From Pseudorhodoferax soli (lineage in GTDB: Bacteria > Pseudomonadota > Gammaproteobacteria > Burkholderiales > Burkholderiaceae_C): a stretch of DNA of 63,794 nt. Made by a program: the position numbers and the translations under genes. The DNA lies in NCBI RefSeq assembly GCF_003337555.1, contig NZ_QPJK01000018.1, forward strand, positions 1-63,794. The letters run 5' to 3'. The notes beneath the pieces are model-generated. The model did no database searches. It saw only the letters and a list, made by a program, of their open reading frames with translations, and was not told where the DNA came from. Every line of letters begins with the position of its first letter. The first letter of the stretch is position 1. Positions 1 to 63,794 of the stretch are shown here, one piece after another.

Positions 1-1254
1 CACGCACTTCCGGGGAAAATTTGTTCGCGTTGTTCTTGCTCATGGCTCCATTCTCTCAAGAGTTGGAGCCTCCGCGAAACCCGGGGCGGTTCACTTGGCT
101 GGCAGGCCGAAACAGGCGGTATTGACTGGGAGCATCTGAAAAACCTGCGCAAGAGCGAGGTAAGTCGCCTGAACCAGGTCTACGAAAGGCTGCTGCACGA
201 AGCCGGGGTCGAGTTGCACCGCGGTTGGGCGACGCTCACGGGACCGAACTCCTTAGCCGTTGGCACGCGAGCGATCCGAGCGCGCCATATTCTCCTGGCT
301 CCTGGTGGCAAACCTGTGCGGCCACCCATTTCTGGCGTCGATCTCGCCATCACGTCCGATGACGTGTTCGATCTCGTCAGCTTGCCGCGTAACCTGGCCG
401 TCGTAGGCTCTGGCTACATCGCGGTGGAGTTTGCATCGATTTTCACCGGGCTCGGGGTCCAGGTAGATCTCATCTACCGAGGCAGCCGTCTTCTCAAGGA
501 TTTTGACAGGGAGACGTCCGAGTTTCTCGCCAACGAGCTGGAGAAGGCGGGGGTGCGCCTCCACCCTCACAGCGGCATAGAGAGTATCGAATCCGACGGT
601 CGGCAGCGAATCGTGACCACCAAAGCGGGACGCAGGCTCTCAGCAGATCAGGTTCTTTTAGCAACCGGTCGGCAGCCGAATCTGGATCGTCTGGGATTGC
701 AAGCGGCCGGCGTCCATCTCACCGAATCCGGCGCGATCCAAGTCGAAGATCATCGGACTTCCGTGAGTTCGATATGGGCAGTAGGAGATGCGGTTGGGGG
801 CCCCCAACTCACGCCCGTTGCACTGGCCCAAGCCATGGACGCAGTCGGCCTGATCTTCCCCGCTGGCGGGGCGCGGCGTCGCGTGTCCCTGGAGCACATC
901 CCTACCGCGATCTTCACCTCGCCTTCGCTCGCGTGCTGCGGTATGACCGAGCGGGTGGCCAAGGAGCGCTACGGCAAGGTCGAAGTGTTTCGAAGCGACT
1001 TTCGATCGTTGAAGGATACCGTTGGCAGTACTCCGGCTAGAACGTTCCTCAAAGTCATCGTAGACACTTGCTCCGATCGCGTCGTCGGGTTGCACATGGT
1101 TGGTCGAGATGCTGGAGAAATTGTGCAGGGTTTTGCGGTTGCGATGCAGTGCGGGCTAACCAAAGCTGATCTGGACGCAGCGGTTGGCATCCACCCTACC
1201 GTGGCAGAAGACTTTCTCTCCATGCGGTCCTGGAAAGAGGCCGAGCCGAACTGA
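1..1254 (+). CDS. gor: Glutathione-disulfide reductase, 5' end missing
   Basis: FAD- and NADPH-dependent reduction of glutathione disulfide in the cytoplasm. The frame is open from base 1, so the gene starts outside the window. Visible: the NADPH-binding Rossmann motif GSGYIAVEFASIF with the NADPH-type arginines in YRGSRLL, the second FAD motif ATGRQPN and AVGDA, and the C-terminal HPTVAED containing the catalytic His of the family. Oddity: the redox-active CVPxK segment expected near the 5' end is not readable. From about base 100 the frame reads a normal GWQAETGGIDWEHL, but before that frame +1 gives unrelated residues while frame +3 gives LFALFLLMAPFSQELE, which resembles the helix after the redox cysteines. 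That suggests one or more frameshifts, or assembly error, within the first 110 bases. A glutathione transferase follows 4 bp downstream, so a thiol/detoxification operon is likely. Family assignment is firm; integrity is uncertain. Confidence 0.85.
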   Translation, partial: HALPGKICSRCSCSWLHSLKSWSLRETRGGSLGWQAETGGIDWEHLKNLRKSEVSRLNQVYERLLHEAGVELHRGWATLTGPNSLAVGTRAIRARHILLAPGGKPVRPPISGVDLAITSDDVFDLVSLPRNLAVVGSGYIAVEFASIFTGLGVQVDLIYRGSRLLKDFDRETSEFLANELEKAGVRLHPHSGIESIESDGRQRIVTTKAGRRLSADQVLLATGRQPNLDRLGLQAAGVHLTESGAIQVEDHRTSVSSIWAVGDAVGGPQLTPVALAQAMDAVGLIFPAGGARRRVSLEHIPTAIFTSPSLACCGMTERVAKERYGKVEVFRSDFRSLKDTVGSTPARTFLKVIVDTCSDRVVGLHMVGRDAGEIVQGFAVAMQCGLTKADLDAAVGIHPTVAEDFLSMRSWKEAEPN

Positions 1255-1258
1255 CGTC

Positions 1259-1873
1259 ATGATCGAGTTCTATTTCTGGCCCACTCCAAACTGCAGAAAG
1301 ATCTCCATCCTTCTGGAAGAGCTGCAGCTTCCCTTCGCGCTACATCGCATCGACATCCATTCAGGACAGCAAAAGTTGCCGCAGTTCCTTGAGGTCAATC
1401 CGAACGGACGCGTGCCCGCCATCGTCGATCACGAACCCGCGGAGGGTGGCAAGGTTGTACTGGCCGAGTCAGGTGCGATCCTTGTGTATTTGGCCGGAAA
1501 GGTGGAAGGGTGGCTCCCACGGAAGCAGTCAGACTTGGCCGAAGTCTTGCAGTGGCTGTTTTGGCAGATGTCGGCCCTCGGGCCGATGCAGGGTCAGGCC
1601 TCGCATTTCCTGAACAGTGCCTCCGATCCTTGCACGTACGCCCGCGACCGATTCAAGGCAGAGGTAGCGCGGCTCTACCAGGTTCTTGAAGATCGCCTCG
1701 CCACCCGCCAGTACCTGTGCCGGTCGTTCGGCCTCGCCGACATTGCTTGCTTTCCTTGGGTCAGCCTGAGCGCACGCGGCGGCATCGACTTGAGCAAGTA
1801 CCCATCGGTATCAAGATGGATGGACGCCCTGTCCGCTCGACCGGCAGTTGGACGCGGCATGGTGCTCACTTAG
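1259..1873 (+). CDS. Glutathione S-transferase family protein
   Basis: 204-residue cytosolic GST. The N-terminal thioredoxin-like domain starts MIEFYFWPTPNCRKISILLEE, resembling the YfcG/YghU (Ure2p-like) class in which an early Asn or Thr contacts glutathione. NGRVPAIVDHE carries the conserved cis-proline, and ESGAILVYLA is the glutathione-gamma-glutamyl binding loop. The alpha-helical C-terminal domain contains FGLADIACFPWV, the usual N-capping motif. The start chosen is the ATG at 1259; the same frame is open further upstream, but that would overlap the reductase gene and add residues unlike the family. It lies just after glutathione reductase, so the two probably share a transcript and a role in electrophile or peroxide detoxification. 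Substrate unknown. The roughly 290 bp after it hold no gene I can support. Confidence 0.88.
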   Translation: MIEFYFWPTPNCRKISILLEELQLPFALHRIDIHSGQQKLPQFLEVNPNGRVPAIVDHEPAEGGKVVLAESGAILVYLAGKVEGWLPRKQSDLAEVLQWLFWQMSALGPMQGQASHFLNSASDPCTYARDRFKAEVARLYQVLEDRLATRQYLCRSFGLADIACFPWVSLSARGGIDLSKYPSVSRWMDALSARPAVGRGMVLT

Positions 1874-2881
1874 TCCTGCGGCCTCTCACGCTTCGCCGCC
1901 TAGCAGGCTCAACCTGTGTCGCTGCGGCACACCGGGGACAAACAGTTGCGCTTTTCATCAAAGTGAGTGACAAGGCCGCCAGAGGATCTCAGGCTCATGG
2001 ACTGGATGGCATAAAGTCAGACACATCGCGTTACCAGCTTCGCAGTGGAGTCGGAAACCTCCGTCGTTGCATCGTCGCACTCTGTGCTGATGCGTAGCCG
2101 TCGCCTCCGTTCTCGTAGGCCGCGAGGCAATCCTACTGCCGAATGATTACCCGGGAAGAAAGGCTTCATGCTTAAGAGCATCGAGAAGATCAAAGGACTT
2201 GGCGTTTACCAGAGTTACGTCAAGCCTGCAGGCACTCAAGATTTTGGCCTCAAGAATCTCATCTACGGCTGGAATTACTCGGGCAAGACCACACTCTCTC
2301 GTCTTTTCGCTCAGCTCGAGAGCCGATCACCAAATCCTGACCTGACGGGTTGCGAGTTCACATTCGGCGGCCTTGAGGAACCGATCACGGAGAAGAATTT
2401 CAGCCGTTGCGGACTGTCGGTCCGCGTCTTCAATTCGGACTTCATCAGCGCCAATCTTCACTTCAACGGGCAGAGTTTCAATCCCATATTGTTGCTCGGC
2501 AAGGACTCCGAGGAGGCGCTGCGAAGTATCGACCACCTCAGCGCACGGATCAAAACGGCGGAGCACATTCAGCGCAGACTGAACGAACGCATCGATGAAC
2601 TCAAGACGCGGGTTGCGAACGCCAAGACCGACACGGCAAAGACCATTCGGCAACGCCTCAAGATCGATCCATACACGGCCTCTCATCTGGGGCAGGACCT
2701 CCTCGCGGTCAGCAAACTTCAGTCTCAGCTTCTCGAAGAGAATGAGCTTGCGGCAGCCATCGAACTCGCTCTGACACCCGACTCGGAAAAGCCGAGCACG
2801 GTGGAGAAGATCCTGAGTTCTCCGTCGATCGTGAAGTTGCATAGTGAGGCCGTCACCGTCCTTGCCGCAACCCCTAGTGTT

Positions 2882-2888
2882 GCCAGCA
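2882..2888. repeat. Left copy of the IS21 target duplication (GCCAGCA)
   Basis: GCCAGCA directly precedes the left IS terminus and is repeated directly after the right terminus. Joining across one copy reads V-A-S-T-L-R-H in the frame of both gene halves. Confidence 0.92.
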
Positions 2889-2990
2889 TGTTGGCGCCGA
2901 CCCAAAACTGACCATCTAGAAGACGAAGTGCCGATCCAAAATTGACCAGGGTGTTCCACTGACCTGCTGAAACTTTCGGCAGGGAGCAAG

Positions 2991-4523
2991 GTGATCACCA
3001 TGGACATGATTGGCAAGGTCAGGCGCATGAAGTTGCGCGACCAACTCTCCCTCAGCGAGATCGCAAAGCGCACCGGGTTGTCGCGCAACACGGTCAAGAA
3101 GTGGCTCAAGGCGCCCAGCGAGGCGGTGCCCAAGTACGAACGGGTCAGCGCCCCGGGCAAGCTCACGGCCTTCGAGCCGACGTTGCACCAGGCCCTGACG
3201 GCCGACAGCTATCGTCCCAAGCAAGGTCGGCGCACTGGTCGTGCCTTGCTGGTGCAAATCCAGGCCCAGGGTTACCGCGGCGGCTACAGCGCCGTCACCG
3301 ACTACATCCGGCGCTGGCGTGTCCAGGCCCTGGCCAGCCCGAGCAAAGCCTTTGTCCCGCTCAGCTTCGAGCTGGGCGAGGCCTTCCAGTTCGACTGGAG
3401 CGATGAGGCCATGGTTGTCGGCGGGGTGTTCTACAACGTCCAAGTGGCGCACCTGAAGCTGTGCGCCAGCCGGGCCTTCTGGCTGGTGGCCTACCCGAGC
3501 CAGGGCCACGAGATGCTGTTCGACGCCCACACCCGTTCGTTCCAGGCGCTCGGCGGCGTCACGCGGCGAGGCATCTACGACAACATGCGCACCGCCGTGG
3601 ACAAGGTGCAGCGTGGCAAGCAGCGCATCGTCAATGCGCGCTTCGCCGCCATGTGCAGCCACTACCTGTTCGATCCCGACTTCTGCAACGTCGCCTCGGG
3701 CTGGGAGAAAGGCGTGGTCGAGAAGAACGTGCAGGACAGCCGGCGGCGCATCTGGATCGAAGCTGGCACGCGGCGCTTCGGCTCCTTCAGCGAACTGAAC
3801 GCCTGGCTGGGTGAGCGCTGCCGTTCTGTCTGGGCCGACACCGCGCACCCGATCCACCGGCAGTTCACGGTCGCCGAGATGTGGGAGCTGGAGAAAGGCC
3901 ACCTGATGTCCATGCCGGCCCCGTTCGATGGCTACGTCGAACGGCTGGCCCGGGTCAGCAGCACCTGCTTGGTGACGGCCGCCCGCAACCGCTACTCCGT
4001 GCCCTGTGAATGGGCTGGCCACATCGTCAGCACCCGCGTCTATCCCGGGCGCATCGACGTGGCCGCGGCCGACGCCGTGGTGGCCAGCCATGCGCGGCTG
4101 CCGGGCAGCGGCCAGACCAGCTACGACTGGCAGCACTACATCGAACTGGTGCAGCGCAAGCCCGGTGCTTTGCGCAATGGCACGCCATTCTTGGACCTGC
4201 CGGCGCCGCTGCTGCGCTTGCGCCAATCCCTGCTGCGCCATCCTGGCGGGGACCGCGTCATGGCCCAGGTACTGGCCGTGGTGCCGCAGGCCGGTCTGGA
4301 GGCGGTGCTGGTGGCCGTCGAATTGGTGCTCGAAGGCATGGCGCCCAGTGGCAGCATCAGCGTCGAGCATGTGCGCAACGTGCTGGCCCGGCTGAACAAC
4401 CCTGTCACCCCGGAGCAGGCCAAGACCTCGCTGCGGCTCAACCAAGTCCCGGTGGCCGATACGGCACGGTACGACCGACTGCGACCGACCCATCTGGACG
4501 GACAGGAGGTCGGCCATGCGTGA
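2991..4523 (+). CDS. istA: IS21-family transposase IstA
   Basis: 510-residue DDE transposase. The N-terminal helix-turn-helix [21 protein letters not shown] binds the IS ends. The catalytic rve core shows D in [10 protein letters not shown] in [10 protein letters not shown] and E in [11 protein letters not shown]. Length is normal for the family. The stop overlaps the start of istB by 8 bp, implying translational coupling. Intact, so the element may still be active. Confidence 0.96.
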
Positions 4524-5409
4524 CGCCACCAACGATGTGCAGGCGCAACTGAAGGCGCTGCGGCTGAACGGTATGGCCACTGCCTGGGCCGATCTGACCG
4601 AGCAAGGGGGCGATACCACCTTGGCCGCTTCACGCTGGCTGATCGAGCACCTGCTGCAGGCCGAGGACGCCGACCGGGCCATGCGTTCGATTGCCCATCA
4701 GATGAAGTCCGCCCGCTTCCCCATGCACCGCGACCTGGCTGGCTTCGACTTCGCCGTCTCGCAAGTCGACCAGCAGTTGATCAAGAAGCTGGCCGATCTG
4801 ACGTTCACCCAGGATGCGCAGAACGTGGTGCTGGTCGGTGGACCGGGCACTGGCAAGACCCATCTGGCCACGGCGCTGGGCATCTCGGGACTGACCCGGC
4901 ACGGCAAGCGGGTGCGCTTTTACTCCACGGTCGATCTGGTCAATGCGCTGGAGCAGGAGAAGACCCAGGGGCGGGCTGGCCGCATCGCCATGAGCCTGGT
5001 GCGCATGGACTTGGTCGTGCTGGATGAATTGGGCTACCTGCCGTTCAGCCAGGCCGGCGGCGCGCTGCTGTTCCATCTGCTGTCCAAGCTGTACGAACAC
5101 ACCAGCGTGATGATCACCACCAACCTGACGTTCGCTGAGTGGTCCAGCGTGTTCGGCGATGCCAAGATGACCACGGCCTTGCTGGACCGGCTGACCCACC
5201 ACTGCCACATCATCGAGACGGGCAACGAGTCCTACCGGTTCCGCCACAGCAGCCATGAGGCCAAGGGGCGGATCAAGACGCGGGAGCAGAGCCGCAAGGT
5301 GACAACTGCTCAGTTCGTTGGAGACGCGGAGGGGGCCTCGCCTGACGGCTCGGGAACAGCCCAAACCAATGCAAGAAAAGGAGGCTCGACCGAGGCGGAC
5401 AACCTATAG
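4516..5409 (+). CDS. istB: IS21-family helper ATPase IstB
   Basis: 297-residue AAA+ ATPase that assembles with IstA and helps choose and remodel the target. Walker A is [15 protein letters not shown] (around residues 112-120) and Walker B is [13 protein letters not shown]. The start is the ATG at 4516 preceded by GGAGGTCGGCC. The last 40 or so residues after the [10 protein letters not shown] segment go beyond the usual 250-residue IstB and look like low-complexity readthrough; the ATPase core is complete. Confidence 0.95.
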
Positions 5410-5498
5410 TTATTCACAGCTGGCCTTCACGAGGGCCGCTCCAGCCCCTGGTCAATATTCGATTGGCACTGGTGGTCAAGATTGGATCGGCGCCGACA

Positions 5499-5505
5499 GC
5501 CAGCA
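5499..5505. repeat. Right copy of the IS21 target duplication (GCCAGCA)
   Basis: Identical to the 7 bases at 2882-2888. IS21 elements normally duplicate 4 to 8 bp. Confidence 0.92.
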
Positions 5506-7140
5506 CCCTCAGGCATCTCGAAGACAACCCGGCCTTGGAGCGTTGGGTGGAGTCTGGTTTGCCGCTTCACGACCGTTCCGATACCTGCAAGTTTTGCGGC
5601 CATGAACTGCCTCACGATCTGCTGGAAGCCTTTCGGGCCCATTTCTCGAAGGACTTGGCGGATCACAAGTCGCGTGTGGAGGCGTTGCTTGCACGGGTCA
5701 AGGCGGCGACGCTCACCTTGAATTTGCCAAAGGCTGCTGAACTCAATGCGCAGTTTCGCAAGCGCTACACCGCGGCGAGGGAGCCACTTCCCGCAGCGGT
5801 CGAGCTGTTCAACAAGGCCATCGACCAACTCGCGAAAGAAGTCCAATGCAAAGCCGATGACCCCCGCAGAGCCATGGAACCCAGCCCGTTGGTACCTGGC
5901 CTGGAAAGCGGCATCACCGATGCGGTGGCCTCGGTCAACCGGCTCATCGACGAGAACAACGCGCTGGCCTCGAACTTCACGGCTGCAAGAGCGAAGGCCT
6001 TGCTGCGAGCGCGATACCACCATGTAAAACAATTCGATGAAGAGCAGAAGGCCGAAGGTCGGGAGCGTCGCAAGGCGCAGCTTGCCGCAAGGCGCGACGC
6101 GCTGGTGTCCTATTGCGAGAATTTGAAGCCAGTCATCAGCAACCTACAGGCTCAGATCAGCCGCGCTCAGAAAGGCCGCGAGACGATCAACGAACGGTTG
6201 TTGTCCATGCTCGGCAGTGAGGCTGTCCAGATCCAGGTTGTCAAAGATGCGTCAAACCAAGAGCGATTCCAACTGGTCCGCAAGACAGGAGCCGTCGCCA
6301 GGAACATGAGCGACGGGGAACGGACAGCGATTGCCTTCTCGTACTTCCTCACAAAGCTCCAGGAGATCAAGCCCGCAGACTTCAAGGACACCATCGTCTA
6401 CATCGACGATCCCATCTCGAGCCTGGACGCCAACCACATCTTTCAGGTGACCGCGGCCATTCGCGCGATGTTCTTCGAACAGCAGGACAAAAATGCACCG
6501 TGGCAGACCACCTGCAGGCAGCTCTTCATCTCCACGCACAATTTCGAGTTCTTCAATCTCCTGCGGGAGATCAAGCCGGTCGCGAGCAGCAAGGGTGCGC
6601 GGCTGTACTTGATCAGAAGGGTGTCCGACAAGTCCTCGACGCTTGAGGACATGCCCTCCTCACTCGCCCGTTACCTGTCTGAATATCACTTTCTTTTCGA
6701 GGTCATCCATCGCTTCCACAAAGCACCTGACAAGACGGCTCAGGAAGTCTTGATGCTGCTACCCAACGCTATGAGGCGCTTCATCGAACTTTATACGTAT
6801 TCTCGACTACCAGGACCGAAAGATTCGGAGCAAGTCGACGAGCGTGCCGAAAGTCTCTTCGGCGCCGAGCGTGCGAAGCGGATCCTCAAAATCTTCCATT
6901 ACTTCAGTCATGGCAACACGCTCGATCGGCTCGCCGGCAACAACGAACTGATCTTCAACCTTGAACACGCGGTGAAAGACTTGATCGATGCCATCACCGA
7001 AACGGACAAGGCGCACATGGATGCCTTGATTGCCGCATCACAAGCCTGACAGATCGTTCCAAGTCCGGCGCCGGTGCGACTTCGCTTGGCCATGATCACG
7101 GCGGCTCAAGCGAGGGGACACACTCAGAAAGCGTGCTGCG

Positions 7141-7896
7141 CTAGTCGTCCAGCAGATAGCCGAGATCGCGAGACAAGGCACCGGCCAGCTCGACAACACG
7201 CGGCGCCAACTGCCGCATCCTCGCCATCGTCAAGCGCTCGAGCGGTCCGGAGATCCCAAGGGCCGCGACGGGCCGTTCGAAACCGTTGAAGATCGGCGCG
7301 GCCACTCCGCCCACCCCCTCCCGCCACTCGCCGCGATTGACCGCATAGCCGAAGCGGGCAGCTTTGGCCAGTTCCTCCCGCAGGACTTTTCGATCGACGA
7401 CCGTCGACGGTGTGAAGCGAGGCAGCTTGGTCGGCAACGTGTTGATGCCGCTATCGCGTTGCGCAGCGAGCAGAGCCTTTCCGGTCGCGACCGCGTGGGC
7501 GGGAGCACGCCCTCCTACCATCGAGTAAGCTCTGATCGGCTGCACGCTGTCGATCTTGTCGATGTAAATGACCTCAGCGCCCTCGAGGATCGATAGATGC
7601 ACCGTCTCGCCGGTTTCTTTGGCCAACGTCGCCATGTACCCAGGTGCGATCTTTCGAACGTCGAGTTGGCCGAGCTGCCGAACACCCAAGGCGAACATTT
7701 TCATCGTGCCGCGGTACCCGCCCTCTGCGGGGTCACGCTCCACGTAACCCGCATGGGTCAGGGTCTGCAACGTCCGATGTGCATTGCTACGCGTCAAGCC
7801 AGTCCGAGCAGCCACGTCTTCGATGATTTTGGCCTCACCTTGCATCTCCGCCAAGGTCTCCAGCACTGCTAAGCCTTTGAGCAGCGTCTTGTCCAT
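7141..7896 (-). CDS. IclR-family transcriptional regulator (copy A)
   Basis: 251 residues. The N-terminal winged helix-turn-helix is at about 5-65, with VAARTGLTRSNAHRTLQTL as recognition helix, followed by the IclR effector domain (ETVHLSILEGAEVIYIDKI, then APAHAVATGKALLA). It lies head to head with a very similar paralogue at 8117 (roughly 80 percent identical over the first 145 residues by eye). It converges on the RloC-like gene and does not adjoin an obvious catabolic operon, so its target is unclear. IclR proteins usually bind small organic acids and often autoregulate; the matching motif upstream of both copies supports autoregulation or cross-regulation. Confidence 0.9.
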   Translation of the reverse strand: MDKTLLKGLAVLETLAEMQGEAKIIEDVAARTGLTRSNAHRTLQTLTHAGYVERDPAEGGYRGTMKMFALGVRQLGQLDVRKIAPGYMATLAKETGETVHLSILEGAEVIYIDKIDSVQPIRAYSMVGGRAPAHAVATGKALLAAQRDSGINTLPTKLPRFTPSTVVDRKVLREELAKAARFGYAVNRGEWREGVGGVAAPIFNGFERPVAALGISGPLERLTMARMRQLAPRVVELAGALSRDLGYLLDD

Positions 7897-7920
7897 TTCT
7901 CACCGTGCGTCTTAAATGAT

Positions 7921-7937
7921 AGGAAATCAGCTTAGCA
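7921..7937 (-). promoter_or_regulatory. Conserved upstream motif of IclR copy A
   Basis: AGGAAATCAGCTTAGCA on the plus strand. Its complement TGCTAAGCTGATTTCCT lies about 25 bp upstream of the copy A start and matches TGCTAGGATGATTTCCCA at the equivalent place upstream of copy B. It could be an operator or promoter retained after gene duplication. Confidence 0.5.
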
Positions 7938-8074
7938 CACCAACGACTCGCGACATGTCCAAGATGCGTCATGTCCAGGCAATTCATGCCGCGCCAATGC
8001 TCGGCGGCATTTGTCGAGAAGGATCCGCGGAACGTTCCGGCCGTCCGCATGAACTCAGCGGTCTGCAGGGGATA

Positions 8075-8092
8075 TGCTAGGATGATTTCCCA
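8075..8092 (+). promoter_or_regulatory. Conserved upstream motif of IclR copy B
   Basis: TGCTAGGATGATTTCCCA, 24 bp before the ATG at 8117. It pairs with the motif at 7921-7937 in inverted orientation, as does part of the following stretch up to each start codon. Confidence 0.5.
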
Positions 8093-8116
8093 ATTATTGA
8101 GACATTTGCGCTCGGC

Positions 8117-8869
8117 ATGGACAAAACTCTGCTCAAGGGTCTGGCTGTTTTGGAAGCGATTGCCGATATGCAAGGCGAAGCGCGCGTCATCGAGGACGTG
8201 GCCGCGCGAACCGGGCTCACGCGGAGTAACGCGCACCGTACCATGCAGACGCTCATGCACGCTGGCTACGTGGAGCGCGATCCCGTCGATGGAGGCTATC
8301 GAGGGACCAGCAAGATGTTTGCAGTCGGGGTCAGGCAGCAAGGCCGGCTCGATGTGCGAAAGATTGCCCCACCGCACATGGCTACGCTGGCGCGCGATGT
8401 GGGCGAGACCGTCCACCTATCCATCCTGAATGGATTCGAGGTGATCTACATCGACAAGATCGACAGCGATCAACCCATTCGCGCCTATTCGATGATCGGC
8501 GGACGGGCGCCTGCGCACGCTGTAGCAACCGGTAAAGCGCTTCTCGCTGCACAGCCGGCCGAGTTCCTGGAATCTCTTCCTGCCAAGCTTGAGCGCTACA
8601 CGCAGACCACGATCGTTGATCGCGAGGCTCTCATCGCAGAACTGAGCAAGGCAGCGAAACAGCGTTATGCGGTCAATCGCGGCGAATGGCGTGACACGGT
8701 AGGAGGCATTGCTTCCCCTGTCTTCAACGCGTACGGCCGACCGGTCGCAGCGCTGGGGATCTCGGGTCCGCTCGATCGGCTGACGCCCTCCTTGATGAAG
8801 TCTGGCGCAGCCCGCGTCGTCGAGGTCGCAGGCGGACTGTCTCGCGCGTTAGGATTCACGGGCACCTGA
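8117..8869 (+). CDS. IclR-family transcriptional regulator (copy B)
   Basis: 250 residues with the same domain order as copy A: wHTH with VAARTGLTRSNAHRTMQTL, then the effector domain with FEVIYIDKIDSDQPIRAYSMIGGRAPAHAVATGK. The start is the ATG at 8117, giving the shared MDKTLLKGLAVLE beginning. The two genes are inverted, with 220 bp between their starts. Differences are concentrated in the C-terminal half, which could reflect divergence in ligand. No operon partner follows; the next real gene, a thiolase, is convergent. Confidence 0.9.
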   Translation: MDKTLLKGLAVLEAIADMQGEARVIEDVAARTGLTRSNAHRTMQTLMHAGYVERDPVDGGYRGTSKMFAVGVRQQGRLDVRKIAPPHMATLARDVGETVHLSILNGFEVIYIDKIDSDQPIRAYSMIGGRAPAHAVATGKALLAAQPAEFLESLPAKLERYTQTTIVDREALIAELSKAAKQRYAVNRGEWRDTVGGIASPVFNAYGRPVAALGISGPLDRLTPSLMKSGAARVVEVAGGLSRALGFTGT

Positions 8870-8903
8870 CGTGACCTCTGCCTCTACACTCTAGTCGAAG
8901 GCA

Positions 8904-9029
8904 TCAAGGCGCATTACCGGCCCGCCTCACCATCCGCAAATCCTTTGGCGCGACCCGATCACCTGGCGTCGCAAGGACGCGGTCGACCACGCCGTCCAGA
9001 TCGGCAGTGACGTGTGCTTTCGTCTCCAT
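8904..9029 (-). pseudogene. Possible remnant of a biotinyl/lipoyl carrier domain
   Basis: A 41-codon frame from ATG at 9029 reads KAHVTADLDGVVDRVLATPGDRVAPKD, which resembles the first half of a biotinyl-lipoyl attachment domain (hydrophobic beta strands, then PGDxV). It breaks off before the ESMKM-type biotinylation loop. No ribosome binding site is visible. The call rests on motif similarity only; it may be a fragment left by deletion next to the thiolase gene. Nothing else is evident between 8870 and 9151. Confidence 0.3.
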
Positions 9030-9151
9030 AGCATCAAGCACGCACACGCACGATGGCATGGATCGCATTCTGCAAGCACTTGCTGCTGCATTCGGCGCAG
9101 GGCTGTGTCAGTCTCCTACCGAGAAGAGCCAACTGTGTCGTCGACTGCGCG

Positions 9152-10339
9152 TCAGCAACGCTCAAAGATGGCAGCAATGCCTTGGCCACCGCCGATGCAC
9201 ATGGTGACCAGCGCGTACTGACCGCCCACACGATGCAACTCCGCAATGGCTTTGGTCGCGATGATAGCGCCGGTTGCGCCCACAGGATGCCCCAACGAGA
9301 TGCCGGAGCCGTTGGGATTGACCACCGCGGGGTCCAGGTCAAGCTCATGTGCCACTGCGCAGGCCTGGGCTGCGAACGCTTCGTTGGCTTCAATGACTGA
9401 TATGTCGCGCACGGAGAGGCCGGCGCGCTTCAGAACGCTCTTCGTCGCCGGCACGGGGCCGATGCCCATGTAGGCGGGCTCGACGCCTGAGTGTGCGTAC
9501 GCCACCAGCCTCGCCAGAGGCTTCAGCCCCAACGCCGCGGCGCGGCCGCCTTCAACAAGTGCCAGTGCGCCGGCGCCGTCGTTGATGCCCGATGCGTTGC
9601 CAGCAGTGACCGTGCCCTCTTCCTTCTTGAAGGCTGGGCGCATCTTGGAGAGCGTATCGATGGTGGTGTCGGCTTTCACATGCTCGTCTACTTCGAACAG
9701 CGCGACGCCTTTGCGCGTCTTCAGCTCGACGGGAACGATTTGCTCCTTGAAGCGCCCCTCAGCGATGGCAGTTGCGGCCCGACGATGGCTCTCCACAGCA
9801 AGCTGGTCCTGCTGCTCACGGGTCACGCCATACCGAACCGCAACATTCTCGGCGGTGATGCCCATATGGACCTTCTGCCACGGGTCGTGGAGGATGCCCA
9901 GCATGTAGTCGACCAACGCAACGTCGCCCATTCGCGCACCGTGCCGCGTGGCCAGGTCCAAGTACGGCCCCCGGCTCATCGACTCCGCCCCAGCGCCGAC
10001 GGCGACGTCGCAGTCGCCAAGCAGAATGGACTGCGCCGCGGTCACGATGGCATGCAGGCCGGAGCCGCACAGTCGGTTCACGTTGAACGCGACTGTTTCG
10101 ATGCTGCAGCCCGCGTCAATCGCTGCGACGCGGCTGAGATAGGCGTCACGTGGCTCTGTTGGAACGACATTGCCCATTGCGACCTGTCCGACCTCACGCG
10201 GGTCGACACCAGCACGCTCCAGCGCCGCCTTGACAACCGTGGTCGCCAGTTGCGTCGGCGGGACATCCTTGAGTGCTCCACCAAACGTGCCGATTGCGGT
10301 GCGCGCGGCACCGACGACGAAAACTTCTCGCTTGCTCAT
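9152..10339 (-). CDS. Thiolase (acetyl-CoA C-acyltransferase)
   Basis: 395 residues, normal thiolase length. The nucleophilic cysteine is C91 in NRLCGSGL, the catalytic His lies in GHPVGATGA (about 351), and the second cysteine is in MCIGGGQGIA (about 381). It cleaves a 3-oxoacyl-CoA with CoA, or condenses two acyl-CoAs in reverse. It is the last gene of the long minus-strand cluster 9152-20271, consistent with the terminal beta-oxidation step. Chain-length specificity cannot be read from sequence. The gene is separated from the next upstream gene by about 95 bp. Confidence 0.93.
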   Translation of the reverse strand: MSKREVFVVGAARTAIGTFGGALKDVPPTQLATTVVKAALERAGVDPREVGQVAMGNVVPTEPRDAYLSRVAAIDAGCSIETVAFNVNRLCGSGLHAIVTAAQSILLGDCDVAVGAGAESMSRGPYLDLATRHGARMGDVALVDYMLGILHDPWQKVHMGITAENVAVRYGVTREQQDQLAVESHRRAATAIAEGRFKEQIVPVELKTRKGVALFEVDEHVKADTTIDTLSKMRPAFKKEEGTVTAGNASGINDGAGALALVEGGRAAALGLKPLARLVAYAHSGVEPAYMGIGPVPATKSVLKRAGLSVRDISVIEANEAFAAQACAVAHELDLDPAVVNPNGSGISLGHPVGATGAIIATKAIAELHRVGGQYALVTMCIGGGQGIAAIFERC

Positions 10340-10434
10340 TCAAAACTCCATGGAAGGACGCGGGGCCGCGGGAAAAAAATGCCCGTCCGCAAGAGCCAAG
10401 GGAACCCCGGGCTCTCACGCGCAGGTCGGTCAGG

Positions 10435-11406
10435 TCAGTCGACGGAAATCTTCGAGTCGCGAACGATGGCTGACCACCGGTCGGCGTCCGCTTTAACGAA
10501 ACCGGTGAAAGCAGCCGCATCCTGGTACGCGACTTCGAGGCCCACCCGGGCAAGCTGCTGTTTCACCGCGGGGTCGGCCACGGCCTTCTCGACCGCCTGT
10601 TGCAGCTCAATCACGGTTGCAGCTGGCGTTTTCTTCGGGACGAAGAGGCCCTGCCAGTTCTCCAGTTCGATGCCTGGCACGCCCAGCTCGGTCAGGGTTG
10701 CCACATCAGGCAGAGCGGCGGCCCGGTGCTGTCCCACCACTGCGAGAACGCGAATCTTGCCGGACTTCGCCTGCTCCACGTGGTCGGGTACCAAGTCGAT
10801 GGCCACGTCGATGTGACCTGCAATCAAGTCGGTGGTCATTCCGCTGCCGCCCTTGAACGGCACCATCGTCCACTCGATACCCGCCGACTTTGCAATCAGG
10901 TGGCCTACGAAGTGCGGGATGGTGCCAACTCCAGCGGTGCCGTAGTTCAGCTTGTTAGGATTCTTCTTGGCCATGGCCACCAAGTCCTGGAACGTCTGAA
11001 TCTTCGACGATGCAGGTACCGCCACACTGAAGCCGGTCTTGACCACCTTCGCGACGGCGACATAGTCCTTATCCATGTCGTAGTTCAGCTTTCCGGCGTA
11101 GAGGTGTGGGGCGACCGTGATGGGAGCAGGCAGACCCACCAGCACCGCGGAGCCGTCGGCCTGCATGTTCTTGATGAGGCCCACGGCCAGGCGGCCACCC
11201 GCGCCGGGTTTGTTGTCGACGATGACCGGGCGTGGCAGGATGGTCTGCATCTTGGCGGCCAGGATTCGAGCCATGACGTCCGACGTGCCGCCGGCACCGT
11301 AGGGAACGTAGAGCGTCACCGCCCTGGCACCATCTTGCGCCACCGCGCTTGAGAGTCCAGCTACGGCGACTGCCGCAGCCACAAAGGCTTTCAGGATTTT
11401 GTTCAT
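10435..11406 (-). CDS. Bug/TctC-family periplasmic binding protein
   Basis: About 323 residues. The signal peptide MNKILKAFVAAAVAVAGLSSAVAQ is followed by the family hallmarks LYVPYGAGGTSDVMAR and VDNKPGAGGRLAVG, which bind a carboxylate ligand. I start at the ATG at 11406, which has GGGGAAAAC just upstream; the frame extends 7 codons further but spoils the signal peptide. No TctA/TctB membrane genes are nearby, so it is an orphan extracytoplasmic binding protein as is common in Burkholderiales. The ligand is probably the substrate or an intermediate of the surrounding acyl-CoA pathway. Confidence 0.9.
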   Translation of the reverse strand: MNKILKAFVAAAVAVAGLSSAVAQDGARAVTLYVPYGAGGTSDVMARILAAKMQTILPRPVIVDNKPGAGGRLAVGLIKNMQADGSAVLVGLPAPITVAPHLYAGKLNYDMDKDYVAVAKVVKTGFSVAVPASSKIQTFQDLVAMAKKNPNKLNYGTAGVGTIPHFVGHLIAKSAGIEWTMVPFKGGSGMTTDLIAGHIDVAIDLVPDHVEQAKSGKIRVLAVVGQHRAAALPDVATLTELGVPGIELENWQGLFVPKKTPAATVIELQQAVEKAVADPAVKQQLARVGLEVAYQDAAAFTGFVKADADRWSAIVRDSKISVD

Positions 11407-11476
11407 GATGTTTTCCCCGGGTCGCATGGACCCGATGTCGTCCAGGAATGGATGTGCCGGCGGAACCGGCCATCCG

Positions 11477-12658
11477 CTACGTGCAACCTCGGATGAGGCT
11501 TCCGATGCGCTCGATGCCGGTCTTGATGTTTGAGTCCGACGCGGTGGCGAAGCTCAACCGCATCGTGTTGCGCTCCGGGTGCTCCACGTAGAACGGAGCG
11601 CCGGGAACGAAGGCGACGCCGGCGGCGAGCGCCTTCGGCAGCAATTCGGTGGTGTCAATGTGTTCAGGCAGGGTAAGCCACATAAACATGCCGCCTTTGG
11701 GCTCTTCGAACCTCACAGAGGGTGGCATGTGCGTTCTGACCGCGCCGCACATGACCTGGCTCTTGCGGGCGTACAACTCGCGGATGCGCTGGAGATGGCC
11801 GTCCATGAAGCCGCTCTCCAACAAGGTCGCCATCGCCATCTGCGTGAGCCCTGAAGTGTGCAGGTCGATGCCCTGCTTGACCTGTTCCATGGCTCGGATG
11901 ACGTGGACAGGCGCGATGACAAACCCCAGCCGGATGCCGGGTGACAGAATCTTGGAGAAAGACCCCAGGTGAATCACGTTGCCAGGTGACAGCGACAGCA
12001 GGGACGGCAACGAGGACCCGTCGAAGGACAGCTCCGCGTAGGGGTCGTCTTCTACGATGACCAGTCCGCGCGACTGGGCGACATGGTCAAGTGCTTCCCG
12101 CCTGGCTGCATCGAGGGTGCGGCCCGACGGGTTCGGGAAGTTCGGCACCACGTACACGAGCCCGGCCCTGCCGCCGCCGCAGGCGCTCGAGCGCTCCGCG
12201 AGCGCGTCGACCACCAAGCCCTTTTGGTCGCTGCCGATGCCCACGAACGCTGGCCCGTAGGCACGCAGGGCTTGGGTTGCGCCCAGGTAGGTTGGGGATT
12301 CCGTGAACACCGTGGCGCCTTCATCGACCAACACGCGTCCGACGAGGTCGAGCCCTTGCTGCGAGCCACAGGTAATGAGCACGTTCTCGGCCTGGATTGC
12401 CACGCCGCGGCCGCGCCACTGACTGGCGATGAGCTCGCGCAGGGGCAAGTACCCGTCCGTCGCTCCGTATTGCAGTGCGACTCGCCCTTGCTTGCTCAGC
12501 ACCGCGTCAAAGCACGCACGCATTTCCTCCACCGGGAAGGAATCGGGTGACGGAAGGCCACCCGCAAGGGAGATGATGTTCGGGTTGAGGACGGTCTTCT
12601 TGGCAATCTCACGAATGGCCGAACCGCCGCCTGGTTGAATCTTTTTTGCAAGCTGCAC
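11477..12658 (-). CDS. PLP-dependent aminotransferase, class I/II fold (LysN/MocR-like)
   Basis: 393 residues. Fold type I aminotransferase similar to 2-aminoadipate transaminase and other stand-alone MocR-type domains. Visible: substrate-gating start PNIISLAGGLPSPDSFPVEEM, ALQYGATDGYLPLRE, cofactor loop VPNFPNPSG, the aspartate in IVEDDPYAELSF, the PLP lysine in GSFSKILSPGIRLGF, and the C-terminal arginine segment TMRLSFA. There is no N-terminal wHTH, so it is an enzyme and not a GntR-type regulator. In this cluster it may convert an amino acid, or an amine-bearing intermediate, into a 2-oxo acid for the ThDP enzyme at 18715. Substrate unknown. Confidence 0.88.
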   Translation of the reverse strand: MQLAKKIQPGGGSAIREIAKKTVLNPNIISLAGGLPSPDSFPVEEMRACFDAVLSKQGRVALQYGATDGYLPLRELIASQWRGRGVAIQAENVLITCGSQQGLDLVGRVLVDEGATVFTESPTYLGATQALRAYGPAFVGIGSDQKGLVVDALAERSSACGGGRAGLVYVVPNFPNPSGRTLDAARREALDHVAQSRGLVIVEDDPYAELSFDGSSLPSLLSLSPGNVIHLGSFSKILSPGIRLGFVIAPVHVIRAMEQVKQGIDLHTSGLTQMAMATLLESGFMDGHLQRIRELYARKSQVMCGAVRTHMPPSVRFEEPKGGMFMWLTLPEHIDTTELLPKALAAGVAFVPGAPFYVEHPERNTMRLSFATASDSNIKTGIERIGSLIRGCT

Positions 12659-12728
12659 GTGCTACCCCTTTTCTGATTTCTGGTGCTTGGTCGGTACAAC
12701 GCCGGTGCCCTTGGGCACAGTGCTTGGG

Positions 12729-13856
12729 CTATGCGGTTACGGTCTCAGCAAGGGCGACGTAGCGGTCCAGATGCACGTCGTCGTCCCCCAGACGCGAGCT
12801 CAGCATGGAGAGCCAGCTGGCATAGTGGGCAGGCTCAAGCTCCCATGTCATCCCAATGCCGCCGTGAAGCTGGATGGCTTCCTCGGCGATGCGACGCGCG
12901 GCTTGGTTTGCGGTGAGCTTCGCGGCTGAAATTGCCTGAAGCTGTGCGGAGCCACTGAGGGCCGCTGCATTGATGACGGCGGACCGGGCCTTCTCCAGCT
13001 CGAGCATCATTTCAACGATGCGGTGCTGCAGCGCCTGGTTTGCGCCGATGGGTGCACCGAACTGCTTGCGCACCTTGAGATATTCGGTCGTGGCCTGGAC
13101 GAGCTGGTCCATCGCGCCGACAGCCTGGGCGCTGATGGCCAGCGTGCCCGCAGCGATGGCTTGCTGAAGCGCGGTGTGCCCTTCGTGCACCGGCCCAATG
13201 CGGGCGCTGTCGGCAACGACAACCGACTCCAGCACCACTTCGCCCGCGCGACCGCCGTCAATCTCCGGATACGGCCGGACGCGCAGTCCTTCCGCTGACG
13301 CATCGACCAGGAAGGGCGTGATGCCGTCCTCGTCCGCGCTTGCACCAGCAGTTCGCGCGCTGACCACGAAGTGCTGCGCGTCCTGCGCGTTCGGCACGGC
13401 TGCCTTGATGCCGTCCAAGACCCATGCGCCTGAGCGCTGCTGCGCGCATGCAGTCACGTACGAAGGCTCCCACAACGCGCCAGGCTCGCAATGCGCCAGC
13501 GTCACCACCTGCTCGCCAGAGACGAGCTTGTCCAGTACCGGATGCGTGGCCGGCGTGCTTGCCAGAACCTGGCCTGCCATCAAGGCCCCGAGGAACGGCA
13601 GGTCCACGACCAGCTCCCGTCCCAACGCTTCGAAGACGTTGACGACATCGAACGTGTCGTCACCGAACCCGCCGACGTCTTGCTGGAACAGGGCACCGAC
13701 AGCGCCAATCTCCGCCAGGCTTCGCCAGCCTTGCGTCTTGGCGGCAGTCGAGCCAAACTGCTTGGAGCGGTGGGAGGGGGTGGACAGGTTGTCGCGAGCG
13801 AAACGAGCGATGCTCTCTGCGAGGGCTTTGCGTTCGTAGCTGAATTCGAAATCCAT
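12729..13856 (-). CDS. Acyl-CoA dehydrogenase, probable small or non-catalytic-type subunit
   Basis: About 375 residues from the ATG at 13856, which follows GAGG and sits 10 bp after the upstream acyl-CoA dehydrogenase gene. N-terminal helical domain FEFSYERKALAESIARFARD, a diverged FAD-binding middle domain, and C-terminal helices VRKQFGAPIGANQALQHRIVEMMLELE and QLHGGIGMTWELEPAHY. The pairing of two different ACAD genes of this kind is typical of heteromeric enzymes such as pimeloyl-CoA dehydrogenase or the steroid-degrading FadE pairs. The middle domain lacks the compact WITNG motif seen in the partner. Assigning it as a subunit is an inference from context. Confidence 0.85.
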   Translation of the reverse strand: MDFEFSYERKALAESIARFARDNLSTPSHRSKQFGSTAAKTQGWRSLAEIGAVGALFQQDVGGFGDDTFDVVNVFEALGRELVVDLPFLGALMAGQVLASTPATHPVLDKLVSGEQVVTLAHCEPGALWEPSYVTACAQQRSGAWVLDGIKAAVPNAQDAQHFVVSARTAGASADEDGITPFLVDASAEGLRVRPYPEIDGGRAGEVVLESVVVADSARIGPVHEGHTALQQAIAAGTLAISAQAVGAMDQLVQATTEYLKVRKQFGAPIGANQALQHRIVEMMLELEKARSAVINAAALSGSAQLQAISAAKLTANQAARRIAEEAIQLHGGIGMTWELEPAHYASWLSMLSSRLGDDDVHLDRYVALAETVTA

Positions 13857-13866
13857 GGTGCTGACC

Positions 13867-15063
13867 TCAGAGACCAATCGTCTTGGAAATGATGTTCATC
13901 TGGACCTCGTTGGAGCCACCGAAGATGGACAGCTTTCGGTTGTTCAGGTACGTGACAGCGGCCCGCGTGGAGGCGGCCGGTCCGATGTCCTGAAGGTCGA
14001 GCTCGGCCTCGTCGGTGAGGTCGTTCACCACGCGCGGGCCATACACGCCCATCGCACGCAGTGACAGCGCGTTGATGGCCTGCCGCAGTCGCGAACCTTG
14101 AATCTTCAGCATGGAGGCCGCGGCAGCGGAGCCACCGCCCTTCTCGACAGCTGCGAGCGTGCGGAAATTGGTGACGCGCAGGTTGCCCGCTTCAATTTCC
14201 AGGAGCGCGAGCTCTCGGCGAAAGCCGGGCTGCGACAGGAGAGGAGCGCCGCGTCGCTGCACTGTTGCCGCGGCCTTCTTCAGGCGGTAGAGCGCCGCGT
14301 ATGCGTAGCCCACGCCGGCCATGCCGGTGCGCTCATAGCCGAGCAGGTACTTGGCACACGTCCATCCGTGCCCTTGCTGCCCCACGAGGTTCTCCACGGG
14401 AACCTCGACATTGGTCAGGAACACCTCGTTGACTTCGTGTTCGCCGTCGATGGTGATGATGGGGCGGACCTCGATGCCAGGCATCCGCATGTCGATGAGC
14501 AGAAAGCTGATGCCCTCCTGCTTCTTCGCAGTCTTCTCCGTGCGCACCAGGCAGAACATCATGTTGGCGTGCTGCCCAAGCGTCGTCCACGTCTTCTGGC
14601 CGTTGACGATGTACTTGTCGCCGCGCAACTCGGCTGTGGTCTTGAGCGAGGCAAGGTCCGAGCCGGCACCCGGCTCGGAGTAGCCCTGACACCACCAGTC
14701 GCTGCCATCCAGAATGCGCGGCAGGTAGTGCGCCTTCTGTTCCTCGCTGCCGAACTTGATGAGCACGGGCCCCAGCATGTTGATGCCGAACTGGATGGGC
14801 CGCGGCGCGTTCGCCATTGCGCTCTCATACTCGAAGATGTAGCGCTGCGTGGCGGTCCAGCCGGGACCGCCGTGCTCCTTCGGCCAGTGGTTGGCCAACC
14901 AGCCACGTGCTTGGAGGATGGCATGCCAGCGCACCATGTCCTCGCGGCTGAGGCGCTCGTCCATGGCGACCTTGTTGGCAATGTCTTCAGGGAGTTCTGC
15001 GCGCAGGAAGGATGCAACCTCCTGGCGGAACTGCTCCTCTTGGGGCGTGAAGTCGAGATTCAT
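13867..15063 (-). CDS. Acyl-CoA dehydrogenase, large-subunit type
   Basis: 398 residues. Similar to pimeloyl-CoA dehydrogenase large subunit (PimC-like). Shows LDFTPQEEQFRQEVASFL, the FAD/substrate loop CQGYSEPGAGSDLASL, IVNGQKTWTT, and GYERTGMAGV in the C-terminal domain. It oxidises an acyl-CoA to the 2-enoyl-CoA with FAD, passing electrons to ETF. It is followed within 10 bp by a second, smaller ACAD, suggesting a heteromeric enzyme. The acyl chain is unknown; this subgroup often handles dicarboxylyl or bulky alicyclic CoA esters. Confidence 0.92.
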   Translation of the reverse strand: MNLDFTPQEEQFRQEVASFLRAELPEDIANKVAMDERLSREDMVRWHAILQARGWLANHWPKEHGGPGWTATQRYIFEYESAMANAPRPIQFGINMLGPVLIKFGSEEQKAHYLPRILDGSDWWCQGYSEPGAGSDLASLKTTAELRGDKYIVNGQKTWTTLGQHANMMFCLVRTEKTAKKQEGISFLLIDMRMPGIEVRPIITIDGEHEVNEVFLTNVEVPVENLVGQQGHGWTCAKYLLGYERTGMAGVGYAYAALYRLKKAAATVQRRGAPLLSQPGFRRELALLEIEAGNLRVTNFRTLAAVEKGGGSAAAASMLKIQGSRLRQAINALSLRAMGVYGPRVVNDLTDEAELDLQDIGPAASTRAAVTYLNNRKLSIFGGSNEVQMNIISKTIGL

Positions 15064-15118
15064 GTTGGGTCACAGCCGGCTTCGAAGCCGGCAACGAGAT
15101 GGTGCGGGGGGGGCGGGC

Positions 15119-16105
15119 TCAGCGAACGGCGGTGTCGGCGAACATGCGGGTGGCGCTTGCCAGCGATGCGCGGCAGTCCTGCAGCATGCGGTCGATGAGT
15201 GCCTGGCACGTCGGGATGTCGTCGATGAGGCCGATGCACTGGCCGGCCCAGATGAGACCGTCGTCTGCTTGGCCGGACTCGAGAGCTGCGCGTCCCCGAG
15301 CACCAGAGACCAGCGGCCTGAGGTCTTCGAACGTGGCGCCCTCGGCGCGACGCTCGAGCTGGTTCACTTGTGCTGCAACGGCGTTGCGCCAGACGCGAGC
15401 CGTGTTGCGCAGGCCGCGGAAGATGAGTGTGGTGTCGTTCTCGCTGGCACCCGTCAACGCCTCCTTCACATCCACATGGATGGGGGCCTCCTGGGTCATC
15501 ATGAAGCGCGTTCCCATGTTGACCCCCTGAGCACCCAGCGACAGCGCCGCGGCCATCGTGCGTCCGTCCGCGATGCCGCCCGAGGCGACAACGGGGATGT
15601 TCAGCCTGGCGCACGCAGCGGGAATCAGGATGAGGCCCGGAATGTCATCCTCACCGGGATGTCCAGCGCATTCGAAGCCGTCGATGCTGATGGCGTCCAC
15701 CCCGCGCTTCTGCGCAGATAGGGCGTGGCGAACCGAGGTGCATTTGTGGATGAGCTTGATGCCGGCGCGCTTGAAGGCTTCCGTCATCTCGTCGGGGTGT
15801 CGGCCGGCAGTCTCCACAATCTTCACGCCGCTCTCGATGATGGCCTGTGCGTAGTCGCCGTAGGGCGGCGGCGACGCGGTGGGCAGAATCGTCAGGTTCA
15901 CCGCGAACGGCGCAGAGGTCATCGCCCGGCAGCGCTCGATTTCGGCGAGCAGTGCCTGCGGCGTGGGCTGCGTCAAGGCAGTCAGTGTCCCGAGGCCGCC
16001 TGCATTAGACACAGCGGCGGCCAGCTCAGCGCGCCCCACCCACATCATTCCCCCTTGGATGATGGGATAGCGGATGTTCAGCAGTTCGGTAATGGCGGTT
16101 TTCAC
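15119..16105 (-). CDS. Nitronate monooxygenase-family FMN protein
   Basis: 328 residues, TIM-barrel of the 2-nitropropane dioxygenase family. IRYPIIQGGMMWVG at the N-terminus, AGGLGTLTA, GVDAISIDGFECAGHPGEDD and the phosphate-binding IPVVASGGIADGRTMAAALSLGAQGVNMGTRF. The label does not prove nitroalkane oxidation: the family also contains IpdC-type enzymes that desaturate or reduce ring CoA esters in steroid catabolism, and enoyl-reductase relatives. Its position between ACAD and enoyl-CoA hydratase genes favours a role on a CoA-thioester. Confidence 0.9.
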   Translation of the reverse strand: MKTAITELLNIRYPIIQGGMMWVGRAELAAAVSNAGGLGTLTALTQPTPQALLAEIERCRAMTSAPFAVNLTILPTASPPPYGDYAQAIIESGVKIVETAGRHPDEMTEAFKRAGIKLIHKCTSVRHALSAQKRGVDAISIDGFECAGHPGEDDIPGLILIPAACARLNIPVVASGGIADGRTMAAALSLGAQGVNMGTRFMMTQEAPIHVDVKEALTGASENDTTLIFRGLRNTARVWRNAVAAQVNQLERRAEGATFEDLRPLVSGARGRAALESGQADDGLIWAGQCIGLIDDIPTCQALIDRMLQDCRASLASATRMFADTAVR

Positions 16106-16127
16106 AGTTCAGTTCTCCTTGGCAGCG

Positions 16128-16871
16128 TCAGGCCGACTTGTTGCTCTTGACGGGACCGAGTGGTTTGCCACCGAACACGTCGAACTCGGTACACGCCTTG
16201 GACCAGGCTGCCGGCGGCATGTGCAGGGTGGCGGCGCGCATGCCCGACTTGACCGCAGCGACGGCATTGGCTGGGAATGCTGCGATGGCGGTCGCGCGCT
16301 CTCGCGTTCTGGCCAGCACTTGGTCGTCCTCCACACACTCGGTACCGATGCCAAGGCGGACCAAGTCGTCCGCGGGGATGCGCTCCGCCGTCAGACAAAG
16401 ACGTGCTGCGACCGCTTCGCTGTGGCGCAAAGCAAGCCAGGCCGCAATACGGGGCGCGGCCATGCCGATGCTGATTTCCCCCACCTGCAGGAAGGCGCTG
16501 CGGCCGCAGACCATGAGGTCGCCGGCCAGCGCGAGAGCGGCCCCGCCATTGATGGCGTAGCGCTCAAGGGCGACAAGCCACACCTTCTTGCTGGACACCA
16601 GGGCGGTGTGGACAGATTCCCACAGGGAGGGCCATCCGGCTACCCAGTCGGGTTTGGGCTCTGCCGAGAACGCTTTGGTGTCCAGGCCCGAACAGAATGC
16701 ACCGCCTGCGCCGCGGAGCACGACGGCGCGGATATCCTGGTCCTCTTCTATCTGAGCGATAGCGTCCTTCAACGCGCTGGCCAAGGTTCCTTCGACCGCG
16801 TTCTTTCGGTCCGGCCGGTTGAGGATGAGTTCGCACCAACCTGGGTGCTTTTCGAGAAGGACGACGTCCAT
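16128..16871 (-). CDS. Enoyl-CoA hydratase/isomerase family protein
   Basis: 247 residues, crotonase fold. LILNRPDRKNAVEGTLASAL at the start, oxyanion-hole loops RGAGGAFCSGLDTKAF and ERYAINGGAALALAGDLMVC. It hydrates or isomerises a 2-enoyl-CoA, the step after the ACAD pair. The helix carrying the first catalytic Glu of canonical hydratases is not cleanly conserved (ISIGMAAPRIAAW), so isomerase, hydrolase or lyase chemistry is possible. It is spaced 22 bp from the flavoprotein gene downstream, so probably cotranscribed. Confidence 0.88.
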   Translation of the reverse strand: MDVVLLEKHPGWCELILNRPDRKNAVEGTLASALKDAIAQIEEDQDIRAVVLRGAGGAFCSGLDTKAFSAEPKPDWVAGWPSLWESVHTALVSSKKVWLVALERYAINGGAALALAGDLMVCGRSAFLQVGEISIGMAAPRIAAWLALRHSEAVAARLCLTAERIPADDLVRLGIGTECVEDDQVLARTRERATAIAAFPANAVAAVKSGMRAATLHMPPAAWSKACTEFDVFGGKPLGPVKSNKSA

Positions 16872-16898
16872 GGTGACTTCCGCTTTGTGGGGGTTCGG

Positions 16899-17873
16899 TT
16901 ATTGCGCAGGACGGATGCCTGTGCTCTTGGCGACGGCGGTCCAGCGCTTGAGCTCATCGGACAGGAAGCTGCCGAACGCTTCCGCGGTGCCGCCGGTTGG
17001 CGTCAATCCGAGCGAGCGAATGGACTCGATGACGCGCGGGTTCTTCAACGCGGTGTTGGCTGCGGCGTTGAGCTTGGCCGCGATGTCCTGGGGCAAGTTC
17101 GCAGGGCCGACCAAACCGAGGAAGCTCTCAGCGTCCACATCCTTGAACCCGGACTCCCGCGCCGTCGGCAGGTTGGGCAGGCCTGGCGCGCGAGCGGCTC
17201 CTGGCGTCACGATGCCTTGCAGCTTGCCTTGCGCAATCAGCGCTGCGGTCACGCCGCCCAAGTCGAACAGCAGCGGCACATCGCCAGCAAGGGCTGCGCG
17301 AGACGCTTCCGCCGAACCCTTGTACGGGACGTGCGTCAGCTTGAGCTTGTACTTCTGGGCCAGCATCTCGCCCCAGCTCTGGGTCAGCGTCCCGGCTCCC
17401 GGGCTGGCATATGGCACGGACTCAGGTTGCGCGCGAATCCATTCGATGAGGGAACCGAGGTCCTTTGCGGGCACTTTCGGATTGACCGCAACCAGGATGG
17501 GCATGTTGGCCAGGGCCGCGATGGGCTTCAGGTCCCTGAGCGCGTCGTACGGGGTCTCGATGCCTGTCGCCGGATTAAGCACAAGGTTCGCAGCGACCAC
17601 CAGCAGGGTGTAGCCATCCGGCTGGGCACGAACGACGTAATTGGTACCGATGGAACTCGCACCGCCTGCCTTGTTCTCCACGATGATGGGCGTGCCGAGC
17701 TCGGTCGACATGGCCTGTCCGACGATGCGGGCAACCGCGTCCGTGGGACCCCCGGCGCCGTAGGGGACCACCAGGCGAATCGGTTGCTTTGGATAACCCT
17801 GTTGTGCCGAGGCCACCCCGCAGAATGCGGCGCTTGCCATCACCGCTGTTGCCCAAAATTTGTTCAATTTCAT
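16899..17873 (-). CDS. Bug/TctC-family periplasmic binding protein
   Basis: 324 residues. Signal peptide MKLNKFWATAVMASAAFCGVASAQ, then RLVVPYGAGGPTDAVARIVG and VENKAGGASSIGTNYV. Orphan binding protein without permease genes. It begins a run of short-spaced minus-strand genes. The ligand is probably a carboxylate metabolised by the cluster. Confidence 0.9.
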   Translation of the reverse strand: MKLNKFWATAVMASAAFCGVASAQQGYPKQPIRLVVPYGAGGPTDAVARIVGQAMSTELGTPIIVENKAGGASSIGTNYVVRAQPDGYTLLVVAANLVLNPATGIETPYDALRDLKPIAALANMPILVAVNPKVPAKDLGSLIEWIRAQPESVPYASPGAGTLTQSWGEMLAQKYKLKLTHVPYKGSAEASRAALAGDVPLLFDLGGVTAALIAQGKLQGIVTPGAARAPGLPNLPTARESGFKDVDAESFLGLVGPANLPQDIAAKLNAAANTALKNPRVIESIRSLGLTPTGGTAEAFGSFLSDELKRWTAVAKSTGIRPAQ

Positions 17874-17943
17874 GTCGTCTCCTCTGAAAAAGGCCGAACG
17901 CGGCCACCCTTCCCCAATGGAAGGGAAAAAAACGCGAATGGAA

Positions 17944-18681
17944 TCAGGCGGTCTGGTCTTCTTCTGTGGGCGCCTGAGCCCCGGTCAGGCGCTGGCGCAC
18001 CTGCGTGGAAACCGGCGCGGTCAACGCTCCGGTCAGCATGTCGATGAGGTTTTCAATCGCACGCTGCATGTCAAAGCCTCGGTTCTTGCGACTGCGGCGG
18101 GCGCTGACGCGCTCAAAGTCCGCAAGGCTGAAGAACAGATAACTGATGGCTGAGAGGTAGCGCTGCCGCAGGAGGGTCTCCGGCAGTTCTGGCAGCGCTG
18201 GGCCCATGTACTGGTAGACCCGTCGGAAACCGCGGTCGATGTCATCAGCGGTAGCTGCCGAAAGTTCGATGTCCGGATGCAGCTGCACAGCTGCGAGGAA
18301 GCGGTTGTACGTGTTGCCGTTGCTCGTCATGAGCTTGGACGCCAAGGGCCAGACGAGGGCCTCGACCAGGCCACGCACATCGCGCTGACGTTCGGTGGCC
18401 AAGAGGCGACTGATGTAGTCGTTGCGCAGGATGTCCAGTTCTCGCATTCCCGCCTGCAGGATTGCGCGCACCAAGGCCTCTTTGGAGCCAAAGTGGTAGT
18501 GCAGCGCGGAGTTGTTGCGCTGTCCAGCTTCCCGGGCAATCTCGCGCATGGAGACCGCATCGATTCCGCGCTCTGCAAACAGGCGTTGCGCCGTCTCGAG
18601 CAGCAGCTCCGTGCCCTCGCTCTTGGATGCAGCGGCGCGCGGGGATGCCTTGGGCTTTGGGGTGGAACCGGTCGTGGCCAT
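17944..18681 (-). CDS. TetR/AcrR-family regulator
   Basis: 245 residues. N-terminal HTH: LLETAQRLFAERGIDAVSMREIAREAG followed by NNSALHYHFGSKEALVRAIL (about residues 25-75), then an all-helical ligand domain. The first 20 residues are a Lys/Ser/Ala-rich tail. It is encoded inside the catabolic cluster between the ThDP enzyme and a Bug gene, so it likely controls the cluster. The TAAAGCA-type palindromes at 20330-20389 in the divergent promoter are its best candidate operators; the effector may be an acyl-CoA. Confidence 0.9.
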   Translation of the reverse strand: MATTGSTPKPKASPRAAASKSEGTELLLETAQRLFAERGIDAVSMREIAREAGQRNNSALHYHFGSKEALVRAILQAGMRELDILRNDYISRLLATERQRDVRGLVEALVWPLASKLMTSNGNTYNRFLAAVQLHPDIELSAATADDIDRGFRRVYQYMGPALPELPETLLRQRYLSAISYLFFSLADFERVSARRSRKNRGFDMQRAIENLIDMLTGALTAPVSTQVRQRLTGAQAPTEEDQTA

Positions 18682-18714
18682 CGTTTTCCTTGGAAGGGAG
18701 CCGCAGGCGGCTCC

Positions 18715-20271
18715 TTAGAGAATCACCTCAATCAGAGACGGTCCACCGGATGCAAGTGAGCTCCGCATGGCCGCCGCGAACTCGGCCAGGTTCGTGACTC
18801 GGGTGGCACCGACACCATGACCGCGTGCCAGCGACACCCAGTCAAGCGCTGGCCTGTCGATGGTGAGCATATCCGTCGCCCGCGCACCAGGTTCCCCTGC
18901 ACCCACATTGGCGAATTCACCCCGCAGAATCTGGTAGGTCCGGTTTGCGAAGATGACCGTGGTGACGTCCAGGCCTTCTCGAGCCATGGTCCACAGCGCT
19001 TGCAAGGTGTACATAGCACTGCCGTCGCCAACGAGTGCGACGACCTTGCGCTCGGGCGCTGCGATGGCGGCCCCGACCGCCACTGGCAGCGCATAGCCAA
19101 TGGAGCCCCCCATCGTGGTCAGCCACTCATGCGGTGCAGCATCGTGCGTGACCCCATCGAACCCGCGACCGGTGCTGACCGCCTCGTCGACCACAACGGC
19201 GTTCTCGGGAATCAACGTGGCCAGCAAGGCACCAATCGAAGCGGGTGTCAGCGGGCCTTCAGTGTCCGCCGCCTGGCGCCGGCTCGGCGTCACGAACGCA
19301 GTGCGTGTGGCGTCCGTTGCTTCGGCGAGCATGCGAAGCGCGCCTTCGACATCGTTCCCGCGATGGGCCAGCCGATGCAGGTTCGTCCCGGGCGAGTACA
19401 ACCGCCCCGGCTTGTTCGGGTAGGCGAAGAACGCGACTGGTGGCATAGCGCCCACCAAGACAATGTGCTCGAAGGCAGCGAGCTTCTGCACCGCGGCGTC
19501 GACGCTGTAGGGGAGCCGAGGCAATGGAAATCTGCCAGCACCACGGGAAATCCGTTCTGCGTAGAACTCGCACATCACGGCACAGCCAGTTGCGGCCGCG
19601 ATGCGGCCTGCCCACTGGGCCGCGCCTTCGCGGACAGCGGGTCCGCCCAGGAGCAGCAAGGTGGACTTGCCGGAAGACCGCAGCGTCTTTGCGATGGACA
19701 AGACGGACTCGGCGTCCACCGCGTCTGGTGCCGCAGTCATGACTGCGCCTTGGGCCGCAGGGGCATCGCCGAACTCGGACCAAGCTTTGTCGGCGGGAAG
19801 AATCAAGCTGGCAATTTGCCCCGGTCGGGCGCTCGCAGCGGACACCGCGGCACGGCCGGCGTTCGCGACTTTGTCCACCGATTCCACCGTGTGCACCCAG
19901 TGCGACATCGGGCGCGCAACGCCTTCCACGTCCGATGTCAGAGGGGCGTCGAGTTCCAGATGCGCGGTCGCGTGCTCGCCCACGACGTTGACGATGCCCG
20001 AATGCGCCTTCTTGGCGTTGTGCAGGTTCGCAAGACCGTTGGCCAAGCCCGGACCCAGGTGCAAAAGGGTTGCGGCCGGGCGGTCGGCGAGTCGGTAGTA
20101 CCCGTCGGCGGCACCGGTCACGACGCCCTCGAACAGTCCGAGCACGCAGCGCATGCCGGCAATCCGGTCCAGCGCGGCGACGAAATGCATCTCAGAGGTG
20201 CCGGGGTTGGCAAAGCACGTATCGACGCCTGCGTCCAGCAGGGAGTGCACCAGGGCTTCAGCACCGTTCAC
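18715..20271 (-). CDS. Thiamine-diphosphate-dependent enzyme, acetolactate synthase/decarboxylase type
   Basis: 518 residues. PYR domain with FANPGTSEMHFVAAL and the activating glutamate in GLFEGVVTGAADGYYR (about residue 49), a central domain, and a PP domain with the ThDP/Mg signature GDGSAMYTLQALWTMAREGLDVTTVIFAN. This architecture covers acetolactate synthase-like proteins, benzoylformate decarboxylase and benzaldehyde lyase-type carboligases. There is no FAD-site evidence for a true acetolactate synthase and no small subunit. It is the promoter-proximal gene of the minus-strand cluster. Decarboxylation of an aryl or branched 2-oxo acid is the most natural guess given the aminotransferase downstream. 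Confidence 0.88.
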   Translation of the reverse strand: MNGAEALVHSLLDAGVDTCFANPGTSEMHFVAALDRIAGMRCVLGLFEGVVTGAADGYYRLADRPAATLLHLGPGLANGLANLHNAKKAHSGIVNVVGEHATAHLELDAPLTSDVEGVARPMSHWVHTVESVDKVANAGRAAVSAASARPGQIASLILPADKAWSEFGDAPAAQGAVMTAAPDAVDAESVLSIAKTLRSSGKSTLLLLGGPAVREGAAQWAGRIAAATGCAVMCEFYAERISRGAGRFPLPRLPYSVDAAVQKLAAFEHIVLVGAMPPVAFFAYPNKPGRLYSPGTNLHRLAHRGNDVEGALRMLAEATDATRTAFVTPSRRQAADTEGPLTPASIGALLATLIPENAVVVDEAVSTGRGFDGVTHDAAPHEWLTTMGGSIGYALPVAVGAAIAAPERKVVALVGDGSAMYTLQALWTMAREGLDVTTVIFANRTYQILRGEFANVGAGEPGARATDMLTIDRPALDWVSLARGHGVGATRVTNLAEFAAAMRSSLASGGPSLIEVIL

Positions 20272-20329
20272 GTTTGTTCTCCAGTTTTTGGGTCTTGATG
20301 CGGCCGAAGTCTAGGGGCGCCAGTTCTGT

Positions 20330-20345
20330 TAAGTCAAGTGCTTTA
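20330..20345. promoter_or_regulatory. Candidate TetR operator, copy 1
   Basis: TAAGTCAAGTGCTTTA: an imperfect version of the perfect palindrome at 20374-20389, sharing the AAGTGCTTTA half. It lies 59 bp upstream of the ThDP-enzyme start, in the divergent intergenic region. The centres of the two sites are 44 bp apart, about four helical turns. Confidence 0.55.
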
Positions 20346-20373
20346 GAAAAACAGTCGAATGCTTGATTCTGTG

Positions 20374-20389
20374 TAAAGCAAGTGCTTTA
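20374..20389. promoter_or_regulatory. Candidate TetR operator, copy 2
   Basis: TAAAGCA-AG-TGCTTTA, a perfect 7-bp inverted repeat with a 2-bp centre. It sits between the divergently transcribed ThDP-enzyme gene and the Bug gene that starts at 20457. Symmetry and size suit a TetR dimer. Confidence 0.6.
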
Positions 20390-20456
20390 ATTGCGCTCCC
20401 GACCAAGCGGCCCGCGCACGTCGCACGTGGCGCATCGGCGAACGAAGGAGACAAGA

Positions 20457-21464
20457 GTGGCTTTGGCAAGACGACATTTCCTGCGGCAGTGCAGCGCCCT
20501 GGTGAGCACGAACGCTCTGCGCGCGTCGGGGGCGGCAGCCCTGGTTCTCGGCAGCGGAAGCGCGATGGCGCAGGCTACCCGGACGACCACACTGCTCGTC
20601 GGCTTCCCCGCCGGCAGCGGTGTGGACTACGTCGCCAGGCTCCTGGCGGACCGGCTTCAGCAGGTCCTGAACCGCACCTTCATCGTCGACAACCGAGTCG
20701 GAGCGAGCGGTCGCATTGCAATGGAGCAACTCAAGCGTGCACCGAACGACGGGTCCGTTCTCGCAGTCGTTCCGTCTGGCATGTTGAGCATCTTCCCGAG
20801 CTTCTACCGCAAGCTGGCGTACGACCCGCTCAAGGACTACACCGCCGTCGCCAAGTTCTGCGACTACCACATGGGCTTGGCCTCGGCGACGACGGCGCCC
20901 TACAAGACGCTCCCCGAATTCTTGGAGTGGGCCAAGCGCAACCCTGCGAACTACGGCCATCCCGGCATGGGAACAGCCCCCCACTTCACCGGCTACCTGC
21001 TGGCTCAGGACGCGGGCGTGAAGCTCCAGGATGTGAGTTACCGCGGTGGCCCCCAGCTCACCCAGGCCACCATTGGCGGCGAGATTGCGTTGGCTGCAAA
21101 CCTTTCCGGCACGTTCCGCGAGCTTGCCAAGGGCGGGCGCATTCGTCTGCTGGCGGTCACCGCTCCGCAGCGCTCACCGACGACCCCGGACGTGCCCACC
21201 CTTGCGGAGTTGGGCTTCCCGAACGGCGTGGTCCAGGAAAACATCGGCCTGCTTGCTCCTGTGGGCTTGGACAGGGCACTGGTTGCCCAACTTGCCGATG
21301 CCGTTCGCCAAGTCGCGGCAGAGCAGGCGTTCCAAGAGAAGCTGCAGGTGGGCGACTACTCCTCGGCCTACCTCGACGGCGCCGCATACGTCGGGCTGAC
21401 GACGAATGCCCAGGCACGGTGGGCAAAGGTCATCGAGCGTTCGGGATTCCGCGCCGACGAGTGA
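20457..21464 (+). CDS. Bug/TctC-family binding protein with Tat-like signal
   Basis: About 335 residues from the GTG at 20457, preceded by GAAGGAGAC. This start gives ALARRHFLRQCSALVS followed by a hydrophobic stretch ending SAMAQA, a twin-arginine type signal, unlike the Sec signals of the other three Bug proteins here. Mature part: LLVGFPAGSGVDYVARLLAD and VDNRVGASGRIAME. It is transcribed divergently from the catabolic operon, followed 71 bp later by a CaiB gene. An ATG 22 codons upstream is in frame but lies next to the operator palindrome and lacks a ribosome binding site. Confidence 0.88.
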   Translation: MALARRHFLRQCSALVSTNALRASGAAALVLGSGSAMAQATRTTTLLVGFPAGSGVDYVARLLADRLQQVLNRTFIVDNRVGASGRIAMEQLKRAPNDGSVLAVVPSGMLSIFPSFYRKLAYDPLKDYTAVAKFCDYHMGLASATTAPYKTLPEFLEWAKRNPANYGHPGMGTAPHFTGYLLAQDAGVKLQDVSYRGGPQLTQATIGGEIALAANLSGTFRELAKGGRIRLLAVTAPQRSPTTPDVPTLAELGFPNGVVQENIGLLAPVGLDRALVAQLADAVRQVAAEQAFQEKLQVGDYSSAYLDGAAYVGLTTNAQARWAKVIERSGFRADE

Positions 21465-21535
21465 CCTGAGCACAACGCGGTCTCGACCATACAAACCCAC
21501 CCCCCTTTTCTTCCTCAAGTCCTCGAAGTACTGCC

Positions 21536-22738
21536 ATGCATGAACTTCCGCTCAGCGGCATCCGCATTCTTGACATGGCGACGGTGTTGGCCGCGCCGTT
21601 CGCCGCAACGCTCTGCGCCGACATGGGCGCAGACGTCGTGAAGTTGGAGCTACCCAATGGCAACGACACGTTGCGCGGCCTGGCTCCAGTATTTCAAGGC
21701 CATCCGCTGTTCTGGAAAACGGCAAACCGTGGCAAGAAGGGAATCTCCCTGGACGTGCGCAAGCCGGCGGGCCGCGACCTGTTCCTCAAGCTCATCGCCG
21801 ACTTCGATGTGCTGGTCGAGAATTTCCGGACCGGAACCCTCGACGGGTGGGGGCTCGACATTGCGACGCTCCACCGCCACAACCCTCGGCTGGTTGTGCT
21901 GCGCCTCACTGGTTTCGGGCAGAACGGCCCCTACGCGCGCCGGCCCGGCTTCGCGCGTATCTTTGAGGCGATGAGCGGCTTTGCGAACCTCACCGGCGAA
22001 CGCGACGGCCCGCCGCAGCACATGAACTTTCCGCTCGGCGATGCCATCTCCGGTTTGTTCGGGGCGTTCTCGATAGCGACCGCTCTGGTGGAACGCAATG
22101 CGAAGCCGCGCAACGAGCAGCGGGGCGTCGAGATTGACCTCGCAGCCACCGAAGCAATGATGCGCCTTCTGGACCCGCTCGCTGCCGAATACGTGGTTGC
22201 CGGAGTAGACCGGATGCGCTCTGGCTCGCGGGCGACCTACACCGCGCCGTCAAACGTATACCGAAGCGCTGACGGAGCGTGGATTACGCTGGTCGGCTCC
22301 GGTGATGTCACGTTCAAGCGTGTTTGCGTGGCCATGGACCGGCCCGACCTTGTCGACGATGACCGCTTCTCCTCCTCCGTGAATCGCACAGCCAACTTGG
22401 AAGCTCTGGACCAGCTCATCGACACATGGTGCGTCGGTCAAACATTCGAGCAGCTGTCGAAGAGGCTCCAGAACGCGCAGGTTCCCTTCAGCAAGGTTTA
22501 CACGACAGCTGACTTGGTCAACGACCCGCACTTCCGAGAACGCAAGGCGTTCATTGAACTGCAAGACCCGGACGTCGGTTCGATTCCTGCGCCGGCACCG
22601 GTACCGCGATTCATCGGTCGCCTTGCTCGCATTCCCTCTGTCGGCCCGGCAACGGGGCAGCATAACGAGCAGGTCTACGGCAGCGTCGGAGTTTCAAAAG
22701 AGGAGCTTTCTGATCTGAAGGCGTCGGGCGTCATCTAG
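21536..22738 (+). CDS. CaiB/BaiF family CoA-transferase (class III)
   Basis: 400 residues. LSGIRILDMATVLAAPFAATLCADMGADVVKLE at the start, NRGKKGISLDVRKPAGRDLF, and the active-site aspartate region ahead of MSGFANLTGERDGPPQHMNFPLGDAISG. It transfers CoA between carboxylic acids (for example from succinyl-CoA) and so activates the pathway substrate. It probably forms an operon with the preceding Bug gene and shares the divergent TetR-type promoter with the degradation genes: uptake and activation on one side, breakdown on the other. Confidence 0.93.
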   Translation: MHELPLSGIRILDMATVLAAPFAATLCADMGADVVKLELPNGNDTLRGLAPVFQGHPLFWKTANRGKKGISLDVRKPAGRDLFLKLIADFDVLVENFRTGTLDGWGLDIATLHRHNPRLVVLRLTGFGQNGPYARRPGFARIFEAMSGFANLTGERDGPPQHMNFPLGDAISGLFGAFSIATALVERNAKPRNEQRGVEIDLAATEAMMRLLDPLAAEYVVAGVDRMRSGSRATYTAPSNVYRSADGAWITLVGSGDVTFKRVCVAMDRPDLVDDDRFSSSVNRTANLEALDQLIDTWCVGQTFEQLSKRLQNAQVPFSKVYTTADLVNDPHFRERKAFIELQDPDVGSIPAPAPVPRFIGRLARIPSVGPATGQHNEQVYGSVGVSKEELSDLKASGVI

Positions 22739-22754
22739 TTCAACGCTACAGGAG

Positions 22755-24238
22755 GACGCGGGCCGGGAGCTGGCCACCTCGCGGTCTCGGTCGCCGACGC
22801 CGGCTATGCAGTGCTGCTGACAGACCACCCCGCAATGCACTGATGGTGGATGGCGCCATCGCTCAGCGCAGCACGCTGCTGCGGCAAACCTTCTGCGCCG
22901 GCGTGTACCTGTCGAAGTCATCCATTGGACCACGGCCATGGCAGTGGCGATCCGCGAGGTCTAGCCGGCGCTGGTCCTGGGCTTCAATCACTTCCGCACC
23001 GAGACGCAGATCTTCCACTGCGGCGCGGCGCGGGTGCTCGACCCCCAGGGCGGGTGGTCCGCGCCGTCGACGTCAGCAGCGACATGCCGGGCCTGGTTGA
23101 CAGCACACTGTGGTTGGCCTCGCGCTGTGCCCACCGCATCGAGCACCGGCGGTTCCAGCGCATACCGGCGCTCGTGCATGTGGAGATCGACGCCGGCGGC
23201 GCGGCCAGCGTGCCCTCCGGCAGCGGCGCATAGTTGGCCTTCAGGGAGGGTGGCGAATTGGTGGCCGCCGACCGCGCGGCGCGGCAGCTTCTCGGTCTGG
23301 CAGCCGGGCCGCCGTCGGCCAAGCCATTCGAGCAACTGTTTAGCGTGGGCTTTGGGGCCTGGATGTCCGCGCTGCGCCACGCGCGTCAGGGCGCGGCGAT
23401 GCGGCTTGCCGACGGCGTGCGGCTGCGTGCCGTGGCGATGGAGATGGTGCAGCCGGCGGCCCGCACGGCCCCGCTGCAGCTGCGCGCGGCTACTCCGTCC
23501 GCGCAGGCGGCGCTCAGCGACGAGCTGCTGGTACTGGCCTACGACCGCGGCCTGCGTGTCGCGTCAGTCGGGCTGCCCATACTGGTCACGGGCGAGACCG
23601 GCACCAGCAAGGAGGTTGCGGCCCGCGCGCTGCATGCTGCAGGCCCGAGCGCGGCCGGGCCGCTGGTCGCGCTGAACTGCGCGGCGATCCCGGGCGAGCT
23701 GCTGGCCGGCGACCTGTTCGGCTATGTGGACGGCACGTTCACCGGCACCCGGCGCGGTCGCGCCCCGGGAAAGATCGAGGGCGCGCACGGCAGCACGCAT
23801 TCCCTGGGCGAGGTCGGCGACATGCCGCTCGCTTTGCAGGTCTCGCTGCTGCACCTGCTCGACAGCTTCAAGGTGGTGCGCCCGGCCTGCATGCGTGCGC
23901 GGCCGGTGGACGTGCACCTGGTCTGCGCCTCCCACCGCGGCCTGCCGGTGCCGGTGCGCCAGGGCAGCCGGGGTGACCTGATATAGCGCATTGCGAGCCA
24001 CACGCTGCAGCTGCTTCCACTGCGAGAGCGGCACGACTTCAATGCCGTTCTTGATGCGCTGCTGCGGCGCTTCAACGCGCTGCCGGCCCGGGTGCCATTG
24101 CAGGTGCGTCATGCACTGCGCACATCGACTTGGCCAGGCAACATGCGTGAGCTTGCCCATGCGGTCCAGCGCGCGCTCGCGCTGGCACCGGTGGATGCCC
24201 CGCTGGCGCGCACGGCTTCGGTGTTACCGATGTCATGA
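22755..24238 (+). pseudogene. Decayed AcoR-like sigma54-dependent activator
   Basis: A continuous trail of similarity to an AcoR-type regulator spread over three frames. The N-terminal GHLAVSVADAGYAVLLTD and GAF-like NHFRTETQIFHCGAARVLDP precede an intact stretch 23234-23986 with the AAA+ core: GETGTSKE (canonical GETGTGKE), GTFTGT (canonical GAFTGA) and LGEVGDMPLALQ (canonical LDEIGDMPLALQ). An in-frame TAG at 23984-23986 precedes RIASHTLQLLPLRE and the WPGNMRELAHAVQRAL segment ending at 24238. Substitutions in Walker A, the sigma54-contact loop and Walker B, plus stops and frameshifts, mean it is dead. It may once have regulated the adjacent cluster. Confidence 0.82.
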
Positions 24239-24247
24239 CGCCGGCAG

Positions 24248-25348
24248 TCAGTTCGAGAGTCGCGTCGCCTCGGCGAGGCGGCCATGCGCGAGTCGGCCGC
24301 CAGCCGCCGCGGTGCCATCTAGCCCACGACGGTAAGCCGTCGGCGTCTGCCCTGTCCATTCCCGGAAAGCACGGTTGAAGCTCGCTTCGTTCTGAAACCC
24401 CACCGAACCTGCAACCTGCTTCAGCGGCCGGCCGTTGTGTGCCAACGATGCGATCGCGGCGTCTCGGCGCACATCGTTCTTGATCGCTTGAAGAGAGAAG
24501 CCCTCCTCGGCAAGGTGCCGGTGCAGGCTCCGCACCGACAAGTTCAACTTCGACGCCAGGTCCGAGGCTGCCAGAGACTTGGAGGTGTGCGCTCTGAGCA
24601 GGTTGCGGACTTGCCTCCCAACCAGCCGCACACGCGGGTACTGGTGCACCAGCAGGGGCAAGGGCCGCTTGAGCATCTGGCGAAGATCCGCATCGTCCCG
24701 CACCACCCGCATGCCAAGGCAGTGCGCATCGAAGCGGATGGACGCCTGCTTCTCATCGAAGCACAAGCCGGCGCCGAACATGCAGCTGTAGGCCGCCGAG
24801 TGCTCCGGCGGCGGGTAAGGAAAGGCCGCGCTCCGCAGCGCAATGCGCGAGTCCACCAACCAGCACGCGACGCCGTGAACGGACCGCAGCATGCTCACCA
24901 GGGCGAACTCGCGCTGCTCTCCGAGGTCCTTGCGCTCTTCGACCTCCACGGTGACCAATGCGTTGCGAACAGAGATGCGCATGGCGATGGCATCCACCAT
25001 CAAGCCGTGGTGCCGGCACCAGCGTTTCAGCGCCACCCCCAGGGTCGGCGACGGCAACGCCGCTCTGCAGAGCATCCCGTTCGTTCCCCAGGGCAACGTG
25101 CGGCTGAACCAGCCGAGCGCCTCATCGTCCAGCTCCCGCATCGCGAAGTGGCAGATAGACTCCATCTGTTCGGCCGTGACGCGCGCCATGGGGTCGTCGA
25201 CCTGGCTGCGCACCAGTCCGCCGGATCGCAGTGCATGGGTCGCGTCCTTCCCCGCCTTGGCGTACGCCAGCACGATCGCGCGGATGAAGGCCATCGGCGT
25301 CTGTGCCCGGGCGTTTCCCGTTCGCGTTGCAACCGGTGCGGTCTGCAT
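24248..25348 (-). CDS. AraC-family regulator (OruR/GadX-like, with arabinose-binding-like N-domain)
   Basis: 366 residues from the ATG at 25348. The N-terminal ligand domain is typical of the PF12625 group (MAFIRAIVLAYAKAGKD start). The C-terminal double HTH shows SDLASKLNLSVRSLHRHLAEEGFSLQAIKNDVRRDAA and LKQVAGSVGFQNEASFNRAFREWTGQTPTAYR. It starts 5 bp after a Bug gene and is the last gene of the 24248-30445 operon, so it probably senses a metabolite of that pathway. The frame stays open upstream through the whole Bug gene, but that is a chance antisense-free reading of GC-rich DNA and not a fusion. Confidence 0.9.
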   Translation of the reverse strand: MQTAPVATRTGNARAQTPMAFIRAIVLAYAKAGKDATHALRSGGLVRSQVDDPMARVTAEQMESICHFAMRELDDEALGWFSRTLPWGTNGMLCRAALPSPTLGVALKRWCRHHGLMVDAIAMRISVRNALVTVEVEERKDLGEQREFALVSMLRSVHGVACWLVDSRIALRSAAFPYPPPEHSAAYSCMFGAGLCFDEKQASIRFDAHCLGMRVVRDDADLRQMLKRPLPLLVHQYPRVRLVGRQVRNLLRAHTSKSLAASDLASKLNLSVRSLHRHLAEEGFSLQAIKNDVRRDAAIASLAHNGRPLKQVAGSVGFQNEASFNRAFREWTGQTPTAYRRGLDGTAAAGGRLAHGRLAEATRLSN

Positions 25349-25353
25349 CCTGC

Positions 25354-26313
25354 CTAGTCGATCTTCAGGCCAACGCTCTTCACCAATGCGCCCCACTTCT
25401 TGCGCTCGGCTGCCGCGAAGGTCCCCAACTGCTCCGGCGTGCCACCGGCCACCTCGTGGCCCAACTCCAGCAGACGACGCTGTGCCTCGGGCTGGGCCAG
25501 GATCTTGGCCACTTCCGCGTTGATCCGTTGGACGACTGCCGCCGGTGTTCCACGCGGGGCGTACAGACCGTTCCAGGCAAGGACTTCGAAGTCGTTCAAT
25601 CCCGACGACGCGACGCTCTTGGCGCCGGGTAGCAGGGTGGATTCGCTGCGCGAGGTCACCGCCAGGGCCTTGAGCCGGCCATTGGAGACGAACGGCCTTG
25701 CCGCGCTTGCCGTGTCGATGCCGACCAGCACCTGGCCGCCGATCAGATCGGTCATGGAGGTGCCCGAGCCCTTGTAGGGGACCGCGCGCAGGTGCGTCCC
25801 GCTCTGTTGCTGCAGAAGTTCCAGAACCAGCCGCGCCGTGGTGCTGGGCAGCGCCACGTTGACCGTGTCCGGGCGGGCCTTGGCTTCGGCCATGAACTCG
25901 GCGAAGGTGTTGTACGGGACACTGACATTCGCGAGGATGACCATCGGGAAAGTGCTGACGAGCGCGACCGGCTCGAAGTCCTTTTCGGTGTCGTAGGGCA
26001 TGGACGGATACAGAAACTGGTTCAGCACGTGCGTCCCATTGGTCCCCATGACAAAGGTGTAGCCGTCCCCGGCCGCTCGCGCCGCCTCGGCTGCTCCGAT
26101 GTTTCCGCCGGCGCCGGCCTTGTTCTCCACGATCACGGCCTGGCCCAAGCTCTTGCTCAGCTGGTCCGCGATGTAGCGCGTCGCCACATCGGTCCCCTGC
26201 CCCGCTTGGTATGGAACGATGATGCGGATCGGCTTCGATGGGTATTGCGCGCCGAAAGCCGCGGCGCTGAGGAAGGCGATGGCCCAGGCCATCAGGAATC
26301 GGAATACGGTCAT
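25354..26313 (-). CDS. Bug/TctC-family periplasmic binding protein
   Basis: 319 residues. Sec signal MTVFRFLMAWAIAFLSAAAFGA, then RIIVPYQAGQGTDVATRYI and VENKAGAGGNIGAAE. Fourth Bug protein in the window; no permease genes accompany it. Its position between a CaiB gene and the AraC gene suggests that it delivers or senses the acid activated by the ligase/CoA-transferase of this operon. Confidence 0.92.
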   Translation of the reverse strand: MTVFRFLMAWAIAFLSAAAFGAQYPSKPIRIIVPYQAGQGTDVATRYIADQLSKSLGQAVIVENKAGAGGNIGAAEAARAAGDGYTFVMGTNGTHVLNQFLYPSMPYDTEKDFEPVALVSTFPMVILANVSVPYNTFAEFMAEAKARPDTVNVALPSTTARLVLELLQQQSGTHLRAVPYKGSGTSMTDLIGGQVLVGIDTASAARPFVSNGRLKALAVTSRSESTLLPGAKSVASSGLNDFEVLAWNGLYAPRGTPAAVVQRINAEVAKILAQPEAQRRLLELGHEVAGGTPEQLGTFAAAERKKWGALVKSVGLKID

Positions 26314-26359
26314 GTCGTTGTCTCCTTTTGAATAAGCGGGTCGAAACCAAGGCGGCGTG

Positions 26360-27583
26360 CTAGGGCGGTGCGCTCTGATGGAGGACGCCCTGCTCCATCA
26401 GCTGTCGGACATCAAGCTCGGAGAAGCCGGCCTCTCCGAGGATCTGGCTGGCGTGCTCGCCGAACCTTGGCGGCTCGCGCTTGGCGGAGCCCGGCGTGCG
26501 CGACAGCACGGCCGGCAGGCCGATGCCGCGGTACGCCCCCATCTCGACGCAAGCCCCTCGGTGCGCGGCGTGCGCTTGCGCGAAGGCCTCGGGCACGGTG
26601 TTCACGGGGCCGATCGGAACGCCGATGCGCATCAGCTGGGCACACAGGGCATCGCGGCTCCAACCCGAAAGCGCAGCTTCGATCTCGCCGCTCAACGCGG
26701 TTCGGTGCTGCAAACGGGCTGCATTCGTTGCGAAGCGGGCATCCTCGGCGAGCTGCTCCATGCCCACGAAGCGGCAGAACTTCATGAACTGCCGATCGTT
26801 GAGGATGCCCAGGAAGACAAGCCCGTCCGCGCACGCGAACTTGTCGTAGGGGGCGATGTTCGGGTGCGCGCTTCCCAAAAGGCCTGGCACCGCGCCGGAG
26901 TACATCCAGTTGGCCGCATGCGGGACCAGCAGGCTCATGGCCGTGTCGAACAGCGTGGCCTCCACGCGCTGCCCATGGCCCGAGACGTGCCGCTCGTTCA
27001 GGGCCATCAGGATGCCGGTCAACGCTACGTAGGCCGTCAGATGATCGACGATCGGCACACCGATCCGTGTGGGCCCGCATGCCTCGTCGCCGTTGACGCT
27101 CATGAGCCCGCACATCGCCTGCAGCACGGCGTCGTAGCCCGGGAGGCCCCCGAGCGGGCCGTCGGCTCCAAAGCCCGTCACCGCGCAGTAGATCAGTCGC
27201 GGAAACCGCGGCTTAAGCGACGCCTCGTAGTCCAGGCCCCACCGCGCCATCGTGCCGGGAACGAAGTTCTCGATCAGAACATCGGCGTCCTCGATGAGGC
27301 GGAACAAGGTGTCCCGCCCCGCTGGGTCGGCCAGATTCATGGCCATGGCGCGCTTGCCGCGGTTCACAGCCGTGAAGTAGGCGGCATCGCCGTGCTTGTC
27401 GAACGGCGGGCCCAGGGACCGCGTCTCGTCACCGCTGGGCGGCTCGATCTTGATGATGTCTGCGCCATGGTCGGACAGCATCTGGGTGCAGAGCGGACCA
27501 GCCAGCACCCTGGAGAGATCGATGACGCGCAGCCCGGCGAGGGCGCCTGGCGCGTGCGCGCCGGCGTGAGTGGGACGTTCCAT
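26360..27583 (-). CDS. CaiB/BaiF family CoA-transferase (class III)
   Basis: About 407 residues from the ATG at 27583; the frame extends 29 codons upstream into sequence unlike the family. LAGLRVIDLSRVLAGPLCTQMLSDHGADIIKIE, NRGKRAMAMNLADPAGRDTLF, DVLIENFVPGTMARWGLDY and CAVTGFGADGPLGGLPGYDAVLQAMCGLMSVNG, the last containing the conserved Asp of the active site. It transfers CoA to the pathway acid. It has a different sequence subtype from the CaiB at 21536, so the two probably act on different substrates. Confidence 0.93.
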   Translation of the reverse strand: MERPTHAGAHAPGALAGLRVIDLSRVLAGPLCTQMLSDHGADIIKIEPPSGDETRSLGPPFDKHGDAAYFTAVNRGKRAMAMNLADPAGRDTLFRLIEDADVLIENFVPGTMARWGLDYEASLKPRFPRLIYCAVTGFGADGPLGGLPGYDAVLQAMCGLMSVNGDEACGPTRIGVPIVDHLTAYVALTGILMALNERHVSGHGQRVEATLFDTAMSLLVPHAANWMYSGAVPGLLGSAHPNIAPYDKFACADGLVFLGILNDRQFMKFCRFVGMEQLAEDARFATNAARLQHRTALSGEIEAALSGWSRDALCAQLMRIGVPIGPVNTVPEAFAQAHAAHRGACVEMGAYRGIGLPAVLSRTPGSAKREPPRFGEHASQILGEAGFSELDVRQLMEQGVLHQSAPP

Positions 27584-27697
27584 GGCCGCTCTCGTGAAGG
27601 CATGGCTCCGCGAACCGGCTGGCGAGCCGGCTGCGGGTCTGTGCCGAAGATTCGATCGGCGGCCCTGCACGGGCCACCGGGGGTCAGTCGCGCAGGC

Positions 27698-28837
27698 TCA
27701 ACCGCGCGACGGCAGCTCGACGACGCCGGAAGCCACCACCGACAGTTCGTCGTCCTGGTTGTGCGCCTCCTGCGAGATCTCCACCAGATGGCGGCCGTCT
27801 TCCACGAACTTGCGCTTGACCATGCCCTTGATGAAGAGCATGTCGCCCTCGGGGTTGTGGCGACGGATCTTGCAGTGCGATCGACACAGGAAGCCGGCGT
27901 CGCCCATCCAGTTGGTCAGGTGGTGCGTCATCCAGGAAGTGCGCTCGGGGCCGTAGTCGTAGGCACCGGGCGCGCCCACTTCCAGCGCGAAGTCTTCTTC
28001 CCAGTGCACGCGCTCGGGCACGTCCGGAATGCCGAGGCGGTTGGTGATGCCCACGCCCGGGTGTGCATCGATCAGGCGCCAGGCCAGCTTGTTGGCGCGG
28101 ATGTACAGGCCGCCCCAACCCTGCGCGTAGGCGATGAAGCCAGTCACCGTCATCGGGCCCTTGAACATCACGGGCAGCGCCTCGCCTTCCTTGACATCCT
28201 CCCAGTACCGTGGCGTGCTGCCACGCACTTCTTCCTGGGCGTACAGTTTGTACGCTTCCTGGATCTCCTCGGGCGAATAGCGGCGCGGGGCGCGCTCGCG
28301 CACTTCCTTGTACTTGCTCCCCTGCTCGCGCGCATGGTCGCGCTCGGTCCGGAAGCACCAGCTGTCGGCCTCGGCGACCTTGTCGCCGTCCTGGTTGAAG
28401 AAGTCCACGTGGTAGATCTGCTGAACGGCACGGCCGGCGAAGCGTGTCTGGTGCTCGACCAGATCCTTGAGGTAGGCCTCGGTCGAGATGGTGTCGTTGC
28501 GCTTCACGGGCTTGTGCCACTGCCAGTCTGCACCGGACCACATGGCGTGCACTCCTGGCAGACCGCCGACATAGCCGGAGACGATGCGGCTCGTCGAGAA
28601 CAGGAAGCTCGGCAATGCGATGATGCCGCCGTACTGGGTCTTGGCCGCGTAGTCAGGGTCGCACCACAGCGGGTTGTCGTCGCCGATGCCGTGGGCGTAG
28701 TGGCGGATGTTGTCGCGCGTGGCCTCATAGCACCAGGGCTCGGCGGTGGCGCCGATTTTCAGGCCGATGCGCTTGCGCAGGTCCTCCATGCCCTCGTCGG
28801 TGATCTTCGGGAACGTGCGCTCGGTGGTCGTAGACAT
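27698..28837 (-). CDS. FAS1-like/MaoC-type double-hotdog dehydratase
   Basis: 379 residues. The N-terminal hotdog has EATRDNIRHYAHGIGDDNPLWCDPDYA and ALPSFLFSTSRI, the PF13452-type start; the second half contains MTVTGFIAYAQGWGGLYIRANKLAWRL and a long beta-hotdog tail. Members hydrate or dehydrate CoA thioesters such as mesaconyl-CoA or other branched enoyl-CoAs. It is located between the acyl-CoA ligase and CaiB genes, so it probably acts on the activated acid. Confidence 0.85.
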   Translation of the reverse strand: MSTTTERTFPKITDEGMEDLRKRIGLKIGATAEPWCYEATRDNIRHYAHGIGDDNPLWCDPDYAAKTQYGGIIALPSFLFSTSRIVSGYVGGLPGVHAMWSGADWQWHKPVKRNDTISTEAYLKDLVEHQTRFAGRAVQQIYHVDFFNQDGDKVAEADSWCFRTERDHAREQGSKYKEVRERAPRRYSPEEIQEAYKLYAQEEVRGSTPRYWEDVKEGEALPVMFKGPMTVTGFIAYAQGWGGLYIRANKLAWRLIDAHPGVGITNRLGIPDVPERVHWEEDFALEVGAPGAYDYGPERTSWMTHHLTNWMGDAGFLCRSHCKIRRHNPEGDMLFIKGMVKRKFVEDGRHLVEISQEAHNQDDELSVVASGVVELPSRG

Positions 28838-28861
28838 GCTGTCTCCTTGTGGTGAAACGGT

Positions 28862-30445
28862 TCAGGGTTGGGGAGCGAGCGAGGCCTGCTCGGCCAGCTC
28901 GGCGTTGGCCGCTTCCTGCTCGCGCAGCTTCTTGCGGTGGATCTTTCCGGCGGGCGTCTTAGGGAGCTCCGCGACGAAGGCGACCTGCCGGGGGTACTCG
29001 TGCTGGCTCAACCGGGCGCGCACGCCGTCCTGTATTTCCTGGATGAAGCCTTCGCTGCCCGGCCGCTTCGACACGACGAAGGCCTTGACGACCAGCCCGC
29101 GCAGGGCATCGGGCACACCGATGGCGGCGGCCTCCAGCACATCGGGGTGCCTGAGGATGGCGTCCTCGACCTCGACGGCACCGATGGTCCAGCCTGCGGA
29201 GATGATCACGTCGTCGGCACGGCCGCCGTGCCAGAAGTAGCCGTCCTCGTCCACGCGGCCGAGGTCCTTGGTCGCGATCCATTCACCTTTGCGCCAGAGC
29301 TTGAGCTCGCCGGCCACACCCGGAGCGCAGGGCTTGCCATCGGCGTCCTGGACTTCCACACGCAAGCCGGGAACCGGCTTGCCGAGCGACCCCGACTTCA
29401 CCGGAAAGTCGTTCGCGCCAGGGTAGTTGACCAGGCACACGCCAATCTCGGTGGTGCCGTACATGCTGCACGCTGTGTGCCCGAACGTGGCTTCCACGAA
29501 TGCAGCCGTCTCGCTGTCGATGGGCTCGCCGGTGAAGGAGACCTTGTCGAGCACATAGCTGAACCGCGCCGCCGCGCCGGAATTGCGCATCATCCGGTAG
29601 TGCGTGGCTGCCGCCGACAGGTTGTTGAAGCGATGCTTCGAGAGGGCTTCGAGAAGCTTCTCTCCGCTGAACCTGCCAGCATATGCGCCCACGGTGACAC
29701 CCATGGCGAGTGGGGCCAATGTGCCGTGCCACAGCCCATGCCCCCACGCAGGTGACGACGGGCACATGAAGCGGTCGCCAGGGCGCACACCCGTGCCGTA
29801 CAACGCGGCAAGCATCAGCGTGACCAGCGCGCGGTGAGTGTGCTTCACCGCATCCGGCAGCTCGCGGGTGGTGCCCGAGGTGTACTGGAAGATGGCCAGG
29901 TCGTCGGCACGGGTCTTCACCGCGTACGTCGCGGGGTAGCCGCGCAAGTCGGCCATGAAGGCCGCGTCGGCGATGAGCACCTCGAGTCCTTCCTGCGTGG
30001 GCACGGCAGGCGCCTTCTCGGGGTTGGTGACGACGATGCGAGGCTTGCAATCGGCCACCCGCAGGCGAACGCCGTCGGGACCGAACAACGTGAACAGCGG
30101 CACTGCGATGGCGCCCATCTTGATTGCGCCAAAGATCGCGGCGTAGAAGGCCAGCGAAGGCTCCAGCATCACGGCCACGCGGTCGCCAGGTCCAACGCCC
30201 CGAGAGACAAGGTAGTGCGCGAAGCGCGAGGACGCTTCGGAGATTGCCGCGAAGGTCAGGACTTCGTCCTCGCCGTCTGGGCGCACCAGCACGACGGCGT
30301 CGCGGCCGCTGCCGGCATGACGATCGATGCACTCGTGGGCGATGTTGAGGTGCTCGCGGTCACCGTCGAACAGATCCCACAGGGCAGCTGGACTGCAGTG
30401 CGTCTGCGCATCTGCGTAGGAACTGAATTGAGTCAACCGCGTCAT
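28862..30445 (-). CDS. AMP-dependent acyl-CoA synthetase
   Basis: About 527 residues. Adenylate-forming enzyme: P-loop FQYTSGTTRELPDAVKHTHRAL, A5 motif SMYGTTEIG, A8-type GYFWHGGRADDVIISAGW, and the catalytic lysine in PKTPAGKIHRKKL near the C-terminus. It most resembles medium-chain or acetyl-CoA synthetase-like ligases. I chose the ATG at 30445, which has GGAG 8 bp upstream, over in-frame ATGs at 30451 and 30529 (the latter would place the operators inside the gene). First gene of the minus operon, divergent from the IclR gene. Confidence 0.92.
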   Translation of the reverse strand: MTRLTQFSSYADAQTHCSPAALWDLFDGDREHLNIAHECIDRHAGSGRDAVVLVRPDGEDEVLTFAAISEASSRFAHYLVSRGVGPGDRVAVMLEPSLAFYAAIFGAIKMGAIAVPLFTLFGPDGVRLRVADCKPRIVVTNPEKAPAVPTQEGLEVLIADAAFMADLRGYPATYAVKTRADDLAIFQYTSGTTRELPDAVKHTHRALVTLMLAALYGTGVRPGDRFMCPSSPAWGHGLWHGTLAPLAMGVTVGAYAGRFSGEKLLEALSKHRFNNLSAAATHYRMMRNSGAAARFSYVLDKVSFTGEPIDSETAAFVEATFGHTACSMYGTTEIGVCLVNYPGANDFPVKSGSLGKPVPGLRVEVQDADGKPCAPGVAGELKLWRKGEWIATKDLGRVDEDGYFWHGGRADDVIISAGWTIGAVEVEDAILRHPDVLEAAAIGVPDALRGLVVKAFVVSKRPGSEGFIQEIQDGVRARLSQHEYPRQVAFVAELPKTPAGKIHRKKLREQEAANAELAEQASLAPQP

Positions 30446-30493
30446 GTGCATGTCTCCGATTTCGATGGAGACATTTTTTCGGCGGCAGCCTAG

Positions 30494-30532
30494 AATTGTC
30501 AAATACAACTGCCAATTGTCTTGATACAATTG
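30494..30532. promoter_or_regulatory. Two operator-like inverted repeats between acyl-CoA ligase and IclR genes
   Basis: 30513-30532 reads CAATTGTCTTGATACAATTG, a 7-bp perfect inverted repeat with a 6-bp spacer. 30494-30510 reads AATTGTCAAATACAACT and shares the AATTGTC-N3/4-TACAA layout. IclR proteins bind palindromes of about this size, and the iclR gene is adjacent and divergent, so it likely represses the ligase operon and itself here. Confidence 0.6.
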
Positions 30533-30540
30533 ATTGAAGC

Positions 30541-31419
30541 ATGACCTCTACACCTTTCGACGGGTTGATGGCAAGGCGAAGAGACGTATCCTCGGGACGC
30601 TCTCGACACGCCCCTATGCCCTCTCCTTCTACCTCTACCACTTCGCAGCGTTCCAAGACGCCCCGCGTGCGGCCAGTACCGGCCGTGTCACGGGCATTGG
30701 CGATCCTGCGGTTCCTCGCCCAACAGACCGAACCCTCGACGCTGAAGACGATCTCGCAGGAACTGGAGATGGTCACGAGCACCTGCCTGCACATCCTCCG
30801 AGCGCTAGTCGAGGAGCAGATGGTCCAAGTCGACGCTTCGACCAAGCGCTACACGCTGGGCGTGGGCGTGCTGTCGCTGGCGCGCAGCGTTGCCGAAAAC
30901 AATCCCTTTCACACGCTGGCCCAGCCGGTGCTAGACAAGATCGCCGAGGACTGGAACGTCACAACCATCGGCGTGAAGGTGGCCGGCATCGAGGACCTTG
31001 TCGTCCTCGCGCTGGCGCGCTCGCGCTCGCCGTTCAGCTTCTACGTCGAGGTGGGCAGCCGTTTTCCGGCGCTGACCAGCGCCACCGGCCGGCTGGTAGC
31101 CGCACACTCAGCGCTCTCTGACGCCGACCTCCTGAAGCAGTTCAAGCAGCTGCGTTGGGACAACGCGCCCGAGTTCGCGCAGTGGCAGAAGGAAGTTAAC
31201 GCTGCCAGTCGCCAAGGCTTCAGCATCGACCAAGGCAACTACATGAGCGGGATCACGGTCATCGCGGTGCCCGTCCTCACGACGCAGGCGCGCATGACGC
31301 ACGCGTTAGTCGCGGTGGGCGTAACCGGCCAGCTGACGAAGGGCATCACGCAAGCGCTTGCCAAGGCATTGCTCGAGGAGTCGCGGACCTTGTCCCTGAC
31401 ACTCGGAGGCCGGCCATGA
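30541..31419 (+). CDS. IclR-family transcriptional regulator
   Basis: 292 residues from the first ATG, but the first 40 residues are Ser/Pro/Arg-rich and the ATG at 30616 (267 residues) may be the true start; the candidate operator ends only 8 bp before 30541. The wHTH is at about 45-100 (PAVSRALAILRFLAQQ, SQELEMVTSTCLHILRALVEE) and the effector domain follows with GVKVAGIEDLVVLALA and TSATGRLVAAHSA. Divergent from the acyl-CoA ligase operon and overlapping the next gene by 4 bp, it is the probable local repressor. Confidence 0.88.
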   Translation: MTSTPFDGLMARRRDVSSGRSRHAPMPSPSTSTTSQRSKTPRVRPVPAVSRALAILRFLAQQTEPSTLKTISQELEMVTSTCLHILRALVEEQMVQVDASTKRYTLGVGVLSLARSVAENNPFHTLAQPVLDKIAEDWNVTTIGVKVAGIEDLVVLALARSRSPFSFYVEVGSRFPALTSATGRLVAAHSALSDADLLKQFKQLRWDNAPEFAQWQKEVNAASRQGFSIDQGNYMSGITVIAVPVLTTQARMTHALVAVGVTGQLTKGITQALAKALLEESRTLSLTLGGRP

Positions 31420-31850
31420 CCGCCCCGGCTGCCGATAAGGTCGAGGAGCTGCGAGCGCTCGGCTGGAAGCAACGTGAGCTGCTAGGGTTCGCCGAAAGGT
31501 TTGGTCCACTCTGGACGCTGAAAGAAGAGCGTGGCTGGGCCTACGGTGTCCTGGCAGAGGATGAACACCTCAATCCGGATGGGGCGGTTCATGGCGGCGC
31601 ATTGACGTCCTTGCTTGACCACGCCCTCAGCGCTATCGCTTGGGAGCTGATCGGCCGCCGTCCCTGCGTAACGGTGCAACTGGACGCGCAGTTTCTCAAC
31701 GCAGCAGCAACCGGCGACTTCCTCGTCGCTCGTGGGCAGTTGATCCAGGCCACAGGATCGCTGGCCTTCATGCGCGGAACGGTCTCAGTGCACGACAAGC
31801 CAATCCTGAACGGCTCTGCCGTGATGAAGGTTCTCGGCGCTCGGAAGTGA
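31416..31850 (+). CDS. PaaI-family hotdog thioesterase
   Basis: 144 residues. HLNPDGAVHGGALTSLLDHALS carries the HGG loop and the acidic residue of PaaI-type acyl-CoA thioesterases; the second half VTVQLDAQFLNAAATGDFLVARGQL and FMRGTVSVHDKPILNGSAVMKVL completes the hotdog. The ATG overlaps the IclR stop (ATGA), so it is translationally coupled. It probably releases CoA from dead-end thioesters of the neighbouring pathway. Confidence 0.88.
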   Translation: MTAPAADKVEELRALGWKQRELLGFAERFGPLWTLKEERGWAYGVLAEDEHLNPDGAVHGGALTSLLDHALSAIAWELIGRRPCVTVQLDAQFLNAAATGDFLVARGQLIQATGSLAFMRGTVSVHDKPILNGSAVMKVLGARK

Positions 31851-31922
31851 CCTAACGCAATCTGTGCTCAGCGCCTCTGTCGGACCTGGAGATTGCTCTC
31901 ACGCGGGTGTGTGAGTGAACCG

Positions 31923-31975
31923 GCCTCCGCGGAGGCTGTTTGGTATAAGTCAGACCGCCACCGCGGCGGTCTGAC
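31923..31975. repeat. Two adjacent perfect palindromes
   Basis: 31923-31936 is GCCTCCGCGGAGGC and 31949-31975 is an 11-bp inverted repeat (GTCAGACCGCC) around a 5-bp loop. Neither is followed by a T-run, so they are not convincing intrinsic terminators. They mark the junction between the thioesterase gene and the arsH remnant. Confidence 0.5.
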
Positions 31976-31989
31976 TGGCGAGTTGCCAC

Positions 31990-32663
31990 TTCCGCCGGCC
32001 CGATCTTGCGCGGCTGCTGCCGGCCGAGCGCGCGGCCCATCCGCCGCGCATCCTGCTGCTCTACGGGTCGATGCGTCAGCGCTCCTACAGCCGGATGCTG
32101 ACCGAGGAAGCGGCCCGGCTGCTGCAGGCCATGGGCGCCGAGCCGCGCATCTTCGATCTGCGCGGCCTGCCGCATCCCGATGGCGCGCCCAAGGACCATC
32201 CGAAGGTGCAGCAGCTGCGCGAGCTGGCGCAGTGGTCCGAGGGCATGGTGTGGTGCTCGCCCGAGCGGCACGGGGCCATGACCGCATCATGAAGTCGCAG
32301 ATCGACTAGATTCCCCAGCGGCTCGGTGCGGCCGACGCAGGGCAAGACGCTGGCCGTCATGGAGGTGTCGGGCGGCTCGCAGTCCTTCAACGCGGTGAAC
32401 CAGTTGCGCGTGCTGGGCCGCTGGATGCGCATGCTGACCATCCCCAACCAGTCGTCGGTGGCCAAGGCCTTCGCCGAGTTCGAAGAAGACGGCCGCATGA
32501 AGGCCTCGCCGTACTACGAGCGCGTGGTGGACGTGATGGAGGAGCTGGTGAAGTTCAGGCTGCTGACGCGCGACTGCGCCGGCTAACTGGTGAACCGCTA
32601 TAGCGAGCGGCGCGAGAGCGCCGAGGCGCTGTCCCAGCGCGCGCGTGAACCTGCGCAGCATCT
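31990..32663 (+). pseudogene. arsH: Decayed arsH (NADPH-dependent FMN reductase, arsenic resistance)
   Basis: Near-complete ArsH is recognisable but broken. [28 protein letters not shown] and the FMN loop [11 protein letters not shown] end in a frameshift near 32284; the expected IMKSQIDWIP reads with TAG in place of Trp at about 32308; then [17 protein letters not shown] and [18 protein letters not shown] resume and end at a TAA at 32584, with LVNRYSERRESAEALSQRA continuing beyond. The N-terminal extension is incomplete too. No other ars genes are present. Confidence 0.85.
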
Positions 32664-32769
32664 AAAGCCCGGAACGAACACGAAAGCAGACATCCGCGAC
32701 TGGCGGCTGATGGCCGAAAGATGAAGTTGGGCAGACCGCTCTCGAGTGAGGCTCAGGCCATGAACATGA

Positions 32770-32894
32770 TCAGGTCTTTCCCCAGAACTTCGCCATCGCC
32801 TTCATTCGCCGCTTGTCCTCGGTTGTCACGTAGATCGTCGTCGTCGCTAGCGAGGAGTGCCCCAAGATCTCCTTCTCGATCTGCACGGGCGTCA
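32770..32894 (-). pseudogene. C-terminal fragment of a tyrosine recombinase/integrase
   Basis: The minus-strand frame ends QIEKEILGHSSLATTTIYVTTEDKRRMKAM, i.e. the LGHSS box and catalytic Tyr of phage-type integrases. The upstream catalytic Arg region is missing: the frame runs directly into the inverted repeat of the ISL3 element at 32895. The sequence on the other side of that element does not continue the gene, so more than simple insertion happened. Confidence 0.8.
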
Positions 32895-34859
32895 ACTGTA
32901 GTAATAGTGGATCTTCCGCACTTTGTGTGACGTGCCGCGAAGCGTGCTGATTGACGGTTGGCCAAGCGGAGCCACGAGGCCCCTTTGCCTTGCATGTCGG
33001 GTGGACTGCCACGAGGCTGTTGGCAAGCTCAAGCCAGGCTTGCGGTCATGGCACCAGTGGGATCGCCGACGAAGTCTGCTTGCGCGGCCCGCCGTCGCGG
33101 GCGCCCTTGCCGCGGTGGTCGGATCAAGTCGGTCGAAGCACACGAAGCCGCAGCAGCTCGACGCTGCCACGACCATACATTTGCCGCTTCAGGAACTTAA
33201 GCCTATTGACGTGGCCTTCGGTCTGACCGTTACTCCACGAAAGTTGAAAGGCGGCGCGCACGGCAGGCAGATCCGCCTGCAGGCTGCGGGCGAAGCTCTT
33301 CATCTCTGGAGCTTCGCAGCGTGACAACTGCGTTAGCCACCGATCAAACTCGCTCGGCCGGCGACGGTGCATGATTCCGAGGAACTGCCGGGACAGGGAT
33401 CGCACCTGCGCCACGACTGGCTCGATGTCGCATAGCGCCTGCACGAAGCGCTCGTGGTTTGCGTTTTTTGGTTCTTCAACGGCGAGCTTGCGCCAGCCCA
33501 CCAACCATCCGAATGCACGCCGTGCCGACGGGCAAGGCATGGTCCGAGCAGTCGGCTCCGAATCAACCAACGCCGGCTTGCCCTGCGGGAAGAGAAGCCG
33601 GACCACGCAGGCTTTCACCGAGGCCCGACTTCCGCTGTAGCCGCGCTGGCGCACCTCGCGCCAGATCATCAGCGGGTTGCGAGAACCCTGGGCGATGCGC
33701 TCCTCGATGTATTGGAGATGCGCGTCCAGCGGCGTGTGTCCACGCGCCTTGCGGGCGCGCTCTGGGAAAGATCCAGTGTGAACGAACTTGCGGACGGTCT
33801 GGTACGAGATGTCAAGTTCGCCGGCGATCGACTTCATCGTTCTGCCTTGGGTGTGGAGTTTCGTCACGCTGTCGTACAACGCCAAGCGGATGGAACGTCG
33901 ATCGTCGCTCAGACGCTGCCACCATGCCAGCCTGGGCCCCTCGCGTCGCCCTTGGCGGCCGTGGGTCGGTTCGGTAACGACCACCCTTCGGGCAGCCTCA
34001 CGCATCTGAGAGCCCATTCGCTGCAGCATGCGCTCGACGTTGTCGCGCAGGTTGCTCAAAAGATGCCAGCGATCGGAGACCTGCTGGGCATGGGGCAGCG
34101 CGATGTTTACGGCCTCCGAGTACGCGCCGGCCCGATCCCTGGCGACGATCTCGATAGACGGGTTCCTGCGCAGCCACTGCGTCACAGCGGAGGCTTCGCG
34201 GCCGACGAGGACCTCGATGGGCTCACGGCGCTCCAGATCGACGATGATCGTTCCATAGTTGTGACCACGCGCGATCGCCCAGTCATCGATCCCAACTATC
34301 CGCGGCTTGTAACGACGCCGGCGAATGTCTGTGCGTCGCAGTTGACGCAATACCGTGTCTGCACTGGTGCACAGCCCCAGTGCTGCGGCAAGCCTGGCGG
34401 CAGCCTCACCTCCGAGTGCATGGCCAAGAGCTTGCAGGGCGCGAGACTGGGAGTGCGTGCGACGTTGATGGCGGCCGGCCAGAGAGGTGATGGATTCAGC
34501 GAAGGTACGGCGCGCACAACCAACATCTGAGCATTTGAATCGACGCATCTCGACGGCCAGAACCAGCCGCTGATCGAGGACGGGGCGTTCCGCGAGATAA
34601 CGGACGAAGCCGCCATGAACGCGGTCACTCCAGCGGCGGCAGACCGTGCAAGGCGCGGCACGCACCGTACTGCTGACCTCCACGGTGACCACGCCGACCC
34701 CCTGCTCGACGTGCAATACGCGCTTGCCGACGCGGGCAAGGAGTCGCTCGAGCCCAGCGAGTAGTTGCATGGTAAGACATACATGGGAGTCAATGGCTCG
34801 CAATCAAGGCGCGGCGCGGGCCGTCACACAAAGTGCGGAAGACCCACTATTACTACAGT
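32895..34859. mobile_element. ISL3-family insertion sequence
   Basis: 1965-bp element with one transposase gene. The ends read ACTGTAGTAATAGTGGATCT on the left and, in complement, ACTGTAGTAATAGTGGGTCT on the right; similarity continues through TTCCGCACTTTGTGTGACG, giving roughly 36 bp with one mismatch. No 8-bp target duplication is visible (left flank GGGCGTCA, right flank CCACGGTA), and the left flank is an integrase fragment, indicating deletion or recombination after insertion. Confidence 0.88.
33124..34770 (-). CDS. ISL3-family transposase
   Basis: About 548 residues from the ATG at 34770 (an in-frame ATG at 34803 adds 11 residues). N-terminal Cys pairs CTVCRRW and CSDVGC form a zinc-binding head. 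DDE core: VGIDDWAIARGHNYGTIIVDLERREPIEVL, ARDRAGAYSEAVNIALPHAQQVSDRWHLL, and the Glu in SWSNGQTEGHVNRLKFLKRQMYGRG. Intact length, so the element could still be active. Confidence 0.93.
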   Translation of the reverse strand: MQLLAGLERLLARVGKRVLHVEQGVGVVTVEVSSTVRAAPCTVCRRWSDRVHGGFVRYLAERPVLDQRLVLAVEMRRFKCSDVGCARRTFAESITSLAGRHQRRTHSQSRALQALGHALGGEAAARLAAALGLCTSADTVLRQLRRTDIRRRRYKPRIVGIDDWAIARGHNYGTIIVDLERREPIEVLVGREASAVTQWLRRNPSIEIVARDRAGAYSEAVNIALPHAQQVSDRWHLLSNLRDNVERMLQRMGSQMREAARRVVVTEPTHGRQGRREGPRLAWWQRLSDDRRSIRLALYDSVTKLHTQGRTMKSIAGELDISYQTVRKFVHTGSFPERARKARGHTPLDAHLQYIEERIAQGSRNPLMIWREVRQRGYSGSRASVKACVVRLLFPQGKPALVDSEPTARTMPCPSARRAFGWLVGWRKLAVEEPKNANHERFVQALCDIEPVVAQVRSLSRQFLGIMHRRRPSEFDRWLTQLSRCEAPEMKSFARSLQADLPAVRAAFQLSWSNGQTEGHVNRLKFLKRQMYGRGSVELLRLRVLRPT

Positions 34860-35105
34860 CCACGGTAAGGGGTCGGTGTGCCCCACGCATTGATCGGATT
34901 GCATAGCTCTGGAGAAACAAGTTTGTTCATGTACGTCGTCGGCCTTGTTGACGGAAGTCTAGAGCTGACCTTCGTGATCGCCGCAACAAACGGCGATGGG
35001 AGATATCTGAGCGAGCGATAGCGCGCTGCGCGGGTGGCCTTTGACACGGACGCAACGTCAAGCCGTCCCGCAGCGGATAAGCTCAAAGCCATGTTGAGCC
35101 CAACC

Positions 35106-35573
35106 ATGCAAATCCCACCAAACATTCAATCCTTCTGGAAGCGCTTTGAGGCCAATGCCGGCACTACGATGCACGAACGCTTTTACGAGGCCTTTCACTT
35201 CGATAACAACGAGGTGGGAGCGGCTTCGTTGGCGGAGTTGGTACTTGAAGGACGCAAGCGCGCCACCGCGAGTCTGGACTGGATCTTTGATGCCACAGGG
35301 CGTGCGCGCCCGCGCTCGGGTCACCTGAGCGTCGTGACAGACTGGCGGGGAAATCCGCTGTGTGTTATTCAGACCCTAGAGGTGTCTGTAGTCCAATTTG
35401 CAGAGGTCGGCCTGGACTTCGCCGCCGAAGAGGGCGAAGGTGACGGCTCACTGAAGCATTGGAGGGATTGTCATTGGCTCTACTTCAGTGCGGAGTGCAA
35501 GCGCATCGGTCGGGTCCCGGACCTGGCTATGCCTGTGTTGTGCGAGCGCTTTGAGTTGTCCTACCGCGAATAA
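35106..35573 (+). CDS. ASCH domain-containing protein
   Basis: About 155 residues. PPNIQSFWKRFEAN, then the ASCH core ELVLEGRKRATASLDW, LSVVTDWRGNPLCVIQTLEV, and FAAEEGEGDGSLKHWRDCHWLYF. ASCH proteins are RNA- or nucleoside-binding beta barrels; some hydrolyse N4-acetylcytidine. The start is uncertain: ATGs at 35034, 35091 and 35106 are all in frame and none has a strong ribosome binding site; I prefer the one that begins closest to the conserved domain. It sits between IS-derived sequences, so probably acquired. Confidence 0.8.
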   Translation: MQIPPNIQSFWKRFEANAGTTMHERFYEAFHFDNNEVGAASLAELVLEGRKRATASLDWIFDATGRARPRSGHLSVVTDWRGNPLCVIQTLEVSVVQFAEVGLDFAAEEGEGDGSLKHWRDCHWLYFSAECKRIGRVPDLAMPVLCERFELSYRE

Positions 35574-35614
35574 GCTGTCTGCCAGTCCATTTCTAGGGTT
35601 GCGCAATTAAATTA

Positions 35615-35770
35615 CTAGGGAAGGTCTGCGCAAATCGCGCCGCGATGTGCTGATCAGCGGTGACCAGGCGCAGAGACAGCGTTGCGATGGCCTGCGCACG
35701 AGAGGTTGCCGCTACTGTTTGCCGCCCGGCATCAGCACATCTCGAAGCGCACTGCGCAGAGAGTCCCTAG
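35615..35770. mobile_element. Miniature IS5-type element with CTAG target duplication
   Basis: A 148-bp core (35619-35766) is bounded by CTAG direct repeats at 35615-35618 and 35767-35770. Ends: GGAAGGTCTGCGCA and, in complement, GGACTCTCTGCGCA. A second inverted pair, GATGTGCTGAT (35644) and ATCAGCACATC (35731), continues the symmetry. There is no coding capacity. IS5-subgroup transposases duplicate YTAR sites, which fits CTAG. Confidence 0.65.
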
Positions 35771-35794
35771 GTGAGTCAGATTTCAGATAGGGCG

Positions 35795-36256
35795 TTAAAG
35801 GATTTTGCGCATCAGCGCGTTCGGCAGTGTTACACCGCGGCGTACTGGAAATCGACGCTCGACAACCTGGAAGCCGTTAGCTGCGAAGAATGGCTCGGCG
35901 GTGAGACTCACATCCGACGTCAGATCGACTATGGCGGCACGGTGCGCTTCTTCGATGATGTGCAACATCAGGCACTGGCCGATGCCCATTCGAGCGTGCA
36001 CGCCTGAAACGAAAAATTGGTCGATGTAACCCGACGGTTGAAGATCCGCATAGCCAACTGGCTCCCCGTCGATCTCGGCAACGAAGGGATCGAGGCGCTG
36101 AATCCGGCAGACCCATTCAGCCATGTCTGTATCAGGCGGCACCCAAGCCTCAAGCTGTTCGCGAGAGTAGTCACGTGCCGCGATCCGGTGAACCGCCGAA
36201 AAATGGATGCTGAAGAGCTTCTCCGCTTCACCGGGCACCAACCTTCGAACTTTCAC
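35795..36256 (-). CDS. GNAT-family N-acetyltransferase
   Basis: About 153 residues starting at the GTG at 36256, which follows CAGGAGCCATC; the ATG at 36304 lacks such a site. GNAT features: VRRLVPGEAEKLFSIHFSAVHR at the start, VAEIDGEPVGYADLQPSGYIDQFFVSGVHARMGIGQCLMLHI with the acetyl-CoA pyrophosphate loop, and AEPFFAANGFQVVERR near the end. Substrate unknown. It is encoded next to IS debris with no operon partners. Confidence 0.85.
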   Translation of the reverse strand: MKVRRLVPGEAEKLFSIHFSAVHRIAARDYSREQLEAWVPPDTDMAEWVCRIQRLDPFVAEIDGEPVGYADLQPSGYIDQFFVSGVHARMGIGQCLMLHIIEEAHRAAIVDLTSDVSLTAEPFFAANGFQVVERRFPVRRGVTLPNALMRKIL

Positions 36257-36491
36257 GATGGCTCCTGCGTTTCTCGAAGGTAGAAGTTTGCCATGGTGTT
36301 TCACCTTCCATGCATCGGAGGGCTACCACCAAAGCTCACCTTCGAAGCCCGAGCCTGGATTTTCCATGAAGCAGCGTCGGCAGCGTTGTGCCGAGTGACT
36401 TGCTATAGGTGCCCGTCAAAGCATGGGCATCCCAGCCGTTGACAATGGGGCAAAGGTGGTGAGAGCCCGCAGCGCATTACCGCTGCCAAGC

Positions 36492-37178
36492 TCAAACCGC
36501 GCGGCGCCTGCGCGTGCGGGATCCTACGGTCGGCGCAACCGCGCGGGCGCGCAGCCCGTCCACCAGCGTGTGCACCATAGCGTCGGCCAGCCGCTCGCGA
36601 TGGGCCGCGCCATCGCCGCGCTCGGGCCGGTACCAGACCAGCGACCACTGCAGCCCGCCCAGCAGCGTCTTGACCGCGATGGACGGAGACACCGCGGCCA
36701 CCAAGCCCTGCTGCTGGCCCAGCTCCAGCTGCTGGCGGAACAGCTGCTCGAAGCAGTCGCGGCTGGCGATCAGTTCGTCGAGCACCTTGCGCTGCGCCGG
36801 CGTGGTGGCGCCGAAGCGGTGCAGGTGCACGCCCTGCACCACCACGCTCTCGAAGGCGTGGTGTTCGAACAAGGCCAGGGCATGCGCGCGCATCATGCCG
36901 CCCAGCACCTGCACGGCATCGCCGGGCGCGCGGCTGGCAGGCTCGACCGCCTCGAACAGCAGCTGCATGCCGAGGCGGTGCACGTCGAAGAACAGGTCCA
37001 TCTTCGACTGGTAGTGGTGGTACACGCGCCCCTTGGTCGCGCCCATGCGCCGGGCCACCACATCGATGCTGGTGGCGTGGAAGCCCTGCTCCATGAAGCA
37101 GTCCGCCGCGGCCTCAAGGATCTCGCGCCGCGCAGGCGTGAGGTCCATCGCATCCTGGACGTCTACCATGCCCGTCAC
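36492..37178 (-). CDS. TetR/AcrR-family regulator
   Basis: 228 residues. HTH: ARREILEAAADCFMEQGFHATSIDVVARRMGATKGRVYHHYQSKMDLFFDV. Last gene of a four-gene operon, overlapping the monooxygenase gene by 4 bp, so it should respond to that pathway. The palindrome at 40524-40537 ahead of the first gene is a candidate site. The C-terminus is Arg-rich. Confidence 0.9.
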   Translation of the reverse strand: MTGMVDVQDAMDLTPARREILEAAADCFMEQGFHATSIDVVARRMGATKGRVYHHYQSKMDLFFDVHRLGMQLLFEAVEPASRAPGDAVQVLGGMMRAHALALFEHHAFESVVVQGVHLHRFGATTPAQRKVLDELIASRDCFEQLFRQQLELGQQQGLVAAVSPSIAVKTLLGGLQWSLVWYRPERGDGAAHRERLADAMVHTLVDGLRARAVAPTVGSRTRRRRAV

Positions 37179-38485
37179 ACGGAGGCCTCGCCGCGCTGCA
37201 TGTCCTGCAGCAGCTGTCGCGCGTAGCTACGTGCGTCCACCTCCAGCGCGTAGCGCGCCGTGCCCACGTAGCGTGCGCGCACGCCCTGGGCGTGCCGGTC
37301 GATCTCGCGCGACTGCGTGGCCGCGGGCGGCAGGTGCATGGCGCCGCCCAGCAGCGCGGACAGCCAGCGCGACTGCACTTCGACAAGGGGAATCGTCGGG
37401 CCGACGGGCTGCACGAGCCCGAGGAAGTACAGGCCCGGCAACTGCGGCGGGGCCATGCGGCGGTAGAGCGCGGGAATGTCTTCGTTCACTTGGAACAGCT
37501 GTGGATCGAGGAAGGGGAAACTGGTGCGGTAACCGGTGGCCAGGATGATCGCATCGATGGTCTCCACGCTGCCGTCGTCAAACGCCACCTGCGTGCCGCG
37601 CAGTTCCTGCACATTGGGCTTCATGCGAATCCAGCCATGGCCGCAGTAGGGCAGCAGCTCCTGGCTGAGTGTGGTGTGCTCGCGCCAGATGGCATGCTGC
37701 GGCCGCGGCACGCCGAAGCGGCGCTGGTCGCCCACGGCCAGCACCGCCAGCCAGCGCACCAGCGTGCGGCTGACAGGGGTGGGCAGATGCAGCTTGCGCG
37801 CAAAGAAGCCCGACCACCGGTCAACCGGAATGCCCATGATGTACTTGGGCATGATCCAGGCGCTGCGCCGGGTGGAAAGGAAGGTGCGCCGCGCGCTCTT
37901 GCACACGTCCACCGCGATGTCGACCGCGGAATTGCCGATGCCGACCACCAGCACGTTCTGGCCCGCGAACGGCGCTGCCGTTCGGTAGTGGTGCGCATGC
38001 AGTTGCTCGCCGTCGAAGCGGCCCGCGAAGCTGGCCACGCGCGGGTCCCAGAGATGGCCATTGGCAACGATCACCGCGCGAAAGCGGCGCTCCGAGCCAT
38101 CGGCCAGCCGCACACACCAGCTGCCGTCGTCAGCCGGCGCGACCTGCTCCACCTTGCAGCCAAAGCGGAAATGCCGCTTCAGGTCGAAGCGTTGCGCATA
38201 GCTCTCCAGCCATTCCAGCACCTCCTCGTGCGAGAGGAAGTCGGGGTAGGTGGACGGGATCGGATGGTCCGGGTAGCCGAGGTTGCCGCGGCTGGTGTCG
38301 ATGTGCAGGCTGCGGTAGGCCGACGACAGGCCGTTGTCATTCTCGTAGCGCCACATCCCGCCGATGTCCGAGCCGATCTCGAAACCCTCGAACGCAACGC
38401 CGCGCGCGGCGAGCGCTTTGGCCGCGGCCATGCCGGAAGAGCCGGCTCCGATGATGCAGACGGAAAGGGAGGCGGTCGTGGTCAT
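37175..38485 (-). CDS. Flavin-containing monooxygenase
   Basis: 436 residues. FAD motif IIGAGSSGMAAAKALAARG at the N-terminus, FMO fingerprint FDGEQLHAHHY followed at once by the NADPH motif VLVVGIGNSAVDIA, and LATGYRTSFPF. The fingerprint fits N-oxide/S-oxide or Baeyer-Villiger type class B oxygenases; the terminal residue favours the FMO/NMO branch over classical BVMOs. It overlaps the epimerase gene by 4 bp. Ester formation followed by hydrolysis by the cyclase-family gene is conceivable but unproven. Confidence 0.9.
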   Translation of the reverse strand: MTTTASLSVCIIGAGSSGMAAAKALAARGVAFEGFEIGSDIGGMWRYENDNGLSSAYRSLHIDTSRGNLGYPDHPIPSTYPDFLSHEEVLEWLESYAQRFDLKRHFRFGCKVEQVAPADDGSWCVRLADGSERRFRAVIVANGHLWDPRVASFAGRFDGEQLHAHHYRTAAPFAGQNVLVVGIGNSAVDIAVDVCKSARRTFLSTRRSAWIMPKYIMGIPVDRWSGFFARKLHLPTPVSRTLVRWLAVLAVGDQRRFGVPRPQHAIWREHTTLSQELLPYCGHGWIRMKPNVQELRGTQVAFDDGSVETIDAIILATGYRTSFPFLDPQLFQVNEDIPALYRRMAPPQLPGLYFLGLVQPVGPTIPLVEVQSRWLSALLGGAMHLPPAATQSREIDRHAQGVRARYVGTARYALEVDARSYARQLLQDMQRGEASV

Positions 38486-39450
38486 GGCGCGGCGCGCTCC
38501 TGCGCTAGAAAGGATTGCACCAGCGCATCGGCCGAAGCGTCCGGCGTGAAGCCCAGCGACAGGGCATGCTCGGAGGTGAAGGCCTGGGGCCAGCCATCGA
38601 CGATGCGCTGGACCGCGGGGTCGGGCTGCCAGTCCACCACCGGGACCTGGCCGGCCGGCAACTGGCGCGCGACCGCCTGCAACAGCGCCGCCGGCGTGAC
38701 GCTCAGACCGGGCAGGTTCATGCTGCCGCCCAGCGGCAGCGCCGCAGCCGGCAGTGCCGCCAGGCGCAGGAAGCCTTGCACGACCTTGTGCACGGACGCC
38801 GTCGCCAGCGGGCTGTCCGGCGCCATGCGGCAGATGGTGCGCTCGCCGCGCAAGGGGCCGCGCACCAGTGCGGCCACCTGGTCGGAGATGCTGCCGCTGG
38901 CCGGGCCCGGGTGGGTCAGCACGATGGGCAGGCGCAGCGCGCGGCCGTCGACGAAGCCGCGCCGGCTGTAGTCGGCCAGCAGCAGCTCGGCGACGGCCTT
39001 GTGTGTGCCGTAGGAGGTGGTCGGCCGCTGGGGCATGCCGTCGCCCACCACGGCAGGCAGCGGCCCGCCGAAGGTGGCAATCGAACTGGCAAACAGCAGC
39101 ATCGGCACGCTGGCCTGCGCGCGACAGCGTTCCAGCAGCGCAACGAAGGCCAGCACGTTGGTGTCCAGGCCGCGGCGCACATCGGTCTCGGCGTCTACCG
39201 TCAGCGTGGCGGCCAGATGTAGCACGGCATCGACGGGGGCGGCGAACAGCGCGTCGAGCGCGGTGTCGTCGCGCAGGTCGCCGTGCTGAATGCGCACCGG
39301 GCAGCGCGCCGCCGCTGGCGCGGCCACGGGCCGCTGGTCGAACAGCAGCACCTCGTCGATTGCCTGGTCGGCGAAACGGGCACTAGCGGCCAAGTGTGCG
39401 GCCAGATGGGTGCCAAGGAAACCGCCGGCGCCGAGCAGAGCGACGCGCAT
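38482..39450 (-). CDS. NAD-dependent epimerase/dehydratase (extended SDR)
   Basis: 322 residues. N-terminal VALLGAGGFLGTHLAAHLAAS is the NAD(P) motif; LRDDTALDALFAAPVDAVLHLAATL follows; the active-site Ser region LFASSIATFGG and YGTHKAVAELLLADYSRRG supply Ser and Tyr-x3-Lys. It resembles denD/D-erythronate dehydrogenase-type proteins. It lies between the cyclase-family gene (1 bp gap) and the monooxygenase gene. Confidence 0.88.
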   Translation of the reverse strand: MRVALLGAGGFLGTHLAAHLAASARFADQAIDEVLLFDQRPVAAPAAARCPVRIQHGDLRDDTALDALFAAPVDAVLHLAATLTVDAETDVRRGLDTNVLAFVALLERCRAQASVPMLLFASSIATFGGPLPAVVGDGMPQRPTTSYGTHKAVAELLLADYSRRGFVDGRALRLPIVLTHPGPASGSISDQVAALVRGPLRGERTICRMAPDSPLATASVHKVVQGFLRLAALPAAALPLGGSMNLPGLSVTPAALLQAVARQLPAGQVPVVDWQPDPAVQRIVDGWPQAFTSEHALSLGFTPDASADALVQSFLAQERAAP

Positions 39451-39451
39451 C

Positions 39452-40504
39452 TCAGGTCGTCCCCACGGGCGTGACGGGCGAGCCCACGGCGCCCGGCAGG
39501 CGCAGCGGCGGCGCCGTCAGCAGAAAGCGCGAACGGCCCGCTGCGCGCAGGTGCCGCGCGAGCGGCGTGAGCCACCACAGTTCGCCCAGGTGGACACCCA
39601 GCTTGAATAGGCAGTGCTCATGCAGCGGCAGCGCCGCGCAGCAGCCGGCGCGGTGCGTGGCGGGATAGGCCTCCACCGCGTAGTTGTCGGCAGCGATAGC
39701 GGCGATGCCGCTGTCGGTGATCCATTGCAGCAGCGCGTCGTCGCGGCCGTCGAGCACGCAGCCCGTCTGCTCCAGCGTCTCGTGGCTGGGTTCCCGGCCC
39801 ATGGCAAGCACGGCCTGCGCGAAGCCGGTGTGCAGGCACAGGATGTCGCCCGGCTCGACCACCACCTTATCGGCCGCCAACACCTGCGCCAGCTGCTCGT
39901 AGCCGACCAGCGTGCGGCCATCGCCGAAGTGGGCGTGCAGGTCGACCATCACGGCGCGGCCCTGCACAGCCTTCTCGGCCATGTGCTCGATGCCCAGCGC
40001 CTGCGCGGACGAGGTGCTCGCCAGCTGCGTGCCGTGGGCGCCTGCGTCACCGGGGGCATCGGGGCCGCGCACGTCGTGGTGGGCCCGGTAGCCGTTGTAG
40101 TAGACCGCCTCGGGCAGCCCGTCGCCATCGGCGTCGAACAGCGAACCCACATGGGCCAGGCTGTCCCACTGCGTCGAATACTGCAGGTGCAGGATCGCCA
40201 AGTCGTCGCTGAGCACGTCGCTGCGGTCGGCGACCAGATCGGCCAGGCGGAAGTTGAAGTTCACGCGGCCCTGGCGCAGCGTGGGCCGCAGCACAGGCGG
40301 ATGCCGGTTGGGGTTGAGCACGTTGCCTCCGGGGTAGTCCAGCGGCAGGCTCAGGCAGAAGCTGCGGCCGTCGCGGACCTCGGCCACGCCCTGGCGCACC
40401 TTCTCGGGCGTCAGCAGGTTGAGGCGGCCGAGCTGGTCGTCAGGGCCGAAGTCGCCCCAGTTCGCGCCAGGAGGGCGTCGTTTCCAGCGAGGAGAAGAGG
40501 TCAA
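39452..40504 (-). CDS. Cyclase-family (kynurenine formamidase-like) hydrolase
   Basis: About 350 residues. GDFGPDDQLGRLNLLTPEKVRQGVAEVRDGRSFCLSLPLDYP opens the domain; QYSTQWDSLAHVGSLFDADGDG replaces the HxGTHxD metal motif in the way usual for this long subfamily; later DLHAHFGDG and ILCLHTGFA. The TTG at 40504 has GGAG 8 bp upstream and begins at the conserved region; the ATG at 40561 would run through the palindrome at 40524. First gene of the operon. Confidence 0.82.
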   Translation of the reverse strand: MTSSPRWKRRPPGANWGDFGPDDQLGRLNLLTPEKVRQGVAEVRDGRSFCLSLPLDYPGGNVLNPNRHPPVLRPTLRQGRVNFNFRLADLVADRSDVLSDDLAILHLQYSTQWDSLAHVGSLFDADGDGLPEAVYYNGYRAHHDVRGPDAPGDAGAHGTQLASTSSAQALGIEHMAEKAVQGRAVMVDLHAHFGDGRTLVGYEQLAQVLAADKVVVEPGDILCLHTGFAQAVLAMGREPSHETLEQTGCVLDGRDDALLQWITDSGIAAIAADNYAVEAYPATHRAGCCAALPLHEHCLFKLGVHLGELWWLTPLARHLRAAGRSRFLLTAPPLRLPGAVGSPVTPVGTT

Positions 40505-40523
40505 TGCTTGTCTCCAAGAAAAG

Positions 40524-40537
40524 ATACTGGGTAGTAT
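40524..40537. promoter_or_regulatory. Candidate operator of the cyclase-monooxygenase operon
   Basis: ATACT-GGGT-AGTAT, a perfect 5-bp inverted repeat just upstream of the first gene of the operon that ends in a TetR gene. Confidence 0.4.
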
Positions 40538-40763
40538 GTTTCCTGGTATTGACCATGTCAAACTTTGCCGCGTTCGCTACGCGTATGGCAGATATGGAAA
40601 AGCTATGGGCACCAAGTCCTATTGGTGAGGTGGTGAGTGAGCGCAGCTTACGCAGCAGTGCAGAGTAAAGCTGCGATGCAGCTTCAGCTCGGGCAGGACG
40701 CCCGTGTCCACCCCGAGTGAAGGAGGCTGCCCTCGATCACGTTGGTGCCGGCGACTTTCAGCT

Positions 40764-41294
40764 TCACAGCATTTGCCCTTTTCCCCGGCGCAGCGCGCGT
40801 GGAGGCATCCCATAGCCGCGCAGGAACGTCTCACACAGGCGGCGCCGGTCCCGGAAACCCGTCTCACGCGCCCGACCTCCAACGGGTGGCGGCTCTGCTC
40901 GATCATGAGCCGCGCCGTCCAGCCGTAGCCCCTCCACCGCCTTGGCAGGCGACTGTCCCGTCTCGGCGGTGAAGACGCGGCAGAGCTGACGCGGGCTCAG
41001 CTTGGCGGCCTCAGCCAAGATTCCACGTTCAGCGGTTCAGCCAGGTGGCTGCGCGCATAGGCGAGCGCCTGCTGGATGCCGTCGGACTTGGCTGCCAACC
41101 GCAGCATTCCCGAATGCTGCGACTGCCCGCCCGCACGGCGCTGATGCCTCACGAGCTTGTGCGCTACTTCACGTGCCGCCTCGCTACCCATCGCCGAACG
41201 AGGCGCGCACGTCGCCGCCCGATTCTGAGTACGTTTCGACGGCGTAGAAGGGCGCACCCGCTACCGGGTTGGCGAACTCGAAAACGGTCTGGGT
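40764..41294 (-). pseudogene. Internally deleted GlxA-type AraC regulator
   Basis: Pieces of one AraC protein with an amidase-like N-domain. 41294 downward reads TVFEFANPVAGAPFYAVETYSESGGDVRASFG (start of the DJ-1/PfpI-like domain), then the sequence jumps to AAREVAHKLVRHQRRAGGQSQ and ALAYARSHLAEPLNVES, the end of that domain, so about 110 codons are missing. The HTH part LAEAAKLSPRQLCRVFTAETGQSPAKAVEGLRLDGA and ARETGFRDRRRLCETFLRGYGMPPRALRR is spread over two frames. Confidence 0.75.
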
Positions 41295-41450
41295 CCCGTG
41301 CGCATTGAACTTGGTGCAGGCCGCACGTGCTGCGCGGCCTGCGCTGCCAACTGGCACAGTCCAGTCTTCGCCCTTTGTGCTCAGATGTCTGCAGCCGCCC
41401 ATGGCGTGTGGCACCGTTGCCTTCGCCTGAAAGCCACTAGGTGGCCACGC

Positions 41451-41663
41451 TCAAGACGCTGAACGACTGACGCGGGCATTGCGGCATTGGCGCCTGACAC
41501 CGGCGGCGTCCTGTGCACCCCTGAGCCAGCCCAGCGTCCATGCCATCGCCTGCATTTGCTCCAACTGACAACCGTTCTGGCGGTACGCATTGGCGGATCG
41601 GGGACGGCCCGCCACGGAGGCGAAATACCCCTGTTCGAACGCTTTGTCGACCTCCATAGCCAT
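41451..41663 (-). CDS. Small RMF-like protein
   Basis: 70 residues. AFEQGYFASVAGRPRSANAYRQN followed by AMAWTLGWLRGAQ recalls ribosome modulation factor (A-x-x-x-G-Y-x-A-x-x-G, an NxY segment, then A-W-x-x-G-W). RMF dimerises 70S ribosomes in stationary phase; related short proteins are common in Burkholderiales but mostly uncharacterised. Family membership is a by-eye call. The rest of 41295-41878 holds nothing I can support. Confidence 0.55.
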   Translation of the reverse strand: MAMEVDKAFEQGYFASVAGRPRSANAYRQNGCQLEQMQAMAWTLGWLRGAQDAAGVRRQCRNARVSRSAS

Positions 41664-41878
41664 GCTACCGTTCTAAGATCGTCGGTGCTGATCTGATGTA
41701 GGACTTGTACGGCTGCGGCGCCTCCGTTGGTGCTGCTACCTGTGCGATCAGTGCAAACGCGGCCTGACGACCTACAAGCCGGCCCTCGACATCGTGCTGC
41801 ACCTACAGCACACTGACTTCGCAGCCTCCTTCGTGCCCTGACTGCCGAGCAATTTGAGTGCACCTTGTGGGGTGCGCC

Positions 41879-42085
41879 ATGGATTTTCGGCAGGCTTTCG
41901 ATGAATGGGCACTCGCCCACCATGCGGCGCATCAAGCAGAGGTCAAGGTACTTCAGGCTCTACCCGGCATGACCACGCTCCCTGACCGGGAGTGCGCCGC
42001 CCAGTTGCGACAGATCGCCTCGCAGAAATTGCGCGTCATGCTCGCCGCCTCGGCAGCCACTGCCGCCGCATGCCGCGCTCCGTAG
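41879..42085 (+). CDS. Hypothetical small helical protein
   Basis: 68 residues from the ATG at 41879 (MDFRQAFDEWALAHHAAHQAE). Predicted by eye to be largely helical, rich in Ala, Gln and His. No family recognised and no clear ribosome binding site; the longer frame begins at 41858. Confidence 0.4.
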   Translation: MDFRQAFDEWALAHHAAHQAEVKVLQALPGMTTLPDRECAAQLRQIASQKLRVMLAASAATAAACRAP

Positions 42086-42301
42086 GTCCCCGGCCACCTA
42101 CGGCTGAGCCGTTCTACGCCCACCGCAAATGCAAGCTCCTATCCGGTATTGGCGCTCGGGCGCAAGGTTGCATGCGACACGCCAGGGAAATCGTACAACT
42201 TCCGTGTTGTGGCGCTATCCTTCATGCCCTCGACGGCAACTGCGCTGTCACCAGGCACGGGCGCATGGGCCCGGCATCATCCCTTTTGTTCAGCCTGGAA
42301 C

Positions 42302-42556
42302 ATGCAGCCAAACATCCCGCGCGACCAGTTGGAGCAATGCCTTTCGGCGCTGGCACATGCCGAAGCGTCCGATGAGATGCGCTCGCTTGCCCAGGACCTG
42401 CTGGAAAGCCTGCTTCGCCTGCAGAGCGCCGACCGGTTGACGAAGGATGTCTTCATGCTTGCGCTGGACTCCTTGGCTTTGATCCCGGACCTGGAGCCGC
42501 ACATCGCCGGTTTGAAGGTCCACGCAGGGACGAGCAGGCCTGCAGAGCTCGAATGA
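42302..42556 (+). CDS. Hypothetical protein
   Basis: 84 residues from the ATG at 42302 (MQPNIPRDQLEQCLSALAHAE). Amphipathic helical composition, with RLTKDVFMLALDSLALIPDLEPHIAGL in the second half. The frame extends 51 codons upstream, but that part has low-quality composition. Function unknown. Confidence 0.45.
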   Translation: MQPNIPRDQLEQCLSALAHAEASDEMRSLAQDLLESLLRLQSADRLTKDVFMLALDSLALIPDLEPHIAGLKVHAGTSRPAELE

Positions 42557-42659
42557 TTCCTCGGTTCGCTCCTCCACGTCGCCCACGGCAGCAGCGTTCG
42601 CTTGAGCGCTGCGCCGCAACAGCCTCGCCTTGGCACCAGTTCCCGCCAGTCGTGGACCA

Positions 42660-43211
42660 CTATCCATCCTCGACTTCGCGGTCGCCCGGCATCAGCAGCT
42701 GAGGGAGTACGGAAAATCGCCTCTGCTCAGCTGGCCCGTCGACCAGCCAGATCAGGTCGAACCTGTGTTCTGGCCACGCACTGGGTACCTGTGCCGCAGC
42801 AGCGCTGCCGCGCAGGAACGCACGTGCCAGCCCCGGTAGGCCATGGTGCGACCATGCAACCAAGGCCGTGCCGGATGCCTGTGCAAGGAAGTCGGCCAGG
42901 CGCGCTTCGTCTTGTTTCTCGAACGTGTCGTCGACCTGCAATCCAAGTGCTACGGCGAGGGCATGCAGCGTCTGCACCGAACGCAGACTCGGCGCCGTGG
43001 CCGTGGCCCGGCATGCAAACAGCAGTGACGGCCGAGCGAGGGCGGCGTTGAACGCCTGGGGACATCGGAAATACGGGACCAGTGCACCTGCACGCTGCCA
43101 ACCTGCCACGCTGAGGCTGTGCTCACAGGCAGTTCCGTCCGGACGGGCGCCCGCCTGGCGGCTGCCAGGGCGCTCCGCATGGCGGATCATGAGTAGGTGT
43201 TCAAGAGGCAT
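42660..43211 (-). CDS. Histidine phosphatase superfamily protein
   Basis: 183 residues. The phosphohistidine motif appears as MIRHAERPG near the N-terminus and the second His as VAWSHHGLPGLARAF. Phosphoglycerate mutase/SixA-like fold; substrate unknown. It could be a phosphatase for small metabolites or phosphoproteins. Stands alone between small hypothetical genes. Confidence 0.8.
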   Translation of the reverse strand: MPLEHLLMIRHAERPGSRQAGARPDGTACEHSLSVAGWQRAGALVPYFRCPQAFNAALARPSLLFACRATATAPSLRSVQTLHALAVALGLQVDDTFEKQDEARLADFLAQASGTALVAWSHHGLPGLARAFLRGSAAAAQVPSAWPEHRFDLIWLVDGPAEQRRFSVLPQLLMPGDREVEDG

Positions 43212-43396
43212 GGGCAGAACTCGCCGCGCAGAGGTTCGTTGACCAGTCGCTCAGTGTCAGCGCTAGATCCAAGCTCCAGGGCAGGACTGGACGCTGGGAC
43301 CAGGTCGGCGAGCGTACGCAGGCCCACCGCGCCGGAGCCCGACGCGTCCCGGTGACGATAGCCGCTATGGCTCCCCTTGAGGCTATCGCGCGCGCA

Positions 43397-43648
43397 TCAC
43401 TCGAACGCGAAGGACACGCTCACGGCGAGCGCTGCCCCAGCCATGGCGGTCAATCCCGAAAGGAAGATCCATACGAGGGCAATGCGCTCAAAGCGCAGCC
43501 CCTCACGTTCAGTCGCGCTCCAGTCATGCGCCCCATCGCGAAACGGCTGGGTGTCGCGCGGCGCCTCGGGCCAGCGCGCGTCGGCGTTGCCGGCCCCGCA
43601 TGCTTGCGCATCACCCTCTGTTCCCGATGGGCCCATTCGCATCCCCAC
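43397..43648 (-). CDS. Possible small membrane protein
   Basis: Up to 83 residues. The C-terminal ERIALVWIFLSGLTAMAGAALAVSVSFAFE is a good single transmembrane helix; the N-terminal half is hydrophilic and the real start may lie within it. No family recognised. Confidence 0.35.
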   Translation of the reverse strand: MGMRMGPSGTEGDAQACGAGNADARWPEAPRDTQPFRDGAHDWSATEREGLRFERIALVWIFLSGLTAMAGAALAVSVSFAFE

Positions 43649-43689
43649 GCCCCGCGTTCCTGTTCAATGGGCCCGATGCGGGTGCAAAG

Positions 43690-44574
43690 TCAGATCAACG
43701 GCACTCCGCCGGTCACGGCAATCGTCGCGCCGGAGATGTACGAGCCGCCTTCCGAGGCGAGCATCACGTACGCGGCCGCCAGTTCGGCCGGCTGACCGGG
43801 TCGCTTCAAAGGCACCTGGGCGCCGAACTGCGAAGCCTTCTCAGCGTCCATGGTGCTGGGAATCAAAGGTGTCCACACCGGGCCTGGTGCTACGCAGTTG
43901 ACCCGAATGCCCTTCTCGGCGAGCAACTGGGCCAGCCCTCCGGTCAGGTTCTGGAGCGCTCCTTTGGTCGCAGCGTAGGCAACCAGCGTGGCATTCGGCT
44001 TGTCGGCATTGATGGAAGCCGTGTTGATGACACTGCTCCCGGGAGGCATGTGGGGAACGGCTGCCTGCGTCAGAAAGAACGTCGCGTAGACGTTGGTGCG
44101 GAAGGTGCGGTCGAACTCATGCGCCGAGAACTCGCTCAGATCCTTGTGCGACATCTGGAAAGCGGCATTGTTGACAAGGATGTCGATGCCTCCGAGTTCA
44201 TCGACCGCGCGCTGGATGATCTCTTTGCAGTGCTCCTGGTCCTGGATGTCGCCGGGCACCAGCACGCACTTGCGTCCAGCGTCGCGCACGAGCTGAGCCG
44301 TGGACTGCGCGTCCTCGTGCTCGTCCAGGTACGAGATCAGAATGTCAGCGCCTTCGCGCGCGTAAGCGATGGCCACGGCCCTGCCGATGCCGCTGTCGCC
44401 GCCGGTGATGACGGCCTTGCGCCCAGCCAGCTTGCCAGCACCGGCATAGGAGGACTCGCCGCAATCCGGGACCGGTTGCATCTGGGACTGCTCTCCTGGC
44501 ACATCCTGCTGTTGCTTGGGGAACGGCGGCACCGGGTACTTGGTGCGGGGATCCTGAAGGGAATTGTCAGCCAT
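43690..44574 (-). CDS. SDR-family oxidoreductase (YghA/general stress protein 39-like)
   Basis: About 294 residues from the ATG at 44574, giving MADNSLQDPRTKYPVPPFPKQQQ, the proline/glutamine-rich lead typical of this SDR group. NAD(P) motif ITGGDSGIGRAVAIAYAREGA, NNAA in ILVNNAAFQM, catalytic Ser in INTASINA, and Tyr-x3-Lys in YAATKGAL. Often general-stress induced. It overlaps the 3' end of the basic-protein gene by 8 bp, so the two are cotranscribed. Confidence 0.92.
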   Translation of the reverse strand: MADNSLQDPRTKYPVPPFPKQQQDVPGEQSQMQPVPDCGESSYAGAGKLAGRKAVITGGDSGIGRAVAIAYAREGADILISYLDEHEDAQSTAQLVRDAGRKCVLVPGDIQDQEHCKEIIQRAVDELGGIDILVNNAAFQMSHKDLSEFSAHEFDRTFRTNVYATFFLTQAAVPHMPPGSSVINTASINADKPNATLVAYAATKGALQNLTGGLAQLLAEKGIRVNCVAPGPVWTPLIPSTMDAEKASQFGAQVPLKRPGQPAELAAAYVMLASEGGSYISGATIAVTGGVPLI

Positions 44575-44881
44575 GGGCACGCTCCGTGTTGCGCTTGCGC
44601 GTTGCCGCAGCCTTCTTGGCAGATGCCGAACGCTCGGCATCTGAACGCGTCGCCGACGCGTGTCCGCCGGCCTTGCCGCCCTTGTGCGAGGACGACTTGT
44701 TGTCGGGCTTGCCCCGACCAGAGCCGCTGGCGTTGCCGCCTCCCGATTCCTTGTTCACGGTGGCCCAAGCGCGCCGCTCGGCTTCGGCCTTCGGTGTGCC
44801 ACGAGATTCGTAGCTGTCTTCGATGTGCTCGGCCTTGCGCTGCTGCTTGGACGAATAGGACGATTTGTCGCCGCGTGGCAT
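44567..44881 (-). CDS. Lys/Ser-rich basic protein
   Basis: 104 residues, highly hydrophilic: DKSSYSSKQQRKAEHIEDSYESRG, then a Ser/Gly/Lys-rich tail with KKAAATRKRN. Similar proteins in Burkholderiales are often labelled plasmid stabilisation protein without functional evidence. The composition suggests an intrinsically disordered nucleic-acid-binding or stress protein. Coupled to the stress-type SDR. Confidence 0.75.
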   Translation of the reverse strand: MPRGDKSSYSSKQQRKAEHIEDSYESRGTPKAEAERRAWATVNKESGGGNASGSGRGKPDNKSSSHKGGKAGGHASATRSDAERSASAKKAAATRKRNTERAHG

Positions 44882-44978
44882 GTGACTCTCCAGACGATGA
44901 GGGGATGGCCATCGTTACCCGCTCATGGGTCTGGCGGCGCCCGCAAGCGCCGACGCACTGCGTCGGTCGGGCCGCCGC

Positions 44979-45527
44979 TCAACGTTGCGCGCTGTCGTAC
45001 AGCCGGTGACCAAGACGCCGGCACGAGGCCCTCCGACCCGTGCTCGTCCTTCGCCTGACGTACAAGAAGGCCGGCGTTGAATGCAGCTCCGACGACGCGC
45101 GTCCGTCACAGCCACCTTGCCACGATCCATCCACACTTGGGTCGTGTGGCGCAAGGCCAAGGAGTAGATGAAGTGGCGTGTGGCGCATTAGACCGAGTGG
45201 ACTGTGTGCGAAAGCGTGTCCAGCCCAGTCGCCAGGCCATGCGGAGGAATCAGCTGGACCAGCCGGCTCGTCGCTGTAGGGGTTGTCGCTCTCGACCATG
45301 CCAACCAGGCCGGCCTGCCAGCCCGCGCTGAACGCTGCGTCGAGATCGGTATGTGGCATACGGCAGTCACGGCAAGCGGTGCTCCCGACTTCCGGAAAGG
45401 CGCCAGTCCGCCTGCGGTACGCCTCGAACTCAAGTGCGGCGATGGCCGCGGCGCGCTGCTCCTGCGTGGGAACGTGGGGAGCGCCCGTTTGGTGGCAAGT
45501 CAGCAATTGCGGCAACGCTGACCTCAA
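44979..45527 (-). CDS. RMF-like domain protein
   Basis: Up to 182 residues; the start is uncertain. The central part reads DLDAAFSAGWQAGLVGMVESDNPYSDEP and AWPGDWAGHAFA, the same spacing as in the RMF-like protein at 41451. The region TQEQRAAAIAALEFEAYRRRTG before it is a helix and CRDCRMPH adds a Cys pair. The tail after about residue 110 is Arg-rich and of low quality, so the true protein may be frameshifted. Ribosome modulation is only a suggestion. Confidence 0.5.
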   Translation of the reverse strand: MRSALPQLLTCHQTGAPHVPTQEQRAAAIAALEFEAYRRRTGAFPEVGSTACRDCRMPHTDLDAAFSAGWQAGLVGMVESDNPYSDEPAGPADSSAWPGDWAGHAFAHSPLGLMRHTPLHLLLGLAPHDPSVDGSWQGGCDGRASSELHSTPAFLYVRRRTSTGRRASCRRLGHRLYDSAQR

Positions 45528-45551
45528 AGAGGCCAGTGCCGCCGCACTTCT

Positions 45552-46013
45552 TCAGCGGCCCGAACCGCCGCTGCCCGAACCAGAACCAGAGCCAGACCCG
45601 CCGCCCGAGGAGCCGCCCGAACCGCTTCCCGGGGTACCACCGGAGCCGCCGCCTGTCGCGCCACCCATGCTGCCGCCGGTGCCCGTGCCTGCGCCACCGG
45701 AAGTGCTGCCACCCCCGGTGCCACTGCCAGAGCTCCCGCCGCTGGCGCCGCCGCTGCCGTCGCGCCGGTTACCGCCGCGGTTGCCGCCTTGGCGGTCGTG
45801 TGGCGCCGAGCTAGGCGATTGCGCCGACGCCGCCCCAGTGCCTGCTGTGCTTGCGCCGCTGCGGTTCGGCATGGTGGTCGCGCCGCTGCCTGAAGCACCG
45901 CCGCTGCCACTACCCGTTGTCTGCCCTTGCACGGCGGGCGTCAAGACGGCCATGCAGCCGCCCAAGATGGCCGCCGCCATCGGCGTGCGGATGCGTTTTC
46001 CAATGAAGTGCAT
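45552..46013 (-). CDS. Exported Gly/Ser-rich low-complexity protein
   Basis: 153 residues. Signal peptide MHFIGKRIRTPMAAAILGGCMAVLTPAVQG, then nearly pure Gly/Ser/Thr with degenerate SGGGSGSG repeats to the end. Probably a disordered cell-envelope or matrix protein. The opposite strand has a proline-rich open frame, a shadow of the repeat. No function can be assigned. Confidence 0.65.
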   Translation of the reverse strand: MHFIGKRIRTPMAAAILGGCMAVLTPAVQGQTTGSGSGGASGSGATTMPNRSGASTAGTGAASAQSPSSAPHDRQGGNRGGNRRDGSGGASGGSSGSGTGGGSTSGGAGTGTGGSMGGATGGGSGGTPGSGSGGSSGGGSGSGSGSGSGGSGR

Positions 46014-46263
46014 GTGTCTCTCCTAGAAGGTTGGAACGAGGGCCGATGAGGCCCCGAAGAGATGGGGCAATCGGCGGGCCGCACGTGTAGGGGAGCAAGG
46101 ACAACAGCGGCGCACACAGCCTTCACTCCCCACGCTGCTCCTGCACCACCGTTACAGCGCACTCGTGCACCTCAGGCGAGAACTTGTTCGACTCTCCAGG
46201 GCTCAAGCCTCTCAGAGTGGCGAGCGGCGTACGGGGGCAGTTCAGTTCGCACAGAATTGCAGC

Positions 46264-46491
46264 ATGCCCATGGACTACCTGCTTTCGATCGAACACGTGC
46301 ACCTTCCCTTCCGGGTGACGGACGAGCATGCGTTGCAGTGCGTGCGCGTGTTGAAGGCCGCAGGGTTGATCGAAGCCAGCATCGTTGGCTCTGATGTCCC
46401 GGGGAAGGACAGTGTTGCGGATATCCGCGCGATCACAGGCAAAGGACGTGTTGCCATCGCGCACCGTAGGCAAGGCAAGCCGTTGCCTTAG
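46264..46491 (+). CDS. Hypothetical protein
   Basis: 75 residues from the ATG at 46264 (MPMDYLLSIEHVHLPFRVTDEHAL). Mixed alpha/beta composition with a basic tail RVAIAHRRQGKPLP. Codon use looks coding. No family recognised. Confidence 0.55.
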   Translation: MPMDYLLSIEHVHLPFRVTDEHALQCVRVLKAAGLIEASIVGSDVPGKDSVADIRAITGKGRVAIAHRRQGKPLP

Positions 46492-47059
46492 GCGCACTTG
46501 GGCGGTCCCGCCCAGATGGCGGCCTTCGCGGCCTACGTTGCTGCGCCCCGCAGACGGATTGCTCCGGACGAACATGTGGCGTCTGCCTTCTCGAGGAGCA
46601 ACTAGGAGACCTCGCACTCAATGCAGCGCTTCGCCCAGGATCGACAGTGCCCGGTATCTTGCAGCGGTTTTCACATCGCCGGTTTCCCAAGCGAAGACGC
46701 GCCCCACGCGGCTCCCTGAGGTAAAGAGCGCAAGCGCCCGTCGTAGCGGCCCTGTATGCTTGCGCTTCACGGCCCGAGAAGAGCGCTACAACATGGTCGT
46801 CCACTCTGGCTGCCCGTCAGCCGGAAAATGCATTGAGAGGGAGAGAGGGGGCCTATATGCGCGACTGGCCATTCAAAGTCCAACCGGCTGGAGGGGACTG
46901 CGCAGCAGCATGTGCCGAAGGCATCGGATCCCAGGCACTTGGCAGCTTCGTCCAGGCCAAATGTGCTGTGCAGCCTGCTGAGGCCTGCCTGCCTGGGTCC
47001 GGTCTGCAGGGGACCGAAGCGGCTCCCCCAGCCGAAGTCCAACAAGTGCCTTCGTCGGC
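46492..47059. other. No gene recognised
   Basis: 568 bp. Several short frames exist on both strands, but none has a credible composition or start. I see no repeat or RNA structure. Confidence 0.5.
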
Positions 47060-47317
47060 GTGACGGCCCCTCAGGTGGAACGCTGGATTGCAACGGCGGT
47101 CCACACCGACGGCCTGCATCTTGAGGCGGAAATCGCTCAGGCGCACATGCCCACGCTTGAGGAATTCGCAGCGGCACTGCTTGTTCAAGTGTCTTCGCTC
47201 CCCGTGCGCCCGCTGCGTGGAGGCGCGCGCCATCGGTCCAACTTCAGAAAGCTCAAGGACTACGGCTTCAGCATCGACGGCATAACGGTGATGGAGAGGG
47301 AATCCAGGTCCACCTGA
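47060..47317 (+). CDS. Hypothetical protein
   Basis: 85 residues from a GTG start (MTAPQVERWIATAVHTDGLHLEAEIAQAHMP). The C-terminal KLKDYGFSIDGITVMER looks globular. No family recognised. From 47318 to 47718 the only structure is the inverted-repeat element at 47532. Confidence 0.5.
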   Translation: MTAPQVERWIATAVHTDGLHLEAEIAQAHMPTLEEFAAALLVQVSSLPVRPLRGGARHRSNFRKLKDYGFSIDGITVMERESRST

Positions 47318-47531
47318 TGCCCGACGCCGCGTACCGGCCGTGCGACCTTGCTTCGCCGCATCGCGCGCCCCTGCAGCGGCCTTCGCCTTTTCACCGTCCC
47401 GGCAGCTGGCTTTGCACACGTCCAGGGACTGGAGATCTCCATCTAGGACATCGTGCTCAGAGGCAGGCAGACGGTGTCACGCCGTTGGTCAAACCGGTTT
47501 TCCGCTGAGTCTGTTTGGTTTAATGTTCGCA

Positions 47532-47653
47532 ACGCCGATTTGAGCCACGCGCCGAGATTGCAATGACAAGGTTGCATACGCCGAAAGTGACAGTGGCATG
47601 CGGCGCGTCGATAGTGGCTCCCTCGCCGGTGGGCACATGGCTCAAATCGGCGT
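47532..47653. repeat. 122-bp element bounded by 16-bp perfect inverted repeats
   Basis: ACGCCGATTTGAGCCA at 47532-47547 and its exact complement at 47638-47653. No coding capacity and no clear target duplication. The ends look like those of an IS, so this may be a miniature or internally deleted element marking the 3' border of the defence island. Family not assigned. Confidence 0.6.
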
Positions 47654-47718
47654 CAGCGGCAATACCCCTGCGAGAACTTTCGGTCGAGAAAATGGTTGCG
47701 ACATGCTTATGCGCGGGC

Positions 47719-48789
47719 TCAGTGCGTTCGCGTAGCTTGGCACGTATGGTCCTCCACATGCGCCATGAGACTTTCCCCAATCACTTGCCCGAGTCGCACG
47801 GGAACAGCATTTCCGATCAAGCGACCAACAGTGGTCATGTGGATTCGCTCACCGGCCTTCACGAACTGGTATCCCCGCGGAAATGTCTGCAGGATTGCGC
47901 CCTCGCGCAGAGAGAGCGCACGGTCCTGCTCGGGATGACCAAATCGACCGCTGCCGAAGCCGTAGAACTGAGTAGTGATAGTGGGAGACGGAAAATCCCA
48001 ATCCATCCGTCCATACACGCCGGGAAAGCTCTGTCCTGTTTCGCTCTTGTGGCACGGCGCAAGCAGATCAGGATCCCAATCGCGCCAGCTTCCGCCAGGG
48101 CGAGCGGCCCTGATTCGGCGCTCGTTGAGTTCGGTGAGCCGACTCGTCCGGTGGATTGGATCGTGTTGAGAAGCTTCACCCGCACCAAGCGCCTGCATTC
48201 CCTGTATTGCCGACCGAACAGTGCGTCGCCGGTCACGCTTAGGGTCGCGATCACGCAACTTCAACTCGCCGAGTCGCGAGGCAAGCAAGACCAAACGGGC
48301 GCGGGCCTGCGGAATTCCGTACTCCTCGCACTTAACGATGCTGACACTCACTTGATAGTCGTTGTCGCGGAGCGTCTGGACGAACCCAGCGAAGACCGCA
48401 TGCTTTCGCACCTGCGGAACGTTCTCCATGGTCACCAGTGTCGGCAGGCACTCCTCAACAATACGGCCGAAATGCTCCAGCATCGGCCACCGAGCGTCGG
48501 ACTCGTCGGTCTTGTGAAGGCTGTAAGCAGAGAACGGCTGGCAGGGTGCGCACCCAGCCAAAAGTGAGATCGAATCCTTGTTCCTGCCGAAATGCGCGTC
48601 GATCTGGGCGCCGGTCAGCTCACCAACATCCGCGCGATGGAATTTCGCTCGACCGTTGTTCTTCTCATACGGCCATTCACAAGCTGCATCTATGTCGTAA
48701 CCAGCGACGACACCAATACCAGCCTTGCGCAGCCCGTGGGTCAGCCCTCCCACGCCACAGAAAAGGTCCACTGCAGTAATAGAAGGCAT
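47719..48789 (-). CDS. druM: DNA (cytosine-5) methyltransferase of a Druantia type II locus
   Basis: 356 residues. Motif I DLFCGVGGLTHGLRKAG, motif IV with the catalytic cysteine GCAPCQPFS, motif VI MENVPQ, motif VIII QARARLVLL and motif X IGNAVPVRLG. It transfers methyl from SAM to C5 of cytosine. Last gene of the five-gene operon that includes the giant helicase, matching DruM of Druantia type II. Its length (356) and short target-recognition region resemble stand-alone Dcm-like enzymes; specificity is unknown. Whether it marks self DNA for the system or serves as an effector part is not established by sequence. Confidence 0.9.
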   Translation of the reverse strand: MPSITAVDLFCGVGGLTHGLRKAGIGVVAGYDIDAACEWPYEKNNGRAKFHRADVGELTGAQIDAHFGRNKDSISLLAGCAPCQPFSAYSLHKTDESDARWPMLEHFGRIVEECLPTLVTMENVPQVRKHAVFAGFVQTLRDNDYQVSVSIVKCEEYGIPQARARLVLLASRLGELKLRDRDPKRDRRRTVRSAIQGMQALGAGEASQHDPIHRTSRLTELNERRIRAARPGGSWRDWDPDLLAPCHKSETGQSFPGVYGRMDWDFPSPTITTQFYGFGSGRFGHPEQDRALSLREGAILQTFPRGYQFVKAGERIHMTTVGRLIGNAVPVRLGQVIGESLMAHVEDHTCQATRTH

Positions 48790-48834
48790 GGCTCAGAGCA
48801 AAACGTCACTGCGTTCGATGTTATCCGATCGACC

Positions 48835-49278
48835 TCACGAAGAGCCTGCCGGCGCCCGCGCGAGCTCGCCCAGCCGCGCGACGATTGCGGCCACGGCGTC
48901 CTCGACTGGTTCATGCTCCCAGATCCGTAAAACCGACCACCCGGCCCCGGCAAGCCTCACGTCGGAATCTCGGTCCCGCGCCGTGTTGGCAGCGATCTTC
49001 TGCCTCCACCACTCCGCATTCGTCTTGGGCTGTGTGGCATGCCGCGGGCAACCGTGCCAGAAGCAGCCGTCGCAGAACACTGCAAGTTGATATCGAGTGA
49101 AAGCGATGTCGACCGTTCTCGTCGTACCCACAATGGCTCGGAAGTGGATACGAAATCGGAACCCCATCTTGTGGAGCGCAGATCTGATCGCGCGCTCGCG
49201 CGCGTTGTCGAAGCCACGTGTACGGGCCATTCGACGGCTAGTTGCCGCCGCGGTTTCGGTCCGAGCGAACGCTGTCAT
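48835..49278 (-). CDS. vsr: Very short patch repair endonuclease (Vsr)
   Basis: About 147 residues from the ATG at 49278; the frame extends upstream into the intergenic region. RERAIRSALHKMGFRFRIHF, VDIAFTRYQLAVFCDGCFWHGCPRH with the catalytic Asp and zinc/DNA-contact residues, NAEWWRQKIAANTARD, and VLRIWEHE. Vsr nicks T:G mismatches arising by deamination of 5-methylcytosine and normally pairs with a Dcm-type methyltransferase, here the gene 45 bp downstream. Lies 52 bp after the helicase gene, so cotranscribed. Confidence 0.92.
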   Translation of the reverse strand: MTAFARTETAAATSRRMARTRGFDNARERAIRSALHKMGFRFRIHFRAIVGTTRTVDIAFTRYQLAVFCDGCFWHGCPRHATQPKTNAEWWRQKIAANTARDRDSDVRLAGAGWSVLRIWEHEPVEDAVAAIVARLGELARAPAGSS

Positions 49279-49330
49279 GATCCAATCAGAACGGGCGGCG
49301 TACGAACACGTGTTGGTCAACCGCTTCTGG

Positions 49331-52300
49331 TCATGCGTTGCGATCCACCGGCGCGCGGGCGAGCCGACCGCTCCTCGCGAGGTCGATGGCGCGCTGCGGC
49401 CTGCGCGATGCATGGAACGTGTCGATCAACCAAGTCGTTCCTTCGAACTCCGTGCCCAAACTCTCCAGCGCTGTGGCCTCCGACCACAGTGGGTGTACCA
49501 GAACATATCGTTCCCTGCTGCGTCTACGCACGACGGCGGGCAGCTGCAACGACCCTGCCGATTCCAATGTGAAGACGTCCGGACTGAGCGAAACGAGGTC
49601 CATGGCAATATCGCGAGCATCGGTGGGCCAGTCCTCCAGCTCCGCGGCGGTAGTCCAATTGCCGTCGCTGCCTGCGGCCCAAGCGGGGTCCACGAGGACA
49701 CGCAAGGCGGCCAAGCCGAGCCGCCAGTCCAAGAGCCCGTGGTACTGACGGTTGCCATAGCGCAGCATGCATTCATAGCAGGCGGCTTTGCAATTGCGCC
49801 GATGATGAAGCGTGAGATACCCCTTGATCAGCGGATCAGTGGTGGGCGTCTCCACCATACTGCGTATCAGTCTCAGCACCTCCGGCTCAGCGCCCGCCCC
49901 CAGACGGCGACAGAATCCGGCACCGTTCGGTAGGAAGTCGCTGATCTGAAGCACCGGCTTGCCATTCCTCAAACGCGGCTCCAGAGGGTCGAACTCTGCA
50001 GGGTCGATATCCATTGCGAGTGCAGCGCGTTGCACCAGGAGTTGCGTCGCACTGACGAGCGCCGCACGAACGCCAGTGTCAGCCACGTCTCGTCCAATAC
50101 GCCCCACATCCAGGCGAGCAGAAACCGAAGTTGGCGTCAGGAACAAGGCATCCGTCGTCTTGCGGGACATCAAGCGCACGACCTCGGCATCACCTTGGCC
50201 ATCGATACGCTTCCAGGCCGCGAGCTTCTGGCAGGCCTCTGGAGTCAGCATCTGACCTGGAAGCCGCCAGTCCCGTCGGGGGGCGATCTGCACTCGATGC
50301 GACTCCACCGGGAAAAGTGTGAAAGGGCGGACGCTATCACCATCGCCGATACCATCGTTGAGCCTCAGTACGGTGGCCTTGTCCGAACTCCCCACCGATA
50401 GGTTGCTGCCTTCGATCTCGCGGATCGCGATGTCGTTGGCTTCGATCGTCACCACACGACGGAAAGCTACGAGGTCCTCGTTCTCATCCGCGGGTTCAGA
50501 TCGAAATGTCGTCGTGAAAGCGCGAGGTGTCACATAGCGTTCGAACAGTTCCTTCGCAAGCGAGGTACGGCAGTCGCAGCAACTCACCGAAACCGTCGGC
50601 TCCTGGACGACGCTTGCAACGGCGCCGCAGGAGGGGCACGCAGCGATCCATCGTTCTTCGTCCATCCAAGCTTCCGCGATAGTCGCATCGCTCCCCCGTC
50701 GAAACGGGCTAGGAGACAATAGCACCGAAGACAGCCCGACCGACTCGAAGCGACGCTTGTCGCGTACCAGCGAACGTCCCGGTGCGAACTCGAAGATCGC
50801 AAGATCCTGCTCCCGGTCGACAGTGGAGAACTCGGCCGCAGCACGGCCCTCCTGCTTCGCACCCATGTACAACGGCTTGACTCGTGTCGGCATGCCGTAC
50901 ATGGGCAGGATCCCGTGTTCGGCCAAGAACTCTCCGAGCGGCTTAGGCGACGCAGCGCCTTCCTTTTCGAAGGACCAGATCAGGGCGACGAGATCATCGA
51001 CCTGCAACCCACCGATCATTTCATTCGAAAGCGTTGGGTCGCGGTCCGCTAAAGCAGCTATGACCGCATCCCGCGTTGAGACCGTCTTGGATAGCGCAAA
51101 TCCGAGCCGCGACTTCCAATCGCCATCGGTCGCGTAGACGGCCGAAGCCCCAGGGAACTCACCATGCGTGTCGTGGAGCAGATCCCCCGGATACGCTGCG
51201 CCATCCTCGGCACGCAGCAGGCCGAAGGCGCCGACCAACCAAGCCTTTCGTGCCACGCGAAGTGCAATGTCTCCGTGTCCGCGCGTCAGAAAGGGCGGCG
51301 GCGGCGGATCGCCGGTGATCGCCTCTGGGTTCCGAAAGTAGTGAAGGTCGTGGCTGCGACTTCGACAGAGCGTGGCAACGAAGGAGAATGCTTGGCCTCG
51401 CCGGCCGGCGCGGCCCACACGCTGCTGATAGTTGAACCGCTGCGGCGGCATGTTGGCCTGGTAGACGGCCTGCAATGGCCCGATGTCGATACCGACCTCC
51501 ATGGTCGTCGTGACGGACAACAGGTCCGTCTCGATGGCGCGTCTTCTGAGCGAGATCTTCTCGGGGCGCCCTTCGTCCACAAAGATCCCCTTGAAAGCGC
51601 GCAGCCTATCGGCCGGCGACTCGGTCTGGCCGGTCAACTCCGCGCACGAGAGCCTGAATGCCGCGTCCTCGGTTTGGAAACCTCGGGCCAGTCGACGCGC
51701 AAGGAAATTTGCTCGCTGCAGCTCATCGACGGATCCACTCGGGACGGTGGGGAGCGGTTCTAGGCATCGCGTGCAGAATCCAGTTCCACGGTGCAGGTGC
51801 ACTCGATCGCATGTGGCGCATCGATAGAACGGATCTCCCGGCTTCGATAGCTTGACATACAGACCGATCAATCGAATCACTCCACGGTCGTGGTCGTTTC
51901 GCGAAAGCTCCTCCAGTAGTCTGCGCATCACCGCGTTCGGGTCTTGTCCCACTGAAGAGGCCTCAGCAAACCTACGAATGCGTCTTGGCAGTTCCTCCGG
52001 TCTGTCGACATACGCCGGATCCGTCCATTTGTTCCCCTCGACGCTATAGCTATCGCCGAAGACTCGCAGATATGCATCGAGTCGGTCCGAATCGGGCGTC
52101 GCGTTGGCAGTGATGGAGGGGTAGCCAATGCCCGTCTCCTCTAACGCGAAATAGTTCTTCGAGAACAGCACCTCGTACGTCAACGGCCGTTGCTCTGCCA
52201 CCATGGCGCTGCGTGCAAGACCAGGCTGGTCGTTCTGGTCGATCGAGATCCATTCAGGAGTTCCTGACCGCCCCTTCGGATCGACCCACTCGAACCATGG

Positions 52301-55150
52301 CCTGTCTTGGACCAGGTTGACGCCCGCCGGATCGATAGGATGAACGCCAAGCTCCACGTGTCGACGCATCAGTGGCCTCAGAATCGCATCGCGCGGCGCT
52401 TGAGGCTCGAGCAGGTCGGCGAGTGCAACACGCGAACCGTCGCCTCGCTGTCGAGCAAGCTCCGCCAGGTCGAACAGGCGACGGTACTCGGCCTTGTCCT
52501 TCCTATCGAAGGCTTCGTCGGCCTGCCGTTCCAGCTCTGCGGCATCCATGCATACATTCTCTTCGGCGAGCCTTCGAATCTCGGCGACGAGAAGCTGACG
52601 ACGCATGTCCTGGTGGTGACGGCGCTCGATGTCGAGGGCCGCTCGGGCGGCATCCTGCCGACTGTCTGAGAAGACGATCGATTTCGTGGCGGTCCCACTC
52701 ACGTGGAGAAGCGAGAAGACCTCAGTCGCAAGCAGCTGAGAGGCCTTGGCGAAACCTGTTCGGAAACTGCGGAGCGGCGAGAGAGCACCCATGCCCTTCT
52801 TTCTCGCAGAGTAGTCGCTCCCACACGAGGGGCACGCCCTTGGGAGCGCAGAACCCGCAGTGCTCGCTCTGAGCGACGTGCGAAACAGCGAGCCGGGAAC
52901 TGTGAACTCCCCGCTCCCTGTTGGAAGTATCACGCTGTTGCGTGTGTCCAGAACTCGGTGGACCCATTCCTCAGTCGCAGGAACGTTCCTGGGTTCGGCG
53001 CGCGACGGCCAGAACATTGCGTACTCGTCGTGTGCCAACTTCTCGTAGAGCGTATCGCTCGAGCGCTCCGGCAACTGCTCGAGATCGGGAGACGTCGTAA
53101 GGAGCTCGGATCCCTTGGACGATTGGGCACTTCGACGACCGCCAATAAAGAGCTCCCCGCAACACTCGCAATAGATCATCTCGAACATGCGCCTGGAGCG
53201 CATGTCGTTGCCAACGGAATGAGTCTGACCCCGCTCGATGCTTGGCTCGTCGTATCGAACGACGGACCCTTCCATGCGTGGCGCACAGAAGAGGCCCTCC
53301 ATGCTTCGGAAGAACGTGTGCACTCGAAAACTTGGGAGATGCGCAGGTAACTTTGCCGTGTAGAGGCCCTTTTCCCCGATGCGGTCGCCCAGACCCCGAA
53401 GAAGACAAAGGCCTTGAAGGGCAGCTTCCCGATCTGGGTCTTCCTCCCCAAAGATTGCCGACGCGACTGAACTGGCGGCCGTTGCTCTGGATGTGCCGCC
53501 TTGAGCAGGACCACATGCGTGCGCCAGGATTCGAGCAGTCTCGGCCACGAGATCGACTGCCACCTGAGGAATGGGCCGAGCCGCTACTTCGATGCCCAGC
53601 GCGCTGGCTGCGTCGATGATCAACCCGTCGAGCACATGCGGCGGTGCTTCGATCCGAGCAACGAAGCGATCGGCACCGGAAGCCAAAGTATCGACCAATG
53701 CAACGAACGGCTTCGTCGGCAACTGCGCGTGCGCTGTAGGCGGTTCGTGGACCGGCGTGCCCTTCACGACAGCCCCAAGCCACGTCTCGCGGCTGGCGTC
53801 GCCCATAAGGCCAGGAGCGGCAGAGGTGCCAAACGTTCCGAAGAAGTCCTGCAGGTACTGCGCCGTCTCATCCGCTTCGGCCCCTTCAGTCGGCAAGGAG
53901 GCGCTGGAGGCCAGCACGCGCAGCTTGTGCCGCATCTCCGGAAGGTGAAGATCGAGCCTGGCGATGAGCGTTCTGAGCAGGCCGACGACCTCCGCACCCG
54001 ACGAGCCGCGGATCAGGTGCAGTTCGTCCAGGATCAGGAAGAAGTAGGCCTCTGGCGACGATCTCAACCACTTGCGCGTGGCATCCCAGATCGGGGCCTC
54101 GACGTCGCGCACGAGCATGGTCGCCAACATCGACGTGTTCGTGACGAGAATGTCCGGAGGCGACATCTGCATATCCCACCTTGAGACAAGCTCACCCCCG
54201 TCCAAGGAGGGGAACATGTACCGGGTCGGCTCGGGAGGCTCCACACCACTTTGCCGTGCTTCAGCGGCTCCACGCGCGTCGTACCGGCGAGCGGTATCCT
54301 GGTCGTCGTCGAGATCCTTCATTGCCGTTGCGAGCTTTTCGATCCGTGTCGCACGCCTGCGCACCTCGTCGGGATCCCCCGCGAGACGCGGATGGTCGAG
54401 ATGTCCGGTGACCGGCGCCTGCCCGGTGTATCGCCCGAAGAACACCCTGTTCCCGCGGAAGCGATCGTCCATCACGGCGTGCGCTTCGGGCGAATCGAAC
54501 GTCTTCCTGAGGCGTCCCATCTGATCCTCCACCAATGCATTCATCGGGTAGAGCAACAACGCCCTCACTGCCATCGGCCGCTTCGGATGCTCGAAATCTC
54601 GACGTGGAAGGAATGTTCCTCCCCGAGTGAACCATCGGGTCGGAGAAGCCGGCCGGAGCGGCTCCGGCCAATGGACTGCCTCCTTGGACAACGCCGCGAG
54701 CAGCGGCAGCATGAACGATTCGGTCTTTCCGGAGCCAGTGCCGGAGGTGACGATGCCCGGACTGCCGAACAGAACACCCTTGGCGAGCATGTCCATCTGA
54801 TGCCGGTACGGCTTGAAGAATCGAGCCCGCCTCAGCTCACCCGATTTCGTTGCCTTGCCCGGAAAAAGTCCAGACAGGGCAAGTTCGATGAAAGCCCGGC
54901 GCTCATCGTGGGAGAACGCCTCCAACGGGTTCCCGCTTCCCTTGAGCTTGAGAAGATCCTCCAGAGCATGCTCGGATTCCATGTAGCGAGCGACGGGCTC
55001 CAGGAACAGTTCCGTGGTCAATGCCCCAGGGCTACGAAGCAGACGCCTGCGAGCCTCCGCCAGATCCGGGTCGGCGATCCTGAACGCGGTGTCAAGGTAG
55101 CTCAGCCAGAATTCGCGAACTCGCTCAAGGGATCCTATCGGGTCGATCAT
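49331..55150 (-). CDS. druE: Giant DEAD/DEAH-like helicase with C-terminal DUF1998-like region (DruE)
   Basis: 1939 residues. Walker A VTSGTGSGKTESFMLPLL (about 135-145), Walker B variant LILDELHLIRGSSG (about 376), motif III SASLPTEG, motif V LLSVTTTMEVGIDIG (about 1215) and motif VI QQRVGRAGRRGQ (about 1248). Several zinc-type Cys pairs: CECCGE (about 661), CPSCGSDY, CATCDR with CTRC (about 1117), CPSCG with CCDC, and the C-terminal CKAACYECMLRYGNRQYHG (about 1790), characteristic of DUF1998 helicases. Size and neighbours point to DruE of Druantia; DISARM DrmA and Dpd helicases are shorter and have other partners. Starts 9 bp after the 733-residue gene. Confidence 0.9.
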   Translation of the reverse strand: MIDPIGSLERVREFWLSYLDTAFRIADPDLAEARRRLLRSPGALTTELFLEPVARYMESEHALEDLLKLKGSGNPLEAFSHDERRAFIELALSGLFPGKATKSGELRRARFFKPYRHQMDMLAKGVLFGSPGIVTSGTGSGKTESFMLPLLAALSKEAVHWPEPLRPASPTRWFTRGGTFLPRRDFEHPKRPMAVRALLLYPMNALVEDQMGRLRKTFDSPEAHAVMDDRFRGNRVFFGRYTGQAPVTGHLDHPRLAGDPDEVRRRATRIEKLATAMKDLDDDQDTARRYDARGAAEARQSGVEPPEPTRYMFPSLDGGELVSRWDMQMSPPDILVTNTSMLATMLVRDVEAPIWDATRKWLRSSPEAYFFLILDELHLIRGSSGAEVVGLLRTLIARLDLHLPEMRHKLRVLASSASLPTEGAEADETAQYLQDFFGTFGTSAAPGLMGDASRETWLGAVVKGTPVHEPPTAHAQLPTKPFVALVDTLASGADRFVARIEAPPHVLDGLIIDAASALGIEVAARPIPQVAVDLVAETARILAHACGPAQGGTSRATAASSVASAIFGEEDPDREAALQGLCLLRGLGDRIGEKGLYTAKLPAHLPSFRVHTFFRSMEGLFCAPRMEGSVVRYDEPSIERGQTHSVGNDMRSRRMFEMIYCECCGELFIGGRRSAQSSKGSELLTTSPDLEQLPERSSDTLYEKLAHDEYAMFWPSRAEPRNVPATEEWVHRVLDTRNSVILPTGSGEFTVPGSLFRTSLRASTAGSALPRACPSCGSDYSARKKGMGALSPLRSFRTGFAKASQLLATEVFSLLHVSGTATKSIVFSDSRQDAARAALDIERRHHQDMRRQLLVAEIRRLAEENVCMDAAELERQADEAFDRKDKAEYRRLFDLAELARQRGDGSRVALADLLEPQAPRDAILRPLMRRHVELGVHPIDPAGVNLVQDRPWFEWVDPKGRSGTPEWISIDQNDQPGLARSAMVAEQRPLTYEVLFSKNYFALEETGIGYPSITANATPDSDRLDAYLRVFGDSYSVEGNKWTDPAYVDRPEELPRRIRRFAEASSVGQDPNAVMRRLLEELSRNDHDRGVIRLIGLYVKLSKPGDPFYRCATCDRVHLHRGTGFCTRCLEPLPTVPSGSVDELQRANFLARRLARGFQTEDAAFRLSCAELTGQTESPADRLRAFKGIFVDEGRPEKISLRRRAIETDLLSVTTTMEVGIDIGPLQAVYQANMPPQRFNYQQRVGRAGRRGQAFSFVATLCRSRSHDLHYFRNPEAITGDPPPPPFLTRGHGDIALRVARKAWLVGAFGLLRAEDGAAYPGDLLHDTHGEFPGASAVYATDGDWKSRLGFALSKTVSTRDAVIAALADRDPTLSNEMIGGLQVDDLVALIWSFEKEGAASPKPLGEFLAEHGILPMYGMPTRVKPLYMGAKQEGRAAAEFSTVDREQDLAIFEFAPGRSLVRDKRRFESVGLSSVLLSPSPFRRGSDATIAEAWMDEERWIAACPSCGAVASVVQEPTVSVSCCDCRTSLAKELFERYVTPRAFTTTFRSEPADENEDLVAFRRVVTIEANDIAIREIEGSNLSVGSSDKATVLRLNDGIGDGDSVRPFTLFPVESHRVQIAPRRDWRLPGQMLTPEACQKLAAWKRIDGQGDAEVVRLMSRKTTDALFLTPTSVSARLDVGRIGRDVADTGVRAALVSATQLLVQRAALAMDIDPAEFDPLEPRLRNGKPVLQISDFLPNGAGFCRRLGAGAEPEVLRLIRSMVETPTTDPLIKGYLTLHHRRNCKAACYECMLRYGNRQYHGLLDWRLGLAALRVLVDPAWAAGSDGNWTTAAELEDWPTDARDIAMDLVSLSPDVFTLESAGSLQLPAVVRRRSRERYVLVHPLWSEATALESLGTEFEGTTWLIDTFHASRRPQRAIDLARSGRLARAPVDRNA

Positions 55151-55159
55151 CAGTCTCGA

Positions 55160-57361
55160 TCAGCGTTGTAAGTGGAGGGCCTTCAGCTCGGCATGCGCAC
55201 CGCGAAGGGGTTCATCGAGGTCATCAAGCCGACCTGTCGTGAGGAACGTTGCCCAGGACAGCGCGACATCTGACGCCTGCGATCCTTCGAGCGCGGCCCT
55301 GAGGCGGAGGGCTCGAGCCACCGTAACTGGTGCGTGCTCATCGCGGCGAAGCTGTGTAGGCGGACTTTTGGGTTTGAGAGCGCGCGACGCCAGATCGGCC
55401 GTCAGCGTGGTCGGAATTCCCGCCTCGGCGCCCAACGCGTAGTCGCACCGGTACCCGTCCGGTTCGAACCGAGCCTTGATGGCGATGAGGTCACGCCGGA
55501 GCGCAAACGCATCGGGGAACTCATCGTCGTCCGAGTCACGACCGACCATCGTCGACACCACCAGGAGATTCGATGGTCGAGAGGAAGAATTCAGGACTGC
55601 CCGCAGTGAGCCGATCCAGAGCCTGAACGGCGCCGAATCAAGGTTCCGAAGGCACAGGAGCACCGTGCTTTCAGGCTCCAGTACCGCACGGTTCCACGCC
55701 ATGGCGAACGCAGTCGGGCGATGACTTCCAGGTACTCGCCAGAGATCATCCAAGCCGATCGCACTCGGATCCAAGACCTGATTGCGCACCCTCCCGCCCG
55801 CCACTGCACGCGCGAGCGCGCCAAGCGCCAACTCCGAAGCGACTCCAACGAGGAGGACGAGCTCACCAGCTCGAAGTGCACCATCGAGCAGCTGAACATC
55901 CGCTGTCTGCACGCCAAAGAAGCGTGCTTCGTGGTCGAGCCTGCTGGGGAGCTCTGCCAACCCGATCTCCAACGGGGCATCACCGGTCGGCGACCACCAC
56001 GGGGCGCTGTGCATGGGCGTTGCGGAAGAACCCAGTAGTCCCTTGAGGCGAAGACCCAGCTGGGCAGCACGCTCGTCGCCGACCAGGTTGGCTGCTTCGG
56101 TCGAATCGAGAAGCTGCGCTGCGAGCCCCTCGAGCTCAAGCTTGAAGCTGCGAACTCGTTGTTCGGCCACCGATTCCTCGCTGGCGGCCGTCATGGCTCT
56201 GGCCTCCGCGGCCGCTCTGTTCCTGTCGGACGCAGCGAGCTCCTCAGCCGATCGACTGAGAGCGCGCTGACGAACCGCAAGTTCGTCGCCCGCACTCTTC
56301 ACTTTCCTGTCAGCCTCGTCCGCGGCTTCTCGCGCTCTGATTCCCTCTGTTTCGAGCCTCAGTTTCTCGGAAAGAAGCGTCTGAATCTCGTCGTCCAGGC
56401 CGCGCACCTCTTCCCGTCGCTGCCGCAGTGACTCTTCGAGCGTCGCACGCGCTTGCCTCTCGATGTCCGCCAACATCGTTTGCGCCCTGCTCGCCACCAC
56501 GCGTTCGAGCAGCGACTTGCCAGCTTCCGATTTGATCAGCAGCTCGCCCAGCTCCTGCACGGCATCCAACGACTCGACCGCCGCGGGCCAACCTTCGCGC
56601 AGTCGTCTGATCGACACGTCACTGATACGCGCTTCCTCACCAACGACGCGCGCGTCGGTCAACGACTTGAGGAGGCGCTTCGCGGGATCTTCCACACCCT
56701 TCGAGCTGAGACCGAAGTAGGAGTCGACGGCTGCCCTGTAGCGTTCCAGAATCCTTGCGAGGAACTCACGATCAGGCGTCCAATCGATCAGTTCCCCGGT
56801 CGACCCCGTGCCCGCTTCGATGGGAAGGTAGGCGAAGTCATCCGAGTGTTGATATGGATTCCAGGAAGCATCGATCGTTGGCAGCTCGACGACGCCATCC
56901 GCGGGTAGTCTGGCCACCCAAGTCGTGCCGGACTTCTCGAACTTGAAGCGCCCGTACCGCCCTTCGGACAACAATACAAATGCCTGACGAGGCTGGTGGT
57001 CGGGAAGCCGGACACCATCCCTCAGGATTCTTTTTCGAGCCTCCGCGGTAGTTAGATGCCGAAGATCCAGAACAGGGATCGCTCGCGTTGGCACAGCGGC
57101 TGATGGTCGCTTGTCCGAGTCACCCAAAGCCTCGCGGGGGAAGAACCAGAAGCTCCCGATGCTCCCATGTCCGTTCAGCTCTCCCCGGGCAACTTGAACA
57201 CCACTGCTGCGAGTGAACCGCTTCCTTCGATCGTCCAAGCGAACCCAAGCGCCATCCTGCAGCATCGCCAGAGGGTCGAAACGCGCAAAGAATTGGTTGA
57301 CCTCGGCAAGCTTGCCGAAGAAGCTGTCAAGGGCTGTTGACGGCTGAGGTAACTCGTTCAT
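55160..57361 (-). CDS. Druantia type II accessory protein with long coiled coil (DruF or DruG)
   Basis: 733 residues. No enzymatic motif recognised. An N-terminal globular part (TALDSFFGKLAEVNQFFARFD) is followed at about residues 300-430 by a strong coiled coil (RQRREEVRGLDDEIQTLLSEKLRLE and repeated Ala/Glu/Arg heptads), then a C-terminal domain with ELVLLVGVASELALGALARAV and VLEPESTVLLCLRNLD that looks like a degenerate P-loop-type fold. Overlaps the preceding gene by 4 bp (ATGA). Gene order and size match one of the two Druantia II specific proteins; I cannot decide between F and G. Confidence 0.8.
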   Translation of the reverse strand: MNELPQPSTALDSFFGKLAEVNQFFARFDPLAMLQDGAWVRLDDRRKRFTRSSGVQVARGELNGHGSIGSFWFFPREALGDSDKRPSAAVPTRAIPVLDLRHLTTAEARKRILRDGVRLPDHQPRQAFVLLSEGRYGRFKFEKSGTTWVARLPADGVVELPTIDASWNPYQHSDDFAYLPIEAGTGSTGELIDWTPDREFLARILERYRAAVDSYFGLSSKGVEDPAKRLLKSLTDARVVGEEARISDVSIRRLREGWPAAVESLDAVQELGELLIKSEAGKSLLERVVASRAQTMLADIERQARATLEESLRQRREEVRGLDDEIQTLLSEKLRLETEGIRAREAADEADRKVKSAGDELAVRQRALSRSAEELAASDRNRAAAEARAMTAASEESVAEQRVRSFKLELEGLAAQLLDSTEAANLVGDERAAQLGLRLKGLLGSSATPMHSAPWWSPTGDAPLEIGLAELPSRLDHEARFFGVQTADVQLLDGALRAGELVLLVGVASELALGALARAVAGGRVRNQVLDPSAIGLDDLWRVPGSHRPTAFAMAWNRAVLEPESTVLLCLRNLDSAPFRLWIGSLRAVLNSSSRPSNLLVVSTMVGRDSDDDEFPDAFALRRDLIAIKARFEPDGYRCDYALGAEAGIPTTLTADLASRALKPKSPPTQLRRDEHAPVTVARALRLRAALEGSQASDVALSWATFLTTGRLDDLDEPLRGAHAELKALHLQR

Positions 57362-58451
57362 GAGGCAAATGTTCGCATGGTGCGATCCGCTCGGTGACGC
57401 GCCATCCCGATCGATCTTGAGCTGAGCGGATCATTGAACCTGGTCGGTGCGGCCTCGCTTCGAACGATGTGGCGTCCGAGGCAGGCTCGTACTGCGTTGA
57501 GCCCAAGGGCACAGGAAGGGTACGCGTATCCCCAACTCGTGCCACATGGGATGACGCCTGGCGATCTCAATGTAAGGGCGTGCAATGTGCAAGCCAGGTG
57601 CAGCGGCAGGTGTCCGCTAGCGGACAACCTCGTGAGCAACGCGCCGCGCTCCAGAAACATCGCCCTGCGCGCCCTCCGAAATGCCTCGCATAGGGCAACC
57701 GACCGCGAAGGAGATACGAACCGAACTGGCGAACCTCCATCGACGCTGTAGAGGTCTTCCCTGTCCGCCTCGACGCGGCGCCACCAGCGCACATCGACCT
57801 CCTCCGCTGCAGCCTTCAATCCGAGGTCACGGAACTCCCCTGCTGACCAGCTCCACTCCTTATGGAGACGGTGCTTGTCGATTCCGGCCGGGGCTACCGA
57901 CCACGATGCAGGTCCCCGCAATCGAGCCGCGCTTCGAAGAGTCCCGATGGGCCAGGCCAGCTCTTCGGAAAGCCTTTGCAATGGAACGCCCATTGCCACG
58001 GACGTCAGTGGAGAGAGCGATCCCACGCCTTGCAGGGATTTGACAGTCCCGCCCATCGAGAGCACTGTCGCCTGGAACCGGGCGCGAACGCCCCAGCTTG
58101 CCGACCCGCACAACAGTACCGCCTCCGACCCGTCCGCCCTGATCGCGCTGAGGCTCGGCCTGACGAGGCACCAAAGGCTTGCCCGCCATCGAATGGCAGC
58201 CTTCGCTTGCAACCATCCGGATTCTTGGAGTGTTCGAAGGATTTCCCAAGGCGACGGTCCGGGGATCAGCTCTCGAATCAAGCCGATGAGATCTCGTTCT
58301 GCCCATCCCGACGCGCCCCTCGCGTAGATAACTTCGAGAAGGTCGTCGAAGAGCGACTCTCGGTTCGGATCGCTCCATCGCTCGAAGGGGGCAGAATCCG
58401 CGACCTCGATTTCGGCTTCGATCCACGCCTCGTCATTGGTTTCGACCTTGT
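57358..58451 (-). pseudogene. Druantia type II accessory gene, 5' end removed by the tni element
   Basis: The reading frame is convincingly coding well upstream of the first usable start (TTG at 58281): KVETNDEAWIEAEIEVADSAPFERW and SLFDDLLEVIYARGASGWAERDLIGLIREL run from 58445 down. It continues without a stop into the transposon terminal repeat, ending at a TAG at 58513-58515. No ATG or GTG occurs in frame in this upstream part. The gene therefore lost its N-terminus when the tni element arrived at 58452. The remaining protein would be about 307 residues from the TTG. It is the promoter-proximal gene of the five-gene operon. No function recognised; one of DruF/DruG by position. Confidence 0.72.
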
Positions 58452-58642
58452 TGTCGAAGAACGAATAATCTGCAAACTTGATCGAATGATCGGCTAATCG
58501 CTTCTGCAGCGCCTACCCAAGCGCTACGCGGCTTGCCAGCCAGGTCGGTGCTTCAGTCCGATGGTTGCGCTTTGGCAACGATTGCCGGACCTTGCACGAA
58601 AAATCCGCCAGTGCGTTGCGATTTGGACGCATAAACTGCAAG
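58452..58642. repeat. Left end of the tni element with four transposase-site repeats
   Basis: Terminus TGTCGAAGA, then repeats at 58461 (ACGAATAATCTGCAAA), 58482 (TCGAATGATCGGCTAA), 58596 (ACGAAAAATCCGCCAG) and 58627 (ACGCATAAACTGCAAG), all in one orientation. Spacing of 21 bp then wider gaps resembles TniA/TnsB binding sites at Tn402 and Tn7 ends. Confidence 0.75.
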
Positions 58643-58670
58643 CGTGTTGCACTCCCTTTGAACGGCTGCA

Positions 58671-60344
58671 ATGACCTCCAAGTCGCCCCCAAAGTCTGTT
58701 TCAGTGCGCGGCCGCACGCCTGGTGTACTTGAGGGCGTCGCGAGCAAGCGCTGGCGGCAACTTGAGCGGATTGCGCAGGCCTTACGTGCCCTAGGCGACA
58801 CCCCATTGACCCAAGCCCGGGCCGAACGCTTGGCCGAACGCTTCGGCGTTCATTGGGCAACCATCTATCGCTACCGTGCGCGCCTCGGTGAGATTGACGA
58901 GGCCAGCGCCATTGCAGGTCGCACGCGTGGATGGAAGCCGCTGGCATCGCGCCTCTCGGTCAAGCAGGAGCAAGGCATCGAGGAGGCCATCAACGTGCTG
59001 CGGAAGAGGGCTGGGCCAACACGCGTCGTCGACCTGGTCGAGGAAGTCGCCGCGCGTTGTCGGCTGCTCCGGGTCCCCTGCCCTTCTCGCCCGGCCATTG
59101 ACCGGCGCCTTAAGCGCTACAGCGGCATCAAGGTTCATCGACGTGGAGTGGCGACGCCGGGAAACGCTGACCCCAAGATCTCGCCGGGCTCGTTCATCGT
59201 TCAGCGGCCACTGGACGTCGTGCAGATCGACCACACGCCGATGGACATCGTCGTGGTCGACGACCTCTATCGCCAGCCCCTGGGCAAGCCATACCTGACG
59301 CTGGCCACCGACGTGGCCACGCGCTGCATCCTCGGCTTCGTGATCTCGTTCGTGCCGCCCGGCGCCGGCACGGTGTCACTCTGCATGACGCTCATCGTCT
59401 CACCCAAGGCGGCTTGGCTGCAGCAGCTTGGCGTCGTTGGCGATTGGCCAATGGCGGGACTGCCCAAGACGCTGCACCTCGACGGCGCGGCCGAGTTCAA
59501 GAGCAAGGCCTTGAAGCGCGGCTGCGGCCAGTACGGCATCGAGCTTGTCTATCGCGAGCGACCCCACCATGGTGGTCACATCGAGAGGCTGATCGGCACG
59601 AAGATGAGCAAGCTCAAGAGCTTGCCTGGTGCCACCGGCGGCTCTCCCAAGGCTCGCCGCTCCTACGACCCCGACAAGCACGCCGCACTGACACTGGGCG
59701 AACTGGAGGCCTGGTTTGCACAGCAGATCGTGGGCCGCTACCACCACGATCCGCACCGCGGTCTCAAGGGCGGTACGCCCGCTGGCGCTTGGGCATTACA
59801 TCCAGCATCGGGTTTACCACCCGGGCCGCTAAAGCGCTTCCGGATTGCCTTCCTTCCTGCCATCAGCCGTACGTTGCGCCGAGACGGCATCGTGTTCGAA
59901 CACCTGCGCTACTGGCACCCGATCTTCTCGCAGTGGTTGGCTCGTCGCGAGCGTCTGACCCTGCACTTCGACCCGCGCAATCTGTCCAAGCTGTACGTGC
60001 CCCATGAAGATGACTACTTGGAGGTGCCATTCGCGGACCTGCGCTTGCCTCCCGTGAGTCTGTGGGAAGTGCAAGCCGCGACGCGCCATCTGCGCCTGGC
60101 CGGACAAAAGTCCATCAACCCGGCGCTGCTCGTCGAAGCCATCGAAAAGCAGCGTGGGATCGTGCGGGCCGCGCAGGCCAAGACCCGCAAGATGCGCCGC
60201 AAGCAGCAGGTTGCCCATCGGCCAGCCACCGTCGGCATCGACCCACTCAATGAAGCTGCCGCGCCAACGCCGAAGTCCGAGATCGACTGGAGCAAGCCAG
60301 CCGTGCCGTTTGAGGGAGAAGTTTGGCACAGCCGCCGCCGCTGA
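58671..60344 (+). CDS. tniA: Transposase TniA (Mu/rve-type DDE)
   Basis: 557 residues. N-terminal HTH region LAERFGVHWATIYRYRARLGE, then the integrase core: first Asp in VVQIDHTPMDIVVVDD, second Asp in LHLDGAAEFKSKALKRG, and Glu in HHGGHIERLIGTKMSKL. The C-terminal Mu-type beta barrel contains RRERLTLHFDPRNLSKLYVP. Joins the ends of the element to target DNA with TniB. Length is normal for TniA. 22 bp separate it from tniB. Confidence 0.95.
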   Translation: MTSKSPPKSVSVRGRTPGVLEGVASKRWRQLERIAQALRALGDTPLTQARAERLAERFGVHWATIYRYRARLGEIDEASAIAGRTRGWKPLASRLSVKQEQGIEEAINVLRKRAGPTRVVDLVEEVAARCRLLRVPCPSRPAIDRRLKRYSGIKVHRRGVATPGNADPKISPGSFIVQRPLDVVQIDHTPMDIVVVDDLYRQPLGKPYLTLATDVATRCILGFVISFVPPGAGTVSLCMTLIVSPKAAWLQQLGVVGDWPMAGLPKTLHLDGAAEFKSKALKRGCGQYGIELVYRERPHHGGHIERLIGTKMSKLKSLPGATGGSPKARRSYDPDKHAALTLGELEAWFAQQIVGRYHHDPHRGLKGGTPAGAWALHPASGLPPGPLKRFRIAFLPAISRTLRRDGIVFEHLRYWHPIFSQWLARRERLTLHFDPRNLSKLYVPHEDDYLEVPFADLRLPPVSLWEVQAATRHLRLAGQKSINPALLVEAIEKQRGIVRAAQAKTRKMRRKQQVAHRPATVGIDPLNEAAAPTPKSEIDWSKPAVPFEGEVWHSRRR

Positions 60345-60366
60345 CCTAGAACTTGGGAGGATCGCC

Positions 60367-61242
60367 ATGCCGGTTCATGCACACCTCTGCGCTGAGGCTC
60401 GCGTCATCGCGGACCTCGGCGATGCCCAGCGAATTGCCCATCTGGCCGAGGATCACTGGATCGACTACCCACGAGCGCGGCAAGCCCTGCAAGAGCTAGA
60501 ACGCATGTTGGACTGCCCTGAACGCACCCGCATGCCAGGACTCTTGCTGCACGGCGAGTCCAACATCGGCAAATCGATGGTCATACGGAAGTTTCTGCGC
60601 GCCCACCCGCCGCGTGAGTTCAACACGGACACAGGTCTTCTGCAGGTAGATGTTCTGGCCGTCGAGATGCCTTCAGCACCGCAGGAGCGACGCCTTTATG
60701 GGCAGTTGCTCATGGCCTTGAATGCGCCCTATCGTCCTGGAGACCGTCTGGCTGCCGTGGAGTTCACCGCGCTGACAATCTTGCGCAAGGTGGCGCCGCG
60801 CATGATCATCGTGGACGAGGTGCACAACCTTCTGGCCGGTACAGCGCACGAGCAGCGTGCGTCGCTGAACCTGCTCAAGTTCCTGTCTAACCAGCTCAAG
60901 TGCGCGATCGTTGCGCTCGGCACCCGAGACGCGCTGGCCGCTATGCAAACCGACGCCCAGATCGCCAGCCGCTTCCCGAGCTTCGAGCTTCCGCGGTGGC
61001 AGGAGAACGAAGACTTCCGAGGCTTCCTGGCTGGGTTCGAGCGGCAACTGCCACTGCGACAGGCATCCCGAATCTCTGGGAGCCGCGCCATGGTCAGCGC
61101 GATCATGAGCGCCACCAGCGGGATCACGGGGCACATCAGCGAGCTGTTGTGCCGCGCGGCGGAGGCGGCGATTCGTTCAAAGAAGGAATGCATCACACCG
61201 GAACTCCTGCAGTCTGTGATCGGTGCACGCTCGTTCGCATGA
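60367..61242 (+). CDS. tniB: Transposition helper ATPase TniB
   Basis: 291 residues from the ATG at 60367, preceded by TGGGAGGATCGCC. AAA+ protein: Walker A LLLHGESNIGKSMVIRKFL, Walker B RMIIVDEVHNLL, sensor VALGTRDALAAM. Works with TniA in target capture, like TnsC. Coupled to tniQ by an ATGA overlap. Confidence 0.95.
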   Translation: MPVHAHLCAEARVIADLGDAQRIAHLAEDHWIDYPRARQALQELERMLDCPERTRMPGLLLHGESNIGKSMVIRKFLRAHPPREFNTDTGLLQVDVLAVEMPSAPQERRLYGQLLMALNAPYRPGDRLAAVEFTALTILRKVAPRMIIVDEVHNLLAGTAHEQRASLNLLKFLSNQLKCAIVALGTRDALAAMQTDAQIASRFPSFELPRWQENEDFRGFLAGFERQLPLRQASRISGSRAMVSAIMSATSGITGHISELLCRAAEAAIRSKKECITPELLQSVIGARSFA

Positions 61243-62264
61243 GAACCGCTGCGACGCGACATGCCGGCCTGCCCTTCGTTCCCCAGCCGAGACCGGATGA
61301 GCTTCTGGGCTCGTGGCTTCTTCGCATCGCGCAGCTCTACGGCCTGAGCCTGACAACGCTTCTGGTCCGGCTGGGTACCCTGCAAACTGGCACTGCTCAA
61401 CTTCCTCATTGGTTTTCCATCGACGCCAGCACTGTCAACATGGACGCCTTGTCCGCGGCAACGCACTTGCCGCGATCCGATCTGGAGACGATGACTCCTG
61501 CAGCTTGCAGGCCCCACTGGCCTGAAGAACTCGGTGCTTGCGAGAGATGTCTGACGGAAGCAACGCACTCCGGCGAGTCACTCGTGTGGAATCGGAACTG
61601 GATGAGCCCCTGGGCCACCGTCTGCAACATCCATGGCACGTTGCTGACTCCAGTGGCCACGCGTCGGCTGATTCGTGTGCGATGTACAGAGACTCTCGGC
61701 GCTGCAATTCAGTCGGCGGCCACGGCTCCAAAATTGCTCGATGAGGAGCCCATCTGTGCGAGCGACGCCTTGTGGTTGCAGGCTCTATGCATGGCCAGAA
61801 CAGCCGTGCGTTTGCCGTGGGGGAGAACCCGGCCGAGCGATTTGGCTCGTGTCGTGAACGCTGTGGCCCATGAGGTGATCTCCCAGCCAACCTTCGACGG
61901 GAGCGCTTGCGCGCCTACGGCCAACTCCCGAACACTGGCAGTCAAGGACTTCGCGCTCGAGTCCACGGCTGATCAGCGAGCGGTGGCGTCGCTGCCAACC
62001 CACCTACGGCAACGCCAATGGGTCCTGGCCAGGGTCGCTCACGTCTTGCGATGGGCACTTGAGGCGAGGACGTTTCCCGCCTCTTGGTCATCGGCTTCAG
62101 TCAAGCGCATGGCATCGACGAGCGGATGGCCGCAGGGGGCCCTCGCCTGGGTATGCCCCGATGCAGCCGACTTGGTCCTTCAACAAGGCGAGCTGAGAAG
62201 GAAGCACAGCATCTCACCCAGCTACTTCAAGGCCTATTCGGCCCTGCTTGCTTCGATCCAGTGA
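61239..62264 (+). CDS. tniQ: Target-site adaptor TniQ
   Basis: 341 residues from the ATG at 61239. PQPRPDELLGSWLLRIAQLYGLSLTTLL is the typical TniQ opening; zinc-finger-like residues follow in GACERCLTEA and ATVCNIHGTLL. TniQ/TnsD proteins direct TniAB to target sequences. No DNA-binding extension for a defined attachment site is recognised. Confidence 0.92.
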   Translation: MRTAATRHAGLPFVPQPRPDELLGSWLLRIAQLYGLSLTTLLVRLGTLQTGTAQLPHWFSIDASTVNMDALSAATHLPRSDLETMTPAACRPHWPEELGACERCLTEATHSGESLVWNRNWMSPWATVCNIHGTLLTPVATRRLIRVRCTETLGAAIQSAATAPKLLDEEPICASDALWLQALCMARTAVRLPWGRTRPSDLARVVNAVAHEVISQPTFDGSACAPTANSRTLAVKDFALESTADQRAVASLPTHLRQRQWVLARVAHVLRWALEARTFPASWSSASVKRMASTSGWPQGALAWVCPDAADLVLQQGELRRKHSISPSYFKAYSALLASIQ

Positions 62265-62307
62265 ACCGATCCGTAGGGGGCGGCTTTGCTGCCGCTGACC
62301 AGGATCA

Positions 62308-63174
<867 letters not shown>

Positions 63175-63212
63175 CTGCCAAGACGGTTGCTCAGTCCTGC
63201 CTTCCCTGAGCC

Positions 63213-63794
63213 CTAAGCGACCAGCCGTTGAATCTCTTTGAGCAGCACTTGTGGTGCGAATGGCTTGGCCACGTGCATGTCGAAGCCCGCGTCCAGCGCC
63301 ATGGCGCGGTCGTCTGGCCGGCCGAACGCGGTCAGCGCAATGGCCGGCAGCCGCGGCAGCCCCTGCTGGACCTCCAGAGTCCGCCATTGACGGATCAGCG
63401 CGTACCCGTCCTTGCCAGGCAGGCCGATGTCACTCAGCAGCAGGTCGGGTCGGCGCGCTTGCAGCGCCGCCAGGCCGCTGTCGTGGTCGCCGGCGATGCG
63501 CACCTGGGCGCCGCGGTCCTCCAGGATGTGGCCCAGCATCTCGGCTGCATCGCGGTCGTCCTCCACCACCAGCACCCGGCGGCCGCTGAGGCCGGCCAGT
63601 GCTGCATCGTCGAATGCACCGAACTGCGAATCCAATGTGGGGCTTCCGTCGGCCATGGTCGGCTGCAGCGGCAGCCAGACGCGCGCCGTGGTGCCGGCGT
63701 CCAGGCCCGGGCTGCTCAGTTCCACACCACCGCCGTGCAGCTCGGCCAGGTGCTTGACGATGGACAGGCCCAGCCCCAGGCCGCCGCTGGCGCG
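63213..63794 (-). CDS. Hybrid sensor histidine kinase, C-terminal part
   Basis: Runs off the right edge; 193 residues visible. The end of the HATPase domain is present in the last bases (GGLGLGLSIVKHLAELHGGG, then ARVWLPL), followed by a receiver domain RRVLVVEDDRDAAEMLGHIL with the acidic pair, phospho-Asp in LLLSDIGLPGKDGYALIRQW, Thr in AIALTAFG and Lys in HVAKPFAPQVLLKEI. Phosphorelay kinase; sensory part outside the window. Confidence 0.92.
   Translation of the reverse strand, partial: RASGGLGLGLSIVKHLAELHGGGVELSSPGLDAGTTARVWLPLQPTMADGSPTLDSQFGAFDDAALAGLSGRRVLVVEDDRDAAEMLGHILEDRGAQVRIAGDHDSGLAALQARRPDLLLSDIGLPGKDGYALIRQWRTLEVQQGLPRLPAIALTAFGRPDDRAMALDAGFDMHVAKPFAPQVLLKEIQRLVA

Follow-up and report, generated by a model that had tools for sequence, protein, structure and literature searches.

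Introduction

Vsr genes (V genes) accompany restriction-modification systems that methylate cytosine at C5, and E. coli has a dcm-vsr pair. The type II Druantia system (DruM, DruF, DruG and DruE) is described, in the accessible part of PMC10273834, as a four-gene system, with one gene for a methyltransferase, one for a helicase and two for hypothetical proteins. The accessible part of PMC8565338 gives DruM and DruG as required for type II, and that of PMC12458937 equates type II Druantia with type IV CoCoNuT. A literature search, based on papers available in part and with the original 2018 description and supplementary tables outside its scope, returned no report that a separate Vsr gene accompanies type II Druantia, and no experiment on this system.

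Results

A vsr gene in a run of type II Druantia genes

The window is the whole stretch of DNA analysed here, a contig of 63,794 nt from Pseudorhodoferax soli. Five consecutive minus-strand genes, among them a 5mC methyltransferase, a Vsr and a helicase, had been predicted at 47719..58451, and all five are open reading frames in the predicted places, closely packed:

47719..48789, minus strand: druM-like C5 cytosine methyltransferase, 356 aa (PF00145, 2.1e-47; PADLOC DrmMII, 5.1e-86, and DruM2, 4.1e-71)
48835..49278, minus strand: vsr mismatch endonuclease (TIGR00632, 4.5e-33, above cut-off; PDB 1cw0, 3.4e-14)
49331..55150, minus strand: druE, YprA-family helicase, 1939 aa, frame intact (PADLOC DruE2, 2068.8 bits, residues 1-1924)
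55160..57361, minus strand: druG, 733 aa (PADLOC DruG2, 2.5e-18; our own iterated HMM, 437 bits)
57358..58451, minus strand: druF remnant, the 3' part without the 5' half (PADLOC DruF2, positions 556-813 of 850; our own HMM, positions 503-845 of 849; alignment)

The genes stand in the order F-G-E-V-M, and each of druG, druE, vsr and druM forms one uninterrupted open reading frame. The vsr frame opens at 49413 and its likely start is the ATG at 49278; measured from this ATG, druE and vsr are 52 nt apart. With an overlap of 4 nt between the druF remnant and druG, 9 nt between druG and druE and 45 nt between vsr and druM, the spacing resembles that of a single operon.

We compared the five proteins with PADLOC models. 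The helicase scored 2068.8 bits with DruE2 and 1144.8 bits with DruE4, druG scored 64 bits with DruG2, and the druF remnant 111 bits with DruF2. The methyltransferase matched DrmMII best (286.9 bits), with DruM2 at 238.2 bits. Vsr reached 51.7 bits in PADLOC and 114 bits with the NCBIfam model TIGR00632, against a cut-off of 97.85. An assignment of the helicase to DISARM or Dpd, the outcome that would have counted against the original prediction, was rejected in both cases, since DrmA gave 23.6 bits, DpdJ 47.2 bits and DpdF 15.9 bits; the sole strong match to DISARM models among the five proteins was that of the methyltransferase. The prediction of type II Druantia by gene size and order thus holds as to type, by PADLOC profile; it does not hold for druF, which is a remnant, or for gene order, which is not the M-F-G-E frequent among relatives. 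Judged by its sequence, the locus is a remnant of a type II Druantia system, in which DruE2, DruG and a DruM cytosine methylase are matched and a complete DruF is not. Genes of the DruE2 type are uncommon in the window's family, with matches at E 1e-100 in 3 of 299 genomes, the window's own included.

Elsewhere on the contig, positions 4516-7049 encode a DrmD-like protein (PDLC02630, 2e-40) and, after it, an AAA_13/PDC-S06 ATPase represented by its C-terminal part (profile positions 269-782 of 790); they make a second pair of defence genes, perhaps truncated.

Vsr is frequent among related loci

We collected DruE relatives from plasmids (10 of 23 matching records) and from species genomes, where the best 80 of 495 confirmed matches gave 77 loci. 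Each locus was searched in all six frames with our own HMMs. The survey comprises 89 loci, including the window and two short stretches (L003 and L004), with one duplicate removed; because its species-genome part is the best 80 of 495 matches, it samples close relatives preferentially. L085, from the same record as L015, was excluded from counts, and the better score was taken where a locus had two DruM candidates (L059, L070 and L073). HMM scores divided the survey into 50 window-like loci, whose DruF is strong and of the type seen in the window, and a remaining 39, L003 and L004 among them, which were separated by our own HMMs (weak DruF, no DruG) and not by the full PADLOC rules.

Vsr was present in 36 of the 50 window-like loci in this survey, which includes the best 80 of 495 matches; its absence from like loci, named beforehand as the mark of a chance neighbour, was not what we observed. 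The 50 loci consisted of 36 with DruM and Vsr, 11 with DruM and no Vsr, and three with neither; for the 43 with full flanks the corresponding numbers were 34, eight and one. L059, counted as DruM without Vsr, has a Vsr 1.9 kb outside the fetched stretch. In L028 the vsr gene (4774-5273) is split in two frames, and this locus was kept for the presence count and left out of the Vsr tree and correlations. The same gene is intact in a close relative, L034 (4773-5273), indicating that Vsr can decay while the rest of the locus stays.

The 39 other DruE loci, from the same survey with its best 80 of 495 matches, had both genes in 12 cases, DruM only in 16, neither in 10 and Vsr only in one, the decayed locus L014. 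The Vsr rate was therefore lower in this group, at 12 of the 28 DruM-bearing loci. Across all loci (best 80 of 495 matches included), Vsr accompanied DruM in 48 of 75 cases and was found in 1 of 14 loci lacking DruM (p = 8e-5); among full-flank loci alone the same comparison, 45 of 62 versus 1 of 4, was not significant (p = 0.08).

The 39 other loci differ among themselves. A C5 methyltransferase is present in 28 of them (survey including the best 80 of 495 matches), and that of L060 scores 484 bits with DruM2. The DruE proteins of L047, L060 and L061 match PADLOC DruE2 and DruE4 about equally, as does the DruF of L047 for DruF2 (709 bits) and DruF4 (696 bits), so the border between type II and type IV Druantia looks blurred, and other authors might assign some of these loci to type II. 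In a type II locus of Roseomonas (L007), druE and the methyltransferase gene are separated by genes for a DUF262 protein and a HEPN-like nuclease (14938-16682). DruF and DruE of the window's type also occur in Gemmatimonadota, Acidobacteriota, a Chitinophagaceae bin, Blastopirellula and Rubrobacter (L027, L029, L033, L041, L070 and L015); canonical type II Druantia is reported only in Proteobacteria in the accessible part of PMC8565338.

Vsr occurs beside DruM more often than beside other C5 methyltransferases

Vsr commonly pairs with C5 methyltransferases. In a sample of 140 genomes of the class, with the window's Vsr left out, a C5 methyltransferase lay within 10 kb of 18 of the 22 Vsrs, and a Vsr lay near 18 of 76 C5 methyltransferases (18 of 77 if two adjacent genes of genome G393 are split). 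The first of these proportions is consistent with Vsr being a chance neighbour of Druantia, or a relic of one old hitch-hiking event in which a methyltransferase-Vsr cassette landed beside it. Against it we set a control within the genomes of 36 of the 40 window-like genome loci, four (L022, L030, L040 and L046) being omitted because they lie near contig ends. Vsr was found at 27 of 34 DruM-bearing loci versus 6 of 26 other C5 methyltransferases in the same 36 genomes (Fisher p = 1.9e-5; such values are too small because the loci are related), with Vsr counted within 10 kb of control methyltransferases and up to ~16 kb from DruM at the loci. The 26 control methyltransferases include four (G442:C51, G459:C51, G468:C202 and G469:C60) encoded on contigs other than that of the Druantia locus, and none of these four has a Vsr within 10 kb. 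One genome is common to both control sets (G358 and G469 are the same places). Of the 34 DruM-bearing loci, seven are without a nearby Vsr; PF03852 gave no match at E 1e-6 in the genomes of five of them.

Vsr also changes its place. In the survey, which includes the best 80 of 495 matches, 7 of 36 loci have Vsr between druE and druM, on one strand or the other (the window, L023, L024, L025, L026, L027 and L035). In 13 of 36 it is less than 1 kb from the 3' end of druE, and DruM is over 10 kb distant at the opposite end. In the remaining 16 it is beside DruM or upstream. The original prediction had treated a Vsr between druE and druM as an addition to the type II set. The position is real; it is one of several arrangements, and the gene is a frequent mobile accessory and not an oddity. 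On a DruE tree of 49 loci, without the contig fragment L046 and again with the best 80 of 495 matches included, we count at least 17 changes of arrangement (side, strand and nearness to DruM) and at least seven changes in the presence of Vsr.

We also built a Vsr tree of 77 rows, comprising 35 from window-like loci (best 80 of 495 matches included), 13 from other Druantia loci and 29 picked irrespective of, or away from, Druantia; L121, from the same place as L107, was excluded. The window-like rows need 15 label changes, at least five of them forced by the starred branches. This count is rough because the tree was made quickly from a short alignment (116 columns, four long rows) and 34 of its 74 inner branches are open. 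A single origin of the window-like Vsrs is unlikely on this tree, and several lineages appear to have been recruited. The several origins, the repeated rearrangement, the 13 loci with Vsr far from DruM and the within-genome excess together make chance proximity or a single hitch-hiking event very improbable. We conclude that Vsr beside window-like Druantia is no chance neighbour, and that it is a frequent, repeatedly recruited companion.

Vsr follows DruE on its tree and tends to occur with DruM

We compared pairwise distances among Vsr, DruE and DruM in the window-like loci of the survey (best 80 of 495 matches included). For 35 loci, Vsr distances had a partial correlation of 0.43 with DruE (p = 0.001) and 0.03 with DruM (p = 0.27); for a wider set of 47 loci the values were 0.27 and -0.03. 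Plain identities gave the same pattern, with DruE and not with DruM, in all 35 loci and after thinning to 19 (0.34 and -0.04). The correlation with DruE was strongest in the 15 loci whose Vsr is at a distance from DruM (partial r 0.83); for Vsrs within 2 kb of DruM (n = 20) it was weak, at 0.16 with DruE (p = 0.05) and -0.02 with DruM. All of these values come from the survey with its best 80 of 495 matches. Because the Vsr tree follows DruE and not DruM, these data argue against a Vsr that is specific for, or tuned to, DruM. Gonococcal Vsrs have been assayed with T:G mismatches set in several contexts (PMC6116569), and the accessible part of that work suggests that a Vsr can be broad in sequence context; a Vsr of that kind would not have to track its methyltransferase.

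These correlations, and the 13 of 36 loci in which Vsr is close to druE and distant from druM (survey including the best 80 of 495 matches), raise the alternative that Vsr is the working nuclease of type II Druantia, and cuts phage DNA opened by a DruE whose own Vsr-like domain is dead. Consistent with such a role, inactivated C-terminal Vsr domains have been predicted from structure models in DruE of types I and II (PMC12458937, in its accessible part). A profile comparison of Vsr with the DruE C-terminus detected no Vsr signal (probability <1%), so a link between the two at the level of sequence profiles is unsupported, and the published claim rests on structure models.

The distribution of Vsr points the other way. 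We searched 397 genomes of the phylum for each of the DruE3 and DruE1 helicases, assigning types III and I by the helicase only. In the 11 flanked loci recovered (eight DruE3 and three DruE1; four of the 11, G664, G772, G821 and G562, are cut by contig ends) we detected no DruM and no Vsr. Similarly, the three window-like loci lacking DruM, one of them a contig fragment, have no Vsr, and the decayed locus L014 is the sole case of Vsr without DruM in the survey, which includes the best 80 of 495 matches. The lack of Vsr where DruM is absent favours a role tied to methylation over that of a free-standing effector.

The conserved residues of Vsr also fit a mismatch endonuclease. All 35 aligned window-like Vsrs, L028 being left out and the best 80 of 495 matches included, match TIGR00632 at E values up to 0.001, and residues E29, D58, F74, W75, H76 and W92 of the window Vsr are invariant in all 35. 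The window protein aligns with E. coli Vsr (PDB 1cw0) at 3.4e-14. We take these positions to be E25, D51, F67, W68, H69 and W86 of E. coli Vsr in the usual numbering (the 1cw0 chain is without Met1), of which E25, D51 and H69 are presumably catalytic and F67, W68 and W86 presumably intercalate at the mismatch. To the extent that sequence can tell, the window-like Vsrs belong to the Vsr family and keep its catalytic and mismatch-reading residues. The retention of mismatch-reading residues in Vsrs that stem from several ordinary lineages, the DruM-less loci without Vsr and the 7 of 34 DruM-bearing loci without one nearby make Vsr unlikely to be the working nuclease of the system.

The druF of the window copy lacks its 5' half

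The druF remnant is cut at 58452, the first position of the inverted repeat of a transposable element, and a second mobile element follows:

58452..62373, plus strand: tni transposable element (TniA/TniB/TniQ) with 45-nt terminal inverted repeats, its left end inside druF (repeats; PF05621, PF06527 and PF09299)
62374..63174, plus strand: IS110 transposase fragment (NF033542, 188.6 bits; with PF01548 the match starts at position 52 of 155)

TniA (58671-60344) is followed by TniB and TniQ, which ends at 62264, and the repeat pair (58452-58496 and 62329-62373) is 84% complementary. A second copy of the element, on contig C20 (3282-7202), is 85% identical, and since both copies share their terminal bases, beginning TGTCGAAG and ending CTTCGACA, there is little doubt where the left end falls inside druF. 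No cargo gene was recognised in either copy. A 5-bp target duplication is absent at both; we had considered its absence in the window as a sign of recombination, and dropped this idea because the C20 copy also lacks one. Had the element simply inserted into druF, the missing part of the gene should follow the right end of the element; the IS110 fragment stands there instead.

By our own HMM, the remnant retains profile positions 503-845 of 849, so that approximately 500 of the 849 positions are lost. The DruF proteins of relatives are 785-927 aa long (six annotated or open examples), and a single DruF frame from the profile start to beyond position 800 is present in 44 of 50 window-like loci, in the survey with its best 80 of 495 matches; the exceptions are the window, L015, L036, L041, L046 and L089. 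The 5' half was not found in the window by tblastn with the DruF proteins of five relatives (best E 0.28), nor in the whole 8.16 Mb, 30-contig assembly with the DruF profile and a Burkholderia DruF protein. Because the 5' half was not found in the assembly, we consider that the window copy, with druF cut by the tni element, is probably disabled. The window is one whole contig that ends 1.4 kb past the tni element, so an assembly gap or error at the break is possible.

Since druG, druE, vsr and druM are intact, and the frame of the druF remnant is open up to and beyond the tni edge, the truncated druF could instead still function, or be re-expressed from the transposon end, leaving the window copy active. 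The earliest possible start in the remnant frame is a TTG at 58281. Set against the missing positions and the full DruF frame that most window-like loci keep, an active copy has a slim chance of being correct.

Discussion

We favour the reading that an active Vsr repairs T:G mismatches that arise from DruM methylation, and put its probability at roughly 0.7. In intact relatives, DruM would methylate host cytosines at its motif, and deamination of 5-methylcytosine at these sites would create T:G mismatches. A co-recruited, catalytically intact Vsr would, as its family suggests, nick at the mismatch and lead to short-patch repair. DruE, DruF and DruG would form the attack part, directed against unmarked DNA, by analogy with type III, for which DruE has been proposed as a helicase-nuclease effector (PMC13192584, in its accessible part). 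This reading draws on the excess of Vsr over that at ordinary methyltransferases, on its several origins and conserved residues, and on the lack of Vsr in the 11 DruM-less loci. Evidence counting against it comes from the Vsr tree, which follows DruE and not DruM, from the 13 of 36 Vsrs that lie by druE with DruM more than 10 kb away (survey including the best 80 of 495 matches), from the 7 of 34 DruM-bearing loci without Vsr nearby, and from the lower Vsr rate among the 39 other loci. A combined role, in which the stand-alone Vsr is a true type II component, repeatedly recruited in place of the dead domain of DruE and acting as a nickase that both protects the methylated host and cuts invaders, seems to us quite unlikely.

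The repeated recruitment of a mismatch-repair enzyme is indirect evidence that DruM methylates host DNA, at a cost high enough to select for repair. The vsr gene can also serve as a marker for Druantia loci of this kind.

Like type II Druantia, the window locus combines DruE2, DruG2, DruF2 and a C5 methyltransferase in one gene run. It differs in that druF is truncated and the methyltransferase agrees best with DISARM DrmMII, and it adds Vsr to the type II gene sets given in the accessible parts of PMC8565338 and PMC10273834. Like the V genes of restriction-modification systems and the dcm-vsr pair of E. coli, its Vsr is of the TIGR00632 family, has the catalytic residues and is tied to C5 methyltransferases; unlike them, it is partnered with a Druantia operon, and in related loci Vsr is often by druE instead of the methyltransferase. 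ARMADA, as presented in the accessible part of PMC12458937, also brings together Vsr-type nuclease domains and a YprA-family helicase; in ARMADA the helicase and the Vsr domain form one fused protein, whereas the window Vsr is encoded by a separate gene.
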